Positions 1-64,000 of a stretch of 64,000 nt of DNA are shown here, piece by piece. How positions within the stretch are numbered: the stretch's first letter is position 1; every line of letters starts with the position of its first letter. The position numbers were made by a program, and so were the translations under genes. The DNA lies in contig NZ_OY762656.1 of NCBI RefSeq assembly GCF_963666255.1, positions 806,001 to 870,000 of the forward strand. The letters are read 5' to 3'. Source of the DNA: an uncultured Propionivibrio sp. GTDB lineage: Bacteria > Pseudomonadota > Gammaproteobacteria > Burkholderiales > Rhodocyclaceae. The notes below the pieces were generated by a model. It ran no database searches and was not told the DNA's origin. It saw only the letters and a list, made by a program, of their open reading frames with translations.

Positions 1-1106
1 GCAGCTATTGCTATCTGCCGCGTTCGCAACGACGCGATGGCCAGCGCATGACGACCGACCGGTTGCTCGGCGCGCTCGAACGCCTGCGCGACTACTTCCG
101 CACGGTGATGCCGTCGGGCCGCCTGCCGCGAGCGATTTTCCATGGCGCCGAGCCGCTGATGAACCGCGACGCCGTCTTCGCCGCGATCGACGCCTTCGGC
201 GCCGACTTCGACTTCGGCGTGCAGACCAACGCCACCCTGCTCGATGACAGTGCCATCGAATTCCTGACGGCGCGCAACGTCAGCATCGGCCTCTCGCTCG
301 ACGGGCCGCTCGCCGGCATCACCGACGCCACGCGCAAAACCTGGGCAGGCAAAAGCGTTCATGACAAAGTGCTGGATGCGATGGCACGCCTGCGCGGCTA
401 CGGTTCTTGGAGCGTGATCGCCACCTGCACGACGGAAAACCTGCCGCATCTCAACGCGCTCGTCGATCTTTTCTACGCCGCCGAAGTGCCGACTTGCATG
501 CTCAATGCATTGCGCTGCACGCTGCCCGACGCCCGCACGGTGAAGCCCGATGATACGACGATGGCGAGCGCCTTCATCGCCGCGCTCGAGCATTCGCACG
601 CGCTGTTCCGCGAGACCGGCCGCAAGCTCGTCGTCGCCAACTTCGCCAACATCCTGATCGGCATCCTCGCGCCGACGGCGCGACGGCTGATGTGCGACCT
701 CTCGCCCTGCGGCGGCGGCCGCGCCTTCTTCGCGCTCGCCGCCGACGGCAGCCTCTATCCGTGCAGCGAATTCATCGGCCTGCCGCGCTTCAACGGCGGC
801 AACCTGTTCGATGACCGTGGCATCGAGACGGCACTCGCTTCCGAAGCGTTCCGCAGCGTCACCGCGCGCAACGTCGATACCTTCGCGCCGTGCAACGACT
901 GTCCGATCCGGCACTTCTGCGGCTCGCCCTGCCCGGCCGAAGCGCACGAAATGAACGGCGGCATGGACCGCACCGGCGCCTTCTGCGGCTTCTACAAGGC
1001 GCAGGTCCGTTACGCGCTGCGCCTGATCGCCGACGGCAGGGCCGACGATTTTCTCTGGGACGGCTGGGACGACGCCACGGAAACCGTCTTCAGCCATTTC
1101 GGATAA
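1..1106 (+). CDS. Radical SAM/SPASM peptide-modifying enzyme (CbpB-like), 5' end outside window
   Basis: The frame is open from the window edge, so the N terminus is missing; the first visible residues, SYCYLP, are the tail of a radical SAM CxxxCxxC cluster site. The C-terminal third carries the cysteine pattern of a SPASM domain (CDLSPCGGG, a later PCSEF, then [14 protein letters not shown] and AFCGF), which binds auxiliary Fe-S clusters in enzymes that modify short ribosomal peptides. Proteins of this type next to cobalamin genes are known as CbpB, whose precursor peptide CbpA is encoded just upstream. Here cobT follows 26 bp downstream in the same direction. The precursor would lie before position 1 and cannot be seen. 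The radical SAM/SPASM call is firm; the CbpB assignment rests on context and remembered family resemblance. Confidence 0.8.
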
Positions 1107-1132
1107 CCCGCATTCCTCAGGATTCCATCATC

Positions 1133-2176
1133 ATGACTTCCCCCTTATTCTCGCTCGCCGCCCCCGATCGCGCCCTCGGCGCCGCGCTGCAGCACAAAAT
1201 CGACCGCAAGACCAAGCCGCTCGGCGCGCTCGGACAACTCGAAACGATGGCGCGGCAGATCGGCCTGATCCAGCAAACCGCGACGCCCCGCCTCACGCAT
1301 CCGCAGATCCTGGTCTTCGCCGGTGACCACGGCGCCGCCAAGGCCGGTGTCTCCGCCTATCCGCAGGAAGTGACCTGGCAGATGGTCGAGAATTTCCTCG
1401 CCGGCGGCGCCGGCATCAACGTCTTCGCCCGCCAGAACGGCATCGGCCTGACCGTCGTCGATGCCGGCGTCGCCCACGATTTCGGCGTCCGTGACGGCCT
1501 CGTCGACGCCAAGATCGCCCCGGGAACACGCAACTACATCGAGGAACCGGCGATGACCGACGCCGAGTGCGACGCGGCGCTGGAACGCGGCGCCGCGCTC
1601 GTCCGCGCGCTCGCCGCCGAGGGCTGCAACGTCATCGGCTTCGGCGAGATGGGCATCGGCAACACCGCCTCGGCCTCACTCATTACCCACTGTCTGACCG
1701 GCGTGCCGTTGGCCGAATGCATCGGTCGCGGCACCGGCCTCGACGACGCCGGGCTGCAACGCAAGCGCGCGCTGCTCGACCAGGCGCTCGCCCGCACCGG
1801 CCGCATCACCGATCCGCTCGCCGCGCTGACCGAGTTCGGCGGCTACGAGATCGCCATGATGGCCGGCGCCATGCTGGCTGCCGCGCAGGCCGGCATGGTC
1901 CTGCTGATCGACGGCTTCATCGTCAGTTCGGCCGCGCTCGTCGCCGCCAAGCTGGCGCCCCATTTCACCGAGTACTGCATTTTCTGCCACCACTCGGCCG
2001 AACCCGGTCATCGCGCCCAGCTCGCGGCGATGCAGGTGGCGCCGCTGATTAACCTGGGCCTGCGTCTCGGTGAAGGCACCGGCGCCGCCCTGGCGTATCC
2101 GCTGGTGCTGGCGGCGGTCAATTTCCTCAACGAAATGGCCAGTTTCGAGTCGGCCGGCGTCTCCGACAAGGGCTAA
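1133..2176 (+). CDS. cobT: Nicotinate-nucleotide--dimethylbenzimidazole phosphoribosyltransferase
   Basis: CobT transfers phosphoribose from nicotinate mononucleotide to 5,6-dimethylbenzimidazole, giving alpha-ribazole phosphate, the activated lower ligand of cobalamin. The 347-residue product has the usual length. It shows [16 protein letters not shown] near residue 62, [10 protein letters not shown] near residue 170 and a C-terminal [12 protein letters not shown] whose glutamate (about residue 314) matches the catalytic base of the family. The ATG at 1133 is chosen because the family N terminus begins there; the frame stays open further upstream but that part overlaps the preceding gene. 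CAGGA lies about 10 nt upstream. It works with BluB, encoded at 15118, which makes the base. Confidence 0.96.
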
Positions 2177-2295
2177 GCGCCCCGCGACCAACGCGGTTTC
2201 TGCAGCCGAGTCCTGAACAAAAACAAGGTCTTGGCTTGTGGAAATCCGCAGTTTTCATTCCCCGCCGCCTTGGCGTAAAATGGGCGCGAATTTCA

Positions 2296-2480
2296 GGTTC
2301 CTTGTTCCCCATGGGGAACGGGTGAAACGGGAAGTCGGTGACTCCGCCGTGCGCGGTAATTCCGACGCAGCCCCCCGCTGCTGTAGGCCTGACGAATCCG
2401 GCACGATGCCACTGTGCGACACAATCGCATGGGAAGGCGCCGGAGGAGGAAGACGGCAAGCCAGAAGACCGGCCTGGAAT
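2296..2480 (+). promoter_or_regulatory. Cobalamin (B12) riboswitch
   Basis: The leader between cobT and cbiM contains the ordered landmarks of a B12 riboswitch: an opening GGTTCC, GGGAAGTCGGTGA around 2330, a GCAGCCCCCCGCTGCTGTAGG segment resembling the conserved B12-box core (about 2366-2387), GCCACTGTGCGA (2408-2419), GGGAAGGCGCCGG (2431-2443) and the closing AGACGGCAAGCCAGAAGACC (2451-2470). About 170 nt separate the aptamer from cbiM. By family precedent, adenosylcobalamin binding lowers expression of the genes downstream, here cobalt uptake and ring synthesis. I could not pick out a clear terminator or sequestered ribosome site in the expression platform. Confidence 0.92.
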
Positions 2481-2648
2481 GAATGTGGTGCCAATCCTCG
2501 GGGTGAGGGGTGAGGTTCTGACGATTCGTTGCCGCGCTTCAATGGTCCTCCGTCTACCGCGGACCGGCAGCCCATCCTCTGATCGACTCCCCTTTTTCCG
2601 AGACCGTTGTCATGGTTGTCGTGTCGTTTTCGGAATCAGAGGTGAATC

Positions 2649-3329
2649 ATGCATATCATGGAAGGCTATCTCCCCGTCGAGCATGCCCTCGGCTGGACCG
2701 CCGCCTCGGCACCTTTCGTCGCCTACGGAATCCATGCCGTGCGCAAACGCTTCCGTGACAATCCCGAACAGCGCATGCTGCTCGGCGTCGCCGCCGCCTT
2801 CACCTTCATCCTCTCGGCCCTGAAGCTGCCTTCGGTCACCGGCAGCTGCTCGCACCCCACCGGCACCGGCCTCGGCGCATTGCTCTTCGGTCCCGCCGTG
2901 ATGGCGCCGATCGGCCTCGTCGTGCTGCTCTTTCAGGCGCTGCTGCTCGCCCACGGCGGCCTGACGACGCTTGGCGCCAATGTCTTCTCGATGGCGATCG
3001 TCGGCCCCTTCGTCGCCGCCGGCATCTTCCGCGTCGCCCGCGGCCTGCGCCTGTCACTGGCGCTCAGCGTCTTCCTCGCGGCCTGCCTGTCTGACCTCGC
3101 CACCTACGTCACGACCTCGGTCCAGCTCGCCTGGGCCTTCCCCGACGCAACCGGCGGTTTCGCTGTCTCGCTCGCCAAGTTTGCCGGCATCTTCGCCATC
3201 ACGCAGATCCCGCTGGCGATCAGCGAAGGACTGCTGACCGTCCTCGTCTTCAACGCGCTGGCCCGCTTCAACGCCCAGGAGTTGCGCAGCCTCAAGCTGT
3301 CGACCGACCTGGAAGTCCGCGCGCAATGA
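2649..3329 (+). CDS. cbiM: Cobalt ECF transporter, substrate-binding membrane component
   Basis: CbiM is the substrate-capture (S) subunit of the group I cobalt energy-coupling-factor transporter in the inner membrane. The protein begins MHIMEGYLP, the family N terminus in which the amino group, His2 and a nearby histidine coordinate Co2+; this fixes the start. AGAGGTGA lies just upstream as ribosome site. The 226 residues are mostly hydrophobic with the conserved [13 protein letters not shown] segment at about 60-72. It is the first gene after the B12 riboswitch, and its stop overlaps the start of cbiN (ATGA). Confidence 0.96.
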
Positions 3330-3697
3330 AGAAACGCCCGGTCAACCTGCTGTTGATCCTCGGCGTCGTGCTGCTCTCGGCGCTGCCGCTGTGGCTCGTG
3401 CAGAAACCCGAGACGACACCGGACGGCCAGACGGCGGAGATCTTCACCGGTGCCGACGACAAGGCCAAGAACATGATCGGCGACATCAACCCCGACTACA
3501 AGCCGTGGTTCTCGCCGATCCTCGAACCTGCCAGCAACGAGATCGCCTCGCTGCTTTTCGCGCTGCAGGCGGCGATCGGCGCCGGCGTCATCGGTTATTA
3601 CCTCGGCGTCTCGGTGACGCGCGAAAAATTCCGGCGCGAGGCCGAGAAGAAAGCCGCCGCGCCGACCGCTCCGGAGAACGAACGCAGTGCTGATTGA
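3326..3697 (+). CDS. cbiN: Cobalt ECF transporter accessory subunit CbiN
   Basis: CbiN is a small two-helix membrane protein that CbiM needs to load cobalt. The 123-residue product has an N-terminal transmembrane segment, a periplasmic stretch with [11 protein letters not shown] and [14 protein letters not shown] (the last is typical of the family), and a second transmembrane helix near residues 75-95. A charged, alanine-rich tail makes it slightly longer than common CbiN. It overlaps cbiM by 4 nt and cbiQ by 11 nt, so translation is probably coupled. Confidence 0.92.
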
Positions 3698-4427
3698 GCA
3701 GTCGGCCTACACCAATCGCTGGCGCAGCATCTCCCCGGCCGCCAAAGGTCTGTTCGCGCTCAGCGGCCTCATCGCTTCGTTCGCTGCGGCAACGCCGGCG
3801 ACGGCCGGCATCGTCGCGCTCGCACTGGTCGCCGTGACGCTGTTCGGCGCCGGTATCGGCGGTATGCGACTCGCACGCGTCGCCGCCCCTGCGCTCGGAT
3901 TTCTGCTCATCGGCAGCCTGAGTCTGCTGGTCTCACCGGTACTCGACGCCGGCGGCAGCCTGACGCTGCAATGGCTGCCCGAAGGCAGCGCGCCGTTTTT
4001 CCGTCTCGTCGCGCGTTCGGGTGCGGCGTTGGCGGCGCTCCTCTTTCTGGTACTGACGACACCGCTGATCGACTTGATCGCGCTGATGCGGCGCCTGCGC
4101 TTTCCCGACGTCCTGCTTGAACTGATGGTCGTCTGCTATCGCATGCTCTTCGTTTTCTCCGAAGCGCTGCACGACACGCTGACCGCGCAGGCCGCCCGCC
4201 TCGGCTATGCCACCCCGCGGCTGGCGCTGCGTTCGCTCGGCCAGTTGACCGCCAACCTGGCGGTGCAGGTCTGGTCGCGCGCGCACGACCTGCACATCGC
4301 CGCGCTCGCCCGCAACAACGACGGGCCGCTGCGCTTCATCGAACCGACCTTCGCCGATGCCCGCCGCGATCTCTCGATCGCCGCGCTGGCCGGCAGCATC
4401 CTGATTCTCGGAGCCACTCTCCTATGA
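3687..4427 (+). CDS. cbiQ: Cobalt ECF transporter transmembrane (T) component
   Basis: CbiQ is the T component that couples the ATPase to CbiM. The 246 residues form several hydrophobic helices. The cytoplasmic AARLGYATPRLALRSLG region and a later VQVWSRAHDLHIAALAR correspond to the coupling helices with the A-R-G type motifs that dock on the ATPase. It starts with GTG at 3687, inside the end of cbiN, and its stop overlaps the cbiO start as ATGA. Confidence 0.92.
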   Translation: MLIEQSAYTNRWRSISPAAKGLFALSGLIASFAAATPATAGIVALALVAVTLFGAGIGGMRLARVAAPALGFLLIGSLSLLVSPVLDAGGSLTLQWLPEGSAPFFRLVARSGAALAALLFLVLTTPLIDLIALMRRLRFPDVLLELMVVCYRMLFVFSEALHDTLTAQAARLGYATPRLALRSLGQLTANLAVQVWSRAHDLHIAALARNNDGPLRFIEPTFADARRDLSIAALAGSILILGATLL

Positions 4428-5272
4428 GCCACCACGACGTCCTGCTGCAGTTCGAGCAGGTGGCCTATCGTTATCCGGACGGCAGTATCGGCCTCGACGG
4501 CTGTTCGCTCGGCATCCGCGCCGGCAGCCGCAACGCGCTGCTCGGTGCCAACGGCGCCGGCAAGACGACGCTCTTCCAGCATGCCAACGGCCTGCTCCAG
4601 CCGCAGGGCGGCATCGTGCGCTACGCCGGCACGCCCGTCGACTACAGCCGCGCCGGCCTGCGCCGCCTGCGCACCGACATCGGCCTCGTCTTCCAGAACC
4701 CCGACCGGCAACTGTTCTCGGCCAGCGTGCGCGAAGACGTCTCCTTCGGCCCGCTCAACCTCGGCCTCGATATCGACACCGTGCGCCAGCGCGTCGATGC
4801 GGCGCTCGACGCCGTTGGCCTCGGCCATGCCGCCGACAAGGCCGTGCACAACCTTTCCTTCGGACAGAAAAAGCGCGTCTGCATCGCCGGCGTGCTAGCC
4901 ATGGAACCCAAGCTGCTGATCCTCGACGAGCCGATGGCCGGACTCGACAATGCCATGCGCGAGGAACTCCTCTCGGTGCTCAACGGGCTTCATGCCAAAG
5001 GAATCACGCTGCTGCTCGCCACGCACGACATCGATTTCGCCTACCGCTGGGCCGACGACATCCATCTGATGGCACGCGGCCACTGCACCGCCTCCTTCGC
5101 CAGTACGGCGCTGCCGGCGCGCGAGGACGATCTCACGGCCGCCGGACTGCCTTCGCCGCAAGTCATCGCCCTGCACCGGGCGCTGGTCGCGCGCGGCCTG
5201 CTGGCGGCAACGCCGCTGCCGCGCTCGCAACGCGAACTCGTCGCGCTTCTCGAAACGGGAGCGCTTTCATGA
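4424..5272 (+). CDS. cbiO: Cobalt ECF transporter ATPase
   Basis: CbiO is the ABC ATPase that drives cobalt import. The 282-residue product has Walker A GANGAGKTT at residues 41-49, a Q-loop in VFQNPDRQLFS, the signature LSFGQKKR near 144, Walker B LLILDEPMAGLD near 163 and a switch histidine in LATHDIDF. The VFQNPD form of the Q-loop is typical of ECF ATPases. About 35 nt separate it from the next ring-synthesis gene. Confidence 0.96.
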   Translation: MSHHDVLLQFEQVAYRYPDGSIGLDGCSLGIRAGSRNALLGANGAGKTTLFQHANGLLQPQGGIVRYAGTPVDYSRAGLRRLRTDIGLVFQNPDRQLFSASVREDVSFGPLNLGLDIDTVRQRVDAALDAVGLGHAADKAVHNLSFGQKKRVCIAGVLAMEPKLLILDEPMAGLDNAMREELLSVLNGLHAKGITLLLATHDIDFAYRWADDIHLMARGHCTASFASTALPAREDDLTAAGLPSPQVIALHRALVARGLLAATPLPRSQRELVALLETGALS

Positions 5273-5308
5273 ATGCTGATTTGATTTTCTTTTTTGCGAG
5301 GTACTGCC

Positions 5309-6103
5309 ATGGCCGGTAAGGTCTGGTTCATCGGCGCCGGTCCCGGCGATCCCGATCTCATCACCGTCAAGGGCCGCAAACTGCTCGAACAGGCCGGCGC
5401 GATCCTCTACGCGGGTTCGCTCGTCGACCAGGCCGCAACGATGTACGCGCCCGAGGGCTGCGTCATCCGCGACTCGAAGGACATGACGCTCGAGGAAATG
5501 GTCGCCTGGGTCATCGACCAGACCAGCCGCAATGCCATCGTCGTGCGCCTGCAGACTGGCGACCCTGGCCTCTACGGCGCGCTGATCGAAATGACCCGTC
5601 CGCTCACCGCCGCCGGCATCGAGTGGGCCGTAGTTCCGGGCGTCTCGTCGGCGATGGCGTCGATGGCCGCCGCCGGCGAATCGCTGACGCTGCCCGAAGT
5701 CACGCAGACCGTCATCCTAACGCGCACGGCCGGCCGCACGCCGATGCCCGAAGGCGAAGACCTCGTCTCGCTGGCGCGCCACCACTGCACGCTGTGCATC
5801 TATCTCTCGATCACGCTGCTGCACGAAGTCCAGGCGGCGTTGCGCGAGGCCGGCTGGCGCGAGGACGCGCCGATCCTCGTCGTGCAGAAGGCCAGCTGGC
5901 CGGGGCTCGAAAAGATCGTGCGCGGCACGCTCGCCGACATCAAGCGCAAGTGCCAGGACGAAAAGATCGGCAGCCAGGCGATGATCGTCGCCAGCCCGAC
6001 ACTCGGCTCCGCCGACTGGGAAAGTCTGGTGCGCTCCAAGCTCTACGACCCGACCTTCACGCATCGTTTCCGCAAGGCCAGCGAGGACAATGGCAATGAC
6101 TAA
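5309..6103 (+). CDS. cbiF: Cobalt-precorrin-4 / precorrin-4 C11-methyltransferase
   Basis: This SAM-dependent methyltransferase adds the C11 methyl group to the contracted (cobalt-)precorrin-4. The 264-residue protein opens with VWFIGAGPGDPDLITVKG, the glycine-rich SAM site of tetrapyrrole methylases, followed by the YAGSLVD and RLQTGDPGLYG motifs and VPGVSSAMASMAAAG that identify CbiF/CobM. I choose ATG 5309 because GAGG lies 7 nt ahead; an upstream TTG in frame has no such site. The end overlaps cbiX by 14 nt. Confidence 0.94.
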   Translation: MAGKVWFIGAGPGDPDLITVKGRKLLEQAGAILYAGSLVDQAATMYAPEGCVIRDSKDMTLEEMVAWVIDQTSRNAIVVRLQTGDPGLYGALIEMTRPLTAAGIEWAVVPGVSSAMASMAAAGESLTLPEVTQTVILTRTAGRTPMPEGEDLVSLARHHCTLCIYLSITLLHEVQAALREAGWREDAPILVVQKASWPGLEKIVRGTLADIKRKCQDEKIGSQAMIVASPTLGSADWESLVRSKLYDPTFTHRFRKASEDNGND

Positions 6104-7016
6104 GATGCTCCGCACGACGATCCTGCTGGCCGGACACGGTTCGCGCAACCGCGACGGCAACGATGAGATCGAACGTTTCGCCGCCGCCTGGCGCGAACGC
6201 CATCCCGAACTGCGTATCGACGTGTGCTTCATCGAACATGCCGATGTACTACTCGAAGAAGGCCTCGACCGCGCCGCGCGCGATGCCGATGGCGTCATCC
6301 TCGTGCCGCTGATTCTCAACGCGGCCGGACACGTCAAGATTGAAATGCCTGCGGCGGTCGCGGCTGCACGCGAACGTCATCCGAAGGTGCGTTTCGTCGT
6401 CGCCCGCCACCTCGGCATGGGCCGCGACATCCTCGATGTGCTGCAACGGCAACTCAATCGCCAGATGCGCGCACTGAACGTGCCCGACCCGCAGACGACC
6501 GGTGTCATCCTGCTCGGCCGCGGTTCCTCGGACGCCAGCGCCAACGGCGAACTGGCGCGCATGGCACGCTGGATATTCGAGGAAAACGACCACGAACTCG
6601 TCGATCTCGCCTTCACCGGCGTCACCTGGCCGCGCCTCGAAACCGTCGTGCAACGCCAGATCAAACTCGGCATGACGCAGATCTGCATCCTGCCGGTCTA
6701 TCTCTTCACCGGCGTGCTGATCGAGCGCATCGCCGCGCAGGTCGAGCGCCTCAAGCAGCAATACCCGCAGGTCGCCTTCGCGGTCGGCAACTACTTCGGT
6801 TTCGAGCCGGAAATTTTCGCGATTCTCGACCGCCGCATCGGCGACGACGAACTTTCCGGCGGCGGACTGCTCGAATGCGACGGCTGCAAGTATCGCGAAG
6901 CCGCTGAAGGCGAGCATCTGCACGATCACAGCCACACCGGGACCGGCGCCTGCGCCCGCCACGCCGAGCACGCGCATGAACACGCGCACTGCCACCACGC
7001 CCATCCTCACCGCTGA
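6090..7016 (+). CDS. cbiX: Sirohydrochlorin cobaltochelatase, long form with His-rich tail
   Basis: CbiX inserts Co2+ into sirohydrochlorin, the committed step of the early-cobalt route. Two chelatase half-domains are visible: the first begins ILLAGHGSRNRDGNDE (residues about 11-26, with the metal-binding histidine) and the second starts near residue 135 with GVILLGRGSSD. After about residue 260 come LECDGCKY, a CxxC resembling the MxCxxC site of long CbiX proteins, and a tail with 13 histidines in the last 40 residues, probably a metal store or shuttle. Its place after cbiF and before cbiC, with cbiMNQO close by, supports cobalt rather than iron or nickel. Confidence 0.93.
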   Translation: MAMTKMLRTTILLAGHGSRNRDGNDEIERFAAAWRERHPELRIDVCFIEHADVLLEEGLDRAARDADGVILVPLILNAAGHVKIEMPAAVAAARERHPKVRFVVARHLGMGRDILDVLQRQLNRQMRALNVPDPQTTGVILLGRGSSDASANGELARMARWIFEENDHELVDLAFTGVTWPRLETVVQRQIKLGMTQICILPVYLFTGVLIERIAAQVERLKQQYPQVAFAVGNYFGFEPEIFAILDRRIGDDELSGGGLLECDGCKYREAAEGEHLHDHSHTGTGACARHAEHAHEHAHCHHAHPHR

Positions 7017-7022
7017 ACGCTT

Positions 7023-7697
7023 ATGACCACCAACATCGTTACCGAACAACTGACCGCCGCCGGCCGTGCCATCGAGCATGATTCGTTCGCGATCATCGAC
7101 GCCGAAGCCGGCCCGCACGCCTACACCGCCGAACAGTGGCCGCTGGTGCGCCGCATGATCCACGCCAACGCCGACTTCGAATTCAACGGCCTCACGCTGT
7201 TCCACCCGGACGCGATGCGCGCCGGCCTCGCCGCCGTGCTCAAGGGCGGCACGCCCGTCGTCGCCGACACCGAGATGATCTGCGTCGGCCTGTCGAAGCC
7301 ACGCCTCGCGCATTTCGGCATGAGCACGCTGCACACCATCTCCGATCCCGATGTCATCGAGCGCGCCCACGCCGAGGGCACGACCCGCGCCGTGCAGGCC
7401 ATGCGCAAGGCGCATCGTCTCGGCAAGCTCGACGGCGGCATCGTCGCCATCGGCAACGCACCGACCGCGCTGCTCGAAGTCATCCGCCTGATTCGCGAAG
7501 AGGGTGTGCGCCCGGCGCTGATCGTCGGTATGCCGGTGGGATTCGTCTCGGCGGTCGAGTCGAAGGATGAGCTGATGACGCTGAACGAAGTCCCCTGGGT
7601 CGCAATCAAGGGCCGCAAGGGCGGATCGACGCTCGTCGTCGCCGCCGTGCATGCGCTGCTGGGGCTCGCCGAAGCCGAGCAGAAGAAGGTGGCATGA
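7023..7697 (+). CDS. cbiC: Cobalt-precorrin-8 methylmutase
   Basis: CbiC/CobH moves the methyl group from C11 to C12, giving (cobalt-)hydrogenobyrinate. The 224-residue product contains RRMIHANADFEF near residues 43-54, where the histidine is the known catalytic residue of the family, and GNAPTALLEVIRL and VGMPVGFVSAVESK in the second half. The gene starts 6 nt after cbiX and overlaps cbiD by 4 nt. Confidence 0.95.
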   Translation: MTTNIVTEQLTAAGRAIEHDSFAIIDAEAGPHAYTAEQWPLVRRMIHANADFEFNGLTLFHPDAMRAGLAAVLKGGTPVVADTEMICVGLSKPRLAHFGMSTLHTISDPDVIERAHAEGTTRAVQAMRKAHRLGKLDGGIVAIGNAPTALLEVIRLIREEGVRPALIVGMPVGFVSAVESKDELMTLNEVPWVAIKGRKGGSTLVVAAVHALLGLAEAEQKKVA

Positions 7698-8851
7698 GCG
7701 ACACACCCGCCCCCGAGAAAGTCCGCAAGGGCGACGCCAGACGCAAGCGCGGCGGCCGCAGCGGCTTCACGACCGGTGCCTGCGCCGCCGCGGCGGCGCG
7801 TGCGGCGACGCTCGGCCTCGTCAACGGCGAAGTCCCGGATGTCATCGTCTCGCATCTACCCAACGGCCATGACATCAGTTTCCCGGTCACCGATGCGCGT
7901 ATTGCCGACGGCATTGCTCATGCCGTCATCATCAAGGATGCCGGCGACGATCCGGACGCGACGAACGGCGCGCATCTCACTGCCGACGTGCGGCGCCTGC
8001 CCGGCGAAGCCGGCCGCATCGTGCTCAAGGGCGGCATCGGCGTCGGCACCGTCACCAAGGAAGGCCTTGGCCTCGAAGTCGGCGGACCGGCGATCAACCC
8101 GGTGCCGCGCCGCAATATCACCGAGAACGTGCAGGCTGTCGCCGGCACGCTGCTCGACAGCGACGGTCTCGAAGTGACGATCTCGGTGCCGGGCGGCGAC
8201 GAGATGGCAAAGAAAACGCTCAACGCCCGCCTTGGCATTCTCGGCGGCATCTCGATCCTCGGCACCACCGGCATCGTCCGCCCCTACTCGACCGCGGCCT
8301 TCCGCGCCAGCGTCGTGCAGGCGATCGACGTCGCCGCCAACCAGGGCCAGACCGACATCGTTTTCACCACCGGCGGACGCAGCGAAAAATTCGCCATGGG
8401 CCAACTACCGGCGCTCGACGAATCCTGCTTCGTGCAGATGGGCGACTTCGTCAAGGCGGCGTTCCAGGCGGCGATCAAGAACAAGATGGCACGCGTCTAC
8501 ATTGGCGCGATGGCCGGCAAGCTGACCAAGATGGGTCAGGGCCTCGCCGTGACCCACGCATGGAAGGCCGAGATCGATCGCGACCTGCTCGCCGAATGCG
8601 CGCAGGAAGTCGGCGCCGCGCCCGACCTCGTCGCCGAGATCCGTTCGGCCGAGACGGCGCGCTTCGCCGCCGACCGCCTCGTCGCGCTGGGCCTGTCGGT
8701 CGAATTCCACCGCGCACTCGCCAAGCGCGCAATCCGCAGCCTGAAATCCTGTTATCCGGGCAAGTACCACCTCAGCGTGCTGGCCTGCGACTTCGACGGC
8801 AAGTTCATCGTCCGCGTCGACGAAGCCGAAGCACTGGAGCCCACGGCATGA
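7694..8851 (+). CDS. cbiD: Cobalt-precorrin-5B C1-methyltransferase
   Basis: CbiD methylates C1 in the anaerobic (early-cobalt) pathway. The 385-residue protein has the family motif GFTTGACAAAAARAA near residue 24, GGIGVGTVTKEGLGLEVGGPAINPVPR near residues 115-141 and GTTGIVRPYS near 194. A basic N-terminal extension (KVRKGDARRKRGGR) precedes the core. CbiD has no counterpart in the aerobic route, so its presence tells which pathway this organism uses. Confidence 0.95.
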   Translation: MSDTPAPEKVRKGDARRKRGGRSGFTTGACAAAAARAATLGLVNGEVPDVIVSHLPNGHDISFPVTDARIADGIAHAVIIKDAGDDPDATNGAHLTADVRRLPGEAGRIVLKGGIGVGTVTKEGLGLEVGGPAINPVPRRNITENVQAVAGTLLDSDGLEVTISVPGGDEMAKKTLNARLGILGGISILGTTGIVRPYSTAAFRASVVQAIDVAANQGQTDIVFTTGGRSEKFAMGQLPALDESCFVQMGDFVKAAFQAAIKNKMARVYIGAMAGKLTKMGQGLAVTHAWKAEIDRDLLAECAQEVGAAPDLVAEIRSAETARFAADRLVALGLSVEFHRALAKRAIRSLKSCYPGKYHLSVLACDFDGKFIVRVDEAEALEPTA

Positions 8852-10137
8852 GCCACTGCACCCTGATCGGCATTCTCGACGACGGCTGGGCCGGACTCGC
8901 CGACGCCGCGCGCGAACGCATCGCGGCCGCCGGCGTCGTCATCGGCGCCCGGCGCACGCTCGAGCTCGTGCGCCCGCATCTCGCTGCCGGCGCCATCACC
9001 CACGACATGGACGGCGCGCTCGCCGCCGTCGCCGACTGGACCCGCGATGCCCTCGCCGCCGGCCAACCGGTCGCCGTGCTCGCCACCGGCGACCCGCTCT
9101 GTCATGGCCTCGCTGCCTGGCTCGACGGCAAGTTGGGCGGCAAGCTCGACATCCTGCCGAATCTGTCGACGCTGCAACTCGCCTGCACCCGCTTCAAGCA
9201 GCCGTGGAATGACATCGCCATCGCCTCCTGCCACGGCAAGGATGCCGGCGAATGGTTCGTCGGCGCGACACCGGCACACGGCCTCTACGCCGCGATGCGC
9301 GCCATCGCGCTGAACACGGCGGTCTTCCTGTTCACCGGTCCGGAAAATACGCCGGCGCGGCTCGCCCGCGCCTTGCGCCTCGCCGGTTATGCCGACGACG
9401 AGATCACGCTGTCGGTCGCCTGCCGGCTGCAGTTGCCCGACGAAACGCTGTTCCCGGCGCTGACGCTCGACGTCGCCGCCGCCACCGACTTCCCGACGCC
9501 GAACGTCGTGCTGGTGCAGCGGCGTGCCGCCGCGCCGATGCCGGCCTTCGGTCTGGAAGATCTCGAATACATCCAGCGCAGCCCGGAAAAGGGACTGATC
9601 ACCAAGCAGGAAGCGCGTGCCGTCTCACTCGCCAAGCTGCGCATCGCGCCGGCTGCGACGGTCTGGGACATCGGCGCCGGCGCCGGCTCGATCGGCCTCG
9701 AAGCCGCCCGCCTGGCGCCGCACGGCCACGTCTGGGCGATCGAGAAGAACGCCGGCGACGCCGCCAACGCGCGCGCCAACGCCGCGCGTTTCCGCCTCGG
9801 CAACTACACGCTGATGGACGGCAAGGCGCCCGAACACCTCGACACCTGGCCGAACCCCGACGCCGTCTTCATCGGCGGCTCGGGCGGCGAACTCGCCGGC
9901 CTGATCCGCCTGATCCTCGACCGCCTGAACCCCGGCGGCCGGCTGGTGATGAACTTCGTCACCCTCGAAAACCTCGCCACCGCCACTACCGCACTCGCCG
10001 ACGCCGGCGCCGCGTGGGACGTCATCCAGCTGCAAGCGAGCCGCAGCCAACCGATTCTCGACATGCACCGGATGGCGGCCCAGAACCCCGTCTGGATCAT
10101 CACCGCCAGCAAACCGCAGGAAGCTCCCCATGACTGA
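8848..10137 (+). CDS. cobL: Precorrin-6Y C5,15-methyltransferase, fused CbiE-CbiT
   Basis: This is a fusion of CbiE (methylation at C5) with CbiT (methylation at C15 and decarboxylation of the C12 acetate). Residues 1-200 are a tetrapyrrole methylase fold (LIGILDDGWAGL, VAVLATGDPLCHG, PNLSTLQLACTRFKQPW). From about 230 comes a Rossmann methyltransferase with GLITKQEARA and the SAM loop WDIGAGAGSIGLEAARL near 272. The start at ATG 8848 overlaps the cbiD stop as ATGA; the frame is open further upstream only within cbiD. The 429-residue length fits fused CobL. Confidence 0.94.
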   Translation: MSHCTLIGILDDGWAGLADAARERIAAAGVVIGARRTLELVRPHLAAGAITHDMDGALAAVADWTRDALAAGQPVAVLATGDPLCHGLAAWLDGKLGGKLDILPNLSTLQLACTRFKQPWNDIAIASCHGKDAGEWFVGATPAHGLYAAMRAIALNTAVFLFTGPENTPARLARALRLAGYADDEITLSVACRLQLPDETLFPALTLDVAAATDFPTPNVVLVQRRAAAPMPAFGLEDLEYIQRSPEKGLITKQEARAVSLAKLRIAPAATVWDIGAGAGSIGLEAARLAPHGHVWAIEKNAGDAANARANAARFRLGNYTLMDGKAPEHLDTWPNPDAVFIGGSGGELAGLIRLILDRLNPGGRLVMNFVTLENLATATTALADAGAAWDVIQLQASRSQPILDMHRMAAQNPVWIITASKPQEAPHD

Positions 10138-10924
10138 CACGAAAACTTACGGAAAACTGATCGGCGCCTCGCTCGGACCGGGCGATCCCGACCTCATCAC
10201 CCGGCGCGCCTGGGCGGCGCTGCAATCGGGCGCGCGCTGGATCTATCCGGTCAAGAAAGCGCAGGAAATCTCCTACGCGCTGTCGATCGTCCAGAACGGC
10301 GGCCTGCCGGTCCCGACCGACGCGGTCGAACTCGTCTTCCCGATGACGCGCGACGCCGAAGCGCTCGGCAAAGCCTGGACGCGTGCCGCGCGCCAGACCG
10401 TCGAGCTGCTCGCCGAAGGCCGTGACGTGGTCTTCCTCGTCGAAGGTGACGCCTCGACCTTCGCCACCTTCGGCCACCTCGCCCGCGTCGTGCGCGAGAT
10501 CGTGCCGGAAATCGAAGTCGACACAATTCCGGGCGTTTCCTCCTTCACCGCCGCCGCTGCCGCCACCGGCCTGCCGCTCGCCGAAGAAGACGAGACGCTG
10601 GCGATCATCCCGACCGCCTACGGCATCGGCGTCATCGAGCATATGCTCGACGAATTCGACACGCTGATCCTGCTGAAAGTGAAGCCGCTGCTCGACGACG
10701 TCATCGACCTGCTGGAACGCCGCGGCATCCTCGCCACCAGCTGCTTCATCGAGAAGGTCGGTTCGCCCGACGAGCGCATCGTGCGCGATCTCGCCACGCT
10801 CAAGGGCGAGACGGTCAATTACCTGTCGCTGCTGATCGTGCGCAACGCCAAGCGCCAGCGCGGCGAACTGCGCCGCGGCTGCCGCCAGCGCAAGGAAGCG
10901 GCCGAGGCGCGCGCCAATGCGTGA
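10130..10924 (+). CDS. cobI: Precorrin-2 / cobalt-factor II C20-methyltransferase
   Basis: The enzyme methylates C20, the position later lost at ring contraction. The 264-residue product begins with GASLGPGDPDLITRRAW, the SAM-binding loop of CobI/CbiL, followed by VFLVEGDASTFATFGHL and IPGVSSFTAAAAATGLPLA. Given CbiD, CbiG and CbiX nearby, the natural substrate is likely cobalt-factor II or cobalt-precorrin-2 (the cbiL naming). The basic, arginine-rich C terminus overlaps the cbiG start by 8 nt. Confidence 0.93.
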   Translation: MTDTKTYGKLIGASLGPGDPDLITRRAWAALQSGARWIYPVKKAQEISYALSIVQNGGLPVPTDAVELVFPMTRDAEALGKAWTRAARQTVELLAEGRDVVFLVEGDASTFATFGHLARVVREIVPEIEVDTIPGVSSFTAAAAATGLPLAEEDETLAIIPTAYGIGVIEHMLDEFDTLILLKVKPLLDDVIDLLERRGILATSCFIEKVGSPDERIVRDLATLKGETVNYLSLLIVRNAKRQRGELRRGCRQRKEAAEARANA

Positions 10925-11828
10925 GCGGCTCAAGGCCCTGCGTGAGGCGGCCGCCCAGGTCGCCGACGCAGCTGCCACAACCGCGCCCCCACCCATCAAG
11001 GTGGCACCGGGGCTGGCGGGTTCGCTGCGCGCCGCACGCCAGCTGCTCGCAGAGGAAAAGCTGGCGCGGGCGCCGGACTTCGCCGGACGCGTCGCCGTCG
11101 TCGCCATCACCCGGCACGCCATCACCCTCGCCGGCAAGGTCGTCGCTGCACTGCCGGACGCGCGTCTGCACGTCCCGGAAAAATTTCTCGCCGAGGCCGA
11201 GCGTTGCGCCCCGGGCGCCGTCGTCGCCTACGCCGGAAAGACCGGCGACGAGCTCGGCCGCCTCTTCGGAACGGTCGACGGCATCGTCGCCATCTTCTCG
11301 CTCGGTGCGCTGGTGCGCCTGATCGCCCCGCATCTCAAATCGAAGGAAACCGACCCGGCCGTCGTCGTGCTCGACGAGGAAGGCCGTTTCGCCATCCCGA
11401 TGCTCTCCGGCCACCTCGGCGGCGCCAATGCGCTCGCCGGGCGGCTCGCCGTGGTCCTCGGTGCAACGCCGGTGCTCACCACCGCCTCCGACGTGCGCGA
11501 AACGCTCGCCGTCGATCTGCTCGGCCGCGAACTCGGCTGGGCGCTCGACGCCACGCATGAAGCGCTCGTCCACGCCAGCGCCGCCGTCGTCAATGACGAA
11601 CCGGTGGCGCTCGTGCAGGAAGCCGGCAGCCCGGACTGGTGGACGCGCCACGCCAACGGCCGGCGCGGACCGCTGCCGGCCAACCTGACGCGTTTCGACC
11701 GGCTCGAAGACGTCGACCCGGCGCGCTATGCCGCCGTCCTGATCGTCACGCAGCGCGCGCTGCCCGGAAATTATGCCGATGCGCTGGCCGGCCGCTGCGT
11801 CATCTACCGCCCGCAGGAGGATGCATGA
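10917..11828 (+). CDS. cbiG: Cobalamin biosynthesis protein CbiG, N-terminal and central parts
   Basis: CbiG opens the delta-lactone of cobalt-precorrin-5A and releases acetaldehyde, a step specific to the anaerobic route. Visible family motifs are VAVVAITRHAITLAGKV near residue 58, GIVAIFSLGALVRLIAPHL near 120, and LSGHLGGANALAGRLA near 163. The protein stops at 303 residues without the C-terminal CobE-like domain; that domain is encoded by the next gene, whose start overlaps this stop (ATGA). The N terminus before residue 45 is alanine-rich and not obviously conserved. Confidence 0.9.
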   Translation: MRERLKALREAAAQVADAAATTAPPPIKVAPGLAGSLRAARQLLAEEKLARAPDFAGRVAVVAITRHAITLAGKVVAALPDARLHVPEKFLAEAERCAPGAVVAYAGKTGDELGRLFGTVDGIVAIFSLGALVRLIAPHLKSKETDPAVVVLDEEGRFAIPMLSGHLGGANALAGRLAVVLGATPVLTTASDVRETLAVDLLGRELGWALDATHEALVHASAAVVNDEPVALVQEAGSPDWWTRHANGRRGPLPANLTRFDRLEDVDPARYAAVLIVTQRALPGNYADALAGRCVIYRPQEDA

Positions 11829-12220
11829 AAATCGCCCTCGGCCTCGGCTGCGACCGCGACACCCCGATCACCACGGTGCGCGCTGCCGTCACCGCCGCGC
11901 TCGCCGTCTGCCGTGAACGCTGGGAAGACGTTGTCGCCGTCGGCAGCATCGACCTCAAGGCCGACGAACCGGCGCTGCTCGAACTTGCCGCCGACCGCGG
12001 CTGGTCGATCCGTTTCTATCGCGCCGACGAACTCGCCGCCGTCGATGTTCCCAACCCGTCGGAAACCGTGCGCAAGCACACCGGCACGCCCTCGGTCTCC
12101 GAGGCGGCCGCGCTGCTCGCCGCCGGCACCGACAAGACGCAGCTCCTGATCGAAAAACTTCGCCACCGCGGCCCCGACCGCCGCAATGCCACCGTCTCTA
12201 TCGCAAGGATCCCGGAATGA
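11825..12220 (+). CDS. cobE: CobE/CbiG C-terminal domain protein
   Basis: The 131-residue product starts MKIALGLGCDRDTP and continues with a DLKADEPALLELA segment and KHTGTPSVSEAAALLAAG. This is the pattern of the CbiG C-terminal domain, which also occurs as stand-alone CobE. It overlaps the stop of cbiG by 4 nt, so the two proteins are probably made together and act as one enzyme in two chains. ATG 11825 is preferred, since anything longer would lie within cbiG. Confidence 0.88.
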   Translation: MKIALGLGCDRDTPITTVRAAVTAALAVCRERWEDVVAVGSIDLKADEPALLELAADRGWSIRFYRADELAAVDVPNPSETVRKHTGTPSVSEAAALLAAGTDKTQLLIEKLRHRGPDRRNATVSIARIPE

Positions 12221-13206
12221 CCGAAAACACCACCCCCACCCCCCGCGGAAAAATCATGCTCGTCGGCCTCGGCCCGGGCAGCCACGACTACCTGACCGCC
12301 CGCGCCCGCGCGGCGATCGGCGAGGCCGACACGGTCATCGGTTATGCCACCTACATCCGCCTGGTCAAGGACCTGCTCGAGGGCAAGGAGATCGTCAAGA
12401 AGGCGATGGCCGAAGAACTCGACCGCGCCATCGAAGCCTACGACCGCGCCAAGCGCGGCAAGAAGGTCGCGCTCGTCTCCTCGGGCGACGCCGGCGTCTA
12501 CGGCATGGCCGGCCCGACTTTTGAAGTCCTCTTCCAGGCCGGCTGGACGCCCGATTCCGACATCGAAGTCGAAATCATTCCCGGCGCCTCGGCGATCAAC
12601 ACCTGCGCCTCGCTCGTCGGCGCGCCGCTGACGCACGACTTCTGCGCCATCTCGCTCTCCGACCTGCTGACGCCGTGGCCGACCATCGCCCGCCGTCTCA
12701 ACGCCGTCGCCTACGCCGACTTCGTCGTCGCGCTCTACAACCCGAAGAGCGGCCGCCGCACGCGCCAGATCGAGGAAGCGCAACGCATCTTCCTGCAATT
12801 CCGCGACCCGAAGACGCCGGTGGCGATCGTCAAGTCGGCGTTCCGTCCGAAGCAGCGCATCGAATTCACCACGCTCGACAAGCTCACCGAAGCCGACATC
12901 GGCATGCTGACGACGGTGCTGATCGGCAACTCCAACACCTACGTCAAGCACGGCCTGATGATCACGCCGCGCGGCTACGCCAACAAATATGACGTCGAAG
13001 TCGGCAACCGCGCCGCGCGCGAAGGCGAAAAAGCCGGCGTGTCGCTGTCGACCGGCCTCAACGGCTGGCTCGCGGCGATCCACGGCAGCGACAAGACGCC
13101 GGCCGAACTGGCGCTTGAATACCGGTTGCCGGAAGTCTATATCCGCTCGGTGCTCGAACATCCGCCGGTCGATCTCGCCGACGCCGACGACGGCGGCGAA
13201 GAGTAA
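12217..13206 (+). CDS. cobJ: Precorrin-3B C17-methyltransferase (ring contraction)
   Basis: CobJ/CbiH methylates C17 and contracts the ring. The tetrapyrrole methylase core (residues about 12-250) has MLVGLGPGSHDYLTARARA, VSSGDAGVYGMAG, IIPGASAINTCASLVGAPL and ALYNPKSGRR, all characteristic of this family. About 75 residues follow the core (NKYDVEVGNRAAREGEKAG to the acidic end), a C-terminal extension whose role I cannot tell. Both ends are tightly packed: ATGA overlap upstream, 17 nt gap to cobO. Confidence 0.94.
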   Translation: MTENTTPTPRGKIMLVGLGPGSHDYLTARARAAIGEADTVIGYATYIRLVKDLLEGKEIVKKAMAEELDRAIEAYDRAKRGKKVALVSSGDAGVYGMAGPTFEVLFQAGWTPDSDIEVEIIPGASAINTCASLVGAPLTHDFCAISLSDLLTPWPTIARRLNAVAYADFVVALYNPKSGRRTRQIEEAQRIFLQFRDPKTPVAIVKSAFRPKQRIEFTTLDKLTEADIGMLTTVLIGNSNTYVKHGLMITPRGYANKYDVEVGNRAAREGEKAGVSLSTGLNGWLAAIHGSDKTPAELALEYRLPEVYIRSVLEHPPVDLADADDGGEE

Positions 13207-13223
13207 CAGGACAGGCCACGACG

Positions 13224-13829
13224 ATGAGTGACGACGCCAAGGACGCGCGGCACCAGGACCGCATGCTGCGCAAGAAGGCGGTGATCGACCAGAAGATCGC
13301 CGACGCCAAAACGCGCCGCGGCGTGCTGCTGGTCAACACCGGCATCGGCAAGGGGAAATCCTCGGCCGCTTTCGGCGTGCTGGCGCGCGCGCTCGGCAAC
13401 GGCCTCAGCGCTGCCGTCGTCCAGTTCGTCAAGAACCGGTCGGGCACCGGCGAAGAAGCCTTTTTCCGGCGCGCGTCCGACATCCGCTGGCACGTCATGG
13501 GCGAAGGCTTCACCTGGGAGACGCAGGACCGCGAGCGCGACGCCGCCGCCGCGCGCAAGGCCTGGGACCAGGCCCGCGTCTATCTCGCCGACGCCAGCAT
13601 CGACCTCGTCGTCCTCGACGAACTCACCTACGCCTTCAAATACGGCTGGCTCGACCTCGACGCCGCACTCGCCGACCTCGCCGCGCGTCCGCCGATGCAG
13701 CACGTCATCGTCACCGGCCGCGCCGCACCGCAGGCGCTGATCGACGCCGCCGACACGGTCACCGACATGGACCTCGTCAAGCACGCCTTCAAGGCCGGCG
13801 TCGCCGCCATGCCGGGGATGGAGTTCTGA
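13224..13829 (+). CDS. cobO: Cob(I)yrinic acid a,c-diamide adenosyltransferase
   Basis: CobO (BtuR family) attaches the 5'-deoxyadenosyl group to cobalt. The 201-residue product has a P-loop-like NTGIGKGKSSAAFGVLARAL near residue 38, QFVKNRSGTGEE and a DLVVLDELTYAFKYGWLD Walker-B-like segment near 129, matching the ATP:corrinoid transferase family. It lies between cobJ and cbiA with gaps of 17 and 2 nt. Confidence 0.94.
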   Translation: MSDDAKDARHQDRMLRKKAVIDQKIADAKTRRGVLLVNTGIGKGKSSAAFGVLARALGNGLSAAVVQFVKNRSGTGEEAFFRRASDIRWHVMGEGFTWETQDRERDAAAARKAWDQARVYLADASIDLVVLDELTYAFKYGWLDLDAALADLAARPPMQHVIVTGRAAPQALIDAADTVTDMDLVKHAFKAGVAAMPGMEF

Positions 13830-13831
13830 GC

Positions 13832-15121
13832 ATGACCGAACGCAGCTGTCCCGCCCTGCTCTTCGCCGCCCCCGCCTCGGGCAGCGGCAAGACCAGCCTG
13901 GTTGCGGCGCTGGCGCGCCTGCACACGCGGCAGGGACGCCGGGTCAAAGTCTTCAAATGCGGACCGGACTTCCTCGATCCGCAGATTCACGCCATGGCCA
14001 GTGGCCAGCCCTGCGACAACTTCGACCTCTGGATCTGCGGCGAAGATGACATTCGCGCCCGCCTCGCCCAAGCCGCGCAGGACAACGACCTGATCCTCGT
14101 CGAAGGCGTCATGGGCCTCTTCGACGGCACGCCGAGCAGCGCCGACATCGCCGAGCGCTTCGGCCTGCCGGTGCTGGCGGTGATCGACGCGCGCGCCATG
14201 GCGCAGACCTTCGGCGCGGTCGCCTTCGGCCTCGCCCGGTTCCGCCCCGCCGTCCCTTTCCACGGCGTCCTCGCCAACCGCGTCGGCAGCGCGCACCACG
14301 CCGGACTGCTGCGCGCCGCGCTGCCCGACGGCATCCATTGGTGCGGCGCCTTGCCGCGTCAGGACGCCGCCTCGTTGCCGAGCCGTCACCTCGGCCTACT
14401 GCCGGCCGCCGAAATCGACGACCTGACGGCGCGCATCGACCTGCTCGCCGACACCCTTACCGACACGCCGCTGGCCGAACTGCCGCCACCGGTGTCCTTT
14501 GCCGTCCCCGACCAGATGCCGTTGCCGGCGCTGCTGCAAGGACGACGGATCGCCATCGCCCGCGACGCCGCCTACTGTTTCATCTACCCGGCCAACCTCG
14601 AACTGCTCACGGCGCTCGGCGCCGAACTCACCTTCTTCTCGCCGCTGGCCGGCGACGCCCTGCCCGACTGCGACGCGGCCTGGCTGCCCGGCGGCTATCC
14701 GGAACTGCACGCGCCGGCACTGGCCGCCCGCACCGATCTGGCGGCGCAACTGCGCGCCCACGTCAACGCCGGCAAGCCGCTGCTCGCCGAATGCGGCGGC
14801 ATGATGTCGGTGTTCGAACGCCTCGTCGATCTCGACGGGCAAAGCCACGCGATGTTCGGCCTGCTGGCCGGCCACACGGTCATGGGCAAGCGCCTCGCCG
14901 CGCTCGGCTCGCAGGAAGTCGCGCTGCCCGAAGGCACGCTGCGCGGCCACGCCTTCCATCATTCGCGCTGCGACAGCCCGCTGCCGCCGCTGGCGCAGGC
15001 GCAGAAGACCGACGGCCGGGTCGGCGAACCCGTCTGGCGCGCGCAGCGGCTGACCGCGTCGTACTTCCATTTCTACTTCCCCTCCAACCCGGCGGCCACC
15101 GCCGCGATGTTCCTGCCATGA
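13832..15121 (+). CDS. cbiA: Cobyrinate a,c-diamide synthase
   Basis: CbiA (CobB) uses ATP and glutamine to amidate the a and c acetate side chains. The N-terminal half is a dethiobiotin-synthase-like ATPase with APASGSGKTSLVAALARL near residue 9 and VEGVMGLFDG near 90. The C-terminal half is a class I glutamine amidotransferase with LPGGYPELHAP and the nucleophile in LLAECGGMM near 318. The 429-residue length is normal. The stop overlaps the bluB start as ATGA. Confidence 0.95.
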   Translation: MTERSCPALLFAAPASGSGKTSLVAALARLHTRQGRRVKVFKCGPDFLDPQIHAMASGQPCDNFDLWICGEDDIRARLAQAAQDNDLILVEGVMGLFDGTPSSADIAERFGLPVLAVIDARAMAQTFGAVAFGLARFRPAVPFHGVLANRVGSAHHAGLLRAALPDGIHWCGALPRQDAASLPSRHLGLLPAAEIDDLTARIDLLADTLTDTPLAELPPPVSFAVPDQMPLPALLQGRRIAIARDAAYCFIYPANLELLTALGAELTFFSPLAGDALPDCDAAWLPGGYPELHAPALAARTDLAAQLRAHVNAGKPLLAECGGMMSVFERLVDLDGQSHAMFGLLAGHTVMGKRLAALGSQEVALPEGTLRGHAFHHSRCDSPLPPLAQAQKTDGRVGEPVWRAQRLTASYFHFYFPSNPAATAAMFLP

Positions 15122-15792
15122 ACGATCACGCCTACTCCGACGCGGAACGCGAAGCGCTCTGGCGGGCGCTGCGGGAACGCCGCGACATGCGCCACTTCGC
15201 CGCCGGCGCGACGCTGCCGGAAGGCTGCCTCGGGCGCCTGATCGAGGCCGCGCATCTCGCGCCGTCGGTCGGCTTCATGCAGCCGTGGCGTTTCCTGCGC
15301 GTCACCGACGCTGCCTTGCGCACCCGGATCAAGGCGCTGGTCGAGGAAGAGCGGCAATTCACCGCGAGCGCGCTGCCGTCGCGCAACGAGGAATTCCTGC
15401 AGGTCAAGATCGACGGCATCGAAGAATGCGCCGAACTGCTCATCGTCACGATGATGCCCGATCGCGAACGCCACATCGTCGGCCGCCGCACACTGCCGGA
15501 AATGGACATCGCCTCGGTGGGCTGCGCGATCCAGAACATGTGGCTGGCCGCGCGTGCCGAAGGCATCGGCCTCGGCTGGGTGTCGTTCTTCGATCCGGCG
15601 GCGCTCGGCGAACTGCTGCAACTACCAGAGGGCGCACGTCCGCTCGCGGTGCTGTGCATCGGCCCGGTCGACGCCTTCTACCCGCGTCCGATGTTCGAGG
15701 ATGCCGGCTGGGGTGCGCGCCTGCCGCAGCAAGACATCCTCTATGAAAACACCTGGCCGGCAACCGCCACCGCGACGCCGACGGCCTACTGA
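15118..15792 (+). CDS. bluB: 5,6-dimethylbenzimidazole synthase
   Basis: BluB cleaves reduced FMN with O2 to make 5,6-dimethylbenzimidazole. The 224-residue protein is a nitroreductase-fold member with RRDMRHFAAGATLP near residue 21, EAAHLAPSVGFMQPWRFLRV near 43 and EMDIASVGCAIQNMWLAARAEGIGLGWVSFF, the BluB-specific blocks. The start ATG 15118 overlaps the cbiA stop. The enzyme needs oxygen although the ring genes around it are of the oxygen-independent type, so the organism is probably facultative or microaerophilic. Confidence 0.94.
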   Translation: MNDHAYSDAEREALWRALRERRDMRHFAAGATLPEGCLGRLIEAAHLAPSVGFMQPWRFLRVTDAALRTRIKALVEEERQFTASALPSRNEEFLQVKIDGIEECAELLIVTMMPDRERHIVGRRTLPEMDIASVGCAIQNMWLAARAEGIGLGWVSFFDPAALGELLQLPEGARPLAVLCIGPVDAFYPRPMFEDAGWGARLPQQDILYENTWPATATATPTAY

Positions 15793-15828
15793 TTCCATCC
15801 CATTCGACTCCGCAAATAAGGAAACGTC

Positions 15829-16584
15829 ATGACCTCTCCTTCCCCCATCGGAACCGTGACCCTCGTCGGCGCCGGCCCCGGCGACCCCGAACTGCTGACG
15901 CTCAAGGCGGCGCGCCTGATCCGCGAAGCCGACGTCGTCGTCTATGACAATCTCGTCGGCAGCGGCATCCTCGACATGATCCCGTCCACCACCGACCGCA
16001 TCTACGTCGGCAAGAAGGCCGGACAGCACACGCTGCCGCAGGAGGACATCAACCGCCTGCTCGTCGACCTCGCCCGTTCGGGCAAGAACATCGTCCGCCT
16101 CAAGGGCGGCGACCCCTTCGTCTTCGGCCGCGGCGGCGAGGAAATGGAAGAGCTGATCGACGCCGGCTTCAGCGTCGAGATCGTGCCGGGCATCACCGCC
16201 GCACTCGGCGCCGCGTCGAGCTGCCACTTCCCGCTGACGCACCGCGACCACGCGCAAAGCTGCGTCTTCGTCACCGGCCACCTGAAGAACCACACGATCG
16301 ACCTCGACTGGCCGGCGCTGGCGCGGCCGGGACAGACGCTGGTGTTCTACATGGGCATCACCGGTCTCAACATCATCTCGGGGCAGCTCATCGCCCACGG
16401 CCTGCCGGGCGACACGCCGGCGGCGATGATCTACAAGGCGACGCATCCCGAAGAGCGTTTCATCCCGACGACGCTGGCGAATCTCGAAGCGACGGCGATC
16501 GCCGAAGCGGTCAAGCCGCCGTCATTGATCGTGGTCGGCAGCGTGCTCACGCTGGCCGGAAAAACGTCCGCCGCATCAAAGTGA
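15829..16584 (+). CDS. cobA: Uroporphyrinogen-III C-methyltransferase
   Basis: CobA (SUMT) methylates uroporphyrinogen III at C2 and C7, giving precorrin-2 for cobalamin and siroheme. The 251-residue, single-domain product has [18 protein letters not shown] near residue 8, [24 protein letters not shown] near 86 and [14 protein letters not shown] near 120, all diagnostic. It lacks the CysG oxidase/ferrochelatase part, so the following oxidation to sirohydrochlorin must be done by another protein. It is the last gene of the cobalamin run, 42 bp before the tRNA. Confidence 0.95.
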
Positions 16585-16613
16585 TGGACGAAAACGGCCA
16601 AAAAAGCTATAGT
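16585..16613 (+). promoter_or_regulatory. Promoter of tRNA-Arg(CCG)
   Basis: TGGACG at 16585-16590 and TATAGT at 16608-16613 are spaced by 17 bp and end 13 bp before the tRNA. The same arrangement, TGGACT and TACAAT with a 17-bp spacer, precedes the second tRNA-Arg at 59554, which supports the call. Confidence 0.65.
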
Positions 16614-16626
16614 TCGCACCCTCCGC

Positions 16627-16703
16627 GCGCCCGTAGCTCAGTTGGATAGAGTACTGCCCTCCGAAGGCAGGGGTCGGACGTTCGAATCGTCTCGGGCGCG
16701 CCA
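16627..16703 (+). tRNA. tRNA-Arg (anticodon CCG)
   Basis: A 77-nt cloverleaf is visible. The acceptor stem GCGCCCG pairs with CGGGCGC, followed by G and the encoded CCA at 16701-16703. The D arm holds AGCTCAGTTGGATAGAG, the anticodon stem CTGCC/GGCAG closes the loop CTCCGAA with CCG at 16661-16663, and the T loop is TTCGAAT. It decodes CGG. Its 3' half is the left attachment site of the island that follows. Confidence 0.97.
16656..16703 (+). repeat. Left attachment site (attL)
   Basis: This is the 3' half of the tRNA, from the anticodon stem to the CCA. It differs from the right copy only at 16677 (G versus A) and 16691 (C versus T). These two positions pair with each other in the T stem, so the difference is compensatory (G-C against A-T). 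Confidence 0.88.
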
Positions 16704-16716
16704 ATTATTTGTAGTA

Positions 16717-16760
16717 AAAACAGCGCATTACACGTTGCAGTGTAATGCGCTGTTTTGCTT
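16717..16760 (+). terminator. Terminator after tRNA-Arg(CCG)
   Basis: A perfect 17-bp inverted repeat (16717-16733 with 16740-16756, loop GTTGCA) has T-rich right-arm and tail bases. It lies inside the island end, so the island supplies a new terminator for the tRNA it has split from its own. Confidence 0.8.
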
Positions 16761-16783
16761 TGCGATGCGCATTTACGCACTCT

Positions 16784-16807
16784 TGGTGTGGCAAAAATGT
16801 GGCAAAC
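16784..16807 (+). repeat. Island-end direct repeat, left copy (possible integrase arm site)
   Basis: TGGTGTGGCAAAAATGTGGC and the following AAAC contain two TGTGGCAA units. A copy with 22 of 24 bases identical lies at 38169-38192 in the same orientation. Each sits 80-90 bp inside its att site, as expected of arm-type integrase-binding sites. The function is inferred. Confidence 0.5.
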
Positions 16808-17126
16808 GTGCTCGGTGCTAATTTCCATCCCCCGACCAAGACGTCCTGCCGGCGCTTGCCAAAAAATGCATGACAAGAACTCTGCGGCAGATCTTAAAGC
16901 AGATAGGTGATTTGGCTAGAGAAGCCACCGTTACGTACCGACCAAAGGAAAATAGGAATAAATGGTCACTTGCTTCATGTTGATTTGGCACTTGTTGCAC
17001 CGATCATTTTGCTGGGAAGTGACTACACGGTGTTTACGCCACAAAAACATGTCGCCAAAATTCCAGGTTACGTACTGAGCATCGACAAGTACCATGGCCA
17101 CTCCTTTAACCCAGCTAGGAGAAATC
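16808..17126. other. Island left-end spacer, no gene seen
   Basis: I find no convincing coding sequence here. Short open frames lack ribosome sites and family resemblance. The stretch presumably holds the promoter of the small gene at 17127. Confidence 0.5.
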
Positions 17127-17282
17127 ATGGCAAAGCAAACGCAGCAGCAAGCACGTACCCAGCAGCAGTTGAACAACCGCGCGAACGCGCTCAACAATAA
17201 TCGAGGGTCTTCTGGGACGAACCCGGTCAACGCCCAGGTTCATGGTAATCGGGGTAAACAGCTCAATCCGAACCAAAAGTAA
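17127..17282 (+). CDS. Small Gln/Asn-rich protein
   Basis: A 51-residue product, MAKQTQQQARTQQQLNNRAN at the start and many Q, N and R residues throughout, with no hydrophobic segment; it is likely disordered. AGGAGA lies 5 nt before ATG 17127, which decides the start over an ATG 33 nt upstream, and a strong terminator follows at once, so it is a single-gene unit. Small proteins of this composition occur widely in proteobacteria without a known role. I do not assign a function. Confidence 0.7.
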   Translation: MAKQTQQQARTQQQLNNRANALNNNRGSSGTNPVNAQVHGNRGKQLNPNQK

Positions 17283-17287
17283 CGCAT

Positions 17288-17320
17288 CGTATCCCCGCTG
17301 TGTGTGGGGATACGTGCTTT
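17288..17320 (+). terminator. Terminator of the Q/N-rich gene
   Basis: CGTATCCCC (17288-17296) pairs perfectly with GGGGATACG (17306-17314), followed by TGCTTTC. It isolates the small gene from the next one. Confidence 0.75.
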
Positions 17321-17341
17321 CAAAAGCTAGCGTGATCGATC

Positions 17342-18919
17342 ATGAACGACAACTTCCCTACACTCGGAGAACTGGTTAAATTCGCCTTTGACGTTGCCGG
17401 AGTCCTACCTCGCAAACGAGGGGAGAGCGACGGACTCAACGACGCAGACAAGAAGATCATTCAAAAACGGCTTGAGCGCCTTGTCGATGAAGAAGGTAGC
17501 CTGACGGATCGTTGTGGCGAGCTGATCAGTAGTCTAGCTTTCCTGACGGCCGGAGCGATACCGAATGTCAAAGTAAATCTGGCATTTGGCGAGAGTGTGA
17601 TGGACCTTTTCGAGATTTACAACGCCGTCATTCGTGATGAGGGTACTTATCTCAACAAAAAAGACAGCATTCTTTGGTTTTGCCGCGCACATGCAATTCC
17701 TAGACTGGCGTTATCAATCCAGAAGCACTCACTCCGTTTCAATTTGGCCTATGAGGGATTCGCCATCCCACCTGACCCCAACTGGTATCTACCAACGATC
17801 AGCGGCGACGATATCGTTTGGCCCATCAGGAAAGTTATGTCTTGGGTTTACGAAACTTGCGGAGTTAGTCGGACACATTTCCATTACCCGGGAAAGAGCG
17901 CCGACAGTGACCATGCGGAGCTTCAGCAGAACCTGGATAACGCATCCGCCTGGTTCAACGGAAAACGACTTCCATCATGGCCCAGTCTGTCTTGGAACTT
18001 TGCACGCTCATTTGAGCATCTTGAAAACCATAGCGATGCAGCGTACCAGCGGCAGTTTCCAGAGAAGTTGCGCGAAAGCATCTTTCAGGTGCTTTTCTTG
18101 TCCCGGCTGAGTACCTCGATCTGCAATCTAATCAAGGAAGCCTACGGGACAGTCGTCCTTGAGCGGTTGATCGTCCAATTCACCCAGCACCGCGATTGGC
18201 TGTCAGCCGAGCTCGATTCGTTTGTAGCAGAAACCACAGCATATATTCAGGGATACAGTATTCCGCCAATCGCCATAGATACAGTCTGGATGGAGTTCTC
18301 GGAACGATACTGGCGCTGGTTCAGCGATCACTATGCCGACTTCGCTAAAAAACTGGGATATTTGCTGGAGCAGAACGACTACAGCCCTCTACCCACCAAT
18401 ACAGTTGCTGAACTTATTCAGACGTATGGCGAGTACAGCGTGCGGACCACACTCGAGAAACTTGAAATCAACCGCGAATTCCCCATTCCCCCCGACTTTC
18501 CACGAAGATTAGATGAAGGGTTCGTGCTTAAGAAAAAAAATAATTGCAGCGACGAGGATATCGATCAGTATTTGCGCGAAATCCAACAGGACGGCTTGGC
18601 ATCACATCTCAACTGGATGGAGCGCTGGCTACGCGCAGTGGTTCGGTACCGGAACGGAGACTACGAGTCCGCCTTCTATCATATGGAATATGCCCTCGAG
18701 CAAGCGAAGTACCGTGCTGGCGGCAGCCAGTATCTGCTGGTTAATCAATTTATCGAGCTCGCCGCAAAAACCGATCGCTGGAAAAGCTTCAAGAAAGGAG
18801 TCGAGTGGGCACTATATCTCGGAATTTCCATACGCTGGCTACGAGATCGGGAGCCTGACGAGGAAGCGTTGCAATTTGTCTTCGCGATGATGCAAAAGGC
18901 CAACTACGCTCAATTATAA
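17342..18919 (+). CDS. Unknown 525-residue protein, partner of NYN gene
   Basis: I do not recognise the family. The protein looks soluble and mainly helical, rich in W, Y and F (for example WMEFSERYWRWFSDHYADF near residues 318-336). The last 120 residues (YRNGDYESAFYHMEYALEQA and onward) have the rhythm of TPR-like helical hairpins. No catalytic motif stands out. The NYN-domain gene follows 11-68 nt downstream on the same strand depending on its start, so the two probably form an operon. Moderate GC and an island position argue for recent transfer. A role as regulator or sensor of the nuclease is only a guess. Confidence 0.75.
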   Translation: MNDNFPTLGELVKFAFDVAGVLPRKRGESDGLNDADKKIIQKRLERLVDEEGSLTDRCGELISSLAFLTAGAIPNVKVNLAFGESVMDLFEIYNAVIRDEGTYLNKKDSILWFCRAHAIPRLALSIQKHSLRFNLAYEGFAIPPDPNWYLPTISGDDIVWPIRKVMSWVYETCGVSRTHFHYPGKSADSDHAELQQNLDNASAWFNGKRLPSWPSLSWNFARSFEHLENHSDAAYQRQFPEKLRESIFQVLFLSRLSTSICNLIKEAYGTVVLERLIVQFTQHRDWLSAELDSFVAETTAYIQGYSIPPIAIDTVWMEFSERYWRWFSDHYADFAKKLGYLLEQNDYSPLPTNTVAELIQTYGEYSVRTTLEKLEINREFPIPPDFPRRLDEGFVLKKKNNCSDEDIDQYLREIQQDGLASHLNWMERWLRAVVRYRNGDYESAFYHMEYALEQAKYRAGGSQYLLVNQFIELAAKTDRWKSFKKGVEWALYLGISIRWLRDREPDEEALQFVFAMMQKANYAQL

Positions 18920-18987
18920 GAGCCCATCCAATGACAAATAAAAACGATCGGGCTACTATCGCCGCTTGTTCTTGGAGCTCAAAGATT

Positions 18988-19710
18988 ATGAAAAAGCAGA
19001 TGTACAACATTGCGGTTTACATCGACATGGAGAACGTCGCCTCAACCGAGTTTGCGCTGGAAGACTTGATGAGCGCGTTGCTCCGCGCAGATGACGAACA
19101 CAACTGCATCTTCGTGATCAAGGCGGCCTACGGTAATCAGATGACTGGCAAGAAGACATTAAAAGAGCAGCTAATCGACCACAACTTTACGCTGATTGAT
19201 ACGCCGAAAATCGGTGCAGAAAAGAACAGGGCCGATCTCTTTATCAGTCTGGACGCTTTCGAAACGCTTTACCTCGGCAACCCAAAGATCGATCGTTACT
19301 GCTTTCTGACCAGTGACTCAGATTTCACGGTCATTGGTGACCGTTTGCGGAAGTACGGGAAGGAAGTCTGGTTGGTCTGTAGAAAGAGGGACAAAGATCG
19401 GGCTATTTTGGCTAAAGCCTTTGACACCTTGCTCTTTCTGGAGGATTTCGCTGAGGCAAAGATCAGAACTTTTGACGACGCAATCGAAAACCTCTTTGTC
19501 AAAGCGCTCCGCAACATCGATCGAAATAAGCTGCCGGTCAATGTCTCAACAGCCAATAACAAGATGAAGGAGCTTGACCCGAGCTTTGATGTTTCCCAGA
19601 CGCAATACAAAAATTTCATGCCGTTAGTGAGGGAAATGACCAGCCGAGGGCATTTGAGATTTTCGACATCATCTGGTGGAGAAAATAGGATTACTGACAT
19701 CCTCATTTAG
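18988..19710 (+). CDS. NYN-domain nuclease with C-terminal LOTUS/OST-HTH-like domain
   Basis: Residues 1-150 show the NYN (PIN-like) metal-dependent RNase pattern of acidic motifs: AVYIDMENV near residue 9, NRADLFISLDAFE near 72 and LTSDSDF near 93, as in the LabA/NicB group. The last 75 residues (DDAIENLFVKALRNI to the end) resemble a LOTUS/OST-HTH RNA-binding domain. I prefer ATG 18988, with GGAG 10 nt upstream; an in-frame ATG at 18931 would add 19 residues without homologous character. The pair with the preceding gene may be an RNA-targeting defence or maintenance module. The NYN domain is well supported; the biological role is not known. Confidence 0.82.
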   Translation: MKKQMYNIAVYIDMENVASTEFALEDLMSALLRADDEHNCIFVIKAAYGNQMTGKKTLKEQLIDHNFTLIDTPKIGAEKNRADLFISLDAFETLYLGNPKIDRYCFLTSDSDFTVIGDRLRKYGKEVWLVCRKRDKDRAILAKAFDTLLFLEDFAEAKIRTFDDAIENLFVKALRNIDRNKLPVNVSTANNKMKELDPSFDVSQTQYKNFMPLVREMTSRGHLRFSTSSGGENRITDILI

Positions 19711-19820
19711 TGGTGCATGGCGTATTGCAATCGATCCTCCACATGCAATGGCTTCTTCCCTGAAATGCCTACCATGATTGGACGACGACGCTTGTCAAAG
19801 GAGATTGGCTCTTGAGAAAA

Positions 19821-19851
19821 CCGCCTGTGTGAAGTACACAAGGCGGCTTTT
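19821..19851. terminator. Bidirectional terminator
   Basis: CCGCCTGTGT pairs with ACACAAGGCGG (one bulged A) and is followed by TTTT on the + strand and preceded by AAAA. It can therefore serve the NYN gene and the convergent gene at 19898. Confidence 0.7.
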
Positions 19852-19897
19852 GCACTAGGCGATCCTGTTTGGCAAAAAGCCTGATCGTTTCGCCAAC

Positions 19898-20713
19898 TCA
19901 GATTGGCAACTTTTTCTGGCGCTCTAGCATGCGAGCCTCTTCCGCCCGAAGCAGATCCTCCAGTGAAGCGCGGGTATAGCGCGCCGGTTTCGTCGCCTTT
20001 TGCTTCTCCTCCGATAGCGAAGCAAGACCACCAGAAGTTTCGGCATCAGTGGCTACCGTCGTTTTTTTTGCCGACAGAAACTTGCCCAGCCACGGCAACG
20101 GCTTATTCATATCCGGTCCCGGCCAGGGCATCTCCGGATGACAGGCTTGCAGAATCCGATGCGCACGCCGATAGATCTTCCCGAGCTGCAAGCGGACCCC
20201 GCTGTGGAGCGGTCGATGTTGAAGCTCGGCAAGATAAGACTTCAACCGCGGATCGCCTTCCTTGGCCAGATGGTCGACATAGGCCGAAATTTCCTGCTGC
20301 GTCGTTGGCAACATCCACCACGACCAATGCTTGCCCCCGCCAAAAAAAGAAGGCCGATTCGTCTTCAGCAGGATATATTCGCCATTCCAGATAAGCCGCT
20401 CCGATGAAAGGCGGGCATCGCGCAGCGTCTCCTCTTCGTGAATACGACCTGATCCGTCCGTCGCAACAAGGAACCAGAGGTAGCGACCATCGGGGAGCTG
20501 GCAGACAAGGAAACGAGACGTCGCCACTTTCTTCTTGCGCAGCGTGTAGCGCCTGACATCCTTGATGTCCGTATCGTATTTCTCGGAGAACTTGTAGGCG
20601 AGTTCGTCCAGCTTATGGGCCGCCACGGTGCCGCCCGTGTGGTGGTGATACCCCTTCGGAACAATGCGCAGCAGGTACTGCTGCGCACGGGTCTGACTGT
20701 CGAAAATCTGCAT
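19898..20713 (-). CDS. Unknown 271-residue island protein
   Basis: I do not recognise the family. The N-terminal 130 residues look like a compact alpha/beta domain (RYLWFLVATDGSGRIHEEE, RLIWNGEYILLKTNRPSFF). A middle helical part holds ELQHRPLHSGVRLQLGKIYRRA, and the C terminus is charged and probably disordered. It has no signal peptide or membrane helix. The gene is convergent with the NYN gene and divergent from the structured RNA region that begins about 230 bp away. Its codon use is intermediate. It may be a mobile-element housekeeping gene, but nothing in the sequence proves it. Confidence 0.7.
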   Translation of the reverse strand: MQIFDSQTRAQQYLLRIVPKGYHHHTGGTVAAHKLDELAYKFSEKYDTDIKDVRRYTLRKKKVATSRFLVCQLPDGRYLWFLVATDGSGRIHEEETLRDARLSSERLIWNGEYILLKTNRPSFFGGGKHWSWWMLPTTQQEISAYVDHLAKEGDPRLKSYLAELQHRPLHSGVRLQLGKIYRRAHRILQACHPEMPWPGPDMNKPLPWLGKFLSAKKTTVATDAETSGGLASLSEEKQKATKPARYTRASLEDLLRAEEARMLERQKKLPI

Positions 20714-20940
20714 GGATTACTTCCCTTCATATAAAAAAACAGGTCATGGTCGTCGCTAGGCACGTCGTCCGGGCAGACTAGGCGCCGAGGCCAAGTCCTT
20801 GATGCAAAAGCTATCGCTTCCAATCGTTGTGCTAGCTATATGAAGGTGGACAGGAGGCGAAATTTTTCCGAGCCAAACACCACGCGAAATTACACATCCA
20901 TGTCACGCATCTCCTAGCTCAGTGATAAGGATTAGCGTGC

Positions 20941-22137
20941 ATGGCGCCACACGGCTCCCTGCTCGGTGAGGGTCCGCCCCATGTGTCTCGGTAACGGGAT
21001 GCATCGGGCGGGCCGCCACCCTGCATAGCCGCCGTTATTCCTCTTCTGGGCCTGGAGCCCCACCCGGTTTAGCCACCGGACGCCTGAGACCGCCAATCTC
21101 AGGTGCACACTGCTTGGCGCCCATTGCGGAGAAATTCGCATGATGGGTGCGAGGGCGAGCGCCTCGGGTAATCCCTCCCGCAAGGGAGACTAAACCGAGG
21201 CTGTTCAGCCCATACCTTGCGGCCGCGTTCACGCGGTCGTGGAGGTGTGCGAGCAGGAAACGGGTACCACGCGGAAATGCGTGGATGCCCTGGTTTTCGT
21301 GAAAGGCGGTGGAAGTCCGCCCCGTGGGGATGCAGGAAAGCTGCGTAACACGTGCCACTTGGGATGGCAGTCAAGGACGAAGAAAAATCGTCGTCGGCAT
21401 CATGCTGCAAGTGCAGCAGAGATGCCGGAGGAGCCGAGGATGAAAGGGGTCGCGCCCAAGAGTCCAAAGCCCTGGCTGATAGCTTAACCCGGCAAAGCGC
21501 CCGTTACAGGGTGCGATTAGTGGAGTTGCTGAAGACCCCGCAAGGGGCTGGCGCTAGGGGATGAAAAACCCTGCGAATGACCGAATCTGGCTTGAGCTCG
21601 TAATCCGATGGCTTTACCACCTTCGCGCGGATGAAATCCAGGGGATGCGCCTGGAAATCGAGGTTCAATGTTCAGGGTCACGTCTAGGCAACGTAGAAGT
21701 AGCGAAAATCTAACTGCGGAAATCTCGGCATGGGTCGGGGCGAGTGGCATCGCATCGGCACAGGAGTCACGATCCTGGAATAACCATGCAGGGGTGAGAG
21801 CGAGGTCCGAGTAGAGGGAAAACCGTGTCGCCGAAAGCGACCGGGAGGCAGCAATGCCTGCCAGGGTTGGCACCCTGGCAACCGCCGCAAGGCGGGGAAC
21901 TCGAAAGGCCGAGGCAGTGTGAAAAGAGGAATTGCTCGCCGGGAGGCGAGGCGGTCGTGTGGCCGGCATCGGGGTTGGCGCCCCGGTGTCGGTGTGGTGT
22001 GCTGTGCTGGATCTGCTTGGCGGCGGATCCGGCGCTTTCGCGTTTGATTAACCTGCTTACTTGCATCAGGAGGTATTTCGTAATTCAGGGCATCCGACTC
22101 CCATCACCCAGGGAGCTGTGATGCATTGTGTTTTTTT
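20941..22137 (+). ncRNA. Candidate giant structured RNA (about 1.2 kb) with intrinsic terminator
   Basis: This GC-rich tract has no credible gene on either strand but is packed with hairpins. Examples: 20971-20979 with 21006-21014; CCTCGG/CCGAGG (21162-21200) enclosing CTCCC-GCAA-GGGAG; GGCCGCG-TTCA-CGCGGTC (21221-21238); GGCGG/CCGCC (21305-21321); CCCC-GCAA-GGGG (21536-21547); AGGCA-GCAA-TGCCT (21846-21859); GCCAGGGT-TGGC-ACCCTGGC (21860-21879); CCGCC-GCAA-GGCGG (21882-21895); CTCGCC-GGGA-GGCGAG (21935-21950); and a 13-bp stem with TGGC loop (21963-21992). The GNRA loops occur only when read on the + strand, which fixes the orientation. A final hairpin (GCATC 22090 to GATGC about 22124) and T7 at 22131-22137 look like its terminator. 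GOLLD- or ROOL-like giant RNA is possible; the 5' end is approximate. Confidence 0.7.
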
Positions 22138-22148
22138 AATCAGGAGAC

Positions 22149-22177
22149 CATGTGCCGAGAATTCTCTCAGGCACATG
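22149..22177. repeat. Perfect inverted repeat
   Basis: CATGTGCC (22149-22156) pairs with GGCACATG (22170-22177), and the loop contains the palindrome GAGAATTCTC. There is no adjacent T tract, so it is more likely a protein-binding site or RNA-end structure than a terminator. Confidence 0.5.
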
Positions 22178-22335
22178 TGTCTTGCGTTTCCTTAAAGTCT
22201 CTTTTTTCTCTGGAAAAACATATTAAAACAACAACTTAAATTTGACGGACGGTGTCTGTCGACGTAAACTCATTTCAAGCAATCAATTCTCTATTTGAGA
22301 AGCGCAAAGGGCTCGCAACCCGTTGTGGAACAACG

Positions 22336-22363
22336 CCCGTGTGGATGTCCACACGGGTTTTTT
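22336..22363 (+). terminator. Intrinsic terminator
   Basis: CCCGTGTGG (22336-22344) pairs perfectly with CCACACGGG (22349-22357) and six T residues follow. A smaller hairpin GTTG-TGGA-CAAC lies just before it (22322-22334). No gene precedes it closely, so it may end a short RNA starting after 22180. Confidence 0.8.
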
Positions 22364-22416
22364 GCTTTAGAGGGTCTGGATTCTTTATTCAGCGGAACAA
22401 TAGACATGGAGAAACA

Positions 22417-22731
22417 ATGAAATCTGGTAACAACACCGACTTTCTTCCTATACGAAAAGATTCACACACACTGGCTCGGAAAAAAGTGGAGGCATTCGGG
22501 TCGGTCATCGGGAGTTATCTCGGCAGGAATATCCACGAGTGGGTGATCGTCGATGGGCAAACGTATGACTACGCGGGGATCGCACCGGGGCCGCAGCCAG
22601 GCATCGTGGATTTTGGCCAACTCGCGTTGAACGAGATCTGCTTAACGCCAGGGTTGAAATACCGCGTCCGGGAAAAACAAAGTGCTCAGCAAAGCGCTTC
22701 GAGCCCGTCACCCATTCTTCTGGAGTTCTAG
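22417..22731 (+). CDS. Unknown 104-residue protein
   Basis: The ATG at 22417 has GGAG 5 nt upstream, which decides the start. The product is small and soluble, with a compact middle part (SVIGSYLGRNIHEWVIVDGQ, then GIVDFGQLALNEICLTPGLKY near residues 70-90) and a serine-rich tail. I do not recognise a family. It is the first of a run of five tiny genes with good ribosome sites, the next starting 1 nt after its stop. The neighbours encode single- and two-helix membrane proteins, so it could be their cytoplasmic partner. Confidence 0.6.
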   Translation: MKSGNNTDFLPIRKDSHTLARKKVEAFGSVIGSYLGRNIHEWVIVDGQTYDYAGIAPGPQPGIVDFGQLALNEICLTPGLKYRVREKQSAQQSASSPSPILLEF

Positions 22732-22732
22732 C

Positions 22733-22876
22733 ATGGTGGCACTTCTGTCTGTTCTCTTCGTCATCGCGGTTGTGCTGGTAGCTCTCGGATTTACGGCGAA
22801 TGTGCGACAGCGGCGCGGGAAATCCGGGACGGTGGACCAGGACAAGTCATCATCCAAGCAAAGGAATCATTCATGA
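22733..22876 (+). CDS. 47-residue single-helix membrane protein
   Basis: One transmembrane helix covers about residues 3-22 (ALLSVLFVIAVVLVALGFTA), followed by a basic, hydrophilic tail (NVRQRRGKSGT and on). GGAG lies 7 nt before the ATG. It overlaps the next gene by 4 nt. A damaged copy of its sequence occurs about 690 bp downstream, at 23420-23523. The function is unknown; small basic membrane proteins can be toxins, but no antitoxin is evident. Confidence 0.6.
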   Translation: MVALLSVLFVIAVVLVALGFTANVRQRRGKSGTVDQDKSSSKQRNHS

Positions 22877-23223
22877 GCATTACGAACGGCAAGCGAAGGT
22901 CCAAAAAAACCTCATCCCTTATCTTCCGTTGCTTAATCGTCGCAGTGGTCTGGACCGTTTCGATCGGGTTCAACTACGCCTACGCTTTCTTCTTTGGGCC
23001 ATCCGACAACACGTTCACCTTCGCCATGCTGGCGTGCATGCTCTCTCTCATCAATCTCTTATGGTTCGTCGTCGACGCCGGAAACAGTTCTTCTGACCAG
23101 TGCATTCCGAACGAAGGCAACCATTTCGCACCGGGTTACCTGGACCCCGGTGCCATCAACAGCAGTGAGGTCGATCCGGGTAACCCGAGCATGGATCCGT
23201 TCGATCCGTTCGACAGCAACTGA
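22873..23223 (+). CDS. Two-helix membrane protein with acidic C terminus
   Basis: The 116-residue product has a basic N terminus (NGKRRSKKTSS) and two transmembrane segments near residues 17-39 and 47-68. A C-terminal tail rich in D, N, P and S follows (VDPGNPSMDPFDPFDSN). The start overlaps the previous stop as ATGA, so translation is coupled. No family recognised. The basic-first layout places the N terminus inside the cell, and with two helices the tail should also be cytoplasmic. Confidence 0.65.
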   Translation: MSITNGKRRSKKTSSLIFRCLIVAVVWTVSIGFNYAYAFFFGPSDNTFTFAMLACMLSLINLLWFVVDAGNSSSDQCIPNEGNHFAPGYLDPGAINSSEVDPGNPSMDPFDPFDSN

Positions 23224-23315
23224 TCGTGCGGTGAGATTCTTTTTTTTTGCCATAGTCCGCCTAGAACAAAGGTGAAATGAGGCCGCAACTCCGAAGGCGA
23301 AAAAGGAGAGAAACG

Positions 23316-23459
23316 ATGGCAATTGAATCCTTGGCCGGCCTGGCCTTTATTACAGCGTTTTTGGCTGGATTGGCATGGTATGCCTCCACTCATCGCGCAG
23401 AAAGCACCAACAAACCTCGGCGTCGTCGCCGTGCTGGTCGCATTAGGCTTCGCGGCTAA
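23316..23459 (+). CDS. 47-residue single-helix membrane protein, possibly frameshifted
   Basis: AAGGAGAG stands 5 nt before ATG 23316, a strong ribosome site. The product has one hydrophobic segment (residues 4-22) and ends in an arginine run (KPRRRRRAGRIRLRG). In another frame the same end region encodes VVAVLVALGFAANA, which resembles the helix of the 22733 gene, so the arginine tail may be the result of a frameshift or fusion between two such small genes. The function is unknown. Confidence 0.5.
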   Translation: MAIESLAGLAFITAFLAGLAWYASTHRAESTNKPRRRRRAGRIRLRG

Positions 23460-23523
23460 TGCGCAACTGTGTCGCCAGAAATCAGGGACGGCGGTCCTAG
23501 GCTTATCGCCTGAGAAAAACTAA
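23420..23523 (+). pseudogene. Degenerate copy of the 22733 small membrane gene
   Basis: The translated stretch VVAVLVALGFAANAQLCRQK closely follows IAVVLVALGFTANVRQRRGK of the gene at 22733, including the KSGT that comes after. It has no start codon or ribosome site of its own and lies in a different frame from the gene at 23316. It looks like the 3' part of a duplicated gene. Confidence 0.55.
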
Positions 23524-23580
23524 CAACCAAGATGCCGTTGGCGACAGGCATTTACATCAACTATTTGGAGATTTACACCG

Positions 23581-23796
23581 ATGAAACGCGCAAAACGCAG
23601 AATTTTCCGCCGAGGTATTCGAGACATCCTCAGTCTTCTCCCAAAAATCAGCAATCCAGCCCTGGATGCTGCCATCGAGTCCGCCTCGATGGGCCAAGAC
23701 AGCAATTTCGTAATATCCAGTTTTAGCCATCCTGAAATTATCGCCATGTCGCTGGGCGAGCTTGCCCAGCAATCGGAAAGGCGCGAAAATTTATGA
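23581..23796 (+). CDS. Unknown 71-residue basic protein
   Basis: The product begins with a very basic helix (MKRAKRRIFRRGIRDI) followed by a more neutral half (SHPEIIAMSLGELAQQSE). GGAG lies about 12 nt before the ATG. It is the last of the run of small genes in this direction. No family recognised; the basic start could bind nucleic acid or the membrane surface. Confidence 0.5.
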   Translation: MKRAKRRIFRRGIRDILSLLPKISNPALDAAIESASMGQDSNFVISSFSHPEIIAMSLGELAQQSERRENL

Positions 23797-24052
23797 GTGT
23801 CGGACTCCGTCGAAGGGCTTGGGTAGCTTGCCAATGTTCGGCGGAAGAACGGTGCACCAAGTGGGATCGAACACAAGCGGTGGTTTCGGTGGTGGATATC
23901 GCTCGGCGGCTCTACGCGAACGTTGAACGTCCGCCTGCACAGACCCGCTATTTCGGCCTTGAGTCGGGTTCGGCTGTAGCGCTAACGGCCAAGCGGACAT
24001 AGGGAGCGAGACTTGCCTGGCCACGATCACTGACCGCAACAAGCTGGTCAAC

Positions 24053-25162
24053 TCATTGACGCCGATGGTCAAATTCGATAGCGTCCGCGTTCAGGAAGGG
24101 TTCTGCGGACTGGAGCAATATTTGGTAGGTCAACTGAGAGACGCTGTCTTCTTGTCCTGTTTCTGCAAACTTATCCCGATTCTGCTTTAGGGCACTTCTG
24201 ATCATTGAGACTGGATTCGCAGCAATTGCAAATTCGATCAGTTCCAATCTCTTCTCTTTCCCAGAGCTCACGATAGAGGCTAAAGCAGCATGAGCTTTTG
24301 TCTCTGCGGCGGCTCTTTCGGTAGCAACTCTCTTTTGAGTGATTTCTGCTGCGATCGCTTTTCGCATCGCGTTAGTTTTTTCTGAACGGTGGCTTTCCAG
24401 AAGTGAAATCTCTTCGGGGCTGAGCGGTTCCCGCTTCAGTCTGCGAATTGCGGAATCTGCCCAGGCAGATGGATCACTTTTAGCTCGCTTCTTCGCTAAG
24501 GTTATCAGCGCTGCACGCATATCATTTTCATCCGCATTTTTCAAAAACTCCCCCTCCGGTCCATTTTCACGATGCGCATTTTTCGCATCGAGGTAGGTGG
24601 TGGGGGAATCTTTATTAGGAGCCCCTTCTTTTTTGGTGAACCTTAGCGTTTGGTTTTCCGACATTCGGAAAGGACGAGCGCCGGAAACACCGAGACCCGG
24701 GTTTTCCGGATCTGGATACGCCTCGTTTTGGGAGTGATGTTGCTGCAATTTGGCATCTCCACCCAAAGGCATTTCCACTGCCCACCTTGTTGGCGAGACA
24801 AGAATCCATTTTGTCCCCACGACTTGTCCTGCCCGGTACTTCCGTAGCCTCTCAGTATTCTCCGCATTTCGTTCGTTAGCCTCTTCTTTACTTAACCGCA
24901 CCGGTTCTACGATCACTGCGCCAACACTTTCTAGCTCTTGCCTGAAGCGTGTCAGAGCGTCTCTTCCAGAACCTCCGCTCATCGTGACGAGGTGAGAGAT
25001 TCTTGGTTTCCATCCTTTAGGTAAATCCCATAGAAACTGAAAAAGCCCCCTTGCGCCGAAGGAGAGCCGGCCATCTCGCAAAACAGCTCGGTATTGCGGT
25101 TTTGCGTATTCAAAATCGCCTTGTCGCTCAAGGCCGATGCCATTGTCAATGTCTCGCATCAT
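24053..25162 (-). CDS. Replication-type winged-helix protein
   Basis: The first 90 residues resemble the winged-helix domain of phage/plasmid replication initiators and replisome organisers: FGARGLFQFLWDLPKGWKPR followed by ISHLVTMSGGSGRDALTRFRQELESVGAV. The remaining 250 residues are charged, with a linker and a long alanine/lysine/glutamate-rich helical part (residues about 215-300) that may be a coiled coil. The chosen ATG at 25162 overlaps the upstream stop as ATGA, indicating coupled translation; an ATG 15 nt earlier is possible. It sits last in a three-gene minus-strand unit that looks like the control and replication module of the island. The role is inferred from the fold pattern. Confidence 0.6.
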   Translation of the reverse strand: MMRDIDNGIGLERQGDFEYAKPQYRAVLRDGRLSFGARGLFQFLWDLPKGWKPRISHLVTMSGGSGRDALTRFRQELESVGAVIVEPVRLSKEEANERNAENTERLRKYRAGQVVGTKWILVSPTRWAVEMPLGGDAKLQQHHSQNEAYPDPENPGLGVSGARPFRMSENQTLRFTKKEGAPNKDSPTTYLDAKNAHRENGPEGEFLKNADENDMRAALITLAKKRAKSDPSAWADSAIRRLKREPLSPEEISLLESHRSEKTNAMRKAIAAEITQKRVATERAAAETKAHAALASIVSSGKEKRLELIEFAIAANPVSMIRSALKQNRDKFAETGQEDSVSQLTYQILLQSAEPFLNADAIEFDHRRQ

Positions 25163-25725
25163 GGCATCTCTTTCCACAATGGCTTTTGTTCACTATTTTT
25201 TGTGAGCGCCGCTCTTTGCACGCGCGCGGCCAGGTGGGAAAGCGTGCTGATCATCTCGTCGTTGCTCTTCGCTGATTCGATGGAACAGACAAGATCTTTC
25301 AGGATTTGCTGGGCTCTGCGCTGTGTGATTCCCATTTGAATGGCGAACCCCTCAGTTCCATGGGTAAAGGCGTCTAAAATCAGTGCACAGTTACTTCCCA
25401 GCATCTGTTGTTGGCGGAGCCGAAGTTCATGTGCCTCGGCCATAAGAAGGACATCTTCAGGGGTGAGTCCGGTCGAATCGGCACAATCCCAAGCTTGATC
25501 GAGATCGTTCATGCTTACGAAGCTAGGGGCTAGCCCTGCATGGCGGCAGGTCCGCTGGAGAGACCTGATTACCCAGCCAATTCCCTTGCCTTTCCTGATT
25601 GCACAATCAATGAGCTCGAAGGCGAAATGACGCACGTCGTCAATGTCAAGCCTCGAAATAGCTGCGAGATTCCGGATCAGTGGTGCATAGCTTTCAAGGA
25701 AGGCGGTGAAATTCGGAGTATTCAT
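25159..25725 (-). CDS. Sigma-region-4-like helix-turn-helix protein
   Basis: The 188-residue product ends with a helix-turn-helix that resembles sigma-70 region 4 (ALILDAFTHGTEGFAIQMG followed by ITQRRAQQILKDLV, residues about 122-155). The N-terminal part has a helical arrangement with GKGKGIGWVIRSLQRTCRHAG. It could be a small sigma factor-like regulator or a DNA-binding partner of the replication protein. It starts 1 nt after the preceding gene and overlaps the next, all on the minus strand. Confidence 0.6.
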   Translation of the reverse strand: MNTPNFTAFLESYAPLIRNLAAISRLDIDDVRHFAFELIDCAIRKGKGIGWVIRSLQRTCRHAGLAPSFVSMNDLDQAWDCADSTGLTPEDVLLMAEAHELRLRQQQMLGSNCALILDAFTHGTEGFAIQMGITQRRAQQILKDLVCSIESAKSNDEMISTLSHLAARVQRAALTKNSEQKPLWKEMP

Positions 25726-25726
25726 T

Positions 25727-26035
25727 TCACGCCCCCGAGAATGGAACGGTGTGCTGTCGGCCGATTTGTTCTAACTTAGTTGGCCGTCCCCGTTTGCGCT
25801 TGACGGGGGAGGGCGGCGACGGCTCTTGTGGAGAGCTGATTTCCACCAGCGATTCCAACCAAGCGAGAACCGAAGACTTGAGCCACAGGGGTTTTTTGCC
25901 GCCCGTGCGTAAACGAGGTGGGAGCAGATGTGGGTTGCGGCTGAGATCGGACCGGATCGAAGCCGGAGACTTGTGCAGAAGTGCTGCAAGCCCGTCTGCA
26001 TCAAGTGTTACGTTAGCATCATGAAATGTGGACAC
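25727..26035 (-). CDS. AlpA-like helix-turn-helix regulator
   Basis: The 102-residue product begins with GTG at 26035, chosen because AAAGGAG lies 5 nt ahead. Residues 14-60 (LDADGLAALLHKSPASIRSD, a proline turn, then KKPLWLKSSVLAWLESLV) have the order of the MerR/excisionase-like HTH of the AlpA family, which reads helix-turn-helix, a wing with R-x-G, then a W-L helix. A proline-rich basic tail follows. Such proteins control excision and other island genes. It heads the minus-strand trio. Confidence 0.6.
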   Translation of the reverse strand: MSTFHDANVTLDADGLAALLHKSPASIRSDLSRNPHLLPPRLRTGGKKPLWLKSSVLAWLESLVEISSPQEPSPPSPVKRKRGRPTKLEQIGRQHTVPFSGA

Positions 26036-26208
26036 ACGGACTCCTTTGAGTCCGCAGTCCACCGATCGACAAATCTAATGCGGGAGGTATAACGTCAGTG
26101 GCAGAAAAATGCCGCCACAAGCCGATCTCATTGTGAGGGACATTATGCTGGTTTGCGATGCTGAATGCAAGCCAAAATTTATTAAATAATGTTTATAATC
26201 ATATATAT

Positions 26209-26221
26209 ACTCAAAGTGAGT
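26209..26221. promoter_or_regulatory. Possible operator in AT-rich divergent region
   Basis: ACTCA-AAG-TGAGT is a perfect inverted repeat at the end of an AT-rich tract (26176-26208), upstream of the minus-strand trio. It could bind one of the small HTH regulators encoded next to it. This is position-based inference. Confidence 0.3.
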
Positions 26222-26329
26222 GTATGCCTTGCGAAATCGGGGACAGTTTGGAAACTCAGTCTTGCATCTTTGCTCATATACCGAGAAAGTAGTCAAGCGC
26301 CGCTATGAAGACGCACATGATTGAGATAA

Positions 26330-26614
26330 TCAGAACGTCATTAACGCAGCCTTTTTCACTGACCGATGTCCTCTCGAAGTGTTAAAGCTCTCTTCTTTGC
26401 CCTGAAAGGTGTGTACGGTACCGATCCGCTCTTTACACCAATCGCGCAATTCTGTCGTTTTGGGAGCTTGCGGGCCATGGCCTGCGGCCGAGGCCCTGAC
26501 TTCACTCTGGCCCAGCCGTTCGGCCAATACCGTCTTGATGCGCTTGAACGGCGAGATGATGTAGGCGGGCGGCGTCGAGTGGTCTGCCGTGTGGCGGTGA
26601 GGAGCACTGGTCAC
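26330..26614 (-). pseudogene. Fragment of a superfamily I DNA/RNA helicase (DNA2-like AAA)
   Basis: The segment PAYIISPFKRIKTVLAERLG followed by a short linker and LRDWCKERIGTVHTFQGKE matches the C-terminal motor region (motifs V and VI area) of DNA2/UPF1-like helicases. Both ends are missing, and after GKEES the reading frame loses the family pattern. Only about 65 conserved residues remain, so this is a remnant of a larger defence-type helicase gene rather than a working gene. Confidence 0.65.
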
Positions 26615-26706
26615 TTTCTACTCAATTCGCTGTGCAGCGAATATTGGCTTTTCATCGAATGTTCGATATATTTCAGTTATTCGCTGAACAGGAAATAACG
26701 TCCGCC

Positions 26707-27786
26707 ATGACCGAGTCGACCCACATGGAACATGTCCTGATCGAACAGCTCTTGGATTCACTCCGGGGGTTGCCGGACGTGCATGCCGAGCTGACTCAGT
26801 CGGAATCGACTATTCAGGCTACCGGCCGCGTCGACGCGAAGATTGATCTACACATTGCCGGTAGATCGATCGTCTTGCTGGTTGAGGCAAAGAAGTCCGT
26901 CTATCCCCGAGATGTGCGCCAGGCGTTATGGCAGTTGAGGTCGCTACAGCACGGTCGCTACGCCGATGTGCAGCACCTGCTGATCGCTGAGTCGTTCTCT
27001 CCGGGGGCGAAAGAACTGCTCAGAACCGAGCGCATCGGCTACTTCGATAGCGGTGGTAGCCTGTTCCTGCCGGCCACCGGTGCCTACGTCTACATCGACA
27101 AGCCGGCTCCGAAGACTTTGGAAAAGTCCGTGCGGTCGCTCTTCTCCGGGCGACGCGCCCAAGTTTTGTATGCGCTCCTGGTCAATCACGAGGAGTGGTT
27201 TGGTGTTACCGAAGTAGCCGAACGGGCGCAGGTGGCTCCATCCACGGCCTCGGACGTACTAAGCGAATTGGAGCGGTTCGACTGGTTGGTGTCGCGAGGA
27301 CAGGGGCCGAGCAAGGAGCGGCATCTGCGCGAACCAAGTGCGTTGCTCGATGCTTGGGCGAAGCAGTTCGCCACTCAGCGGGCGCCCGTGCTGCGCCGGT
27401 ACTTCGTACCCGGATTGAAATCTGATGCGCTGATCGAACGGCTCGGCCACATGTTCGATGCGCATCAGGTCGCTTACGCAGTGAGCTACGAAGCCGCTGC
27501 ACAGCGCTATGCCCCCTTCTTGTCGGGCATCTCTCAGGTGCGATTTCGATTGCTACCCAGCACAAGTGCAGAGACGGCAATGGCTGAGCTGGGTGCGCGC
27601 GTCGTCAATGAAGGGGCGAACCTCGCGGTCATCGAGACAAAGTCGGCGGGAGAGTTGCTGTTTCGGCAAAACGTCGGGGGCCTTTGGTTGGCCAGTCCGG
27701 TCCAGGTCTATCTCGACCTCTTGCGCGGTGAAGGCCGCGCCAAGGAAATGGCAGAGCACTTACGCAAGGAAAGGATCGGATTCTGA
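26707..27786 (+). CDS. AbiEi-like antitoxin/regulator with winged helix
   Basis: The protein has a restriction-endonuclease-like N-terminal part (RVDAKIDLHIAGRSIVLLVEAKKSVYP, residues about 38-64), with the D...EAK order of PD-(D/E)XK folds. A winged helix follows near 165-215 (WFGVTEVAERAQVAPSTASDVLSELERF), then a C-terminal domain ending in GGLWLASPVQVYLDLLRGEGR, characteristic of AbiEi-family antitoxins. The next gene encodes an AbiEii-type nucleotidyltransferase and overlaps by one base. The start is uncertain: ATG 26707 is used, in-frame ATGs also occur at 26632, 26659 and 26725, and none has a strong ribosome site. By family precedent it binds its own promoter and opposes the partner. 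Confidence 0.75.
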   Translation: MTESTHMEHVLIEQLLDSLRGLPDVHAELTQSESTIQATGRVDAKIDLHIAGRSIVLLVEAKKSVYPRDVRQALWQLRSLQHGRYADVQHLLIAESFSPGAKELLRTERIGYFDSGGSLFLPATGAYVYIDKPAPKTLEKSVRSLFSGRRAQVLYALLVNHEEWFGVTEVAERAQVAPSTASDVLSELERFDWLVSRGQGPSKERHLREPSALLDAWAKQFATQRAPVLRRYFVPGLKSDALIERLGHMFDAHQVAYAVSYEAAAQRYAPFLSGISQVRFRLLPSTSAETAMAELGARVVNEGANLAVIETKSAGELLFRQNVGGLWLASPVQVYLDLLRGEGRAKEMAEHLRKERIGF

Positions 27787-28700
27787 TGGCAAAACCTGCA
27801 ACGTTCGACGGCTACAGCGACCAGTACACGGTGGACTGCGAACGCGTCCTCGTGACGCTGCTGCGCGGTCTCGGACCGTGGAAGGAGTCGGTCTACCTGA
27901 TCGGGGGACTCACGCCGCGATATCTCGTTGCCGAGCGGCCTCCGGTAGTACCAGCGCACGCAGGCACTCTGGATGTGGACATCGTGATCGACCTGCAAAT
28001 CCTAGCCAATACCGACGCGTATCACACACTCGAAGACAACCTCAAGAAGATGGGGTTCGAGCGGGCGGTGAACAGCGCCGGTACAAAGCTTTCCTGGCGT
28101 TGGCAGACCCGCACTGAACATGGTGCGTTGATGGTGCTGGAACTGTTGGCTGATGCGCCAGATATCGCTGGTGGCAAGGTGCAGCCGCTGCCGACCGAGG
28201 GCACCATCTCGGCGCTGAATATCCCGCACTCGTCCATCGTTTTCGACCTACATCAGGTCACGGAGATCCAGGCTGAACTGCTCGGTGGCAATGGGGTTGC
28301 TACAGAAAAGGTCAAGCACGCCAATCTGGTCAGCTTCACTTGTTTGAAGTCTTTCGCGTTTGATCAGCGCTTCGAACGCAAAGATGCCCACGACCTGATT
28401 TACTGCATCGAGCACGCACCCGACGGCCTAGATGCTGTGGCGAAGTCCTTTCGCGCGGAACAGACTGGCAAGCATGGCGAAATCATCGAGGCTTCGCTGG
28501 CAATTCTGCGGAGTCGGTTCGCAGACGACGAAAAAGTTGAAGGCTATCGGAAGGATGGGCCGGTGGCTGTTGCCAGGTTCGAGTTGGGGGAGGGGGATGA
28601 GGCAGAACAGCGTGAGGCGAGAGCATTGCGCCAAAGACAAGCGAGTGACGTGATCGCACAGCTTCTCGACCGGGTTGCCCAAGACGAGGGGGACGCATGA
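27786..28700 (+). CDS. AbiEii-like nucleotidyltransferase
   Basis: The 304-residue product has the minimal nucleotidyltransferase signature YLIGGLTPRYLV near residue 38 and GTLDVDIVIDL near 61, the paired aspartates expected to hold metal. The middle and C-terminal parts (KSFAFDQRFERKDAHDLIYC near 190) fit AbiEii/AbiGii toxin relatives, which modify RNA and stop growth. The gene begins in the stop of the AbiEi-like gene (TGATG) and overlaps the nuclease gene by 4 nt. A type IV toxin-antitoxin or abortive-infection role is likely; the third partner is unusual. Confidence 0.75.
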   Translation: MAKPATFDGYSDQYTVDCERVLVTLLRGLGPWKESVYLIGGLTPRYLVAERPPVVPAHAGTLDVDIVIDLQILANTDAYHTLEDNLKKMGFERAVNSAGTKLSWRWQTRTEHGALMVLELLADAPDIAGGKVQPLPTEGTISALNIPHSSIVFDLHQVTEIQAELLGGNGVATEKVKHANLVSFTCLKSFAFDQRFERKDAHDLIYCIEHAPDGLDAVAKSFRAEQTGKHGEIIEASLAILRSRFADDEKVEGYRKDGPVAVARFELGEGDEAEQREARALRQRQASDVIAQLLDRVAQDEGDA

Positions 28701-29614
28701 GCTTTCCTGCCGATATCAAGGGCTGCATGAAGGACTGCATCCTGTCGCTGTTTTGGCCGCGAAAGGACATCGTCAGCTTCTTCGAGAAGCATGGCTGTAC
28801 GAAGGCTGAGATAGCTTCCGTCCAGATTGAGGGGGAGAACACTCTCAAACGGCATGAAGTCATCGAAACGCTGTTCGCAGTGCTGGCTGCTCGGTCGGAC
28901 AGCGGCCTTGGGCCTTTCCGCGCCATGCTCCAGTCCCTGTTGAACTGGTCGCACTTCGATCCGTACTACTTCGACAAGCTGCGCAAGCTGGATCGAGCTA
29001 CTGCGACCCGGAATTTGGAGCATCTGCGCCAACTGCAGGAGATTCGGGACGCAAGGATCAAGGTGGATCGAGCACGCCGCGCAGCACAAGAAGCGGAGCG
29101 TCAGCAACCCACCACGACGCTTGAACAGTTGCGCACGGAATACCTTGATTTGCTCGCCAACAAGACTTCACGGCAGCAACGCGGCTACGCGCTTGAGCGG
29201 ATCCTGACCGAGCTGTCCCGGCTCTCGCGGCTGGAGGCCACCGAAGCCTTTCGTGTCAACGGAGAGCAAATTGACGGCGCGGTGAAGTTCGACGGCGAAC
29301 ACTACCTGATTGAAGCCAAGTGGCAGGAGAGGACTGCCAGCAACGAGCCGGTTTATCAATTTGCAGGCAAGGTGTCTGGAAAGCTGTATGGGCGCGGCCT
29401 GTTCATATCTGTGAATGGCTTCAGCCCAGAAGTGATTAGGAGCCTGGTCATGGGCAAGGAGATCCAGACATTATTCATCGACGGCGAAGACTTGATCTTG
29501 GTGTTGGAGGGACATCTCACGTTGCGGGACATGATCGATCGCAAAGTGAAGGCAGCCCAAACGAAGGGATTGATCTACGTTCATCCGATTTCGGGTGCGG
29601 AGAAGAAATCGTAA
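28697..29614 (+). CDS. Mrr-like PD-(D/E)XK restriction endonuclease
   Basis: Residues about 1-150 are helical with a charged coiled-coil-like stretch (IRDARIKVDRARRAAQEAE). The C-terminal half holds a restriction endonuclease fold: RGYALERILTELSRL, then QIDGAVKFDGEHYLIEAKWQ near residues 192-211, giving the catalytic E...D...ExK set, followed by GKLYGRGLFISVNGF. Such domains in type IV restriction enzymes cut modified or foreign DNA. Its start overlaps the AbiEii-like gene (ATGA), so it is made as part of the same unit. Confidence 0.78.
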   Translation: MSFPADIKGCMKDCILSLFWPRKDIVSFFEKHGCTKAEIASVQIEGENTLKRHEVIETLFAVLAARSDSGLGPFRAMLQSLLNWSHFDPYYFDKLRKLDRATATRNLEHLRQLQEIRDARIKVDRARRAAQEAERQQPTTTLEQLRTEYLDLLANKTSRQQRGYALERILTELSRLSRLEATEAFRVNGEQIDGAVKFDGEHYLIEAKWQERTASNEPVYQFAGKVSGKLYGRGLFISVNGFSPEVIRSLVMGKEIQTLFIDGEDLILVLEGHLTLRDMIDRKVKAAQTKGLIYVHPISGAEKKS

Positions 29615-29651
29615 GTGAATCGCTGATAGGGAAATTCAATGGGGGACTTTT

Positions 29652-30950
29652 ATGGATCGTGAGGCTATCGGTCGGCGGGCACAGGACGTTCAGTCCGGTC
29701 TTCGCGACGTTTCGGATTTGCGCGTGTCGGCCACGATACCAATCACGCGACAGATCGGTATGGCGGCGCAGCTCGCCGTGCACATCCGAGGCTTGGACGC
29801 CATCGAAAACATCGTTGGGTTCCACGGCTTCTGTAGCAATCTGGGCATTTCATCGGATTCCCTGCCTACTGTGCTAGGGACGCTGGAACAGATCGGCTGG
29901 ATACGCGTTGCTCCGAATGTCTATGCGCCGACCCGCATCGAAGAGACCGTACCGTACTTTCAAGAAGTCTACGGCGCGCTAGGCGAGCAGTGGTCGCTGC
30001 GCAAACCCGGTGAGCTTGAGCAAGCGACGATGGCTATCATAGATCGACTCAGTGTCGCGCCAGTGCCGCTTGAAACATTGGCTTCCGAGTTGGGCCTGAA
30101 GGCGGCAGATATCCAAACAGTCGTGGACATCGGCGACCTTGGTGGCTACCTTCGCCAATACGACTCGCCTAAGGACCGGGTTCCGATTCTGTACGCCCCC
30201 CTCTTCACCGAAGAGAACCCTGAGACGTTGCTGAATTTCATTGCGAAGAATCCAGGGACGCACCAGGAGATCGAGGCAGTCTTCCGAGCAGCCAAATTGC
30301 ACCCTGGCGCACCCATCAGCGCACTGGAACAAAGCACGCCCCTGGTTCTCGAACTAGTCAATGAGAACATTTTGCGGGCCCCCGCCATCGTGTCATCGGG
30401 TGGGGCGCAGTCCTTTGCGTTCGCGCCATTCAAGACGACGCACCCTCGTGCCATCTTGGAAAAGGCGCGGATCATCCTTGCGTGCGTTCGCTACGGCGAA
30501 GGCTATTCGTCGATCACCAAGATTTCTGACCCGAGCGCCATCCTGAGGGGGCTGAGGGAAAGGAAGATGATCGGGCGAACGCCACATTCGAACATTCAGT
30601 CGCAATACGCCGCTGCGGCCAACATGGGCGTCGGGTGGATCGAGCCAGAAAATGGGCGCTTCCGGTTCCGTCTCTACGATACCGAAGACAACCTGGCCGC
30701 GGTAGACCTGGCGATCGCCATGTGCGCGGGCCAGAGTGAGGACGTCGCGTCGTCGCTGTTGTTGCCAGCCGAGGTGAAGGGCTATTTCAGTAGGTCAGAG
30801 CCTGGCGGATTGCTTCTCCCAGAAGCAAATCGGAAGCGCGCCCGCGACGTGATTGCCACGCGCAAATTGGACCCCACCACGCGCACCGCCGCCCGTCTTG
30901 GCCGTGAGCTGCTCGACGACCTGCGAGGAATTCATCGTGTCATCAAGTGA
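29652..30950 (+). CDS. Unknown 432-residue protein with repeated winged-helix-like segments
   Basis: I do not recognise the family. GGGGGA lies 5 nt ahead of ATG 29652. The protein is soluble; segments such as IENIVGFHGFCSNLGISSDSLPTVLGTLEQIGWIRVAP (residues about 55-92, quoted in parts LGISSDSLPTVLGTLEQIGW) and a second around 125-150 have the helix-helix-wing rhythm of DNA-binding winged helices. The C-terminal part (RKLDPTTRTAARLGRELLDD) is basic. The next gene starts inside its 3' end, so the two are translationally linked. Together with the following nuclease-like and kinase genes it could be the DNA- or signal-recognition part of a defence module; this is inference from context. Confidence 0.7.
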   Translation: MDREAIGRRAQDVQSGLRDVSDLRVSATIPITRQIGMAAQLAVHIRGLDAIENIVGFHGFCSNLGISSDSLPTVLGTLEQIGWIRVAPNVYAPTRIEETVPYFQEVYGALGEQWSLRKPGELEQATMAIIDRLSVAPVPLETLASELGLKAADIQTVVDIGDLGGYLRQYDSPKDRVPILYAPLFTEENPETLLNFIAKNPGTHQEIEAVFRAAKLHPGAPISALEQSTPLVLELVNENILRAPAIVSSGGAQSFAFAPFKTTHPRAILEKARIILACVRYGEGYSSITKISDPSAILRGLRERKMIGRTPHSNIQSQYAAAANMGVGWIEPENGRFRFRLYDTEDNLAAVDLAIAMCAGQSEDVASSLLLPAEVKGYFSRSEPGGLLLPEANRKRARDVIATRKLDPTTRTAARLGRELLDDLRGIHRVIK

Positions 30951-32112
30951 TCAAGATCATTCCTATAAGTTGTTGGGCAAACGCATGGCTTGGGCCCTGG
31001 GCTATGTGCCCCTGCTTAATGTGCCTGTAACCCTTCCTGCGGGCACGAACTCCCGCGCGGGCACGGACTTGACTGATGCAGACGTGCTTGGATTCCGCTT
31101 TAGCCCGAGCGGAGGTGTGTCTAGGCTTTTGGTCGACTGCAAGACAGCCAGCGGCCGTGCGGTTGACCGTGTCTTGTGGGTCAGAGGCCTGCAAGATGTT
31201 CTCCACCTGGAGGAGCTCTACCTCTTCAAGAAGAATATCCCTGAAAGTGCACGATGGCTTGCGCACGAACTGAAGGTGAATTGCATCGACGAAGCGGAAC
31301 TGCATGAACTAGATACCCGACTCGGGTTGAGTCGCTTGAAAGGACCCTATTTCGATGGGATGGGATACGACAGCATCAACGCTTTGCTCACTTTTCCAAA
31401 GGCTAGCGAGTACCGCGCTTTGGTGCAGTTTCTCACCACGGGTATTTGGACGCTGAAACCTGCGCACAGGGTCTTAACCCTGTTAAACCTAGGGCAGCAG
31501 AATCAACTGCATCGAAAGCTCCGACCGGATGACCGGGCTCACGTCTGCCTTGTCCTTCTCGCCACTCGTGCACTTGCCATCAGTCTCGGCCTATTGATAA
31601 GCGAGCTGAACGTACTGGACGTGCTCAAAATCGAAGCTCGACTGCGTGAAGAGCTTCATGGCGGGGTAGAGTCGCTGGCCCAAAAGGTGCGTTTTGCAGA
31701 TGCCATCCACCGGCTCACTGGCGAGGCCGATTCCGAGCAAGCTATCGATCACAAGGAATTCCCGCGGCTGCTCGAAGAGGTCAACCGACTATTGGTCCGA
31801 CGCTACGCGCTGAACGATGCCATTCGTATCACCGATTTGGCGCTGCACTACTTTGCCGCTGGCGCTGGATCTCTACCTCGCCATTTGAGCGGAAGTGACT
31901 CGAATCTCTCGGTGAAGATGGCGTCCGACATGCTCGCTCTTTTCGTTAATAGCAACGCGCTCGAAATCAGTTTTTCCCGGACCATCATCGGGCTACTGGC
32001 GGCAACGCCAGAAACTGTTCCGGATCCCGCAGATGAGCGGCGCACGGAAAGTGAAGGCAAAGGGGAGCAGATTCAGCTGCTGTCACCGCTGCCCCCCTTG
32101 GAGGAGAAATGA
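30937..32112 (+). CDS. PD-(D/E)XK nuclease-like protein
   Basis: I choose GTG 30937, with GAGG 8 nt upstream, giving 391 residues; the frame is open further upstream but only inside the preceding gene. Residues about 33-75 read TDLTDADVLGFRF, then VSRLLVDCKTASGRAVDRVL, the D...DxK order of a PD-(D/E)XK nuclease core that recognises or cuts DNA. The remaining 300 residues are helical and unfamiliar. Its stop overlaps the kinase start as ATGA. The nuclease call rests on the motif and may be an inactive fold. Confidence 0.6.
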   Translation: MSSSDQDHSYKLLGKRMAWALGYVPLLNVPVTLPAGTNSRAGTDLTDADVLGFRFSPSGGVSRLLVDCKTASGRAVDRVLWVRGLQDVLHLEELYLFKKNIPESARWLAHELKVNCIDEAELHELDTRLGLSRLKGPYFDGMGYDSINALLTFPKASEYRALVQFLTTGIWTLKPAHRVLTLLNLGQQNQLHRKLRPDDRAHVCLVLLATRALAISLGLLISELNVLDVLKIEARLREELHGGVESLAQKVRFADAIHRLTGEADSEQAIDHKEFPRLLEEVNRLLVRRYALNDAIRITDLALHYFAAGAGSLPRHLSGSDSNLSVKMASDMLALFVNSNALEISFSRTIIGLLAATPETVPDPADERRTESEGKGEQIQLLSPLPPLEEK

Positions 32113-33848
32113 ATCCAACCGATAACGAAACCGAGGTTGATTCGCTCCCAGCCGACCTTAGTCCGGTCTGGATTCAAGACCAGAACTGGAAAACACGCTG
32201 GGAGAAGGTTGAAGAACTAGAGGGCGGCGGCCAAGGTGAAGCGTATCAGGCGCGCCGTCGCTCCGACGGCAAGATCGGGTTTCTCAAGATCATCAAATCG
32301 AAGAACGATCCTGAGCGCCGTGCTCGTTTTTTTCGCGAAGCAACGGCCTACGACAGTTTCGGCATTGCCGGAATTCCGAGACTCATCGAGAGTAACGCGC
32401 AACTTCACGCAGATGGGACCGTCACTCCTTTCATCGCCACCGAGTTCATCGGCGGACGCACGTTACGGGCGTGGCGCGAATCCCAACAAACTGTCTCGAT
32501 TGAGAAAGCGATAACGTTCACCTCACGCCTGCTCGACATCCTGGAGGCCTGCCACGCGCAGGGGTGCGTACATCGAGATATCAAGCCCGATAACATCATC
32601 CTGGAAGGTGGTTCTCCGGATCGCGTCTGGCTACTCGATTTCGGAATCAGCTATCATAATCTTGCCGACATCGACTTTCAGACGGAACATTGGCAAGAGG
32701 TGGGCAACCGGTTTCTCCGACTTCCCGAATTGTCGGCTGGAAGTCGGTTAAAGCAGGATCCAAGATCGGACGTCTGCTTTGCCGCTGGCATTCTGTTTTA
32801 TGTGCTGACTGGCGATCATCCTGATGTTCTCGAAGACAGCGACGGCCGATTGCCTCACCAGCGAACAGATGCACTGGCGAAGCTTCAGAACGCAGCACCG
32901 CACCGGCTCGCACTACTCCTCACCTTGTTCGATGACGCTTTTGCCACCCGAATAGTGAATCGATTCGCTAGTGTGCAGGCGATGCGCGGACGAATGGAAA
33001 AAATCATGCAAGATCATCCCCCTGGAGCGTCAGCAGAAGATGACCTACAAGCTATTCGTGAATTGCTCGATACGTCTGTCAATCGTCAAGTGGCTGCGAC
33101 AGTAGAAAACTTGACGAATGCGCTGCATGAGGTGCATCAGGTTTTCAACCGGATGCAGCAGAGCCTCAGCAGCAATCTCTTGATCAGTCAGACTGGGTGG
33201 TCCGTGACCAGGGACAGCGGTCAAAACACGCTGTTTTGGACGAGGCAAGGCTCGGTTGATCGCGTTCTCTCGGTCACCTATGAAGCCGTCCCTGCTGGTG
33301 AGGAACTTCTCGTGCGCATGTCGGGCGAGACCGTGTATCGCACCGACTTTGCCGCACCGGTGTATGGCCGAGAGTTTCAGCGCTCGGTTACTGCTTGGCT
33401 GGCATCACGGCTCCGTACCGCTCTGGGTGATCCCAGTGCGCTTCCTCATGAAGCCGATGCTTTCCGGGAGACCAAGCCTTTGGGATCGCTTCAGGCTGCC
33501 GCGATCGAAGCGAAGCGCCGCGGCTGTTCAGTTCTTGCTTTTGTATACGACCCAACCCAGCCAGAGCGCGGAAAGCTGGGATGGGCACTCAACTACTTCC
33601 TGCAGAACCGGCGCACACGCGACCTCATGAGCGGGAATTTCGTCACCGCGCTTGTGCCGCTTTCGGCGATCACTGCCATCTCCAACATCCTTGCGCAGCA
33701 ATCGATGGAGGAATCCCGCTGGGTCGTGTTGGACCAGCAACTTCGTCCGGTGGAGCAACAGGTCATCTACGCTAATCCACAGGAGGCTGAGAGGATTGTT
33801 GGCGATCTGGTGGTTCGTTATCCCGCAGGTCCGAGGCCGCCGGAGTGA
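32109..33848 (+). CDS. Ser/Thr protein kinase with C-terminal effector-like region
   Basis: Residues 20-300 form a Hanks-type kinase: glycine loop EGGGQGEAYQAR near 38, the lysine in GFLKIIKSK near 60, catalytic HRDIKPDNIIL near 155, and metal-binding LLDFGISY near 175. No transmembrane helix follows, unlike PknB-type kinases. The last 250 residues are not obviously a known sensor; the final 110 (CSVLAFVYDPTQPERGKLGW to ANPQEAERIVGDLVVRY) have a thioredoxin-like or UAS-like beta-alpha rhythm, which I offer with low confidence. It is the last gene of a six-gene run on this strand. Kinases next to nucleases occur in several anti-phage systems (Stk2, PglW of BREX), but this arrangement is not one I know. 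Confidence 0.85.
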   Translation: MNPTDNETEVDSLPADLSPVWIQDQNWKTRWEKVEELEGGGQGEAYQARRRSDGKIGFLKIIKSKNDPERRARFFREATAYDSFGIAGIPRLIESNAQLHADGTVTPFIATEFIGGRTLRAWRESQQTVSIEKAITFTSRLLDILEACHAQGCVHRDIKPDNIILEGGSPDRVWLLDFGISYHNLADIDFQTEHWQEVGNRFLRLPELSAGSRLKQDPRSDVCFAAGILFYVLTGDHPDVLEDSDGRLPHQRTDALAKLQNAAPHRLALLLTLFDDAFATRIVNRFASVQAMRGRMEKIMQDHPPGASAEDDLQAIRELLDTSVNRQVAATVENLTNALHEVHQVFNRMQQSLSSNLLISQTGWSVTRDSGQNTLFWTRQGSVDRVLSVTYEAVPAGEELLVRMSGETVYRTDFAAPVYGREFQRSVTAWLASRLRTALGDPSALPHEADAFRETKPLGSLQAAAIEAKRRGCSVLAFVYDPTQPERGKLGWALNYFLQNRRTRDLMSGNFVTALVPLSAITAISNILAQQSMEESRWVVLDQQLRPVEQQVIYANPQEAERIVGDLVVRYPAGPRPPE

Positions 33849-34020
33849 TTGGGGGGGTCTCGTAAGCGCGGTTGTAAGACTCAGTCATGGCATTGTTCGT
33901 GGTCCTCGGCAATTTCTCATCAGCCTAGGTTGACTCAAACTGCTAAAATTAGATGGGCATGTCTGTCGGCGATACTTGTTTATTTTTCCGAATAGCCTCC
34001 GCGGAACTTGGGGTGATTTA

Positions 34021-34920
34021 ATGGGGGGGACGAAAATCTACAGCGCAGCGCAACTGTCTGCTTTGACTCGGCTGTTTTCCGCTGCCGTTTTTCGTGAAAT
34101 GGCGAAGAAAGGCCGATCTGGCTTGTTCCGTCGGCTTCTTGGGCAGACCAATCTGATTGAGCTTGCCGGTCCACGCGCGACTGTCGGCGACACATTTGAT
34201 TCCGCGTTCGAGATTTTGAAAGTCGAGGGGCGCCGCGACGAATACATCTATCGAGCGGCAATAACCCAGAAAGTGTTGATGGGCACGCACTCTCTCCGAA
34301 CTGCCGCGATGCTCAGTGAGTTTCGTGCGGGAAGCAGCAAGGCCGATCTCGTTATTTTGAATGGCACTGCGACCGTATATGAAATAAAGTCGGAGCGCGA
34401 TTCACTTGCACGGCTCGCCAGCCAGGTCGAGAACTACAAGCGCGTTTTTGCCAAAGTGAATGTAATCGCAAGTGAAGACCATATCGAGGGCGTACTGGAA
34501 ACGGTCCCGGACGATGTAGGGGTAATGTGCCTTTCCAAACACTACCGGATCACAACGGTGCGCGAAGCGGTAGACTGCCCAGCGCGAATCTGTCCTGTAA
34601 CTGTGTTTGAGTCCTTGCGCATGGCAGAAGCCGCCGCAATTTTGAAGGCGATGGGCGTAAAGGTGCCTGAGGTTCCCAATACGCAGAGACACACTGTGAT
34701 GCGCGATCTCTTCGCTACACTGGCCCCGGTTGCATTGCATATCGAGATGGTGCGGACGCTCAAGCGGATGCGCGATTTAGCGCCGCTTAGCGACTTCGTC
34801 GATTGTTTGCCTAAGTCCTTGCAAGCGGCGGCGTTGTTGGTATCGGTACGCCGTTCTGATTATCCGAGACTGATCGACGCGGTCGCGACCCCGCTGAACT
34901 CGGCTATGCGCTGGAGTTAA
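34021..34920 (+). CDS. sce7726 family protein
   Basis: The 299-residue product matches the sce7726 family: helical N terminus, then FRAGSSKADLVILNGTATVY followed by EIKSERDSLARLASQVENY (residues about 101-140), a PD-(D/E)XK-like D...ExK core. ATG 34021 is chosen because GGGGTG lies 5 nt ahead. The next gene encodes its usual companion sce7725, 7 nt downstream. The pair is found on islands in many bacteria; its role is not established, though a nuclease-based defence role is plausible. Confidence 0.82.
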   Translation: MGGTKIYSAAQLSALTRLFSAAVFREMAKKGRSGLFRRLLGQTNLIELAGPRATVGDTFDSAFEILKVEGRRDEYIYRAAITQKVLMGTHSLRTAAMLSEFRAGSSKADLVILNGTATVYEIKSERDSLARLASQVENYKRVFAKVNVIASEDHIEGVLETVPDDVGVMCLSKHYRITTVREAVDCPARICPVTVFESLRMAEAAAILKAMGVKVPEVPNTQRHTVMRDLFATLAPVALHIEMVRTLKRMRDLAPLSDFVDCLPKSLQAAALLVSVRRSDYPRLIDAVATPLNSAMRWS

Positions 34921-34927
34921 CCGACGT

Positions 34928-35863
34928 ATGTACCATCCCTATTTCCGCGGAAAGCAATTCGAGCTCATCACAATACGCGAGATGGCGAAGTTGCTCGCTA
35001 GTAACAATTTCGTGCCAGTGATTGAGCCGGTGCGCGAGTCGCTCGGCGGCCTCAAAAAGACCTTAAGCGCGGTATGTGATGCCGGTGGGAAAGCGATTGC
35101 TATCGTGAACCCCTATCACGGCGATCATCGGGAAGATGGGACGAGCATTACCGCACTCCTTAAGAAAGAATTTCTCGATGTCGAGAATATCTCCGCCGGA
35201 ATTTTGCTGCGTAGCGACATGACGGTTGACGAAGTTATGAACTGCTATAACGACCACACCGATCATCACCCTGTTTTGGTCCACGCAGGTTTTACTGCAC
35301 CCAAGGCGCTAGCGGCCTCGCTGGAGCAATCCATGCCTGACCTTACTAACGTCTTTGTGGAAGACCACGCAAAGCTGCTCTATCGAAAACACTTCGACCA
35401 AAGCTCGCGCATACTCGTGCGGGATGGCTTCAGGCGACAACGTAATGCCGATTACCCCGAGATGGAGGAGTTCTCTGACCTTCATGTCACTTATAGCGAT
35501 TTCGGCATGGCTGGCTTTGGCGATTTCTTAATGGTCGGCGACGTTTACAGCGAGGGCGGAGGCCCAGCATATGCTGTTGCGATTCATCTGACCTTCATCG
35601 ATCCGGAGAAGGACGATGTGATGTACATCTATCATTTCGTCTCGGACACGAAGGACACGCCGACCGACCCTGCCGGCAAGTTTGCCCAAGCGTTGGCGAA
35701 GCTGATTGCGAAACTAGACAGCGGCACTTCCAATATTCTTGAAACAGAAGCGATCAAAGAGTATCGCGACCTCCATGCCAAAGGCCACTTTCCGGGCCTC
35801 GGCTACGTCAAAAAGCTCTCGATGAAGCATCACATCGAGACGCTTGTCGACTATCTTGGCTGA
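34928..35863 (+). CDS. sce7725 family protein (beta-protein-like)
   Basis: The product starts MYHPYFRGKQFELITIREMA and continues with NNFVPVIEPVRESLGGLKKT, the hallmark N terminus of sce7725 proteins, which belong to the same broad group as phage T4 beta-type proteins. The predicted fold alternates strands and helices like a TIM barrel, with HPVLVHAGFTAP and FSDLHVTYSDFGMAGFGDFL as conserved-looking blocks. It is tightly packed between sce7726 (7 nt) and the RES gene (6 nt), indicating one operon. The biochemical function is unknown. Confidence 0.8.
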   Translation: MYHPYFRGKQFELITIREMAKLLASNNFVPVIEPVRESLGGLKKTLSAVCDAGGKAIAIVNPYHGDHREDGTSITALLKKEFLDVENISAGILLRSDMTVDEVMNCYNDHTDHHPVLVHAGFTAPKALAASLEQSMPDLTNVFVEDHAKLLYRKHFDQSSRILVRDGFRRQRNADYPEMEEFSDLHVTYSDFGMAGFGDFLMVGDVYSEGGGPAYAVAIHLTFIDPEKDDVMYIYHFVSDTKDTPTDPAGKFAQALAKLIAKLDSGTSNILETEAIKEYRDLHAKGHFPGLGYVKKLSMKHHIETLVDYLG

Positions 35864-35869
35864 GTACCG

Positions 35870-36892
35870 ATGGTACGGCGTTTTTGCTGTCCGGCGTGCT
35901 TCGACGATCGAGCCTTGCGTGATGAACTCTTTCCATCGCTTAATCCCGATCAAGGAACTTGCGATTTCTGCGGGACCACTGATACTCAACTCGTTGAACC
36001 AAGCAAGCTCGCGAATTATTTCGAGCTACTTGTTAACGTCTATGAACTGAGTGATGAGGGGAAGTCGCTGGTCGAATGGATGAAGGACGACTGGCAGCTT
36101 TTCAGCCATCATCGAATGGATATTGCCCACGCGAAGGAATTGCTTAGCGAGATTCTTGATGACGGAGAAATCGTAAGAAGCTGCTTTGCCCCTTCGGCAA
36201 GCTACATCAGCGAAGGCCTTGCGCAGTGGGACAAACTGCGCGACGAGATGATGTATGCCAACCGCTGGTTTCTCGACGTCGCCATCGACCTGGACCGTCT
36301 CCGCCAGTTGCTCGACATGCTGATTGCGCCGCCATTACCTCGACAATGGTATCGCGCTCGCATCCGCACCGACGATGAGGCTTTTCCGATAGAGAAGATG
36401 GGAGCTCCGCCCAGACGTCGCTCGTCACATGGTAGGGCCAATCCTGCCGGTATCCCGTATCTCTATCTGGGGTCGCTTCCCGATACGGCAGCAGCCGAGA
36501 TTAGGCCCCATACCGGTGAAGTTGCTTGTGTCGCTGATTTTACGATCCCCGAGATCAAGGCAGTGGACTTACGCAACCCACGCAAGCTGGTTTCACCTTT
36601 CATCTTGACCGACGCGAGCGAGATTGGACAACTACGAGCCGACTTGCCTTTTCTCGAACGCTTGGGGGAAGAGCTGACTCGACCAGTGCAGCCGGCCGGG
36701 GCAGCGATCGACTATATTCCGAGCCAGTACCTGTGTGAATTTATTAAGAAGAGCGGCTTTGATGGCGTAGTCTATCGTAGCTCCGTCAGCGACGGCATAA
36801 ACCTTGCGTTGTTCAACCCCGAGCAGGCGATTGGCGGGGGCGTGACACTCTACAACGTGACCAAGGTATCGGTCGAAGTAGGCGCCGCCTAA
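35870..36892 (+). CDS. RES-domain protein with N-terminal zinc-binding motif
   Basis: The N terminus has CCPACFDD and, about 25 residues later, CDFCG, a likely zinc knuckle typical of HEPN/RES-associated starts. The C-terminal 180 residues match the RES domain: WYRARIRTDDEAF, PAGIPYLYLGSLPDTAAAEI (with the conserved R/E residues around it) and FDGVVYRSS. RES toxins are related to ADP-ribosyltransferases and degrade NAD+ in RES-Xre pairs. No Xre antitoxin is encoded nearby; instead sce7726 and sce7725 precede it, which may act as sensor and control. Confidence 0.82.
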   Translation: MVRRFCCPACFDDRALRDELFPSLNPDQGTCDFCGTTDTQLVEPSKLANYFELLVNVYELSDEGKSLVEWMKDDWQLFSHHRMDIAHAKELLSEILDDGEIVRSCFAPSASYISEGLAQWDKLRDEMMYANRWFLDVAIDLDRLRQLLDMLIAPPLPRQWYRARIRTDDEAFPIEKMGAPPRRRSSHGRANPAGIPYLYLGSLPDTAAAEIRPHTGEVACVADFTIPEIKAVDLRNPRKLVSPFILTDASEIGQLRADLPFLERLGEELTRPVQPAGAAIDYIPSQYLCEFIKKSGFDGVVYRSSVSDGINLALFNPEQAIGGGVTLYNVTKVSVEVGAA

Positions 36893-36921
36893 AACCGGCG
36901 AAATAGCGTGTGTTTACCTAT

Positions 36922-36946
36922 GACTGGGGAGCGAGATTCCCCAGTC
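36922..36946. terminator. Hairpin between convergent genes
   Basis: GACTGGGGA (36922-36930) pairs perfectly with TCCCCAGTC (36938-36946), loop GCGAGAT. It lacks a T tract but stands between the ends of the RES gene and the integrase gene, a position usual for a transcript-end hairpin. Confidence 0.5.
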
Positions 36947-37038
36947 CGCGGTGCAGAGCGGTACAGACATTAGATGCGCCCGACTTCGCCCAGATTTTCT
37001 AGATATGCGGTATTAATGGCAAACTCATAATCAAAGGT

Positions 37039-38121
37039 TCAGCCAAGTTTCTTGGCTAGGTCTGATGCCCTCGGGTGGTAGTAGCGCTTTAACATTTGCA
37101 GATCCTTGTGCCCGGTGACGCTTGCCAGCTCCAAAATATTCGATAACTTTTCTGCAAGCCGACTGGTGGCTTCGTGCCGTAAGTCGTGAAAACGCAAGTT
37201 GGTAAGAAAGATCGGCGGAAGCTTTTTTCCGCTCGCCGCGCAATCCGTCTTGTAGGCCTTTATTGCACGTTCCAGCGCGCGTTCCCATGCCATTTGTAAG
37301 GCATTTTGCGTGATCGGGAATACCTGTCCGTCGATGGATCGCGGCATCTCTGTCAAGATTGCTAATGCCTTGCTGGAAAGCGGTATTTCCCGAGCGTCCC
37401 CGTTCTTTGTGAGCGGCAAATAGGCCGTTGATTTTTTGAAGTCGATATTGTTCCACGTAAGGGAGATGAGTTCGCCCTGCCGCATTGCGGTCTCGAGGGC
37501 CAACTTGACGAGGGGCAGCATCCAGCGGTTACGTTTTGTGGCATCACCGACGCTACCGACCTCTAGGGCTGCGAGTAGGTAAGCTTCTTCGTGCGGCTCT
37601 AGCCGTCTGTCACGTGCATTCTGAACCTTGGGCCGACTAACCAATGCCAGGGGATTTTCCGGCATGGAGATTCCCCATTCGCGGCGTGCATGCTCGATTA
37701 TTTGGCGAAAAATACCAAGCTCTCTGTGAACGGTCGCGGGCTTGACTGGCTTGCAGGGCTTGGTCGGATCGCCTTTCAAGCGCTCGTCACGGTACTTGGC
37801 GAAATCGTAGGCGGAGAGGGTGGCGAGCGGGCGCGACGCGAGCGTATGTCTCTGCATCGCTTTGAGCCGGAGTGTTTCGGTCGCACTACCGCGATGCAGA
37901 GGGGTGACCTCAACACGGTAGCGGTTCATGATTTCACCAAGCGTCGTGCGTTCGGCGGCGGCGCGACTAATGAACACCCCGCGCACCATCTCGGATTCAA
38001 TCACCGAAGCCCAAGCCTCGGCCTGAGCCTTGGTGTTGAATGTTTTGCTTTGAGGAGGGAAGCCCTTTTTGCGAATCTGGGCCTCCCACTGGTATTCACC
38101 CCGCTTGCGAAATGTTGCCAT
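37039..38121 (-). CDS. Tyrosine-type site-specific integrase
   Basis: The 360-residue protein is the recombinase of the island. It has an N-terminal arm-binding/SAM-like region (MATFRKRGEYQWEAQIRKKG) and a catalytic domain with Arg214 in AMRQGE, a lysine in LPLTKNG, HDLRH at 312-316, the histidine of TGHKD (338) and the tyrosine in RYYHP (347/348). The start is taken at ATG 38121; the open frame extends 23 codons further but that part covers the repeat region near the att site. The gene points inward with its start about 160 bp from attR, as usual for tRNA-integrating islands. Confidence 0.93.
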   Translation of the reverse strand: MATFRKRGEYQWEAQIRKKGFPPQSKTFNTKAQAEAWASVIESEMVRGVFISRAAAERTTLGEIMNRYRVEVTPLHRGSATETLRLKAMQRHTLASRPLATLSAYDFAKYRDERLKGDPTKPCKPVKPATVHRELGIFRQIIEHARREWGISMPENPLALVSRPKVQNARDRRLEPHEEAYLLAALEVGSVGDATKRNRWMLPLVKLALETAMRQGELISLTWNNIDFKKSTAYLPLTKNGDAREIPLSSKALAILTEMPRSIDGQVFPITQNALQMAWERALERAIKAYKTDCAASGKKLPPIFLTNLRFHDLRHEATSRLAEKLSNILELASVTGHKDLQMLKRYYHPRASDLAKKLG

Positions 38122-38168
38122 GACTATTCTGCGAAATATGACATGAGGCGATAGTGGCAGAATTTTCG

Positions 38169-38192
38169 TGGTGTGGCAATAATGTGGCAAAA
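38169..38192 (+). repeat. Island-end direct repeat, right copy (possible integrase arm site)
   Basis: Same orientation and 22 of 24 bases identical to 16784-16807, with two TGTGGCAA units. It lies between the integrase start and attR, about 90 bp from the site, and may bind the integrase or repress its promoter. Confidence 0.5.
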
Positions 38193-38281
38193 ATCAAAAT
38201 TCGGCCTGTATATCTTAGGCTTTAATTATTAATATGTTGTTTTATAGACAGTTAATTCTTATGAATTTTAGTTGATTTATC

Positions 38282-38329
38282 GCCCTCCGAAGGCAGGGGT
38301 CGAACGTTCGAATCGTTTCGGGCGCGCCA
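38282..38329 (+). repeat. Right attachment site (attR)
   Basis: A second copy of the 3' half of tRNA-Arg(CCG), ending in CGCGCCA. It has no D arm or 5' acceptor strand, so it is not a working tRNA. The differences from attL (38303, 38317) form a compensatory T-stem pair, which suggests the half copy comes from a working tRNA allele different from the one now intact. Confidence 0.88.
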
Positions 38330-38340
38330 GCATTCAGGAA

Positions 38341-38377
38341 AAGGCTGATTCCTCAAGGAATCGGCCTTTTTGTTTTT
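38341..38377 (+). terminator. Former tRNA-Arg terminator, now beyond attR
   Basis: Twelve base pairs (38341-38352 with 38357-38368, loop TCAA, one wobble) are followed by a T-rich run. It stands 11 bp after attR and was most likely the native terminator of the tRNA before the island entered. Confidence 0.75.
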
Positions 38378-38430
38378 GGGTCGGCTGAAATTGCTACACG
38401 TCACTGCTACACACGAAGGGCGCGTCAGCA

Positions 38431-38712
38431 ATGCCAGGACTCACCAATCTGGTCCGCCGAGGGGCCACCTACTACTACCGCGGCCGCGTTCCACGCGACC
38501 TCGTCGACCACTACCGGCGACGAGAATTCTTCGTCTCGCTCAAGACCAGCGACCGGCAACAAGCCGAGCATGCGCTTGCACACCTATCGATTCAAATTTC
38601 AGCTTTTTGCGCAGCAAAAGACCGCTTTCGGGCATCAGGCCTAATGACGGCTATTGCCCGAACACAGCCACGGATGATGCGCTTTGAATATCCTGATGGT
38701 CAACAAAACTGA
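38431..38712 (+). pseudogene. Truncated N terminus of a second tyrosine integrase
   Basis: The 93-residue frame starts MPGLTNLVRRGATYYYRGRV and continues with PRDLVDHYRRREFFVSLKTS, the opening (DUF6538-type) of a class of phage integrases that begin by reading RG..YY.R..P.DL...........SL.T.D. The frame ends without any catalytic domain, so only the N terminus survives. Lying 100 bp after attR, it marks an earlier integration into the same tRNA gene. Confidence 0.6.
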
Positions 38713-38943
38713 ATTGGCTGGAATCGACCCAAGACGGCCTTTCGCCACTTTATGGATCGCAGGACGGCTAACAGAGCGTAGCGCTCACCCGCGGAGAGAC
38801 ATTACTGGCAAGTCATCCGCCAGTAACGTCTTCCAGATAATGGTTCTTAGAAATGGAGGGAGTAATTCCGCTGGCTTGCCAAAACTCAGGACATCTATTG
38901 AAGTACACCGGACAAACCCTGAATTCACAAACCTATTCTGCCG
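38713..38943. other. Spacer with no supportable gene
   Basis: Short frames exist but have no ribosome site or recognisable family. The region probably contains decayed mobile DNA between the integrase fragment and the chemotaxis gene. Confidence 0.4.
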
Positions 38944-40566
38944 CTAAAGGCGGTAGGCGCTAACGATGGCTTCCATTTCCTTCGCCACACGATCCAACTC
39001 TTCCGCTGACTGGGCACTGTTGCCAGCAGCAGCACTGCTTTCTTCGGACATTTGGGCGATGCGTTCCACTTGAATGGCGATATTGTTGGTGGCTGCGCCT
39101 TGTTCTGTAATTGCTTCGGCAATTTCTTGAACCATAGTGACCGCATGCGTGCTACCTTCACCAATCTCATGGATAGCCGTATTGGCTTCCTTTGCGCTGT
39201 CGACTCCGGTGGCTACGCTGCCGACGACCTCCTCCATACTGGAGACAGCCTTGCTTGCTTCTTCGCGCATGGAATCCATCGTCGAGGAAATTTCTTGAGT
39301 CGAGGCCGCTGTACGTTCTGCCAGCTTACGCACTTCGTCTGCCACCACCGCGAACCCACGCCCTTGCTCTCCGGCTCGGGCTGCCTCAATCGCTGCATTC
39401 AGCGCAAGCAAATTTGTCTGGTCAGCCACTTCCTTGATTACTGCAACTACTGACGAGACCTGTTGACTGTGTTGCTCCAGACCACGAATGAATTCGGCTG
39501 CCGTATTCACACTGCTTGCCACTTGTTCAATGTCGACGGCCGTCTTAGTGATTATTCGTCCGCCTGAAATAGCCAGCCGGCCAGATTCGGCAGATACCCT
39601 GTTCGCTTCCTTGGCCCGATCGGCCACATGGTTGATACTGACTGTCATTTCTTCCACGGTGGCGGCCATATTGGAAGCTGCCTCGCTCTGCTGAAAGGAT
39701 GCCGTGGCCACTTCTTTCGCAGAAGTAGTCATGCCATTGGCGGCAGCAGAGACCGAACGTGCCCCCGTCGCAATTGATTTAAGATTCGCTTGCAGACGGT
39801 CAAGCAAGTTGTTGAACGCATTGGCGCAGGTTCCAAGCTCGTCTCTCTTGAGAACAGGAATTCGGACCGTGAAATCCAAAGACCGATTAACTCGGTCCAT
39901 GAGTTCAGAGAGTTGGTTGAGTCTGCTACGAATATCGCGGATAACGAAAAAACCCAATATTGCAGTAATCAGAACAACCGCGATAATCGTTGTAACTTCG
40001 AGCCAAATGGCTTGGCGGTAGTCTTTGGCATTGTCCGTGCGCATGCCGTCTGCCAGTTTCCAGTTGTAGTTCTGATGATCGACAAGAGCCTTTGTGAGTT
40101 CTGTTCCGTATGCACCAACATCTAGGAGCGCTTTCGTAATCACGGCTCGATTATTAGCGTTCGATTTGTCGAGAAACTCACCAACAGCCGACATATATTT
40201 CTTTACCGAATCGATGTCGACTTGCGTCATCTCCTTGTCAGTATCGTCGGCAATTAGTTCTTTCTCGTATTTGGCCAACAATTTCTCGATTTCTATTTTT
40301 TGATCGAGCACTTTCGCGTCCAACTGTTTTTTCTCGTCCGCGTTGTCCGTCTGGGCGTGGTCCCGAACCAAAATTTGGATTTGCTGTGCTTTCTGAACAG
40401 CTTCTTCCAAGACCTTGACGCTGGGGATGCTGTTCTCAAAGACGAATTCAAAGCGATCATATTCGGCCCGTTGCTCAAACAGGCCAAAGGTACCAACAAT
40501 CACCAACGACACGAGGGAAACAACGAGCATCAGGATAATTCGACCAGATACCGAGATGTTTTTCAT
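38944..40566 (-). CDS. Methyl-accepting chemotaxis protein
   Basis: The 540-residue receptor has a transmembrane helix at about 8-28, a helical periplasmic four-helix-bundle sensor (30-185, no PAS or Cache motif seen), and a second transmembrane helix at about 188-210. A HAMP domain (211-265) and a cytoplasmic signalling domain follow, with the highly conserved hairpin tip [20 protein letters not shown] near 383-402 and [27 protein letters not shown] lies before ATG 40566. The receptor feeds the CheA/CheW flagellar or twitching pathway; the ligand cannot be told. No che genes are near. Confidence 0.94.
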
Positions 40567-41160
40567 GTTTGCTCCTCTTGGCCCATCGGGCTCAGAAAAA
40601 AGACTCGAATGCTATGAGATTCCAGGCGCATGCTGAAACAGATTTTTTCGATACACCAATCGAGATAATGCGATTCTGGGCAACACCGTATAAAAATTGT
40701 GTAAACAACCTAATCGCCAAGGGTTCTCGCTTATCTGTCCCAGGTGTCCGCACCACATTTCCTAGCAGTTGGCTGAAATCAGCTGGTTCTTACAGTCAAG
40801 GATAATCGGCGCTTTATAGGTACTTTGCTGTCAATATTGAAGTGATTTTGCATTTTGCGGAGGGGGGCATTTTGTCGTACGGCGATTGCGGCCGTTTTCC
40901 AAGAATAGGCGCTCCGTCAACTCTCAGCGCGAACCTGCCGTCTGAATGGCAGCGATACGGCTTAGAACAACTTCCGCTTCTCGCCGTACACCTACTCAAA
41001 CAATGCGATTTGAATATCACAGTGGCCAACAGGACGCCTTGGAAGTAGTCGATTTTGATGACGTATATCTTTTCACTATCTTGATACTCAGGACCCAAGT
41101 CTTGCCAACGCTTTAACACGTGGCCACATAGCATGATTGCGTCAATCAAGGAGACGCATC
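40567..41160. other. 594-bp intergenic region with gene remnant
   Basis: No intact gene is supported. At 40984-41116 a + strand frame reads SRRTPTQTMRFEYHSGQQ and continues to DFDDVYLF before a stop; it resembles RTQPRMMRFEYPDGQQ at the end of the fragment at 38431. The rest should contain the promoter of the chemotaxis gene (minus strand) and of the small gene at 41161. Confidence 0.45.
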
Positions 41161-41370
41161 ATGACAATCCAAAGCTACCTATTTTTCATCGCAACACAAC
41201 CACTGCTTCTACGCCTGACAATGGTGGCAGTCGCCGTGTTTGTCTTTGGTGTTTTGTGCGCGGCAACTAAGCGATTGCCTGTCGTCGTATGCCGAGAGCG
41301 TTCGAGACACTCCAATTCCGTTGCGCCCCAAGAAACACCGAGAGTTATCGACACTACCTATTTCGGATAG
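41161..41370 (+). CDS. Small single-helix membrane protein upstream of kdp
   Basis: AAGGAG stands 7-8 nt before ATG 41161. The 69-residue product has one hydrophobic segment (about residues 14-35, LLRLTMVAVAVFVFGVLCAA) and a hydrophilic tail without known motifs. It is 113 bp upstream of the kdp small gene and in the same direction; whether it is co-transcribed is not clear. No family recognised. Confidence 0.5.
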   Translation: MTIQSYLFFIATQPLLLRLTMVAVAVFVFGVLCAATKRLPVVVCRERSRHSNSVAPQETPRVIDTTYFG

Positions 41371-41380
41371 CAGCGCTACG

Positions 41381-41400
41381 TTGTCTTTATATTTTCTTGA
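41381..41400 (+). promoter_or_regulatory. Possible KdpE-binding T-rich element
   Basis: TTGTCTTTATATTTTCTTGA lies about 85 bp before the first kdp start. KdpE sites in enterobacteria are T-rich repeats of this kind. The similarity is loose and the call rests mainly on position. Confidence 0.25.
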
Positions 41401-41483
41401 TGGCGGCAACCCATATCTTTCGGCCTTTTTGACGAGCCCCTTCTTAACATGGAATCGTCGAAATGGATCGAGGGAGTTCGCTC

Positions 41484-41576
41484 ATGGATATCGTCTTATT
41501 AACACTCATCGGGCTGTTGTTCGTCCAGATGATCGGTTTGGCTGCCGGCTGCGCCCGGCTGAGAGGTGGCAAATGA
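41484..41576 (+). CDS. Tiny membrane protein coupled to kdpF
   Basis: A 30-codon gene, MDIVLLTLIGLLFVQMIGLA at the start and a short CARLRGGK end, encodes one transmembrane helix with a positive C terminus. GGGAG lies about 8 nt upstream, and its stop overlaps the kdpF start as ATGA, so it is translated as part of the kdp operon. Similar short proteins sit ahead of kdpF in other bacteria as I recall, without an assigned role. It might help assemble or stabilise the Kdp complex. Confidence 0.65.
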   Translation: MDIVLLTLIGLLFVQMIGLAAGCARLRGGK

Positions 41577-41665
41577 CCTGGCTTTACATACTCAGCGGCA
41601 TCGTCGCTGTCGGATTGCTTGTCTATCTGATTGCCGCGCTGCTTAATCCGGAGGATTTCTCATGA
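41573..41665 (+). CDS. kdpF: K+-transporting ATPase subunit KdpF
   Basis: The 30-residue peptide [20 protein letters not shown] and [10 protein letters not shown] is a textbook KdpF: one membrane helix ending in the LxxPE-F motif. KdpF stabilises the KdpABC complex in the inner membrane. The start overlaps the previous small gene and the stop overlaps kdpA, both as ATGA. Confidence 0.93.
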
Positions 41666-43440
41666 CCTCACATGCCTGGATTCTCCTCGGTTTGTATATG
41701 ACGGTCCTGGCGTTTTCGGCAAGGCCGCTCGGCGTCTATATCGCCAAGGTAATGGCAGGTGAGTTCGCCGTCGTTCGCAAAACCGAGTCACCGCTGTACC
41801 GCTTATGCGGGATTCGATCCGATGAGGAAATGGGCTGGCTGAAATACAGTTTTGCCATCCTGTTATTCAATGCGATCGGCGTACTTGCAGTCTATGGATT
41901 GCAGCGTCTGCAAATCTGGCTGCCGCTCAATCCCCAGGCTTTCGGTAACGTCAGCCCGGATTCGGCATTCAACACGGCGATCTCGTTCGTCACCAATACC
42001 AATTGGCAAGGCTACGCCGGCGAATCGACGATGAGCTATCTGACGCAGATGCTGGCACTCACGGTTCAGAATTTCCTTTCCGCAGCGACCGGGATTGCTG
42101 TCGTCATTGCCTTGATCCGCGGTTTCGTCCGCCACAGTGCCGCAACCATCGGCAACGCCTGGGTCGACCTGACACGGGCCACGGTTTACGTGCTGCTGCC
42201 GATTTCACTCGTCTTCGCCGTCTTCCTGGTCGGTCAGGGCGTCATTCAGAACTTCGACGGCTACAAAGATGTAACGACACTAGAAGCCATCCGATACGAC
42301 AGTCCCAAGCTCGATGCAGCAGGTCAGCCGCTCAAGAACGAGAAAGGTGACCTAGTGACGGAACTGGCCGAGACAAAGACGCAGGCGCTGGCCATGGGAC
42401 CGGTCGCCTCACAGGAAGCCATCAAAATGGTGGGAACCAACGGCGGCGGATTCTTCAACGCCAATTCGGCGCACCCCTATGAGAATCCGACGCCACTGGC
42501 GAACTTCGTGCAAATGCTGGCGATTTTCCTGATCCCCAGCGCCTTGTGCGTCACTTTCGGTAGGATGGTCGGAGACAACCGACAAGGCTGGGCAATATTC
42601 GTTGCCATGGCAGTGATGTTCATCGGTCTCGCCACCGCCGCGATGGTCTTCGAACAGCAGGCCAATCCTCTGCTGACCCAACTCGGCGTCGATCCGATCG
42701 CCGGCAACATGGAAGGCAAGGAAACGCGTTTCGGCATCGCCGAGTCAGGACTCTTCGCAGCAATTACGACGGCGGCATCGTGCGGGGCGGTTAACGCCAT
42801 GCACGATTCCTTCACGCCGCTCGGCGGCATGATTCCCTTGATTGCCATGCAACTCGGCGAAGTCGTGTTCGGCGGTGTCGGTACAGGGCTGTACGGCATG
42901 TTGGTGTTTGCCATCCTAGCCGTGTTCATTTCCGGGCTGATGATTGGCCGTACGCCTGAGTACCTTGGCAAGAAGGTCGAATCCTACGAAATGAAAATGA
43001 CGTCGATCGCGATTCTTGTGACGCCGCTTGTCGTCTTGATTGGCACGGCGATTGCCGTCATCGCTACCGATGGTCGCGTGGGTATCGCCAATCCCGGCGC
43101 CCACGGTTTTTCCGAAATCCTCTATGCCTTCACGTCTGCGGCCAACAACAACGGCAGCGCCTTTGCCGGACTTTCCGCAAACACGCCGTTTTACAACATC
43201 CTGCTCGGTCTGGCCATGTGGTTCGGCCGCTTCGGTGTCATCGTTCCGGTGCTGGCGATTGCCGGTTCGCTGGCGGCCAAGAAGCGACTGGCTGTAACCG
43301 AGGGTACCTTGCCGACACACGGGCCGCTGTTCGTCGTGCTGCTGATCGGGATCGTGTTGCTGGTCGGCTTGCTCAATTACGTTCCTGCACTGGCACTGGG
43401 TCCGATGATCGAGCATCTGTTGCTAGGCTTGACCCACTGA
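41662..43440 (+). CDS. kdpA: K+-transporting ATPase channel-like subunit A
   Basis: KdpA selects and conducts K+ in the high-affinity uptake ATPase. The 592-residue protein has about ten membrane helices and the four selectivity loops, of which [12 protein letters not shown] (near residue 112), [19 protein letters not shown] (near 255), [12 protein letters not shown] (near 370) and [12 protein letters not shown] (near 493) are visible. Length and order are normal. Confidence 0.96.
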
Positions 43441-43456
43441 GCCGGAGGAGAAAAAA

Positions 43457-45535
43457 ATGACCCGAAAAACCTTTACGCTCTTCGATACGAAACTGGCTGT
43501 TCCAGCGATTGCCGATGCCTTTCGCAAGCTCAATCCGGCCGTACAGTGGCGCAATCCGGTGATGTTCGTCGTCTATATCGGCAGCCTGCTGACGACTGTT
43601 CTCTGGATTCAGGCACTCGGCGGAAAAGGAGAGGCGCCCGCCGGATTCATTCTCGCCATTACGCTGTGGCTTTGGTTTACCGTGCTCTTCGCCAATTTTG
43701 CCGAAGCGCTGGCCGAAGGGCGCAGCAAAGCCCAAGCAGCGTCATTGCGCGGGCTAAAGAAGGAAACCTGGGCGAAGAAACTCGTCGAACCAAGACTCGA
43801 CGCCAAATGGCAGATGATCCCTGCCGCCGATCTGCGCAAAGGCGACATCCTTCTCGTTGCCGCGCATGAATTCATCCCGGCAGACGGCGAGGTAATCGAA
43901 GGTGTCGCCTCGGTGGATGAATCGGCGATCACCGGCGAATCGGCGCCAGTCATCCGCGAGTCCGGAGGCGACTTCTCCTCGGTCACTGGCGGCACGCGCG
44001 TTCTATCCGACTGGATTATCGTGCGCGTTACCGTCAATCCCGGTGAAACCTTCGTCGATCGCATGATCGCCATGGTGGAGAATGCCAAGCGTCAGAAGAC
44101 ACCGAACGAGATTGCACTGACCATCCTGCTCGTTGCGCTGACGATTGTCTTCCTCGTGGTGACGGTCACGCTCTTGCCGTTCTCGATTTTCAGCGTCGAT
44201 ATTGCCCAGGCGGGGACGCCTGTGTCCATCACCGTGTTGATTGCGCTGCTCGTCTGCCTGATCCCGACGACCATCGCCGGGTTGCTCTCGGCCATCGGCG
44301 TTGCCGGCATGAGCAGGATGATGCAGGCGAACGTCATCGCGACTTCCGGTCGAGCCGTGGAAGCGGCTGGTGACGTTGACGTGCTGCTGCTCGACAAAAC
44401 GGGAACCATCACGCTCGGCAATCGCCAGGCCTCGGCTTTCTTGCCGGCCGATGGGGTCGCCGAAGCCGATCTCGCCGATGCGGCACAGCTTTCCTCGCTG
44501 GCCGACGAAACGCCGGAAGGGCGCAGTATTGTCGTTCTCGCCAAGCAGCGTTTTCAGTTACGCGAACGTGATATTCGCGCGCTCAATGCCCGTTTTGTGC
44601 ACTTCACGGCGCAGACCCGCATGAGCGGGGTTGATCTGGGTGAACGCCAGATTCGCAAGGGCGCAGCAGAGGCGGTTCGTGCCTTTGTTGAAGCCGAGGG
44701 CGGCCATTTCCCAAAATCTCTGAGCAGCAAGGTCGATGATGTCGCCCGTCGTGGGAGTACGCCACTGGTAGTCGCCGAATCGAACAACGGCAAGGTGCGC
44801 GTTCTGGGTGTCATCGAACTGAAAGACATCGTCAAGGGCGGAATCAGGGAGCGTTTCGCCGAATTGCGCAAGATGGGCATCAAGACGGTCATGGTTACGG
44901 GCGACAATCGCATGACCGCTGCTGCCATTGCCGCCGAGGCTGGCGTCGACGACTTTCTCGCCGAGGCCACACCGGAGGCCAAGCTCAAGCTGATCCGGCA
45001 GTATCAGTCCGAGGGGCGCCTGGTGGCGATGACCGGCGACGGCACTAACGATGCGCCTGCACTGGCGCAGGCCGATGTTGCCGTAGCCATGAACAGCGGT
45101 ACGCAGGCCGCCAAGGAAGCCGGCAACATGGTCGACCTGGATTCCAACCCGACCAAGCTGATCGAGGTCGTGGAAACCGGCAAGCAGATGTTGATGACGC
45201 GAGGTTCGCTGACGACATTCTCGATCGCCAACGACATCGCCAAATACTTCGCGATTATCCCGGCAGCGTTCGTCAGCACCTACCCACAACTCTCGGCACT
45301 CAACGTCATGGGCTTGGCGAGTCCGTCATCGGCGATCCTCTCGGCTGTCATTTTCAACGCCCTGATTATCGTCTTCCTCATTCCACTGGCGCTCAAGGGC
45401 GTCAAGTACCGCCCCCTTGGTGCAGCAACCCTGCTCCGCCAGAACATGGCCATCTATGGCCTTGGCGGCATCGTTGCACCTTTTGTCGGCATCAAGCTGA
45501 TCGACATGCTGATTGCCGCCGCAGGCATGGCCTGA
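43457..45535 (+). CDS. kdpB: K+-transporting ATPase subunit B (P-type ATPase)
   Basis: KdpB hydrolyses ATP to drive K+ uptake. The 692-residue protein has the actuator motif ITGESAPV near 158, the phosphorylation site [12 protein letters not shown] near 313, the nucleotide-binding region and [20 protein letters not shown] near 520, plus seven membrane helices. GGAGG stands a few bases before the ATG. All catalytic residues are present. Confidence 0.97.
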
Positions 45536-45549
45536 GAAGGAGAGAATTC

Positions 45550-46125
45550 ATGAAAACCCTGTTACGTCCCGCCATTAGCCTCTTCATCGTGCTTAGCGTC
45601 GTTACCGGCCTGGTCTATCCACTCCTTGTCACGGGTATCGCCCAGCTTGCCTTTCCCTTTCAGGCAGGCGGCAGCTTGATCGTTAAGGAAGGAAAGACGG
45701 TGGGTTCCAGCTTGATCGGTCAGAACTTCGGCGACCCGAAATATTTCTGGGGGCGTCCGTCGGCAACCGCCCCGATGCCGTACAACGCATCAGCCTCGGG
45801 CGGTTCCAACCAGGGGCCGCTCAATCCAGCCTTGGTCGATGCGGTGAAAGGACGAATCGAAGCCTTGAAGGCGGCAGATCCGACAAATACGAAGTCGATT
45901 CCCGCTGATCTGGTTACGGCCTCTGGCAGTGGTCTTGACCCACACATCAGTCCGCTCGCTGCCGAGTACCAAATTGAACGTGTGGCTCGTTCACGTCAGC
46001 TTGACCCAGCCCAACTCAAAAGACTCGTGGCGCAATATACCGAAGGACGCCAGTGGGGTATCTTTGGGGAGCTTCGAGTGAATGTACTTGAACTGAATAT
46101 CGCGCTTGATTCTTCTCGTAAATAA
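45550..46125 (+). CDS. kdpC: K+-transporting ATPase subunit C
   Basis: KdpC is the single-helix subunit that assists K+ or ATP binding by KdpB. The 191-residue product has the N-terminal membrane helix ([20 protein letters not shown]), [31 protein letters not shown] and the C-terminal [19 protein letters not shown], all family motifs. AGGAGA lies 8 nt ahead of the ATG. Confidence 0.96.
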
Positions 46126-46140
46126 CTGGAGCAAACACTC

Positions 46141-46986
46141 GTGAAAAGAATATTGACCCTCCCAGCCTCGCTAACTCTGCTGGCTTTGATTTCTGCCTTT
46201 GCCGCTCCGGCAATGGCTCAGACGCCCCCGGCAGCGCCCGAAGCGGCGCCGGTTTCCGCACCGCTAACGGCAAACATCGGGCTGTTTTCGAGCTACCGGT
46301 TCCGCGGCATTGACCAGACTTACGGTAAGCCGGCGCTGCAAGGCGGTTTTGATTATGCACATGACAGTGGCTTTTATGTCGGTAACTGGAACTCGAACGT
46401 GAGTTCGGGCGCCGGCTATCCCGGCGGCAATCTGGAAATGGATTTTTACGGTGGTTTCAAGAAAGCCTTCGGTGACTTTGGCATCGATGTCGGCGCGCTC
46501 TATTACTACTATCCCGGTTCGGAAGCCCGCCCGGTATCGGGGAGCAGGAACTCCGGTACGGTCGACAACAAGGAACTCTACATCGCCGGTTCGTGGAAGA
46601 CGATCAGCCTCAAGTGGTCGTATGCACTGGATGACTACTTTGCCGCGCGAGGTACGAATGGCGAGCGGACACGAGGTTCCAATTATCTCGACCTGACCGG
46701 AACCCATGACCTGGGTAGCGGCTGGGGTGTGGTTGGACACGTCGGCCACCTCGACTTCAAGAACTACACCAACGGCAGCTATACCGACTGGAAGCTCGGT
46801 GTCACCAAGGACCTCAGTGGCTGGGTGCTCGGTTTGTCGTACATCGACACCAGCGCCAAGGGTAGCTGCGCAACAACTCAGCCGTACTGCCTGTCGAATT
46901 CCATGTCGGATACTGGCACGCTGGGCTCCAAGTCCAGGGATGCAGGCAAGGCGACGGCGGTCTTGTCGATCAGCCGGACGTTCTGA
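46141..46986 (+). CDS. TorF-family putative porin
   Basis: The product has a signal peptide (residues 1-27, cleavage after AMAQ region) and a proline/alanine linker. An outer-membrane beta-barrel pattern follows, starting NIGLFSSYRFRGIDQTYGKP with alternating aromatic strands and ending in a C-terminal phenylalanine (SISRTF), the usual outer-membrane insertion signal. The family (Gcw_chp/TorF) is described as putative porin. It starts with GTG 46141, 15 nt after kdpC and 24 nt before kdpD, so it is inside the kdp operon and may let K+ or counter-ions through the outer membrane during potassium starvation. Confidence 0.85.
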   Translation: MKRILTLPASLTLLALISAFAAPAMAQTPPAAPEAAPVSAPLTANIGLFSSYRFRGIDQTYGKPALQGGFDYAHDSGFYVGNWNSNVSSGAGYPGGNLEMDFYGGFKKAFGDFGIDVGALYYYYPGSEARPVSGSRNSGTVDNKELYIAGSWKTISLKWSYALDDYFAARGTNGERTRGSNYLDLTGTHDLGSGWGVVGHVGHLDFKNYTNGSYTDWKLGVTKDLSGWVLGLSYIDTSAKGSCATTQPYCLSNSMSDTGTLGSKSRDAGKATAVLSISRTF

Positions 46987-47010
46987 ATATCTGACCAATA
47001 GAAAACGAGC

Positions 47011-49701
47011 ATGGATATCGAACGTCCCGATCCCGACAAGCTGCTTGACCAAGTCCACGCGGAAGAGGCGAAAGCGCGCCGAGGAAAACTAAAGATCTTC
47101 TTCGGCGCATCGGCTGGCGTGGGCAAGACCTACGCGATGCTTGGCGATGCGCGACAGCAGTTGCTGAACGGGGTCGATGTTGTCATCGGCGTGGTCGAAA
47201 CGCATGGACGTACAGAGACCGAGGCGATGGCCGATGGCATTGATCGCTTGCCATTGAGTGACGTGCCTTATCGCGGACATGTACTCAAGGAGTTCGACCT
47301 TGACGCGGCCCTTGCGCGTAGACCGGCCATCATCCTGATGGATGAACTGGCGCACTCCAACGTTGCCGGGTCACGTCACCCGAAGCGCTGGCAGGATGTG
47401 CAGGAACTGCTCGATGTGGGCGTTAATGTCTACTCGACGATCAACGTGCAGCACCTCGAAAGCCTGAACGATATTGTCAGCGGCATTACCGGCATTCACG
47501 TATGGGAGACAGTTCCTGATCGCGTCTTCGACGATGCCGACGAGGTGGTCGTGGTTGACTTTCCGCCGGACGAGCTGCTCGAACGCCTGCGTCAGGGAAA
47601 GGTCTATCTCCCAGAACAGGCGCGAACCGCGTCGAAGAATTTCTTCCGCAAGGGAAATCTTCTTGCCCTGCGCGAACTCGCCCTGCGCCGGACAGCGAAC
47701 CGTGTCGATGATGAAATGCAACATTATCGGCGCCGCAGTTCGACGGCGCCGGTGTGGCCGACGCGGGAGTCGCTGTTAGCATGCATCGATTCGGGCGAGC
47801 GTGGAGAAAAGATTGTGCGCAGTTGCGCCCGCCTGGCGGCCCAATTCGACGTGCCGTGGCATGCCGTTCACGTGGAGACGCAAAGCGGCTACCCGGATGA
47901 AAAGCAGCGTCAGTCGATGCTGCGCGTCCTCAAGCTTGCCCAGGATCTCGGTGCAACCACCACGACGCTGTCGGCGCCCGAGGCCGCGCCAGCGTTGGTG
48001 CGCTACGCACGCGAACACAATCTGTCGCGCCTGGTCATGGGGCGATCGCATCGGCGTTGGCGCTGGCCATGGCGGAAGACCATCGGCGAAGCGGTTGAAG
48101 CGGAAGCGAGCGATTTGGATATCCTGCGGGTTGCACTGCCACGCAAGACCAAATCAGAAGGCGATGGCACGAACAAACCGCGCCGTCGAGACGCGCCTGT
48201 GCGCTGGAAAGGCTACGCGGCGGCGATCGCTATCTGCGCTGTAACGGCTTTGCTGGCGACCCCTCTGCTAGGCATGATCGAACTGACCAACATCGTCATG
48301 CTGTTCCTGCTCGCGGTGGTCGTTGTGGCGCTTGTGTTCGGGCGTGGCCCGGCGGTACTCGCCGCTTTTGTTGGCGTCGGCTTGTTCGACTTTTTTTTCG
48401 TTCCTCCCCGTTTTTCCTTCGCGGTCAGCGATATCCAGTACCTGATGACGTTCGCGGTCATGCTGGTGGTTGCCCTTGTCGTCGGGCAATTGACGGCCGG
48501 GTTGCGTGTTCAGGTGGCTGCGGTAACGGAGCGCGAACGACGCGTCCGGGCGCTGTACGAGATGTCACGCGAGCTTTCGGCAACCCTCTTGCCCGAGCAG
48601 GTCGCCGAGATTGGCGCTCGATTCCTCGCAACCGAATTAAGTGTGCCTTCGGCACTGCTCATCGCTGACGACGCCGACCGGCTTCGGGCTGTCGCCGGTG
48701 CGACTACCGATGTCGACATGGGAGTGGCTCAGTGGTCCTTTGAGCGAGGCGTTGCGGCAGGCCGTGGGACGGATACGCTGCCAGCTAGCAAATGTCTGGT
48801 ACTGCCACTCAAGGCCACGATGCGGTTACGGGGCGTGCTTGCTGTGGAACCCGCCGGCAGTGGTCTGCTTGATCCGGAACACAGGCGAGTCCTAGACACC
48901 TGCGCCTCGCTGATGGCGATATCCATCGAGCGCATTCATTATTTCGATATTGCGCAAAAAACGATGGTGCAGATGGAATCCGAGCGCCTTCGTAACTCGC
49001 TGTTGTCGGCCATTTCGCATGATTTGCGGACACCGCTTGCCTCGTTGGTCGGTCTCGCCGATACGTTACAGATGATCCAGCCTGTGCCGATGGGGCAGCA
49101 GGCCGAGGTCATCCAGGCAATGCGCAATTCGGCAATGCGGATGAATGCTTTGGTTGGCAACCTGCTTGATATGGCGCGTCTTGAGTCAGGGGCTGTTCAG
49201 TTGAACCGGCAATGGCAACCGCTGGAAGAAGTGGTCGGGAGTGCCTTGGGCGCCTGTTCTTCACTCCTCGACGGGCGTCCGATAAAGGCTGACCTGCCGG
49301 ACGATTTGCCTCTGCTACAGTTCGATACGGTATTGATGGAGCGCGTGCTGGCAAACGTGTTGGAGAACGCCTGCAAATACACCCCGGAGGGATCGGCGAT
49401 CGACATTCACGCGCATGCCGAAACCGATAGCGTGGTCCTGCGCATTGACGACCACGGTCCGGGCTTGCCAGCAGGACGCGAAGAGGCCATTTTCGACAAG
49501 TTCGAACGTGGGCAGCGGGAAAGCGCGACACCTGGCGTCGGTTTGGGCTTGGCTATTTGCCGCGCGATAGTGCAGGCACATGGCGGAACGATTCGGGGTG
49601 AAACGCGCAAGGAAGGCGGAGCCAGTTTTGTCATCACGCTACCACGCGGCAAGCCTCCCCTTGATAACGGTGCAAATGAATTACCGAACGAGAATCCATG
49701 A
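47011..49701 (+). CDS. kdpD: Potassium-sensing histidine kinase KdpD
   Basis: KdpD senses low K+ or ionic stress and phosphorylates KdpE. The 896-residue protein has the KdpD domain with Walker-like GASAGVGKTYAML near 31 and DELAHSNVAGSRHPKRW near 111. It continues with a universal-stress-like domain (about 250-370), four membrane helices (about 395-500, including DFFFVPPRFSFAV), a GAF domain, the phosphoacceptor site SAISHDLRTPLASL near 670 and an ATPase domain (NVLENACKYTPEG, DHGPGLP, GVGLGLAICRAIV). The stop overlaps kdpE as ATGA. Confidence 0.96.
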   Translation: MDIERPDPDKLLDQVHAEEAKARRGKLKIFFGASAGVGKTYAMLGDARQQLLNGVDVVIGVVETHGRTETEAMADGIDRLPLSDVPYRGHVLKEFDLDAALARRPAIILMDELAHSNVAGSRHPKRWQDVQELLDVGVNVYSTINVQHLESLNDIVSGITGIHVWETVPDRVFDDADEVVVVDFPPDELLERLRQGKVYLPEQARTASKNFFRKGNLLALRELALRRTANRVDDEMQHYRRRSSTAPVWPTRESLLACIDSGERGEKIVRSCARLAAQFDVPWHAVHVETQSGYPDEKQRQSMLRVLKLAQDLGATTTTLSAPEAAPALVRYAREHNLSRLVMGRSHRRWRWPWRKTIGEAVEAEASDLDILRVALPRKTKSEGDGTNKPRRRDAPVRWKGYAAAIAICAVTALLATPLLGMIELTNIVMLFLLAVVVVALVFGRGPAVLAAFVGVGLFDFFFVPPRFSFAVSDIQYLMTFAVMLVVALVVGQLTAGLRVQVAAVTERERRVRALYEMSRELSATLLPEQVAEIGARFLATELSVPSALLIADDADRLRAVAGATTDVDMGVAQWSFERGVAAGRGTDTLPASKCLVLPLKATMRLRGVLAVEPAGSGLLDPEHRRVLDTCASLMAISIERIHYFDIAQKTMVQMESERLRNSLLSAISHDLRTPLASLVGLADTLQMIQPVPMGQQAEVIQAMRNSAMRMNALVGNLLDMARLESGAVQLNRQWQPLEEVVGSALGACSSLLDGRPIKADLPDDLPLLQFDTVLMERVLANVLENACKYTPEGSAIDIHAHAETDSVVLRIDDHGPGLPAGREEAIFDKFERGQRESATPGVGLGLAICRAIVQAHGGTIRGETRKEGGASFVITLPRGKPPLDNGANELPNENP

Positions 49702-50387
49702 GCGAAAACAAGACACGGGTATTGATAGTCGAGGACGAGGAGACCATCCGCCGTTTCGTCCGCATGGCGCTCGAAAGCGAAGGATACGAAGCCTATGAAG
49801 CCGATACCATGAAGCGTGGCTTGATTGAAGCAGGCACGCGGCGGCCGGAACTCGTTATTCTCGATCTTGGCTTGCCAGATGGTGATGGAGTCGATTTAAT
49901 TCGTGAATTGCGCGCTTGGTCTGCGATGCCCGTGATTGTTCTTTCAGCGCGCAGTGCCGAGAACGACAAGATTGCCGCGCTTGATGCCGGTGCAGACGAT
50001 TATCTCGTCAAACCCTTTGGGGCCGGCGAACTACTTGCACGCGTACGCTCTCAAATGCGGCGCAGCGCCTATTCGGACGCAGGGCAGCCGCTGGTAAGTT
50101 TCAGCGATATCACCATTGATCTGTCTCGTCGCTTGGTAAAGCGCAACAATGAGCCACTGCACCTTACACCGATCGAGTATCGGCTACTAACCTGTTTGGC
50201 TGCCCAACCAGATCGGGTGATCACGCATCGGCAGTTGCTCACCAGTGTTTGGGGGCCGGGTCACATGGAAGACTTGCATTACGTTCGGGTTCACATGGCC
50301 AACCTGCGCAAGAAAATCGAACACGACGCATCGATGCCTAAACATATCATCACAGAATCAGGAATTGGCTATCGCTTCGTCCTGTAG
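49698..50387 (+). CDS. kdpE: Response regulator KdpE
   Basis: KdpE is the OmpR-type activator of kdpFABC. The receiver domain has VEDEETIRR near residue 10, the phosphorylation aspartate in LVILDLGLPDGDG (about 53), the switch threonine/serine in IVLSARS and lysine in DYLVKPFG. The winged-helix output domain ends with VRVHMANLRKKIEHD and GIGYRFVL. It is the last gene of the kdp operon. Confidence 0.96.
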   Translation: MSENKTRVLIVEDEETIRRFVRMALESEGYEAYEADTMKRGLIEAGTRRPELVILDLGLPDGDGVDLIRELRAWSAMPVIVLSARSAENDKIAALDAGADDYLVKPFGAGELLARVRSQMRRSAYSDAGQPLVSFSDITIDLSRRLVKRNNEPLHLTPIEYRLLTCLAAQPDRVITHRQLLTSVWGPGHMEDLHYVRVHMANLRKKIEHDASMPKHIITESGIGYRFVL

Positions 50388-50633
50388 GGAGAACTCGACC
50401 ACACGAGGCCTGCCCGGAGTATTACGCAAACTGGCCGCTATCCTTGACGGACTGGCAGGCCCCCGAATCGACGTGACGAACACCGACCGATCTTGCCAAC
50501 CGTGCCATCCCTGTCTCGAGAATAGGAACTCGAATTTGATTTACGTCGTGGCCTGATTCTGCACGGAGGCGAGTCGCACAAAGAACTCAAGGAATAACGC
50601 CAAGAAATCTTGCCAATTTAGGATTTCGCGGCT

Positions 50634-50837
50634 TTATTGCCCTTCTGATTCAAGCGTAAAACTTTCTTTTTCTCTTTCCCAAATCTCGTTCAGACAATCA
50701 ATAATTTTGTTTTCGCCCGGCGCGAAATCGGGGAGTGGTCGATCTTCCCAAAAGTATTCCAAAATCTTCTCAATCCCGAACTCTTCCTTTTGCATGGTTT
50801 CAAGGTTACGCACCCGCTTTTTTTGCGAATCGCTCAT
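50634..50837 (-). CDS. Unknown 67-residue acidic protein
   Basis: A small charged protein (NLETMQKEEFGIEKILEYFW and an acidic end) without recognised motifs. Its ATG overlaps the stop of the upstream DUF5681 gene, so the two form one minus-strand unit. It may be a partner of that protein. GC content is low, as in the rest of this patch. Confidence 0.55.
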   Translation of the reverse strand: MSDSQKKRVRNLETMQKEEFGIEKILEYFWEDRPLPDFAPGENKIIDCLNEIWEREKESFTLESEGQ

Positions 50838-51265
50838 GATTTCATCTCCTCAAGCAAGGTGATTCGTGCTTCCAATTCTTGAGTTTCAAGTGCCTTTCGG
50901 CGCGTTTCGACGATACCTGCAAGCGTCGTGGCCTCACCGGGCAGCAGCGTTCCATTACCGACAGCTTCCAAGATGATTTGCTGGGCCTGACTGATCCCTT
51001 CTGCCGTCGCGGTATCGGGCAATGAAAGGTCAATTGGGCGCTCCCGGATCGGAGGTGCAAGACGCTCTATTACGAGTCTCGCAGCGGCCAAGTCGCCGCC
51101 TTTCGCGGCTTCAACGATAACTTTGGCGATTTCTGCCGCACCGTCCTCAAGAAGCCCCATGACAAGGCGTGTTGCGTAATTGCGAGCGCCACGCGGCTTG
51201 CCTTTTGGATTACCACTTTGCCCTTTTTTCCACGCGGTTGTCGGTGTTCGACGGTCTTTGTTCAT
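50834..51265 (-). CDS. DUF5681-domain protein
   Basis: The N-terminal signature AWKKGQSGNPKGKPRGARN near residues 11-29 defines DUF5681 proteins, which are common in phages and islands and look like terminase-small-subunit or DNA-binding accessory proteins. The remaining 110 residues are helical with many alanines and glutamates. The gene is the upstream one of a two-gene minus-strand unit, 420 bp divergent from the ParA gene. Phage origin is likely; the function is unknown. Confidence 0.7.
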   Translation of the reverse strand: MNKDRRTPTTAWKKGQSGNPKGKPRGARNYATRLVMGLLEDGAAEIAKVIVEAAKGGDLAAARLVIERLAPPIRERPIDLSLPDTATAEGISQAQQIILEAVGNGTLLPGEATTLAGIVETRRKALETQELEARITLLEEMKS

Positions 51266-51685
51266 TGTAAATTTCCCCTGAATTTTCAGGCGACCGTAAC
51301 TTCACGCGCCCGCCCATATTCTTGAAATGCAAATCCCTGCTCGTAATACGAAACTCGACCTATTCATCTCGATTGGCGATCAGTGACATTACTTGAGTCC
51401 GGGCGCATCCATTTTTTATAGGCCTCACAGCAGTCCTGGCCGTCACCAACTTCAACCCCTGTCTCTACAGACTGTACTGCGGTTGGGCTATTTTTATCTG
51501 TACTGTGTTGAACTAGGGAGTCGCGGGTTACCCGCGAGGTAGCCTCGGTGGCTCGATTCCCCGTTACCGCCATGGCTCTTCGATTTCCATTCGTAGTATT
51601 GGCGCCGCGCTTATACCGTTATTTTTGTCTCCCATGTATCCATAACCCCCCGTGTTACTTTGTCGGGGAGAATTAAGGTCAAGAT
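51266..51685. other. 420-bp divergent intergenic region
   Basis: I support no gene here. A 69-codon minus-strand frame (51364-51573) has no ribosome site or protein-like pattern. The region should contain back-to-back promoters for the DUF5681 and ParA genes; the AT-rich end (51600-51680) fits a promoter for ParA. Confidence 0.4.
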
Positions 51686-52702
51686 ATGAAGAGCATTGCA
51701 TTTTTCAACAATAAAGGTGGTGTTGGAAAAACCACTTTACTCTGCAATTTAGCTGGATATTTAGGAACCCGTAAAGATCTACGAATTTTGGTAATTGACG
51801 CAGACCCGCAAAGCAATGCAACTGCATATCTGCTTGATGAGGCAAAGATTGCAGAGATTTATAGCGGTGGACTCGAGAAGAGTCTTTACGGGTACTACGA
51901 GTCAGTGGAGCGAGGAAAGGGATATTCCGATGAAATTCCTTTTGTAACTAAGTCGCCTAGATTTTGCGTCGACTTACTCCCGGGCCATCCGCGTTTTGCA
52001 CTCCGAGAGGATTTGTTAGCACGTGACTGGTCAGAAACTCTTACCGGAAAAGATCGAGGGTTACAAACCACGTACGCTTTTAGGCATTTGTTAAACACAA
52101 TGGCGCCAAACTACGACCTTATCCTCGTTGATATGGGGCCATCCCTAGGTGCAATTAACAGGTCGATTTTGCTAGCAACCAATCATTTCTTGACCCCAAT
52201 GTCGGCGGATCTGTTTAGTTTAATGGCCGTTGAAAACATTCTCTTGTCGTTGGCGACTTGGAATAGTGACATCAACATGGGGCTTGGCTACTACCAAAAA
52301 AACAATCAGCAGGAATATGTCCTTGATGACGTCGAAGTTAAATGGTCGGTGTCCTTTCTCGGCTATGTCATGCAGCAATACAAGATGCAGACAATTGCCG
52401 GTAAGAAACGACCAGTTAAGGCCTACGATGAGATTATTAAAAGATTCCCTGATGAATTAGATGAACTCGAAAACCAATTTGGCCTTGGTGATATCGGAAG
52501 TGCAAAACTGGGGGAGTTTCCCTCGCTTTTCAGCTTGATTCCTATGTCGCAAACTGCTCATGCTCCTGTCTTTGGGCTTCAGGCGTCGGACGGGGTCGTG
52601 GGCGCACATTTTTCGATGGTTGACAGTGCCGCAACGATGTTCGAAGAAATATCAGTTCGTTTGCTTAAGCGACTGAGCATGTTTGAAGAGGCCCCGAAAT
52701 GA
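51686..52702 (+). CDS. ParA/MinD-family ATPase paired with SIR2 protein
   Basis: The 338-residue product begins MKSIAFFNNKGGVGKTTLLC, a deviant Walker A with both lysines. It continues with VIDADPQSNAT (Walker A' region, near 37) and LILVDMGPSLGAINRS (Walker B, near 145), so it is a complete ParA-type ATPase. It is larger than most plasmid ParA, with an insert around 195-270. No parB or centromere-like repeats follow; instead the SIR2-like gene starts in its stop (ATGA). That coupling and the AT-rich base composition suggest a two-gene defence system with ParA as regulator or sensor rather than plasmid partition. Confidence 0.88.
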   Translation: MKSIAFFNNKGGVGKTTLLCNLAGYLGTRKDLRILVIDADPQSNATAYLLDEAKIAEIYSGGLEKSLYGYYESVERGKGYSDEIPFVTKSPRFCVDLLPGHPRFALREDLLARDWSETLTGKDRGLQTTYAFRHLLNTMAPNYDLILVDMGPSLGAINRSILLATNHFLTPMSADLFSLMAVENILLSLATWNSDINMGLGYYQKNNQQEYVLDDVEVKWSVSFLGYVMQQYKMQTIAGKKRPVKAYDEIIKRFPDELDELENQFGLGDIGSAKLGEFPSLFSLIPMSQTAHAPVFGLQASDGVVGAHFSMVDSAATMFEEISVRLLKRLSMFEEAPK

Positions 52703-53562
52703 TCGATTGGCCAGACGAGTTGGTCAACGACCTTGTGAGTCAACGCGCAGTGTTATTCATCGGCTCAGGGGTATCAAGAAACTCTCGGGGAAATGACGGA
52801 AGACAACCCAAAGGATGGCATGACTTCCTAGTGCACGCGGCTAACTCTCTCAATATGACGAACGAGGTAGAGCCTTACCTTGGTCGAAGAGACTACCTAA
52901 CCGCACTGGACTTGATCCGTAATAAGATGACTAGAGATCAGTATTCTCGACTAGTGACAGAAGAATATCTGGAGCCTCAGTATGAGGACGCGCCAATACA
53001 TCACCATTTATACCGAATTGGGGCGAACATCGTTCTTTCTCCAAATTTCGACGCAATTTATGATATCTACTCTCGCCACAAGTCAAGAGGGACTGTACTT
53101 GTCAAACAGTATTATGACGATGGGTTAGCCAGATATATTAGGGGTGATCAACGTGTTGTGATTAAAATTCACGGCTCCGTGGACTCCCCAGAACACATGG
53201 TTTTTGGCAGAAAAGACTACGCGGAGGCACGTGTAAAACATAGCTGGTTCTACGACATTTTGCGCTCCCTGATTCTGACACATACCTTCATATTCATTGG
53301 TTGCGGAACCGATGATCCAGATATTCGACTTCTTCTTGAAGATGTTCATTTCAGTGCAGGGCATGCCCGCGAGCATTATTTTGTTGCCGCAAATGATGCA
53401 ATTGACGCCGGACTAAAAACCATATTGCACGAGTCAATGAACTTGAGGGTATTGGAATACAACGTAGACTCGAGTACTTTGAGTCACGCTGATCTGACAG
53501 AATCATTGCGTCAGTTGGCTGAAACGGTTGAGGTTAAACGTCCCGTATCTCCGATAGTTTAG
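52699..53562 (+). CDS. SIR2-like NADase-domain protein
   Basis: The 287-residue protein is a stand-alone SIR2-like domain: VLFIGSGVSRNSRGN near residue 18, NIVLSPNFDAIYD near 110 with the catalytic-type asparagine, KIHGSVDSP near 155 with the catalytic-type histidine, and FIFIGCGTDDPDIRLLL near 196. Related SIR2 domains in Thoeris, DSR and SIR2-HerA deplete NAD+ after phage sensing. There is no added sensor domain, so sensing is probably done by the ParA-like partner. A terminator follows at 53638. Confidence 0.88.
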   Translation: MIDWPDELVNDLVSQRAVLFIGSGVSRNSRGNDGRQPKGWHDFLVHAANSLNMTNEVEPYLGRRDYLTALDLIRNKMTRDQYSRLVTEEYLEPQYEDAPIHHHLYRIGANIVLSPNFDAIYDIYSRHKSRGTVLVKQYYDDGLARYIRGDQRVVIKIHGSVDSPEHMVFGRKDYAEARVKHSWFYDILRSLILTHTFIFIGCGTDDPDIRLLLEDVHFSAGHAREHYFVAANDAIDAGLKTILHESMNLRVLEYNVDSSTLSHADLTESLRQLAETVEVKRPVSPIV

Positions 53563-53637
53563 AGATGGGCGACAGAAATATGCATGAGCCAGCGCCCTGT
53601 TTCATCGCTCCGGGCGTGCCATGAAATCAAACAAAAA

Positions 53638-53661
53638 GACCGCCAACAAGGCGGTCTTTCT
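53638..53661 (+). terminator. Terminator of the ParA-SIR2 operon
   Basis: GACCGCC (53638-53644) pairs perfectly with GGCGGTC (53650-53656), loop AACAA, followed by TTTCT. An AAAAA run precedes it, so it could also act on the minus strand. Confidence 0.8.
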
Positions 53662-53797
53662 ATCTTGCGTGAAAAACTTGTAGCAATCCACGCCGGACTT
53701 ATTCAGACTAAAGTCCAGAAAGCCGACATGTTTTCGGCATATCGGCCTACCGTAAAATCGTCCCCAAACAGCGTCCAGATAATTGAGCAAGATTCCT

Positions 53798-54538
53798 TTA
53801 CCAAAGCGTCATCTCAACTACCCTGACTTTGCATACCAAGCGATTATTCCGTAGTGCTTCGTCCCGGATAATCGCCGCCTCCGGGCTTTCTTCCGTCAAC
53901 GGTTCCAGGATCTCGGCAGCCTCTTCAAATCGACCGAGTTCCCTTAACAGTTCGCCCTCCACCATTGTTTTCCGGTTCGCCTCCGGTAATTCGCGATACA
54001 GGGCAAGCAGCCGCTTCATGTTTTCGATTGCCTGCTCCGGTGTCAGTGGGCGTTCTCCTGTGTACCCGCGGTCCGGATCATTGCTCGCCCACCAGAGTTG
54101 AGTACGCAGATAACGTTCGCGCTTCGGCGTGTCGGCGAAGCCGGAATCCAGGGCGGCGACGAGATCTTTCTGCTCGGGCGGAACGACTTCGATCGCCCTT
54201 TTCCAGGACGCAGGCAGTTCGAGCCAGGCTTTTTCGTTCTGAAAATGTCTTTCAAAACCTCCGAGGCAGCGGTGCACAATCCGCTTGATCCACGAGAATT
54301 CCAAGGTGACCGGCTTTTGAACCATCCGACCAAGCTCCTCGGCATCTTCCCGCCAGAATAGCCTGTTGCATTCTTCGCACTTGGCAATCGACCCGGTATG
54401 ACAGAAAGTGAGCATGCCGACGTGCCCGTCGGACCAGGTCACCGATCCAAAGTTGCTGAACGAGGCGAGCTGACGCTCACGCAGCGGTTCATGACAGTGA
54501 GGACACGATATAACGAGCGGATCGGCAAGACGCGTCAT
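53798..54538 (-). CDS. Zinc-ribbon protein of unknown function
   Basis: Two cysteine pairs near the start (CPHCHEPL at about 12 and AKCEECNRLFW at about 55) form a probable zinc ribbon. The C-terminal half has a TPR-like pattern (LTPEQAIENMKRLLALYREL, ELLRELGRFEEAAEILEPL). It has no membrane segment. I know of similar unnamed proteins in proteobacteria but no function. It is convergent with the SIR2 gene and GC-richer, so it may already belong to the backbone. Confidence 0.7.
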   Translation of the reverse strand: MTRLADPLVISCPHCHEPLRERQLASFSNFGSVTWSDGHVGMLTFCHTGSIAKCEECNRLFWREDAEELGRMVQKPVTLEFSWIKRIVHRCLGGFERHFQNEKAWLELPASWKRAIEVVPPEQKDLVAALDSGFADTPKRERYLRTQLWWASNDPDRGYTGERPLTPEQAIENMKRLLALYRELPEANRKTMVEGELLRELGRFEEAAEILEPLTEESPEAAIIRDEALRNNRLVCKVRVVEMTLW

Positions 54539-54725
54539 TTGAGGTCACCAATTCGTAATCGGAGGAATCCCGCAGAGTCTATTACTTTTGCATAACGCCA
54601 CCAAGCATTTCGCAAACCTGTCTCGCCGCCTGATGTTGCGCGGGCGCCAACCGCATGCGCCCCGGCTCAAATGACGTCCGCGTTTTCCCTGACGCTGGGC
54701 ATCGCTCGGCCTCGCCCCCCGACGA

Positions 54726-55007
54726 CTACCGGTTCTTGAAGCCGAGCAGGAAGCGATGCGGTCCGGGAACACCCGGTGGGACCAGCGCGACGCGGTCGCC
54801 CGGATGAATCAGGGCGCTGTCGACGGAGATCGCCTTGCGATTGATGAACATGACTTCGACATTCGACGCGTCGATGTCGAGTGCCGCCAGCAGCGCCATC
54901 CCCGTCAGATCTGAGTCGAGACAATAGGCGTGCGGGTTCGACCACTGCCGCTGGCGGAAGACATCGGCCAGGCCCATGAAGGCATGCAGTTCAATGGTTC
55001 CGGCCAT
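54726..55007 (-). CDS. MoaD/ThiS-like protein lacking the C-terminal Gly-Gly
   Basis: The 93-residue product has the ubiquitin-like pattern of MoaD/ThiS (IELHAFMGLADVF, VEVMFINRKAISVDSALIHP, GDRVALVPPGVPGP). It ends LLGFKNR instead of the Gly-Gly needed for adenylation and thiocarboxylate formation. It cannot act as a normal sulfur donor unless processed after a glycine. It is 71 bp downstream of the AcoR-type regulator, on the same strand, and close to the AOR gene, so it is probably tied to tungsten cofactor or AOR assembly. Confidence 0.75.
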   Translation of the reverse strand: MAGTIELHAFMGLADVFRQRQWSNPHAYCLDSDLTGMALLAALDIDASNVEVMFINRKAISVDSALIHPGDRVALVPPGVPGPHRFLLGFKNR

Positions 55008-55078
55008 GATCCGGCTTCCTTTTCCTTGATTGCTGATCTGTCATTGGCGGCAATAAAAACGTTTTGATCGATGCGTGC

Positions 55079-57040
55079 TTACTCGTTCTGCATGCGCCGG
55101 TACAGCGTGTTGCGGCTGATGCCGAGCCGCCGGGCAGCTTCCGACATGTTGCCATGGCTCAGGGCAATCGCCCGGCGGATGGTTGCCTGCGAGAGTTCGC
55201 GCAGGTTCTCGGTCGCTTCTCCCGCCGCCGTCGATGTCGATGGCACCCGCCAGCGCATTTCCTCGACGAGGTCGTCGGCAAGATGGTTCCAGCCAATCCG
55301 TGTCTCGTCGGCATCGAGCAGTGCGATCGCCGCGCTCAATGCGTTCGTCATCTGGCGAAGATTGCCCGGCCAGGCGTATTCGGCGAATGCGGTGGCGACC
55401 GCCGGCTCGAGCGTGAGGGGACGGCCGGGCGCAAGTTCTTCGAGCATCCGGACGACAATGGCGGCGAGATCCTTGCGCTGGCGAAGCGGTGCCAGCTGCA
55501 GGGTCAGTCCGTTGATCCGGTAGTAGAGATCGGCATCGAAGCGTCCGGCCTCGATCTCGGCCTTGAGGTTGGCGTGTGTCGCGGAAATCAGCACGAAATC
55601 GACCGGTTCCGTTTCGCCGCCGAGCGGCGTCACGCGCCGGTCGAGCAGGACCTTGAGAAAGCGGGCCTGGATCGATTTGGGAATCGCCTCGATGCGGTCG
55701 AGAAACAGCGTGCCGTTGTTCGCTTCGCGGATGTAGCCGGGCGCGCCTTCGCGGCACAGGGTGGGCGCGAAACCGAACAGCGAGGTCTCGATCAGGTCTT
55801 GCTGCAACGCCGCCAGGTTGACTGAGATGAACGGGCCGTCCTGGCGCGGACCCGAGGCGTGGACGGCGCGCGCGAAACGCTCCTTGCCGACGCCGGGTTC
55901 GCCTTGCAGCAGCAGCGAGATCGGCTTGCCGATCAGCTTTTGTGCCTTCTCGATCGCCGCACTCACGCGTTCATCGCCGGTATCGAGCGCTTTGAGCGCA
56001 CTGCGCGGCGGTTCGCTCGCAGCGGGGCTGGCGATGGGCGCCGGTGTTCCGCTGCGCACGACCAGCGGAGGATCGACGCGCACGAACAGGCGTTCGCCGT
56101 CGGTGCGCGACACCAGCATCGGTTCGCCGGGACAGCGGCGGTTCCAGTCGAGCAGGTCGGCCAGTCGCGGTTGCAGGAGTCGTTCCAGCGGCGTGATGCG
56201 CAGATCTGCGGCATGCAGGCCGAGCAGTGCGAGGCCGGCCGGATTGGCGCCGACCAGCCAGCCGTCCTCGGTGAGCGCCACGATGCCCTCGGCAAAGGTG
56301 CCGATACCCTCGGCCATCGGATGCAGGCGGAGGCGCAGGCTGCGGGCGTGGTGCGCATCGAACAGGCGGTTCTCGACCATGTGCGCGGCGGCACGGATGA
56401 GGCCGAAGGTATGCGGGTGGTGTTGGCGTTCGTCGCCGGAAATGTCGAGGACGCCGAGAATGCGGCCGTCCGGGGCGGTGAGCGGCGCCGACGCGCACGA
56501 CAGGAAGCCATTGCGCTCGAGGAAATGCTCGCCGCCATGCACGACGACCGGCTGGCCTTCGGCGAGCGCGGTACCGATGGCGTTGGTGCCGCGATGACGC
56601 TCGTTCCAGGAGGCGCCGGGGGACAGCGTCACACGCTCGGCGCGGGTCAGGAAGTCGGGGTCGCCGAGCGCCTGCAGCAGCACGCCCTTGTCATCCGAGA
56701 GGATGATCATGCTGCCGGAATTGCGCGTCTGGGCATGCAGGTATTCCATCACCGGACGGGCATGGGCGATCAGCTCATGCTGACGCTCGGTGATGCGGGC
56801 GAGTTCGCTGTCGGAAAGCCGGCCGGGGTCAGGCAGGCGGCCGTCCGGCACCAGACCGGCATCGACGCTACGGCGCCACGAGCGCGTCAGGACAGTGCTG
56901 ACGAGATAGCCCATGGGTATCTCGCCCTGCTTCAGCATCAGGTCGCGGGCGCGGCGCAGACTGGCGCGATCGAGTTTGTTCGGAGACCCCATGTTCCCCC
57001 GTGACGCAATAATGGACAGCCGGCCCTTTGATGTTGTCAT
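55079..57040 (-). CDS. AcoR-type regulator with degenerate sigma-54 activator domain
   Basis: The protein (653 residues from ATG 57040, or 637 from ATG 56992, which has GGGGGA close ahead) has a GAF sensor (about 80-210), a PAS-like segment (about 225-300), an AAA+ domain (about 340-560, Walker A GEPGVGKERFARAVH) and a Fis-type HTH at the end (GNMSEAARRLGISRNTLYRR). Two key features of sigma-54 activators are lost: the GAFTGA loop is replaced by APTLCR after SLFGF, and Walker B reads LFLDRIEAIP instead of LFLDEIG. It may therefore control the divergent AOR gene without sigma-54. The AOR start is 329 bp away. Confidence 0.88.
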   Translation of the reverse strand: MTTSKGRLSIIASRGNMGSPNKLDRASLRRARDLMLKQGEIPMGYLVSTVLTRSWRRSVDAGLVPDGRLPDPGRLSDSELARITERQHELIAHARPVMEYLHAQTRNSGSMIILSDDKGVLLQALGDPDFLTRAERVTLSPGASWNERHRGTNAIGTALAEGQPVVVHGGEHFLERNGFLSCASAPLTAPDGRILGVLDISGDERQHHPHTFGLIRAAAHMVENRLFDAHHARSLRLRLHPMAEGIGTFAEGIVALTEDGWLVGANPAGLALLGLHAADLRITPLERLLQPRLADLLDWNRRCPGEPMLVSRTDGERLFVRVDPPLVVRSGTPAPIASPAASEPPRSALKALDTGDERVSAAIEKAQKLIGKPISLLLQGEPGVGKERFARAVHASGPRQDGPFISVNLAALQQDLIETSLFGFAPTLCREGAPGYIREANNGTLFLDRIEAIPKSIQARFLKVLLDRRVTPLGGETEPVDFVLISATHANLKAEIEAGRFDADLYYRINGLTLQLAPLRQRKDLAAIVVRMLEELAPGRPLTLEPAVATAFAEYAWPGNLRQMTNALSAAIALLDADETRIGWNHLADDLVEEMRWRVPSTSTAAGEATENLRELSQATIRRAIALSHGNMSEAARRLGISRNTLYRRMQNE

Positions 57041-57369
57041 GCGCGTTCGATGTGTCGGCGCGGAGTCATTCTACTTGTAAGCGAATGCAGGCGGAACCGT
57101 CCCGTGCGTCGGGTACCCGAGTTCGGACGTTTCCCCGGAAGGGCCTACACGGGCATCGCCGCCGGCGTTGCGCCATGCCCGGAATGTGCCTGAGCCGGGG
57201 GAATGAAAAAGTGTTGCAAAACGGGACACCCGGAAACGAATGTGCCGGGTTTGCTTGTATCCGTTTTCGCCCGGTCGAATACTGTCCGCAGAGTCGAGCA
57301 CGGCGCATGGGAGTTGTCGTTTTATTTCGTCCGTCTGGCTGGTGTTGCGTCAATCCCCCGGAGAAAAAC
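57041..57369. promoter_or_regulatory. Divergent control region of the AOR locus
   Basis: This 329-bp stretch separates the regulator and AOR. I found no -24/-12 sigma-54 promoter with the right GG/GC spacing, in line with the altered regulator. A partial dyad GTGT-N11-ACAC at 57212-57230 (GTGTTGCAAAACGGGACAC) could be a binding site. No gene is supported here; an open frame that joins AOR upstream lacks a ribosome site. Confidence 0.4.
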
Positions 57370-59100
57370 ATGGATAAAATCGTTCGCATCAACATGACGG
57401 ATCGTTCCACCCGGATAGAGTCCGTTCCCGAGGCGTGGGCTGGTCTGGGCGGGAGGGCCCTGACCTCGACCATCGTCGCCAAGGAGGTTCCGCCGAGCTG
57501 CCACGCGCTGGGACCAAACAACAAGCTGGTGTTTGCGCCCGGCCTGCTGTCCGGGACGGCAGCGGCCAATTCAGGCCGCATTTCCGCAGGCGCCAAGAGC
57601 CCGCTGACCGGCGGCATCAAGGAGTCGAACGCCGGCGGCACCGCGGCCAAGATGCTCGCCAAGCTCGGCATCCAGGCGCTGATCATCGAGGGTCAGCCGA
57701 AGGACGACGGGTGGTACAGCGTGCATGTCACGAAAAATGCCATCACGATTACGGAAGAGAAGGAGCTGGTCGGCGCCGGCAACTACTGCCTCATCAATCA
57801 GGTGCAGGCGCGCCACGGCCTGGCGGTCGGCGTCATATCGATCGGTCCGGTCGGCGAAATGAAGATGCTTTCCGCGAACATTTCGGTTGCCGACCCGGAT
57901 TCGCGCATCCGCAGTATCGGCCGCGGCGGGCTGGGCGCGGTGATGGGCTCGAAACGGATCAAGTTCATTTCGATCGACGATACCGGCACGCCGCCGGTGA
58001 TGCCCAAGGACGGTCCGAAATTCAAGGAGGCCGCGCGCCTCTTCGCCAAGACGCTGCTCGATCACCCGGTCAGCGGTCAGGGCCTGCCGACTTATGGCAC
58101 CGACGTACTGGTGAATATCCTCAACGAAGCCGGTGGCTTGCCGACGCGCAATTTCACCAGCGGCCAATTCGACGGGCATGACAAGATTTCCGGCGAAACG
58201 ATGCATGCCACGATCGTCGCCCGCGGCGGTTCGCCGACGCACGGGTGTCACGCCGGTTGCCAGATCCAGTGCTCGCAGATCTATCTCGACAAGGAAGGCA
58301 AATACCTGACCTCCGGTTTCGAATACGAGACGATCTGGGGGATGGGCGCCAACTGCTGCATCGAGGAACTCGACGACATTGCCGAAGCCGACCACGTCAT
58401 GGACGATATCGGCGCCGACAGCATCGAGACTGCCGTCATGTTCGGCGTCGCGATGGAAGCGGGCGTGCTGAAGTTCGGCGACGGCAAGGAAGTCGTGCGC
58501 ATCCTGCGCGACGAGATCGGCAAGGGCACGCCGCTGGGGCGCGTGCTCGGCGGCGGTGCGGCGCAGGTCGGTCGCGCGTATGGCGTCGTGCGGGTACCGG
58601 TCGTCAAGAACCAGGGCATTCCGGCCTACGACCCGCGTTCGGTCAAGGGTATCGGCGTCACCTATGCGATGGGGACGATGGGCGCCGACCACACCTCCGG
58701 CTATTCGATCGCCACCAACATCCTCAACGTCGGCGGACACGTCGATCCCCTGTCGAAGGTCGGCCAGGTGGAACTGGCGCGCAACCTGCAGATCGCCACG
58801 GCGGCCATCGACTCGACCGGCATGTGCCTGTTCATCGCCTTCCCGGCGCTGGACATTCCGGAGTGCCTGAGTTCACTGATCGACATGATCAACGCCCGCT
58901 ACGGGATCGCCCTGACCGGTGACGACGTAACGGCGCTGGGCAAGTCGGTGCTCAAGCTCGAACGTCAGTTCAACCTTGCGGCCGGTCTTTCCAAGGAGCA
59001 TGACCGCCTGCCCGAGTTTTTCAACTACGAGGCGATCGCGCCGCATAACGTGAAGTGGGACTTCACGCCGGAGGAACTCGACGCGTTCTGGGATTTCTGA
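57370..59100 (+). CDS. aor: Aldehyde:ferredoxin oxidoreductase (tungsten), catalytic subunit
   Basis: AOR oxidises aldehydes, or reduces acids, using a tungsten-bispyranopterin and a 4Fe-4S cluster in the cytoplasm. The 576-residue protein starts MDKIVRINMTDRSTRIE and GGRALTSTI. It shows AGAKSPLTGGIKESNAGG near 76, the cluster cysteines in CHAGCQIQC (about 290-298) and DSTGMCLF with the fourth cysteine near 486. These are the family landmarks, and the cofactor residues look complete. ATG 57370 has GGAG 7 nt ahead. No electron-transfer subunits (AorA, AorD, AorE) follow, unlike the multi-subunit AOR of Aromatoleum; a terminator comes next. Confidence 0.93.
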   Translation: MDKIVRINMTDRSTRIESVPEAWAGLGGRALTSTIVAKEVPPSCHALGPNNKLVFAPGLLSGTAAANSGRISAGAKSPLTGGIKESNAGGTAAKMLAKLGIQALIIEGQPKDDGWYSVHVTKNAITITEEKELVGAGNYCLINQVQARHGLAVGVISIGPVGEMKMLSANISVADPDSRIRSIGRGGLGAVMGSKRIKFISIDDTGTPPVMPKDGPKFKEAARLFAKTLLDHPVSGQGLPTYGTDVLVNILNEAGGLPTRNFTSGQFDGHDKISGETMHATIVARGGSPTHGCHAGCQIQCSQIYLDKEGKYLTSGFEYETIWGMGANCCIEELDDIAEADHVMDDIGADSIETAVMFGVAMEAGVLKFGDGKEVVRILRDEIGKGTPLGRVLGGGAAQVGRAYGVVRVPVVKNQGIPAYDPRSVKGIGVTYAMGTMGADHTSGYSIATNILNVGGHVDPLSKVGQVELARNLQIATAAIDSTGMCLFIAFPALDIPECLSSLIDMINARYGIALTGDDVTALGKSVLKLERQFNLAAGLSKEHDRLPEFFNYEAIAPHNVKWDFTPEELDAFWDF

Positions 59101-59134
59101 TGGCATCCTGATACGCCTGAAAGGGCGTTTTGAG

Positions 59135-59166
59135 CCGGCGTGGATTTTTTCCACGCCGGATTTTTC
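59135..59166 (+). terminator. Intrinsic terminator after AOR
   Basis: CCGGCGTGG (59135-59143) pairs perfectly with CCACGCCGG (59151-59159), loop ATTTTTT, followed by ATTTTTC. It lies only a few bases before the moaD start, so moaD depends on read-through or on anti-termination. Confidence 0.85.
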
Positions 59167-59170
59167 TTCG

Positions 59171-59428
59171 ATGGCGGCGATGAATATCAGGCTGAGACTC
59201 TTTGCGACACTCCGGAATTACCTGCCGCCAGGCGCGAGCATGGAAGTCCCGCTCGAACTGCCCGAGACGGCAACGGTGGCCGATGCGCTGACGGCGCTCG
59301 GCGTGCCGCTCAATCTTGCGCATATCGCCTTCGTCAATGGCCGGCACGTGCTCAAGCCCGACCTGGCGACGCGGGTCCTGCAGCCGGGTGACGTCGTTTC
59401 GGTTTTTCCCGCCATTGGCGGCGGCTGA
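59171..59428 (+). CDS. MoaD/ThiS-family sulfur carrier of the AOR locus
   Basis: The 85-residue product has the MoaD pattern (MNIRLRLFATLRNYLPPGAS, VADALTALGVPLNLAH, VVSVFPAIGGG) and ends in the Gly-Gly needed for thiocarboxylate formation and sulfur donation in pyranopterin synthesis. ATG 59180 (MNIRLR) is the more family-like start; ATG 59171 is the longest. Neither has a good ribosome site, since the terminator sits directly ahead. MoaD copies beside AOR genes are common and probably serve the tungsten cofactor. Confidence 0.85.
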   Translation: MAAMNIRLRLFATLRNYLPPGASMEVPLELPETATVADALTALGVPLNLAHIAFVNGRHVLKPDLATRVLQPGDVVSVFPAIGGG

Positions 59429-59503
59429 AGGCTGTGCATGCGTCACGCCGGCAAGGCGGCGGGGCGGGTATTTCGTTGCGGCTCAATAAAAGCCGTCGGG
59501 CCA

Positions 59504-59532
59504 TGGACTCTTGTCGAGCCGCCCTGTACAAT
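59504..59532 (+). promoter_or_regulatory. Promoter of tRNA-Arg(ACG)
   Basis: TGGACT (59504-59509) and TACAAT (59527-59532) with a 17-bp spacer, ending 21 bp before the tRNA. The layout equals that of the first tRNA-Arg. Confidence 0.65.
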
Positions 59533-59553
59533 GCGCGCTTCAAAAAACGCGTA

Positions 59554-59630
59554 GCGCCCGTAGCTCAGTTGGATAGAGTACTTGGCTACGAACCAAGGGG
59601 TCGGGCGTTCGAATCGCTCCGGGCGCGCCA
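59554..59630 (+). tRNA. tRNA-Arg (anticodon ACG)
   Basis: A 77-nt cloverleaf has acceptor GCGCCCG/CGGGCGC, encoded CCA, D arm AGCTCAGTTGGATAGAG, anticodon stem CTTGG/CCAAG and loop CTACGAA with ACG at 59588-59590 (A34 is normally turned to inosine by TadA). It reads CGU, CGC and CGA. No att repeat or integrase is beside this one. Confidence 0.97.
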
Positions 59631-59645
59631 CGCGAACATGGAACT

Positions 59646-59672
59646 GGGCACTTCTTCTGAAGTGCCCTTTTT
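59646..59672 (+). terminator. Terminator of tRNA-Arg(ACG)
   Basis: GGGCACTTC (59646-59654) pairs perfectly with GAAGTGCCC (59659-59667), loop TTCT, then TTTTTC. It is a clear intrinsic terminator 15 bp after the tRNA. Confidence 0.9.
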
Positions 59673-59961
59673 CATTTCCGCCGTCGTCTGCGCAAACACG
59701 GCATTCAGGCGCCAACAAAGGTTTGCGCGCGTCAGCCCGATCGGCCGGGCATATCGTGATCACCCGTCTGCCTGATGCCGGAACATCATTTCACTGGGTC
59801 ATCACATTTCTCCGGTAGAGTTCGACCATCGTCATCGCAACCGGCGATGGCTCGGCGGGAACATCAGTCACCAGCCCCGCAGCGACGCGAAGTGAGCAAT
59901 TTTTGTCAGGTTAGTACACCGGAAAACACGCATAGTGCGGCCCGTGAAGAATGAAACAGGA

Positions 59962-60828
59962 ATGAACAAGAGCAAAGCCAGCGCCTATGCCGCACGATTT
60001 GACCGGGTCCTCGATTACATCGAACAACACCTCGACAAACCGCTCGGCGTCGAGCAACTGTGCCAACTCGCCAATTTCTCCCGGTTTCATTTTCACCGGC
60101 AGTTCGCCGATTACATCGGCATCACCGTGGCGCGCTACATTCTGCTGCTTCGTTTTCGTCAGGCGTCCTATCGGCTCGCCTTCGATCACGGCACCAGAAT
60201 CATCGACATCGCCCTTGATGCCGGCTTTGAAACACCGGAATCGTTCACGCGAGCCTTCGGCAATACCTTTGGCCAGACGCCGTCGGCCTTCAGGAAAGCC
60301 CCCGACTGGGATGCCTGGCACGCGGTCTATCGATTCCGACTCCCTGAAAGGAAGCTGATTGTGCAGGTCGATATCGTCGATTTTGAAACAACCCGGATCG
60401 CGGTGAAGGAACACCTCGGCCCCACCGAGAAACTGAACCATGCCGTCGGTGAATTCATCGCCTGGCGAAAGGAATCCGGTCTGTCCCCCAAGGACAGCCA
60501 CCGAACCTTCGGCATCGCCTACGACAACCCCGACACCACGCCTCCCGCGCAATTCCGTTTCGATATCGCCGGAGAGATCAAGACCGAACTACCCGCCAAC
60601 GCCCAGGGCATCGTCATGAAAACAATCCCCGGCGGTCGCTGCGCCAGAGTGCGACACCTCGGCCCGCATACGCGCATCGGCGAGAGCATTTACCCGCTGT
60701 ATCGGGAATGGCTGCCTGGCAGCGGCGAAGAGTTGCGTGACTTCCCGTTGTATTTCCACTACCTGAATCTTCTGCCCGAAACATCGGAAGCCGAATTGAT
60801 AACCGACATCTACCTACCCCTGAAATAG
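59962..60828 (+). CDS. AraC-family regulator with GyrI-like effector domain
   Basis: The N-terminal 110 residues are a double helix-turn-helix (LGVEQLCQLANFSRFHFHRQ, DIALDAGFETPESFTRAFGN followed by FGQTPSAFRK), as in Rob and SoxS-like AraC proteins. Residues about 125-288 are a GyrI/SOUL-like ligand-binding domain (VDIVDFETTRIAVKEHLGP, IPGGRCARVRHLGPH, YFHYLNLLPETSEAELITDIYLPL). Such proteins sense small hydrophobic compounds and drive efflux genes. The start is uncertain (ATG 59962, or GTG 59935/59944). It is a single-gene unit. Confidence 0.88.
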   Translation: MNKSKASAYAARFDRVLDYIEQHLDKPLGVEQLCQLANFSRFHFHRQFADYIGITVARYILLLRFRQASYRLAFDHGTRIIDIALDAGFETPESFTRAFGNTFGQTPSAFRKAPDWDAWHAVYRFRLPERKLIVQVDIVDFETTRIAVKEHLGPTEKLNHAVGEFIAWRKESGLSPKDSHRTFGIAYDNPDTTPPAQFRFDIAGEIKTELPANAQGIVMKTIPGGRCARVRHLGPHTRIGESIYPLYREWLPGSGEELRDFPLYFHYLNLLPETSEAELITDIYLPLK

Positions 60829-60976
60829 CGCCAATAGAGCGGTTGTGCCCAGCCACCATCGCTCTGCGTCGCCCCAGCATCGCGCCCTCGTACTCCATAT
60901 GCTAGAGTATTAGGACACCCTTACGCACGGAACGAGCGCGTAAAGGCTTTTCGTGGCAACCCGAAGGGGAGACAGC

Positions 60977-62389
60977 ATGAATCGGTTCCTCGCGACAAGC
61001 TGTACCGCGCTGCTGGCCATGCTGACGGGCTGCGTTTCCGCCCCGCCGGTCGACCGCGTCCAGGTAACGGTCCTGTGCAGCAACCGCGTCTGCACGCCGA
61101 TCGACGCCAACAACGCGACGCGCTCGATCCAGTCGATCAAGAAGCTGATCTATGACGGCCTGTCACGCGAGTTCACCGCCTGCGAAGCCGGCGGACCGAA
61201 CAGCCCCTGCACGTCCAATGACCTCGGCATGTTCGTTCTCGGCGGTCCGATTCCGGGGCGCGGCGCGCTCAAGTCGGCGAGTTTCCTCTCGGTCACCGAT
61301 GGCCCGGTGGCCAACAGCCTCAACTTGCGCATCGCCCTGCGCGAAACCTTCATCGGCACGCCGCTCGTCTGCTCGCATGCCGACGGCACGCTGACACTGA
61401 GCAGCACCGGCAAGGTCGTGCTCGAATTCGCGCCGCATTTCTGCAACTGGGCGCTGGTCGGAAACGTCTTCACCTCGTTCTCGATGGTCATCGACCGCAT
61501 CGATCTGAACGACCGGCTCGTCACTGGCTACTATTCGCTCGCCACAACTGGCACCGGCAACGGTGCCGGCAGCGGTTATGCGGCGCTGCGCATTCCCGAC
61601 GGGCGACTCGACTTCAACACGCTGCAAGAGCTCGACACGCTGATCAAGACCAACGCCACGAACCGCCTCACCGCCGCCGATACGCCAGCCCCGGCGACCG
61701 CGCCGCAGCCCGAAGGCGACAAGGTCGCGCTGGTCATCGGCAACGCCGGCTACAAGAGCTCGCCGCTTCAGAATACCCGCAACGATGCCAGATCGATGGC
61801 GGCGTCGCTGAAGGCGCTCGGGTTCCGGCAGACGGTGCTGATCGACGCCAATCACGACCTGATGGAAAGCGGCCTGCGGGCCTTCATGGAACAGGCCCGC
61901 TCCAGCGCCATCGCGCTCGTTTATTACGCCGGCCACGGTATCGAGATCAACGGCCGCAATTATCTGGTCGGCACCGATGTAGACATGAGTTCGCCGCAGC
62001 AGGTGCTGGCACACAGCATCGACGCCACTGAAATGCTTTCGGCATTAGGTATCGCCACCCCGGGGGCCAAGATACTGATTCTCGATGCCTGTCGCGACAA
62101 TCCCTTCCCGGAGCGTTTCCGGCGGCAGGCGCATGGCCTTGCCCAGATCGAGGCGCCGGTCGAAACCTTCATCGCGTTCTCGACCTCGCCGGGCAAGGTC
62201 GCCGAAGACGGCAGCGGTTCCAACAGCCCCTATACCAAGGCGTTGATTGCCCGCCTCGACAAGCAGAACAGCGCCCTCGAAGCCATCTTCCGCGACGTAC
62301 GCAAGTCGGTCGTCAACGAAACCAACGGCCGCCAGACGCCCTGGGAAAACACCAGCCTGACCGCCGAAATCAAACTGTCGGCGCCCTGA
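60977..62389 (+). CDS. Caspase-family (C14) lipoprotein
   Basis: ATG 60977 with AGGGGAGA ahead gives a lipoprotein signal peptide (MNRFLATSCTALLAMLTGC), lipobox LTGC, so the mature protein is lipid-anchored outside the inner membrane. Residues about 30-230 are an unfamiliar beta-rich region with four or more cysteines. From about 250 comes a caspase-like domain: KVALVIGNAGYKSSPLQNTR, the histidine in YYAGHGIE (about 320) and the cysteine in LILDACRDNPF (about 370), both catalytic residues present. Periplasmic metacaspase-like proteins are widespread in environmental proteobacteria; substrates are unknown. A start 24 nt upstream is less likely because it breaks the signal peptide form. Confidence 0.88.
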   Translation: MNRFLATSCTALLAMLTGCVSAPPVDRVQVTVLCSNRVCTPIDANNATRSIQSIKKLIYDGLSREFTACEAGGPNSPCTSNDLGMFVLGGPIPGRGALKSASFLSVTDGPVANSLNLRIALRETFIGTPLVCSHADGTLTLSSTGKVVLEFAPHFCNWALVGNVFTSFSMVIDRIDLNDRLVTGYYSLATTGTGNGAGSGYAALRIPDGRLDFNTLQELDTLIKTNATNRLTAADTPAPATAPQPEGDKVALVIGNAGYKSSPLQNTRNDARSMAASLKALGFRQTVLIDANHDLMESGLRAFMEQARSSAIALVYYAGHGIEINGRNYLVGTDVDMSSPQQVLAHSIDATEMLSALGIATPGAKILILDACRDNPFPERFRRQAHGLAQIEAPVETFIAFSTSPGKVAEDGSGSNSPYTKALIARLDKQNSALEAIFRDVRKSVVNETNGRQTPWENTSLTAEIKLSAP

Positions 62390-62402
62390 CCACCGAAGCG
62401 GC

Positions 62403-62432
62403 GCGCCATGCCCGATGCATGGGGCATGGCGC
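62403..62432. terminator. Hairpin between convergent genes
   Basis: GCGCCATGCCC (62403-62413) pairs perfectly with GGGCATGGCGC (62422-62432). There is no T tract, but it stands between the ends of the caspase and rhodanese genes and probably protects or ends both transcripts. Confidence 0.55.
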
Positions 62433-62453
62433 CTGCGACCGCGAAAGCGGTTC

Positions 62454-63599
62454 CTATTTCTGCTTCATCGTATAGCTGCCGTCCGGCGCGAACTTGATGT
62501 TCGCATCGAGGAAGAACGCCTTGACGTCGGCACGCGCCGCCTTCACCGTATCGTAGGCTTCGCCAGAACGGGCGCCGGTGGCGCAGAAGAAGACGACGGG
62601 CTTGTCGGTCGGCAGCGTCGCAAGCTTGGCGTCGAGATCGTCAACCGGGATATTGACGGCGCCCTTGATCGTCCCGGCATTGAATTCGCGCAGGTCGCGC
62701 ACATCCACGAGAAGAAGCGACTGCGGCGCGCTCTTCCAGACCTTCTCGAACGATTCGACCGTCACCGTGCCCTTTTCCTTGCCGTAGGCCAGCACCGCGC
62801 CATCGGCCGGCGCCGCCGCTGCCGACGACGCCGCCTTGGCGGCGGTCGCACCGGCCAGCTTCTCCCATTCGGGATAACCTTCCGGATACGTCACGACGTT
62901 CGCATAGCCGAGTTTCTTCGCCTTCGCCGCAGACTTGTCGGAGAGCACACAATCAAGGCCACCGCAGTAGTAGATCAGTTGCGTTGCCTTGTCGGCGGGC
63001 AACTTGTCGATGTGCTTGTCGAACTCGCTGTCGGGAATGTTGATGGCGGTCGGGATCATTCCCTTGTCGGCAACGCGCCGCGGCCGGGCATCGATCAGCG
63101 CATACGCGGCCTTGTCGTCCATCAGTTTCTTGAGATAGGCCGCTGAAACCGACACCATCTCGCCCCGCTCCTTCCAGTCCGGCATGCCTTCGGCATAGAC
63201 CGAGACCTTGCTGTAACCAAGCTTTTCGGCCTTGAAGGCGGAGTTATGGCTAAGCATGCAATCGACGCCGCCGCAGTAGAAGATCAGCAGCGAGGACTTG
63301 TCTGCCGGCAGTTTGTCGGCGAGCTTGTCGAACTGGCTGTCAGGAATATTGATCGCCCCGGGAATATGCCCCGGATCGAATTGTCGCGCTGCCGGACGCG
63401 AATCGATGATCATGACATCCTTCACCGGCGGGATATCCACCTTGCCGCGCACATCGTCGAAGCCGACCAGCCCCTTGACGTACCAACCCTCACGCGGCTG
63501 GATCTTGAGATCGGCGGCTGCAACGTTGAGGCCGACTGCCGCCAGTACGACGCCGGTCAGCAACCGGCTCCCCGCGTTCCGATACCATGCTTTCCACAT
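62454..63599 (-). CDS. Exported triple-rhodanese protein
   Basis: The 381-residue protein has a signal peptide (residues 1-28, ending VGLNVAAA) and three rhodanese domains in a row: about 45-140 with the loop CGGVDC, about 145-245 with CGGLDC, and about 270-375 with CATGAR. The first two share long similar blocks (DSQFDKLADKLPADKSS versus DSEFDKHIDKLPADKAT), a sign of internal duplication. The active loops of domains 1 and 2 contain a second cysteine and are unlike the usual CxxGxR, so they may bind metal or handle persulfide differently. The likely place is the periplasm, where such proteins take part in sulfur or selenium handling. Confidence 0.87.
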   Translation of the reverse strand: MWKAWYRNAGSRLLTGVVLAAVGLNVAAADLKIQPREGWYVKGLVGFDDVRGKVDIPPVKDVMIIDSRPAARQFDPGHIPGAINIPDSQFDKLADKLPADKSSLLIFYCGGVDCMLSHNSAFKAEKLGYSKVSVYAEGMPDWKERGEMVSVSAAYLKKLMDDKAAYALIDARPRRVADKGMIPTAINIPDSEFDKHIDKLPADKATQLIYYCGGLDCVLSDKSAAKAKKLGYANVVTYPEGYPEWEKLAGATAAKAASSAAAAPADGAVLAYGKEKGTVTVESFEKVWKSAPQSLLLVDVRDLREFNAGTIKGAVNIPVDDLDAKLATLPTDKPVVFFCATGARSGEAYDTVKAARADVKAFFLDANIKFAPDGSYTMKQK

Positions 63600-63776
63600 A
63601 AGCCCTCCTGAATGATCTTGTTATCGGTCCCTGGCACGGACCCAGCGGACCATGAAGTAATTGAATTCTAATATTACCACTTGCGAATATTGCAAGTCAT
63701 TCGGGCGCCGCAAGTCTCCGACTTCCGCTGCTACTGCCGTCTCCGCCGGGACCCGGCGCGATTCACGACGGCACGA

Positions 63777-64000
63777 TTACTGGCGGACGCCCCAGTGATG
63801 CCGGGGTCTGCTCTCCGCCATCGCCCACTGCCGTGCGTCGTCGACAGAGGAAAACAGGCGGACCTCATGCCGGTTCATGCCGGTCGCGATATATTCCCGA
63901 GCGATCGCGACGACCTCGGGATGGGTGGCAACGATGGCGATGCGGGTGTTTGGGTTCTGCTGAGAGGCAACGCCATCGGTTGCAGCCAGTTCCATCAGGA
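63777..64000 (-). CDS. Unknown protein, N terminus outside window
   Basis: The frame is open to the window edge. At least 72 residues are visible from ATG 63995, but the frame continues upstream, so the gene may be longer. The visible part (TRIAIVATHPEVVAIAREYI, then EVRLFSSVDDARQWAM) alternates strand and helix like a small STAS-type alpha/beta domain. No firm family call is possible. Confidence 0.5.
   Translation of the reverse strand, partial: LMELAATDGVASQQNPNTRIAIVATHPEVVAIAREYIATGMNRHEVRLFSSVDDARQWAMAESRPRHHWGVRQ

Follow-up and report, generated by a model that had tools for sequence, protein, structure and literature searches.

A probable circularly permuted group II ribozyme beside an acpG homologue on a Propionivibrio chromosome island

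The gene-free tract and its setting

The window, by which we mean the whole stretch of 64,000 nucleotides that was analysed, contains a tract (Table 1) in which no open reading frame exceeds 150 amino acids. The tract belongs to a low-GC stretch beginning at a tRNA-Arg gene (16627-16703), and its own GC content is 0.604, compared with 0.512 and 0.521 in the measured flanks. A preliminary description of this DNA had reported a tract devoid of credible genes, marked by a jump in GC content and set in an element integrated in a tRNA gene; the tract, the GC jump and a position beside a tRNA gene hold. Elsewhere in the window, an AbiEi-like regulator (Pfam AbiEi_2, 26632-27786) is followed by a gene for 304 amino acids without a Pfam match (to 28700), the two looking like a type IV toxin-antitoxin pair. 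Further genes of the defence-island type encode an Mrr-like endonuclease (28697-29614), a protein kinase (32109-33848) and a RES-domain protein (35870-36892), and a SIR2-like protein (52699-53562) is encoded behind a ParA/AAA_31 ATPase (51686-52702). Downstream of the integrase lies an operon of KdpA, a P-type ATPase, KdpC, KdpD and a response regulator (41662-50387), and the chromosomal part of the window carries a cobalamin riboswitch (2278-2491) upstream of cobalamin-type genes.

Table 1. Features of the RNA locus, in positions of the window
Feature	Positions	Strand	Remarks
acpG homologue, 271 aa	19898..20713	-	divergent from the RNA, upstream
Leader motif TATATGAAGGTGG, conserved	20837..20849	+	possible promoter or start region; by eye
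Gene-free tract	20941..22137	+	structured RNA
P1-like long hairpin, GTAA loop	20965..21020	+	MFE -42, z -7.2, 0/200 shuffles as good
P2-like hairpin	21064..21079	+	aligns with the ggggctgccaagcccc hairpin of the homologues
Split D4, 3' strand (CACACTGCTT)	21106..21115	+	pairs 10/10 with 21912-21921
D5	21117..21150	+	lower stem of 9 bp and upper stem of 5 bp, CGC triad with G.U; GAAA loop; AU bulge of 2 nt
J5/6 and D6	21151..21204	+	unpaired branch A 21194; 3' splice site predicted to follow 21204 (+/-2 nt)
Linker, predicted excised circle	21205..21246	+	42 nt, with stem-loop; stem z -3.3
Predicted 5' splice site GUGCG	21247..21251	+	GTGTGCGA in 6/6 subgroup RNAs
D1-D3	21247..21911	+	RNAalifold, six sequences; delimited as one block
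Split D4, 5' strand (AGGCAGTGTG)	21912..21921	+	pairs with 21106-21115; covariation
3' hairpin, GGGTTGGCGCCC apex	21961..21994	+	z -4.8
3' hairpin, TTGG loop (CTTGGCGG)	22006..22033	+	z -5.3
Terminal hairpin and T7	22090..22137	+	doubtful terminator; hairpin stem 22090-22124
Phage-type integrase	37039-38190

Eight GNRA loops cap stems of at least four pairs on the + strand and none does so on the - strand, whereas first-order Markov sequences (n = 1000) gave a + strand mean of 0.82 such stems and never reached eight. Four of the loops are GCAA (21180, 21540, 21851 and 21887) and one is GGGA (21941), exactly the counts given in the preliminary description; the others are GAAA (21131 and 21274) and GTAA (20991). 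The two stems said to share an apex were likewise recovered, with GGGTTGGC(A/G)CCC at 21864 and 21972; the second of these apices tops a wobble-containing stem of 14 bp within 21961-21994. When the 21200-22140 segment was folded against 20 shuffles, z-scores of -3.4 for the + strand and -2.8 for the - strand were obtained; since both strands beat their shuffles, fold energy alone does not decide the strand, and the + strand is chosen by the GNRA loops, domain 5 (D5) and the covariation described below. Of the hairpin and T7 proposed to terminate the RNA, the hairpin exists (22090-22124; z -2.3, 5/200 shuffles equal or better), but the T7 (22131-22137) begins 6 nt past its stem and the pair is absent from a terminator scan, whose sole listing was 22335-22358 (2.3 expected in shuffles), so that a terminator is only weakly indicated. 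TTGGC(A/G) occurs four times (21114, 21867, 21975 and 22017), three times in a hairpin tip, and P2-like loops carry GCCA(A), by eye the complement of the TTGGC in several hairpins; several competing loop-loop contacts between these tips and the P2-like loops are possible.

Homologues and the neighbouring acpG gene

A distant blastn search matched a 4.7-kb plasmid of an uncultured bacterium (JX194161.1, here L003) over 30% of the query at 67% identity, in an alignment spanning the entire RNA. On this plasmid, a hypothetical CDS (pM02_c2_01) is annotated antisense to the RNA, within its span (4078-4308, -), and is probably no gene. A second, weak plasmid match of the JX194161.1 homologue fell immediately after the reverse transcriptase of a group II intron from Streptomyces, which drew attention to D5. 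Judged by D5 pairing, a genome pattern scan yielded two true members among the 118 matches listed, one from a MAG of an uncultured member of the Nitrosomonadales (L126) and one from Rhodoferax antarcticus (L197), and more may exist. Within the Rhodoferax family, 5 of 399 genomes matched, comprising the query genome, two real homologues (L269 and L270) and two chance matches. The window RNA and these five homologues form a subgroup of six with domain order, D5 and 5' splice site in common: all of them have GTGTGCGA and a D5 whose triad is CGC, whose loop is GAAA and whose bulge is AY, the order D5-D6-linker-GUGCG is retained in 6/6, and the distance from the start of D5 to GTGTG is 116-128 nt across six separate replicons. 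D1-D3 of the other members are 56-64% identical to those of the window (0.61-0.64 in the six-sequence comparison). A more distant homologue (L221) resides on the Serpentinimonas maccroryi plasmid pSMB1. The first three homologues can be aligned with the window from ~20955 to ~22035, and hairpins in three homologues match the position of the P1-like hairpin. Motifs like TATATGAAGGTGG, in the form ATGAAGGTGG or ATGAAGGGGG, were seen by eye upstream of the RNA in L003, L126, L197, L269 and L221; a promoter scan listed nothing at 20837..20849. A search of 99 genomes related to the host gave matches in two, its own genome and one with a 36-bp match (E 9e-4) taken as chance. Five pattern scans of viral contigs (47, 0, 0, 8 and 28 stretches) gave none with a D5 or the motif set, and the phage records contained no match to the RNA. 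In pPNAP05, the place of the RNA was estimated from intergenic gaps, but the search matched other plasmid sequence and did not locate it.

The text of Roth et al. (PMC8637638) describes acpG as a frequent, non-obligatory neighbour of circularly permuted (CP) group II RNAs and AcpG as the protein linked to that class. A tblastn search with the acpG homologue of the window recovered 13 plasmid records at E<=0.01, including records from Thermus aquaticus, T. oshimai, Paraburkholderia, Pandoraea and Gluconobacter. The window protein is 27% identical to a T. aquaticus protein (E 2e-12), which in turn is 55% identical to the protein in the AcpG position of T. thermophilus pTT8; compared directly by blastp, the window and pTT8 proteins are too distant (E 0.4). 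AcpG homologues are encoded upstream of the RNA in L003, L126, L197 and L269, and the 3.1-kb locus of L270 contains no acpG match. Matches to AcpG at E 1e-5 or better were found in 8 of 369 genomes of the taxonomic class, and the homologue had no match in Pfam, PHROGs, NCBIfam or the PDB sequences. Near acpG, on the other strand, an NYN-domain protein, possibly an RNase, is encoded at 18931-19710. The 4.1-kb Pseudoalteromonas plasmid pMtBL (L219) also encodes an AcpG homologue, with 2.2 kb (1815-4086) that hold neither a listed gene nor a D1 match.

Group II-like domains, the linker and a putative split D4

The sequence at 21117-21150, GCGCCCAUU-GCGGA-GAAA-UUCGC-AU-GAUGGGUGC, has the length (34 nt) and geometry (9-5-4-5-2-9) of a group II D5 and forms all 14 of its 14 pairs, whereas none of 150 simulated windows contained a site with at least 13. 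A scan for this geometry at that threshold identified it as the sole site in the window, and even at 12 or more pairs just one D5 was present across the whole window. The following D6 has an unpaired A before its closing stem. In a hand alignment of four RNAs, both bases had changed in 4/14 pairs of D5 and 10/14 of D6, or 14/28 for D5-D6 together, and the D6 of the window shows one mismatch among pairs otherwise retained; the D6 count was taken by hand because MAFFT misplaces the D6 of the window relative to the other RNAs. For D1-D3, RNAalifold on the six RNAs gave 163 pairs, 95 of them double-changed, with standard pairs in 913 of 971 cells, and a whole-length fold of four sequences had 117 of 301 pairs double-changed, the misaligned D6 stretch included. 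The large, ornate, non-coding + strand RNA of the preliminary description is thus backed by conservation and by covariation among homologues, which it had named as a check.

That description had also stated that an Rfam match to an ordinary group II intron would speak against it, and here the outcome is divided. D5-D6 of L003, L126 and L197 exceed the RF00029 cut-off of 40 (42.5-43.3 bits), the window copy does not match RF00029 even at E 10, and the domain order is permuted. With D5-D6 upstream of D1 and a single D5 in the window, an ordinary group II intron was rejected.

The 3' splice site was assumed to fall between NU and UCAG, which places it 9-10 nt from the branch A; in ordinary group II introns this distance is 7-8 nt, shorter than here. 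The linker lengths depend on the same assumption and come to 42 nt in the window, 41 in L003, 40 in L126 and 39 in L197, within the 15-86 nt range of CP group II RNAs. At the other end of the linker, GUGUGCGA is a GUGYG end of the group II intron type, 128 nt past the start of D5. In the Paraburkholderia matches, GTGCGA is aligned with GGGCGA, the published 5' site, on which grounds the 5' splice site of the window was set at 21247; the same alignment supports common descent. An IBS1-EBS1 pairing is clean (6 bp) in the window copy only, the same loop pairing less well in the other three.

One base upstream of D5 ends a 10-nt strand whose partner, some 660-680 nt past the 5' splice site, follows the last D3-like element. 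The two strands form 10/10 pairs in the six RNAs and 9/10 in L221, and across the seven sequences both bases have changed in 8 of 10 pair columns, whereas strands swapped between lineages (n = 36) formed a mean of 5.3 pairs and a maximum of 8. Between the Rhodoferax and plasmid RNAs, one compensated pair differs. In single sequences, 46, 85, 73, 58 and 364 of 1000 shuffles were as good, which is not significant, and the case for the helix is made by its fixed position and covariation. Ordinary introns have D4, the site of the protein gene, between D3 and D5, so the helix sits where D4 would be expected if its distal part had been broken. It therefore looks like a D4 that has been split, with the break of the permutation inside this domain. 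A helix of 11 bp occupies the corresponding place in L228, a GGGCG-type RNA beside acpG (15/500 shuffles as good); the split D4 is not clear in L227 (326/500) or pTT8 (176/500).

According to the text of PMC8637638, five assayed CP group II members self-process into a circle and a branched RNA, and from these relatives we infer the splicing chemistry. The RNA would run P1, P2, the 3' strand of D4, D5, D6, linker, D1, D2, D3, the 5' strand of D4 and the 3' hairpins, with D5 and D1 building the group II active site and the D4 halves pairing with each other. The D6 branch adenosine (21194) would attack the downstream GUGCG 5' splice site (21247), whereupon the freed 3' end of the linker would attack the 3' splice site at ~21204/21205. 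The expected products are a circle of ~42 nt and a T-shaped branched RNA in which D5-D6 are joined 2'-5' to D1-D4. As a guess at function, such a branched RNA, perhaps in the grip of AcpG and capable of reverse splicing or of cutting nucleic acid, might serve the mobile element that carries it.

Class assignment and comparison with known systems

CP group II RNAs, once called T-large, are a rare ribozyme class of ~290 sequences (Roth et al. 2021, PMC8637638), to which, in the open library searched, this was the only paper devoted for natural members. Its text gives the domain order as D5-D6-D1-D2-D3(-D4), with reversed splice sites around a linker of 15-86 nt, motifs resembling GUGYG and AY, and a loop-loop pseudoknot between P2 and D2. 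The window RNA has this order (D5 at 21117, D6 at 21151, 5' splice site at 21247, D1-D3 to 21911). The published consensus, which is not definitional, has GGGCG, an AGC with unpaired A and a UN bulge in D5 (PMC8637638), whereas all six subgroup RNAs have GUGCG, a CGC that is paired with a G.U, and AY. RNAs beside acpG can mix these letters, L227 combining CGC and a UC bulge with GGGUG, and L228 the same two with GGGCG. Because the letters vary within acpG-linked RNAs, we take them as subgroup features and file the RNA as a CP group II member. A D1 profile built from four subgroup RNAs matched 5 of 23 acpG loci (best E 1.2e-7, weakest 0.039; the other 18, the pTT8 locus among them, gave no match), none of 47 viral loci and none of 13 ordinary-intron loci; the last set omits L254 and L259 as too short, shows a D5 with at least 13 pairs in 6/13 and may in some cases lack D1 at contig ends.

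On the observed domain order, motifs, covariation and adjoining acpG, and on a splicing chemistry argued by analogy, we assign the tract to the CP group II (T-large) class of circularly permuted group II ribozymes, with a probability of roughly 0.92. The canonical letters of D5 and of the 5' splice site, together with an L003 D5 nearly equal to that of an ordinary Streptomyces intron, would also fit a permutation that arose from an ordinary CGC-triad intron, independently of the published class. We consider this unlikely, given that D1 matches acpG-adjacent RNAs of the GGGCG type and none of the 13 ordinary-intron loci, that acpG is common to both, and that mixed-letter RNAs exist (L227 and L228). 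Less probable still is tandem debris, in which a 3' intron end would be followed by the 5' part of a second group II intron without joint function: the genus is rich in group II introns (RF00029 in 17 of 59 relatives searched) and the D5 is similar to one from an ordinary Streptomyces intron, but the own genome has no RF00029 match, the order and spacing recur in six separate replicons, and compensatory changes in both halves and in the helix joining them constitute a long-range covariation that largely refutes this reading.

Least probable of all is a large RNA of the GOLLD, ROOL or OLE type with another chemistry, which size, ornate fold and mobile setting would suit and which is opposed by the lack of an Rfam match and by a core that group II D5, D6 and 5' splice site explain. 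The preliminary description had likened the setting to that of GOLLD and ROOL, declining to assign the RNA to either, and the likeness gives way to that of a permuted group II ribozyme: GOLLD, ROOL, OLE and HEARO gave no match, whether the window was searched at the gathering threshold or 20700-22400 with E values as high as 10. Such weak Rfam matches as that segment gave stayed far under the cut-offs, and GOLLD/ROOL and the other Rfam families were rejected.

Within the CP group II class, the window RNA may represent a distinct, undescribed subgroup with ordinary catalytic letters (GUGCG, CGC triad and AY bulge) and a covarying split D4, a tentative proposal to which we give somewhat less than an even chance and which sets the RNAs apart from the published consensus and text rather than from the ~290 sequences. 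If true, the subgroup would show the origin of the class in a single break in D4, the domain that houses the protein gene of an ordinary intron; pairing between the two pieces of D4 would still close the ribozyme, and AcpG would have replaced the lost maturase as partner. The subgroup would thereby offer, in the split D4, a structural account of the permutation. The covariation-backed pair of RNA and acpG occurs on a chromosome island as well as on a 4.7-kb plasmid, and the subgroup is a short list of natural templates for studying the splicing chemistry, the helix of D4 and whether AcpG is needed.

Among known systems, GOLLD and ROOL resemble the window RNA as large structured RNAs of mobile elements and differ in their core. 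With ordinary group II introns (RF00029 for D5-D6), it shares the D5 geometry, the bulged A of D6, GUGYG and a D1-D3-like region; it is set apart from them by D5-D6 preceding D1, by the lack of an intron-encoded protein and, by analogy, by products that would be a circle and a branched RNA, where an intron yields a lariat and joined exons. From CP group II RNAs it departs in the consensus letters given above and in the split D4 helix, which the text of PMC8637638 does not mention. It shares with them the order D5-D6-linker-D1-D2-D3, a bulged branch A, a short linker with a stem-loop, P1- and P2-like hairpins upstream of D5 and the absence of an internal ORF. Moreover, by the D1 profile, its D1 is similar in sequence to that of acpG-adjacent RNAs, and acpG lies near and divergent, as on T. 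thermophilus pTT8.
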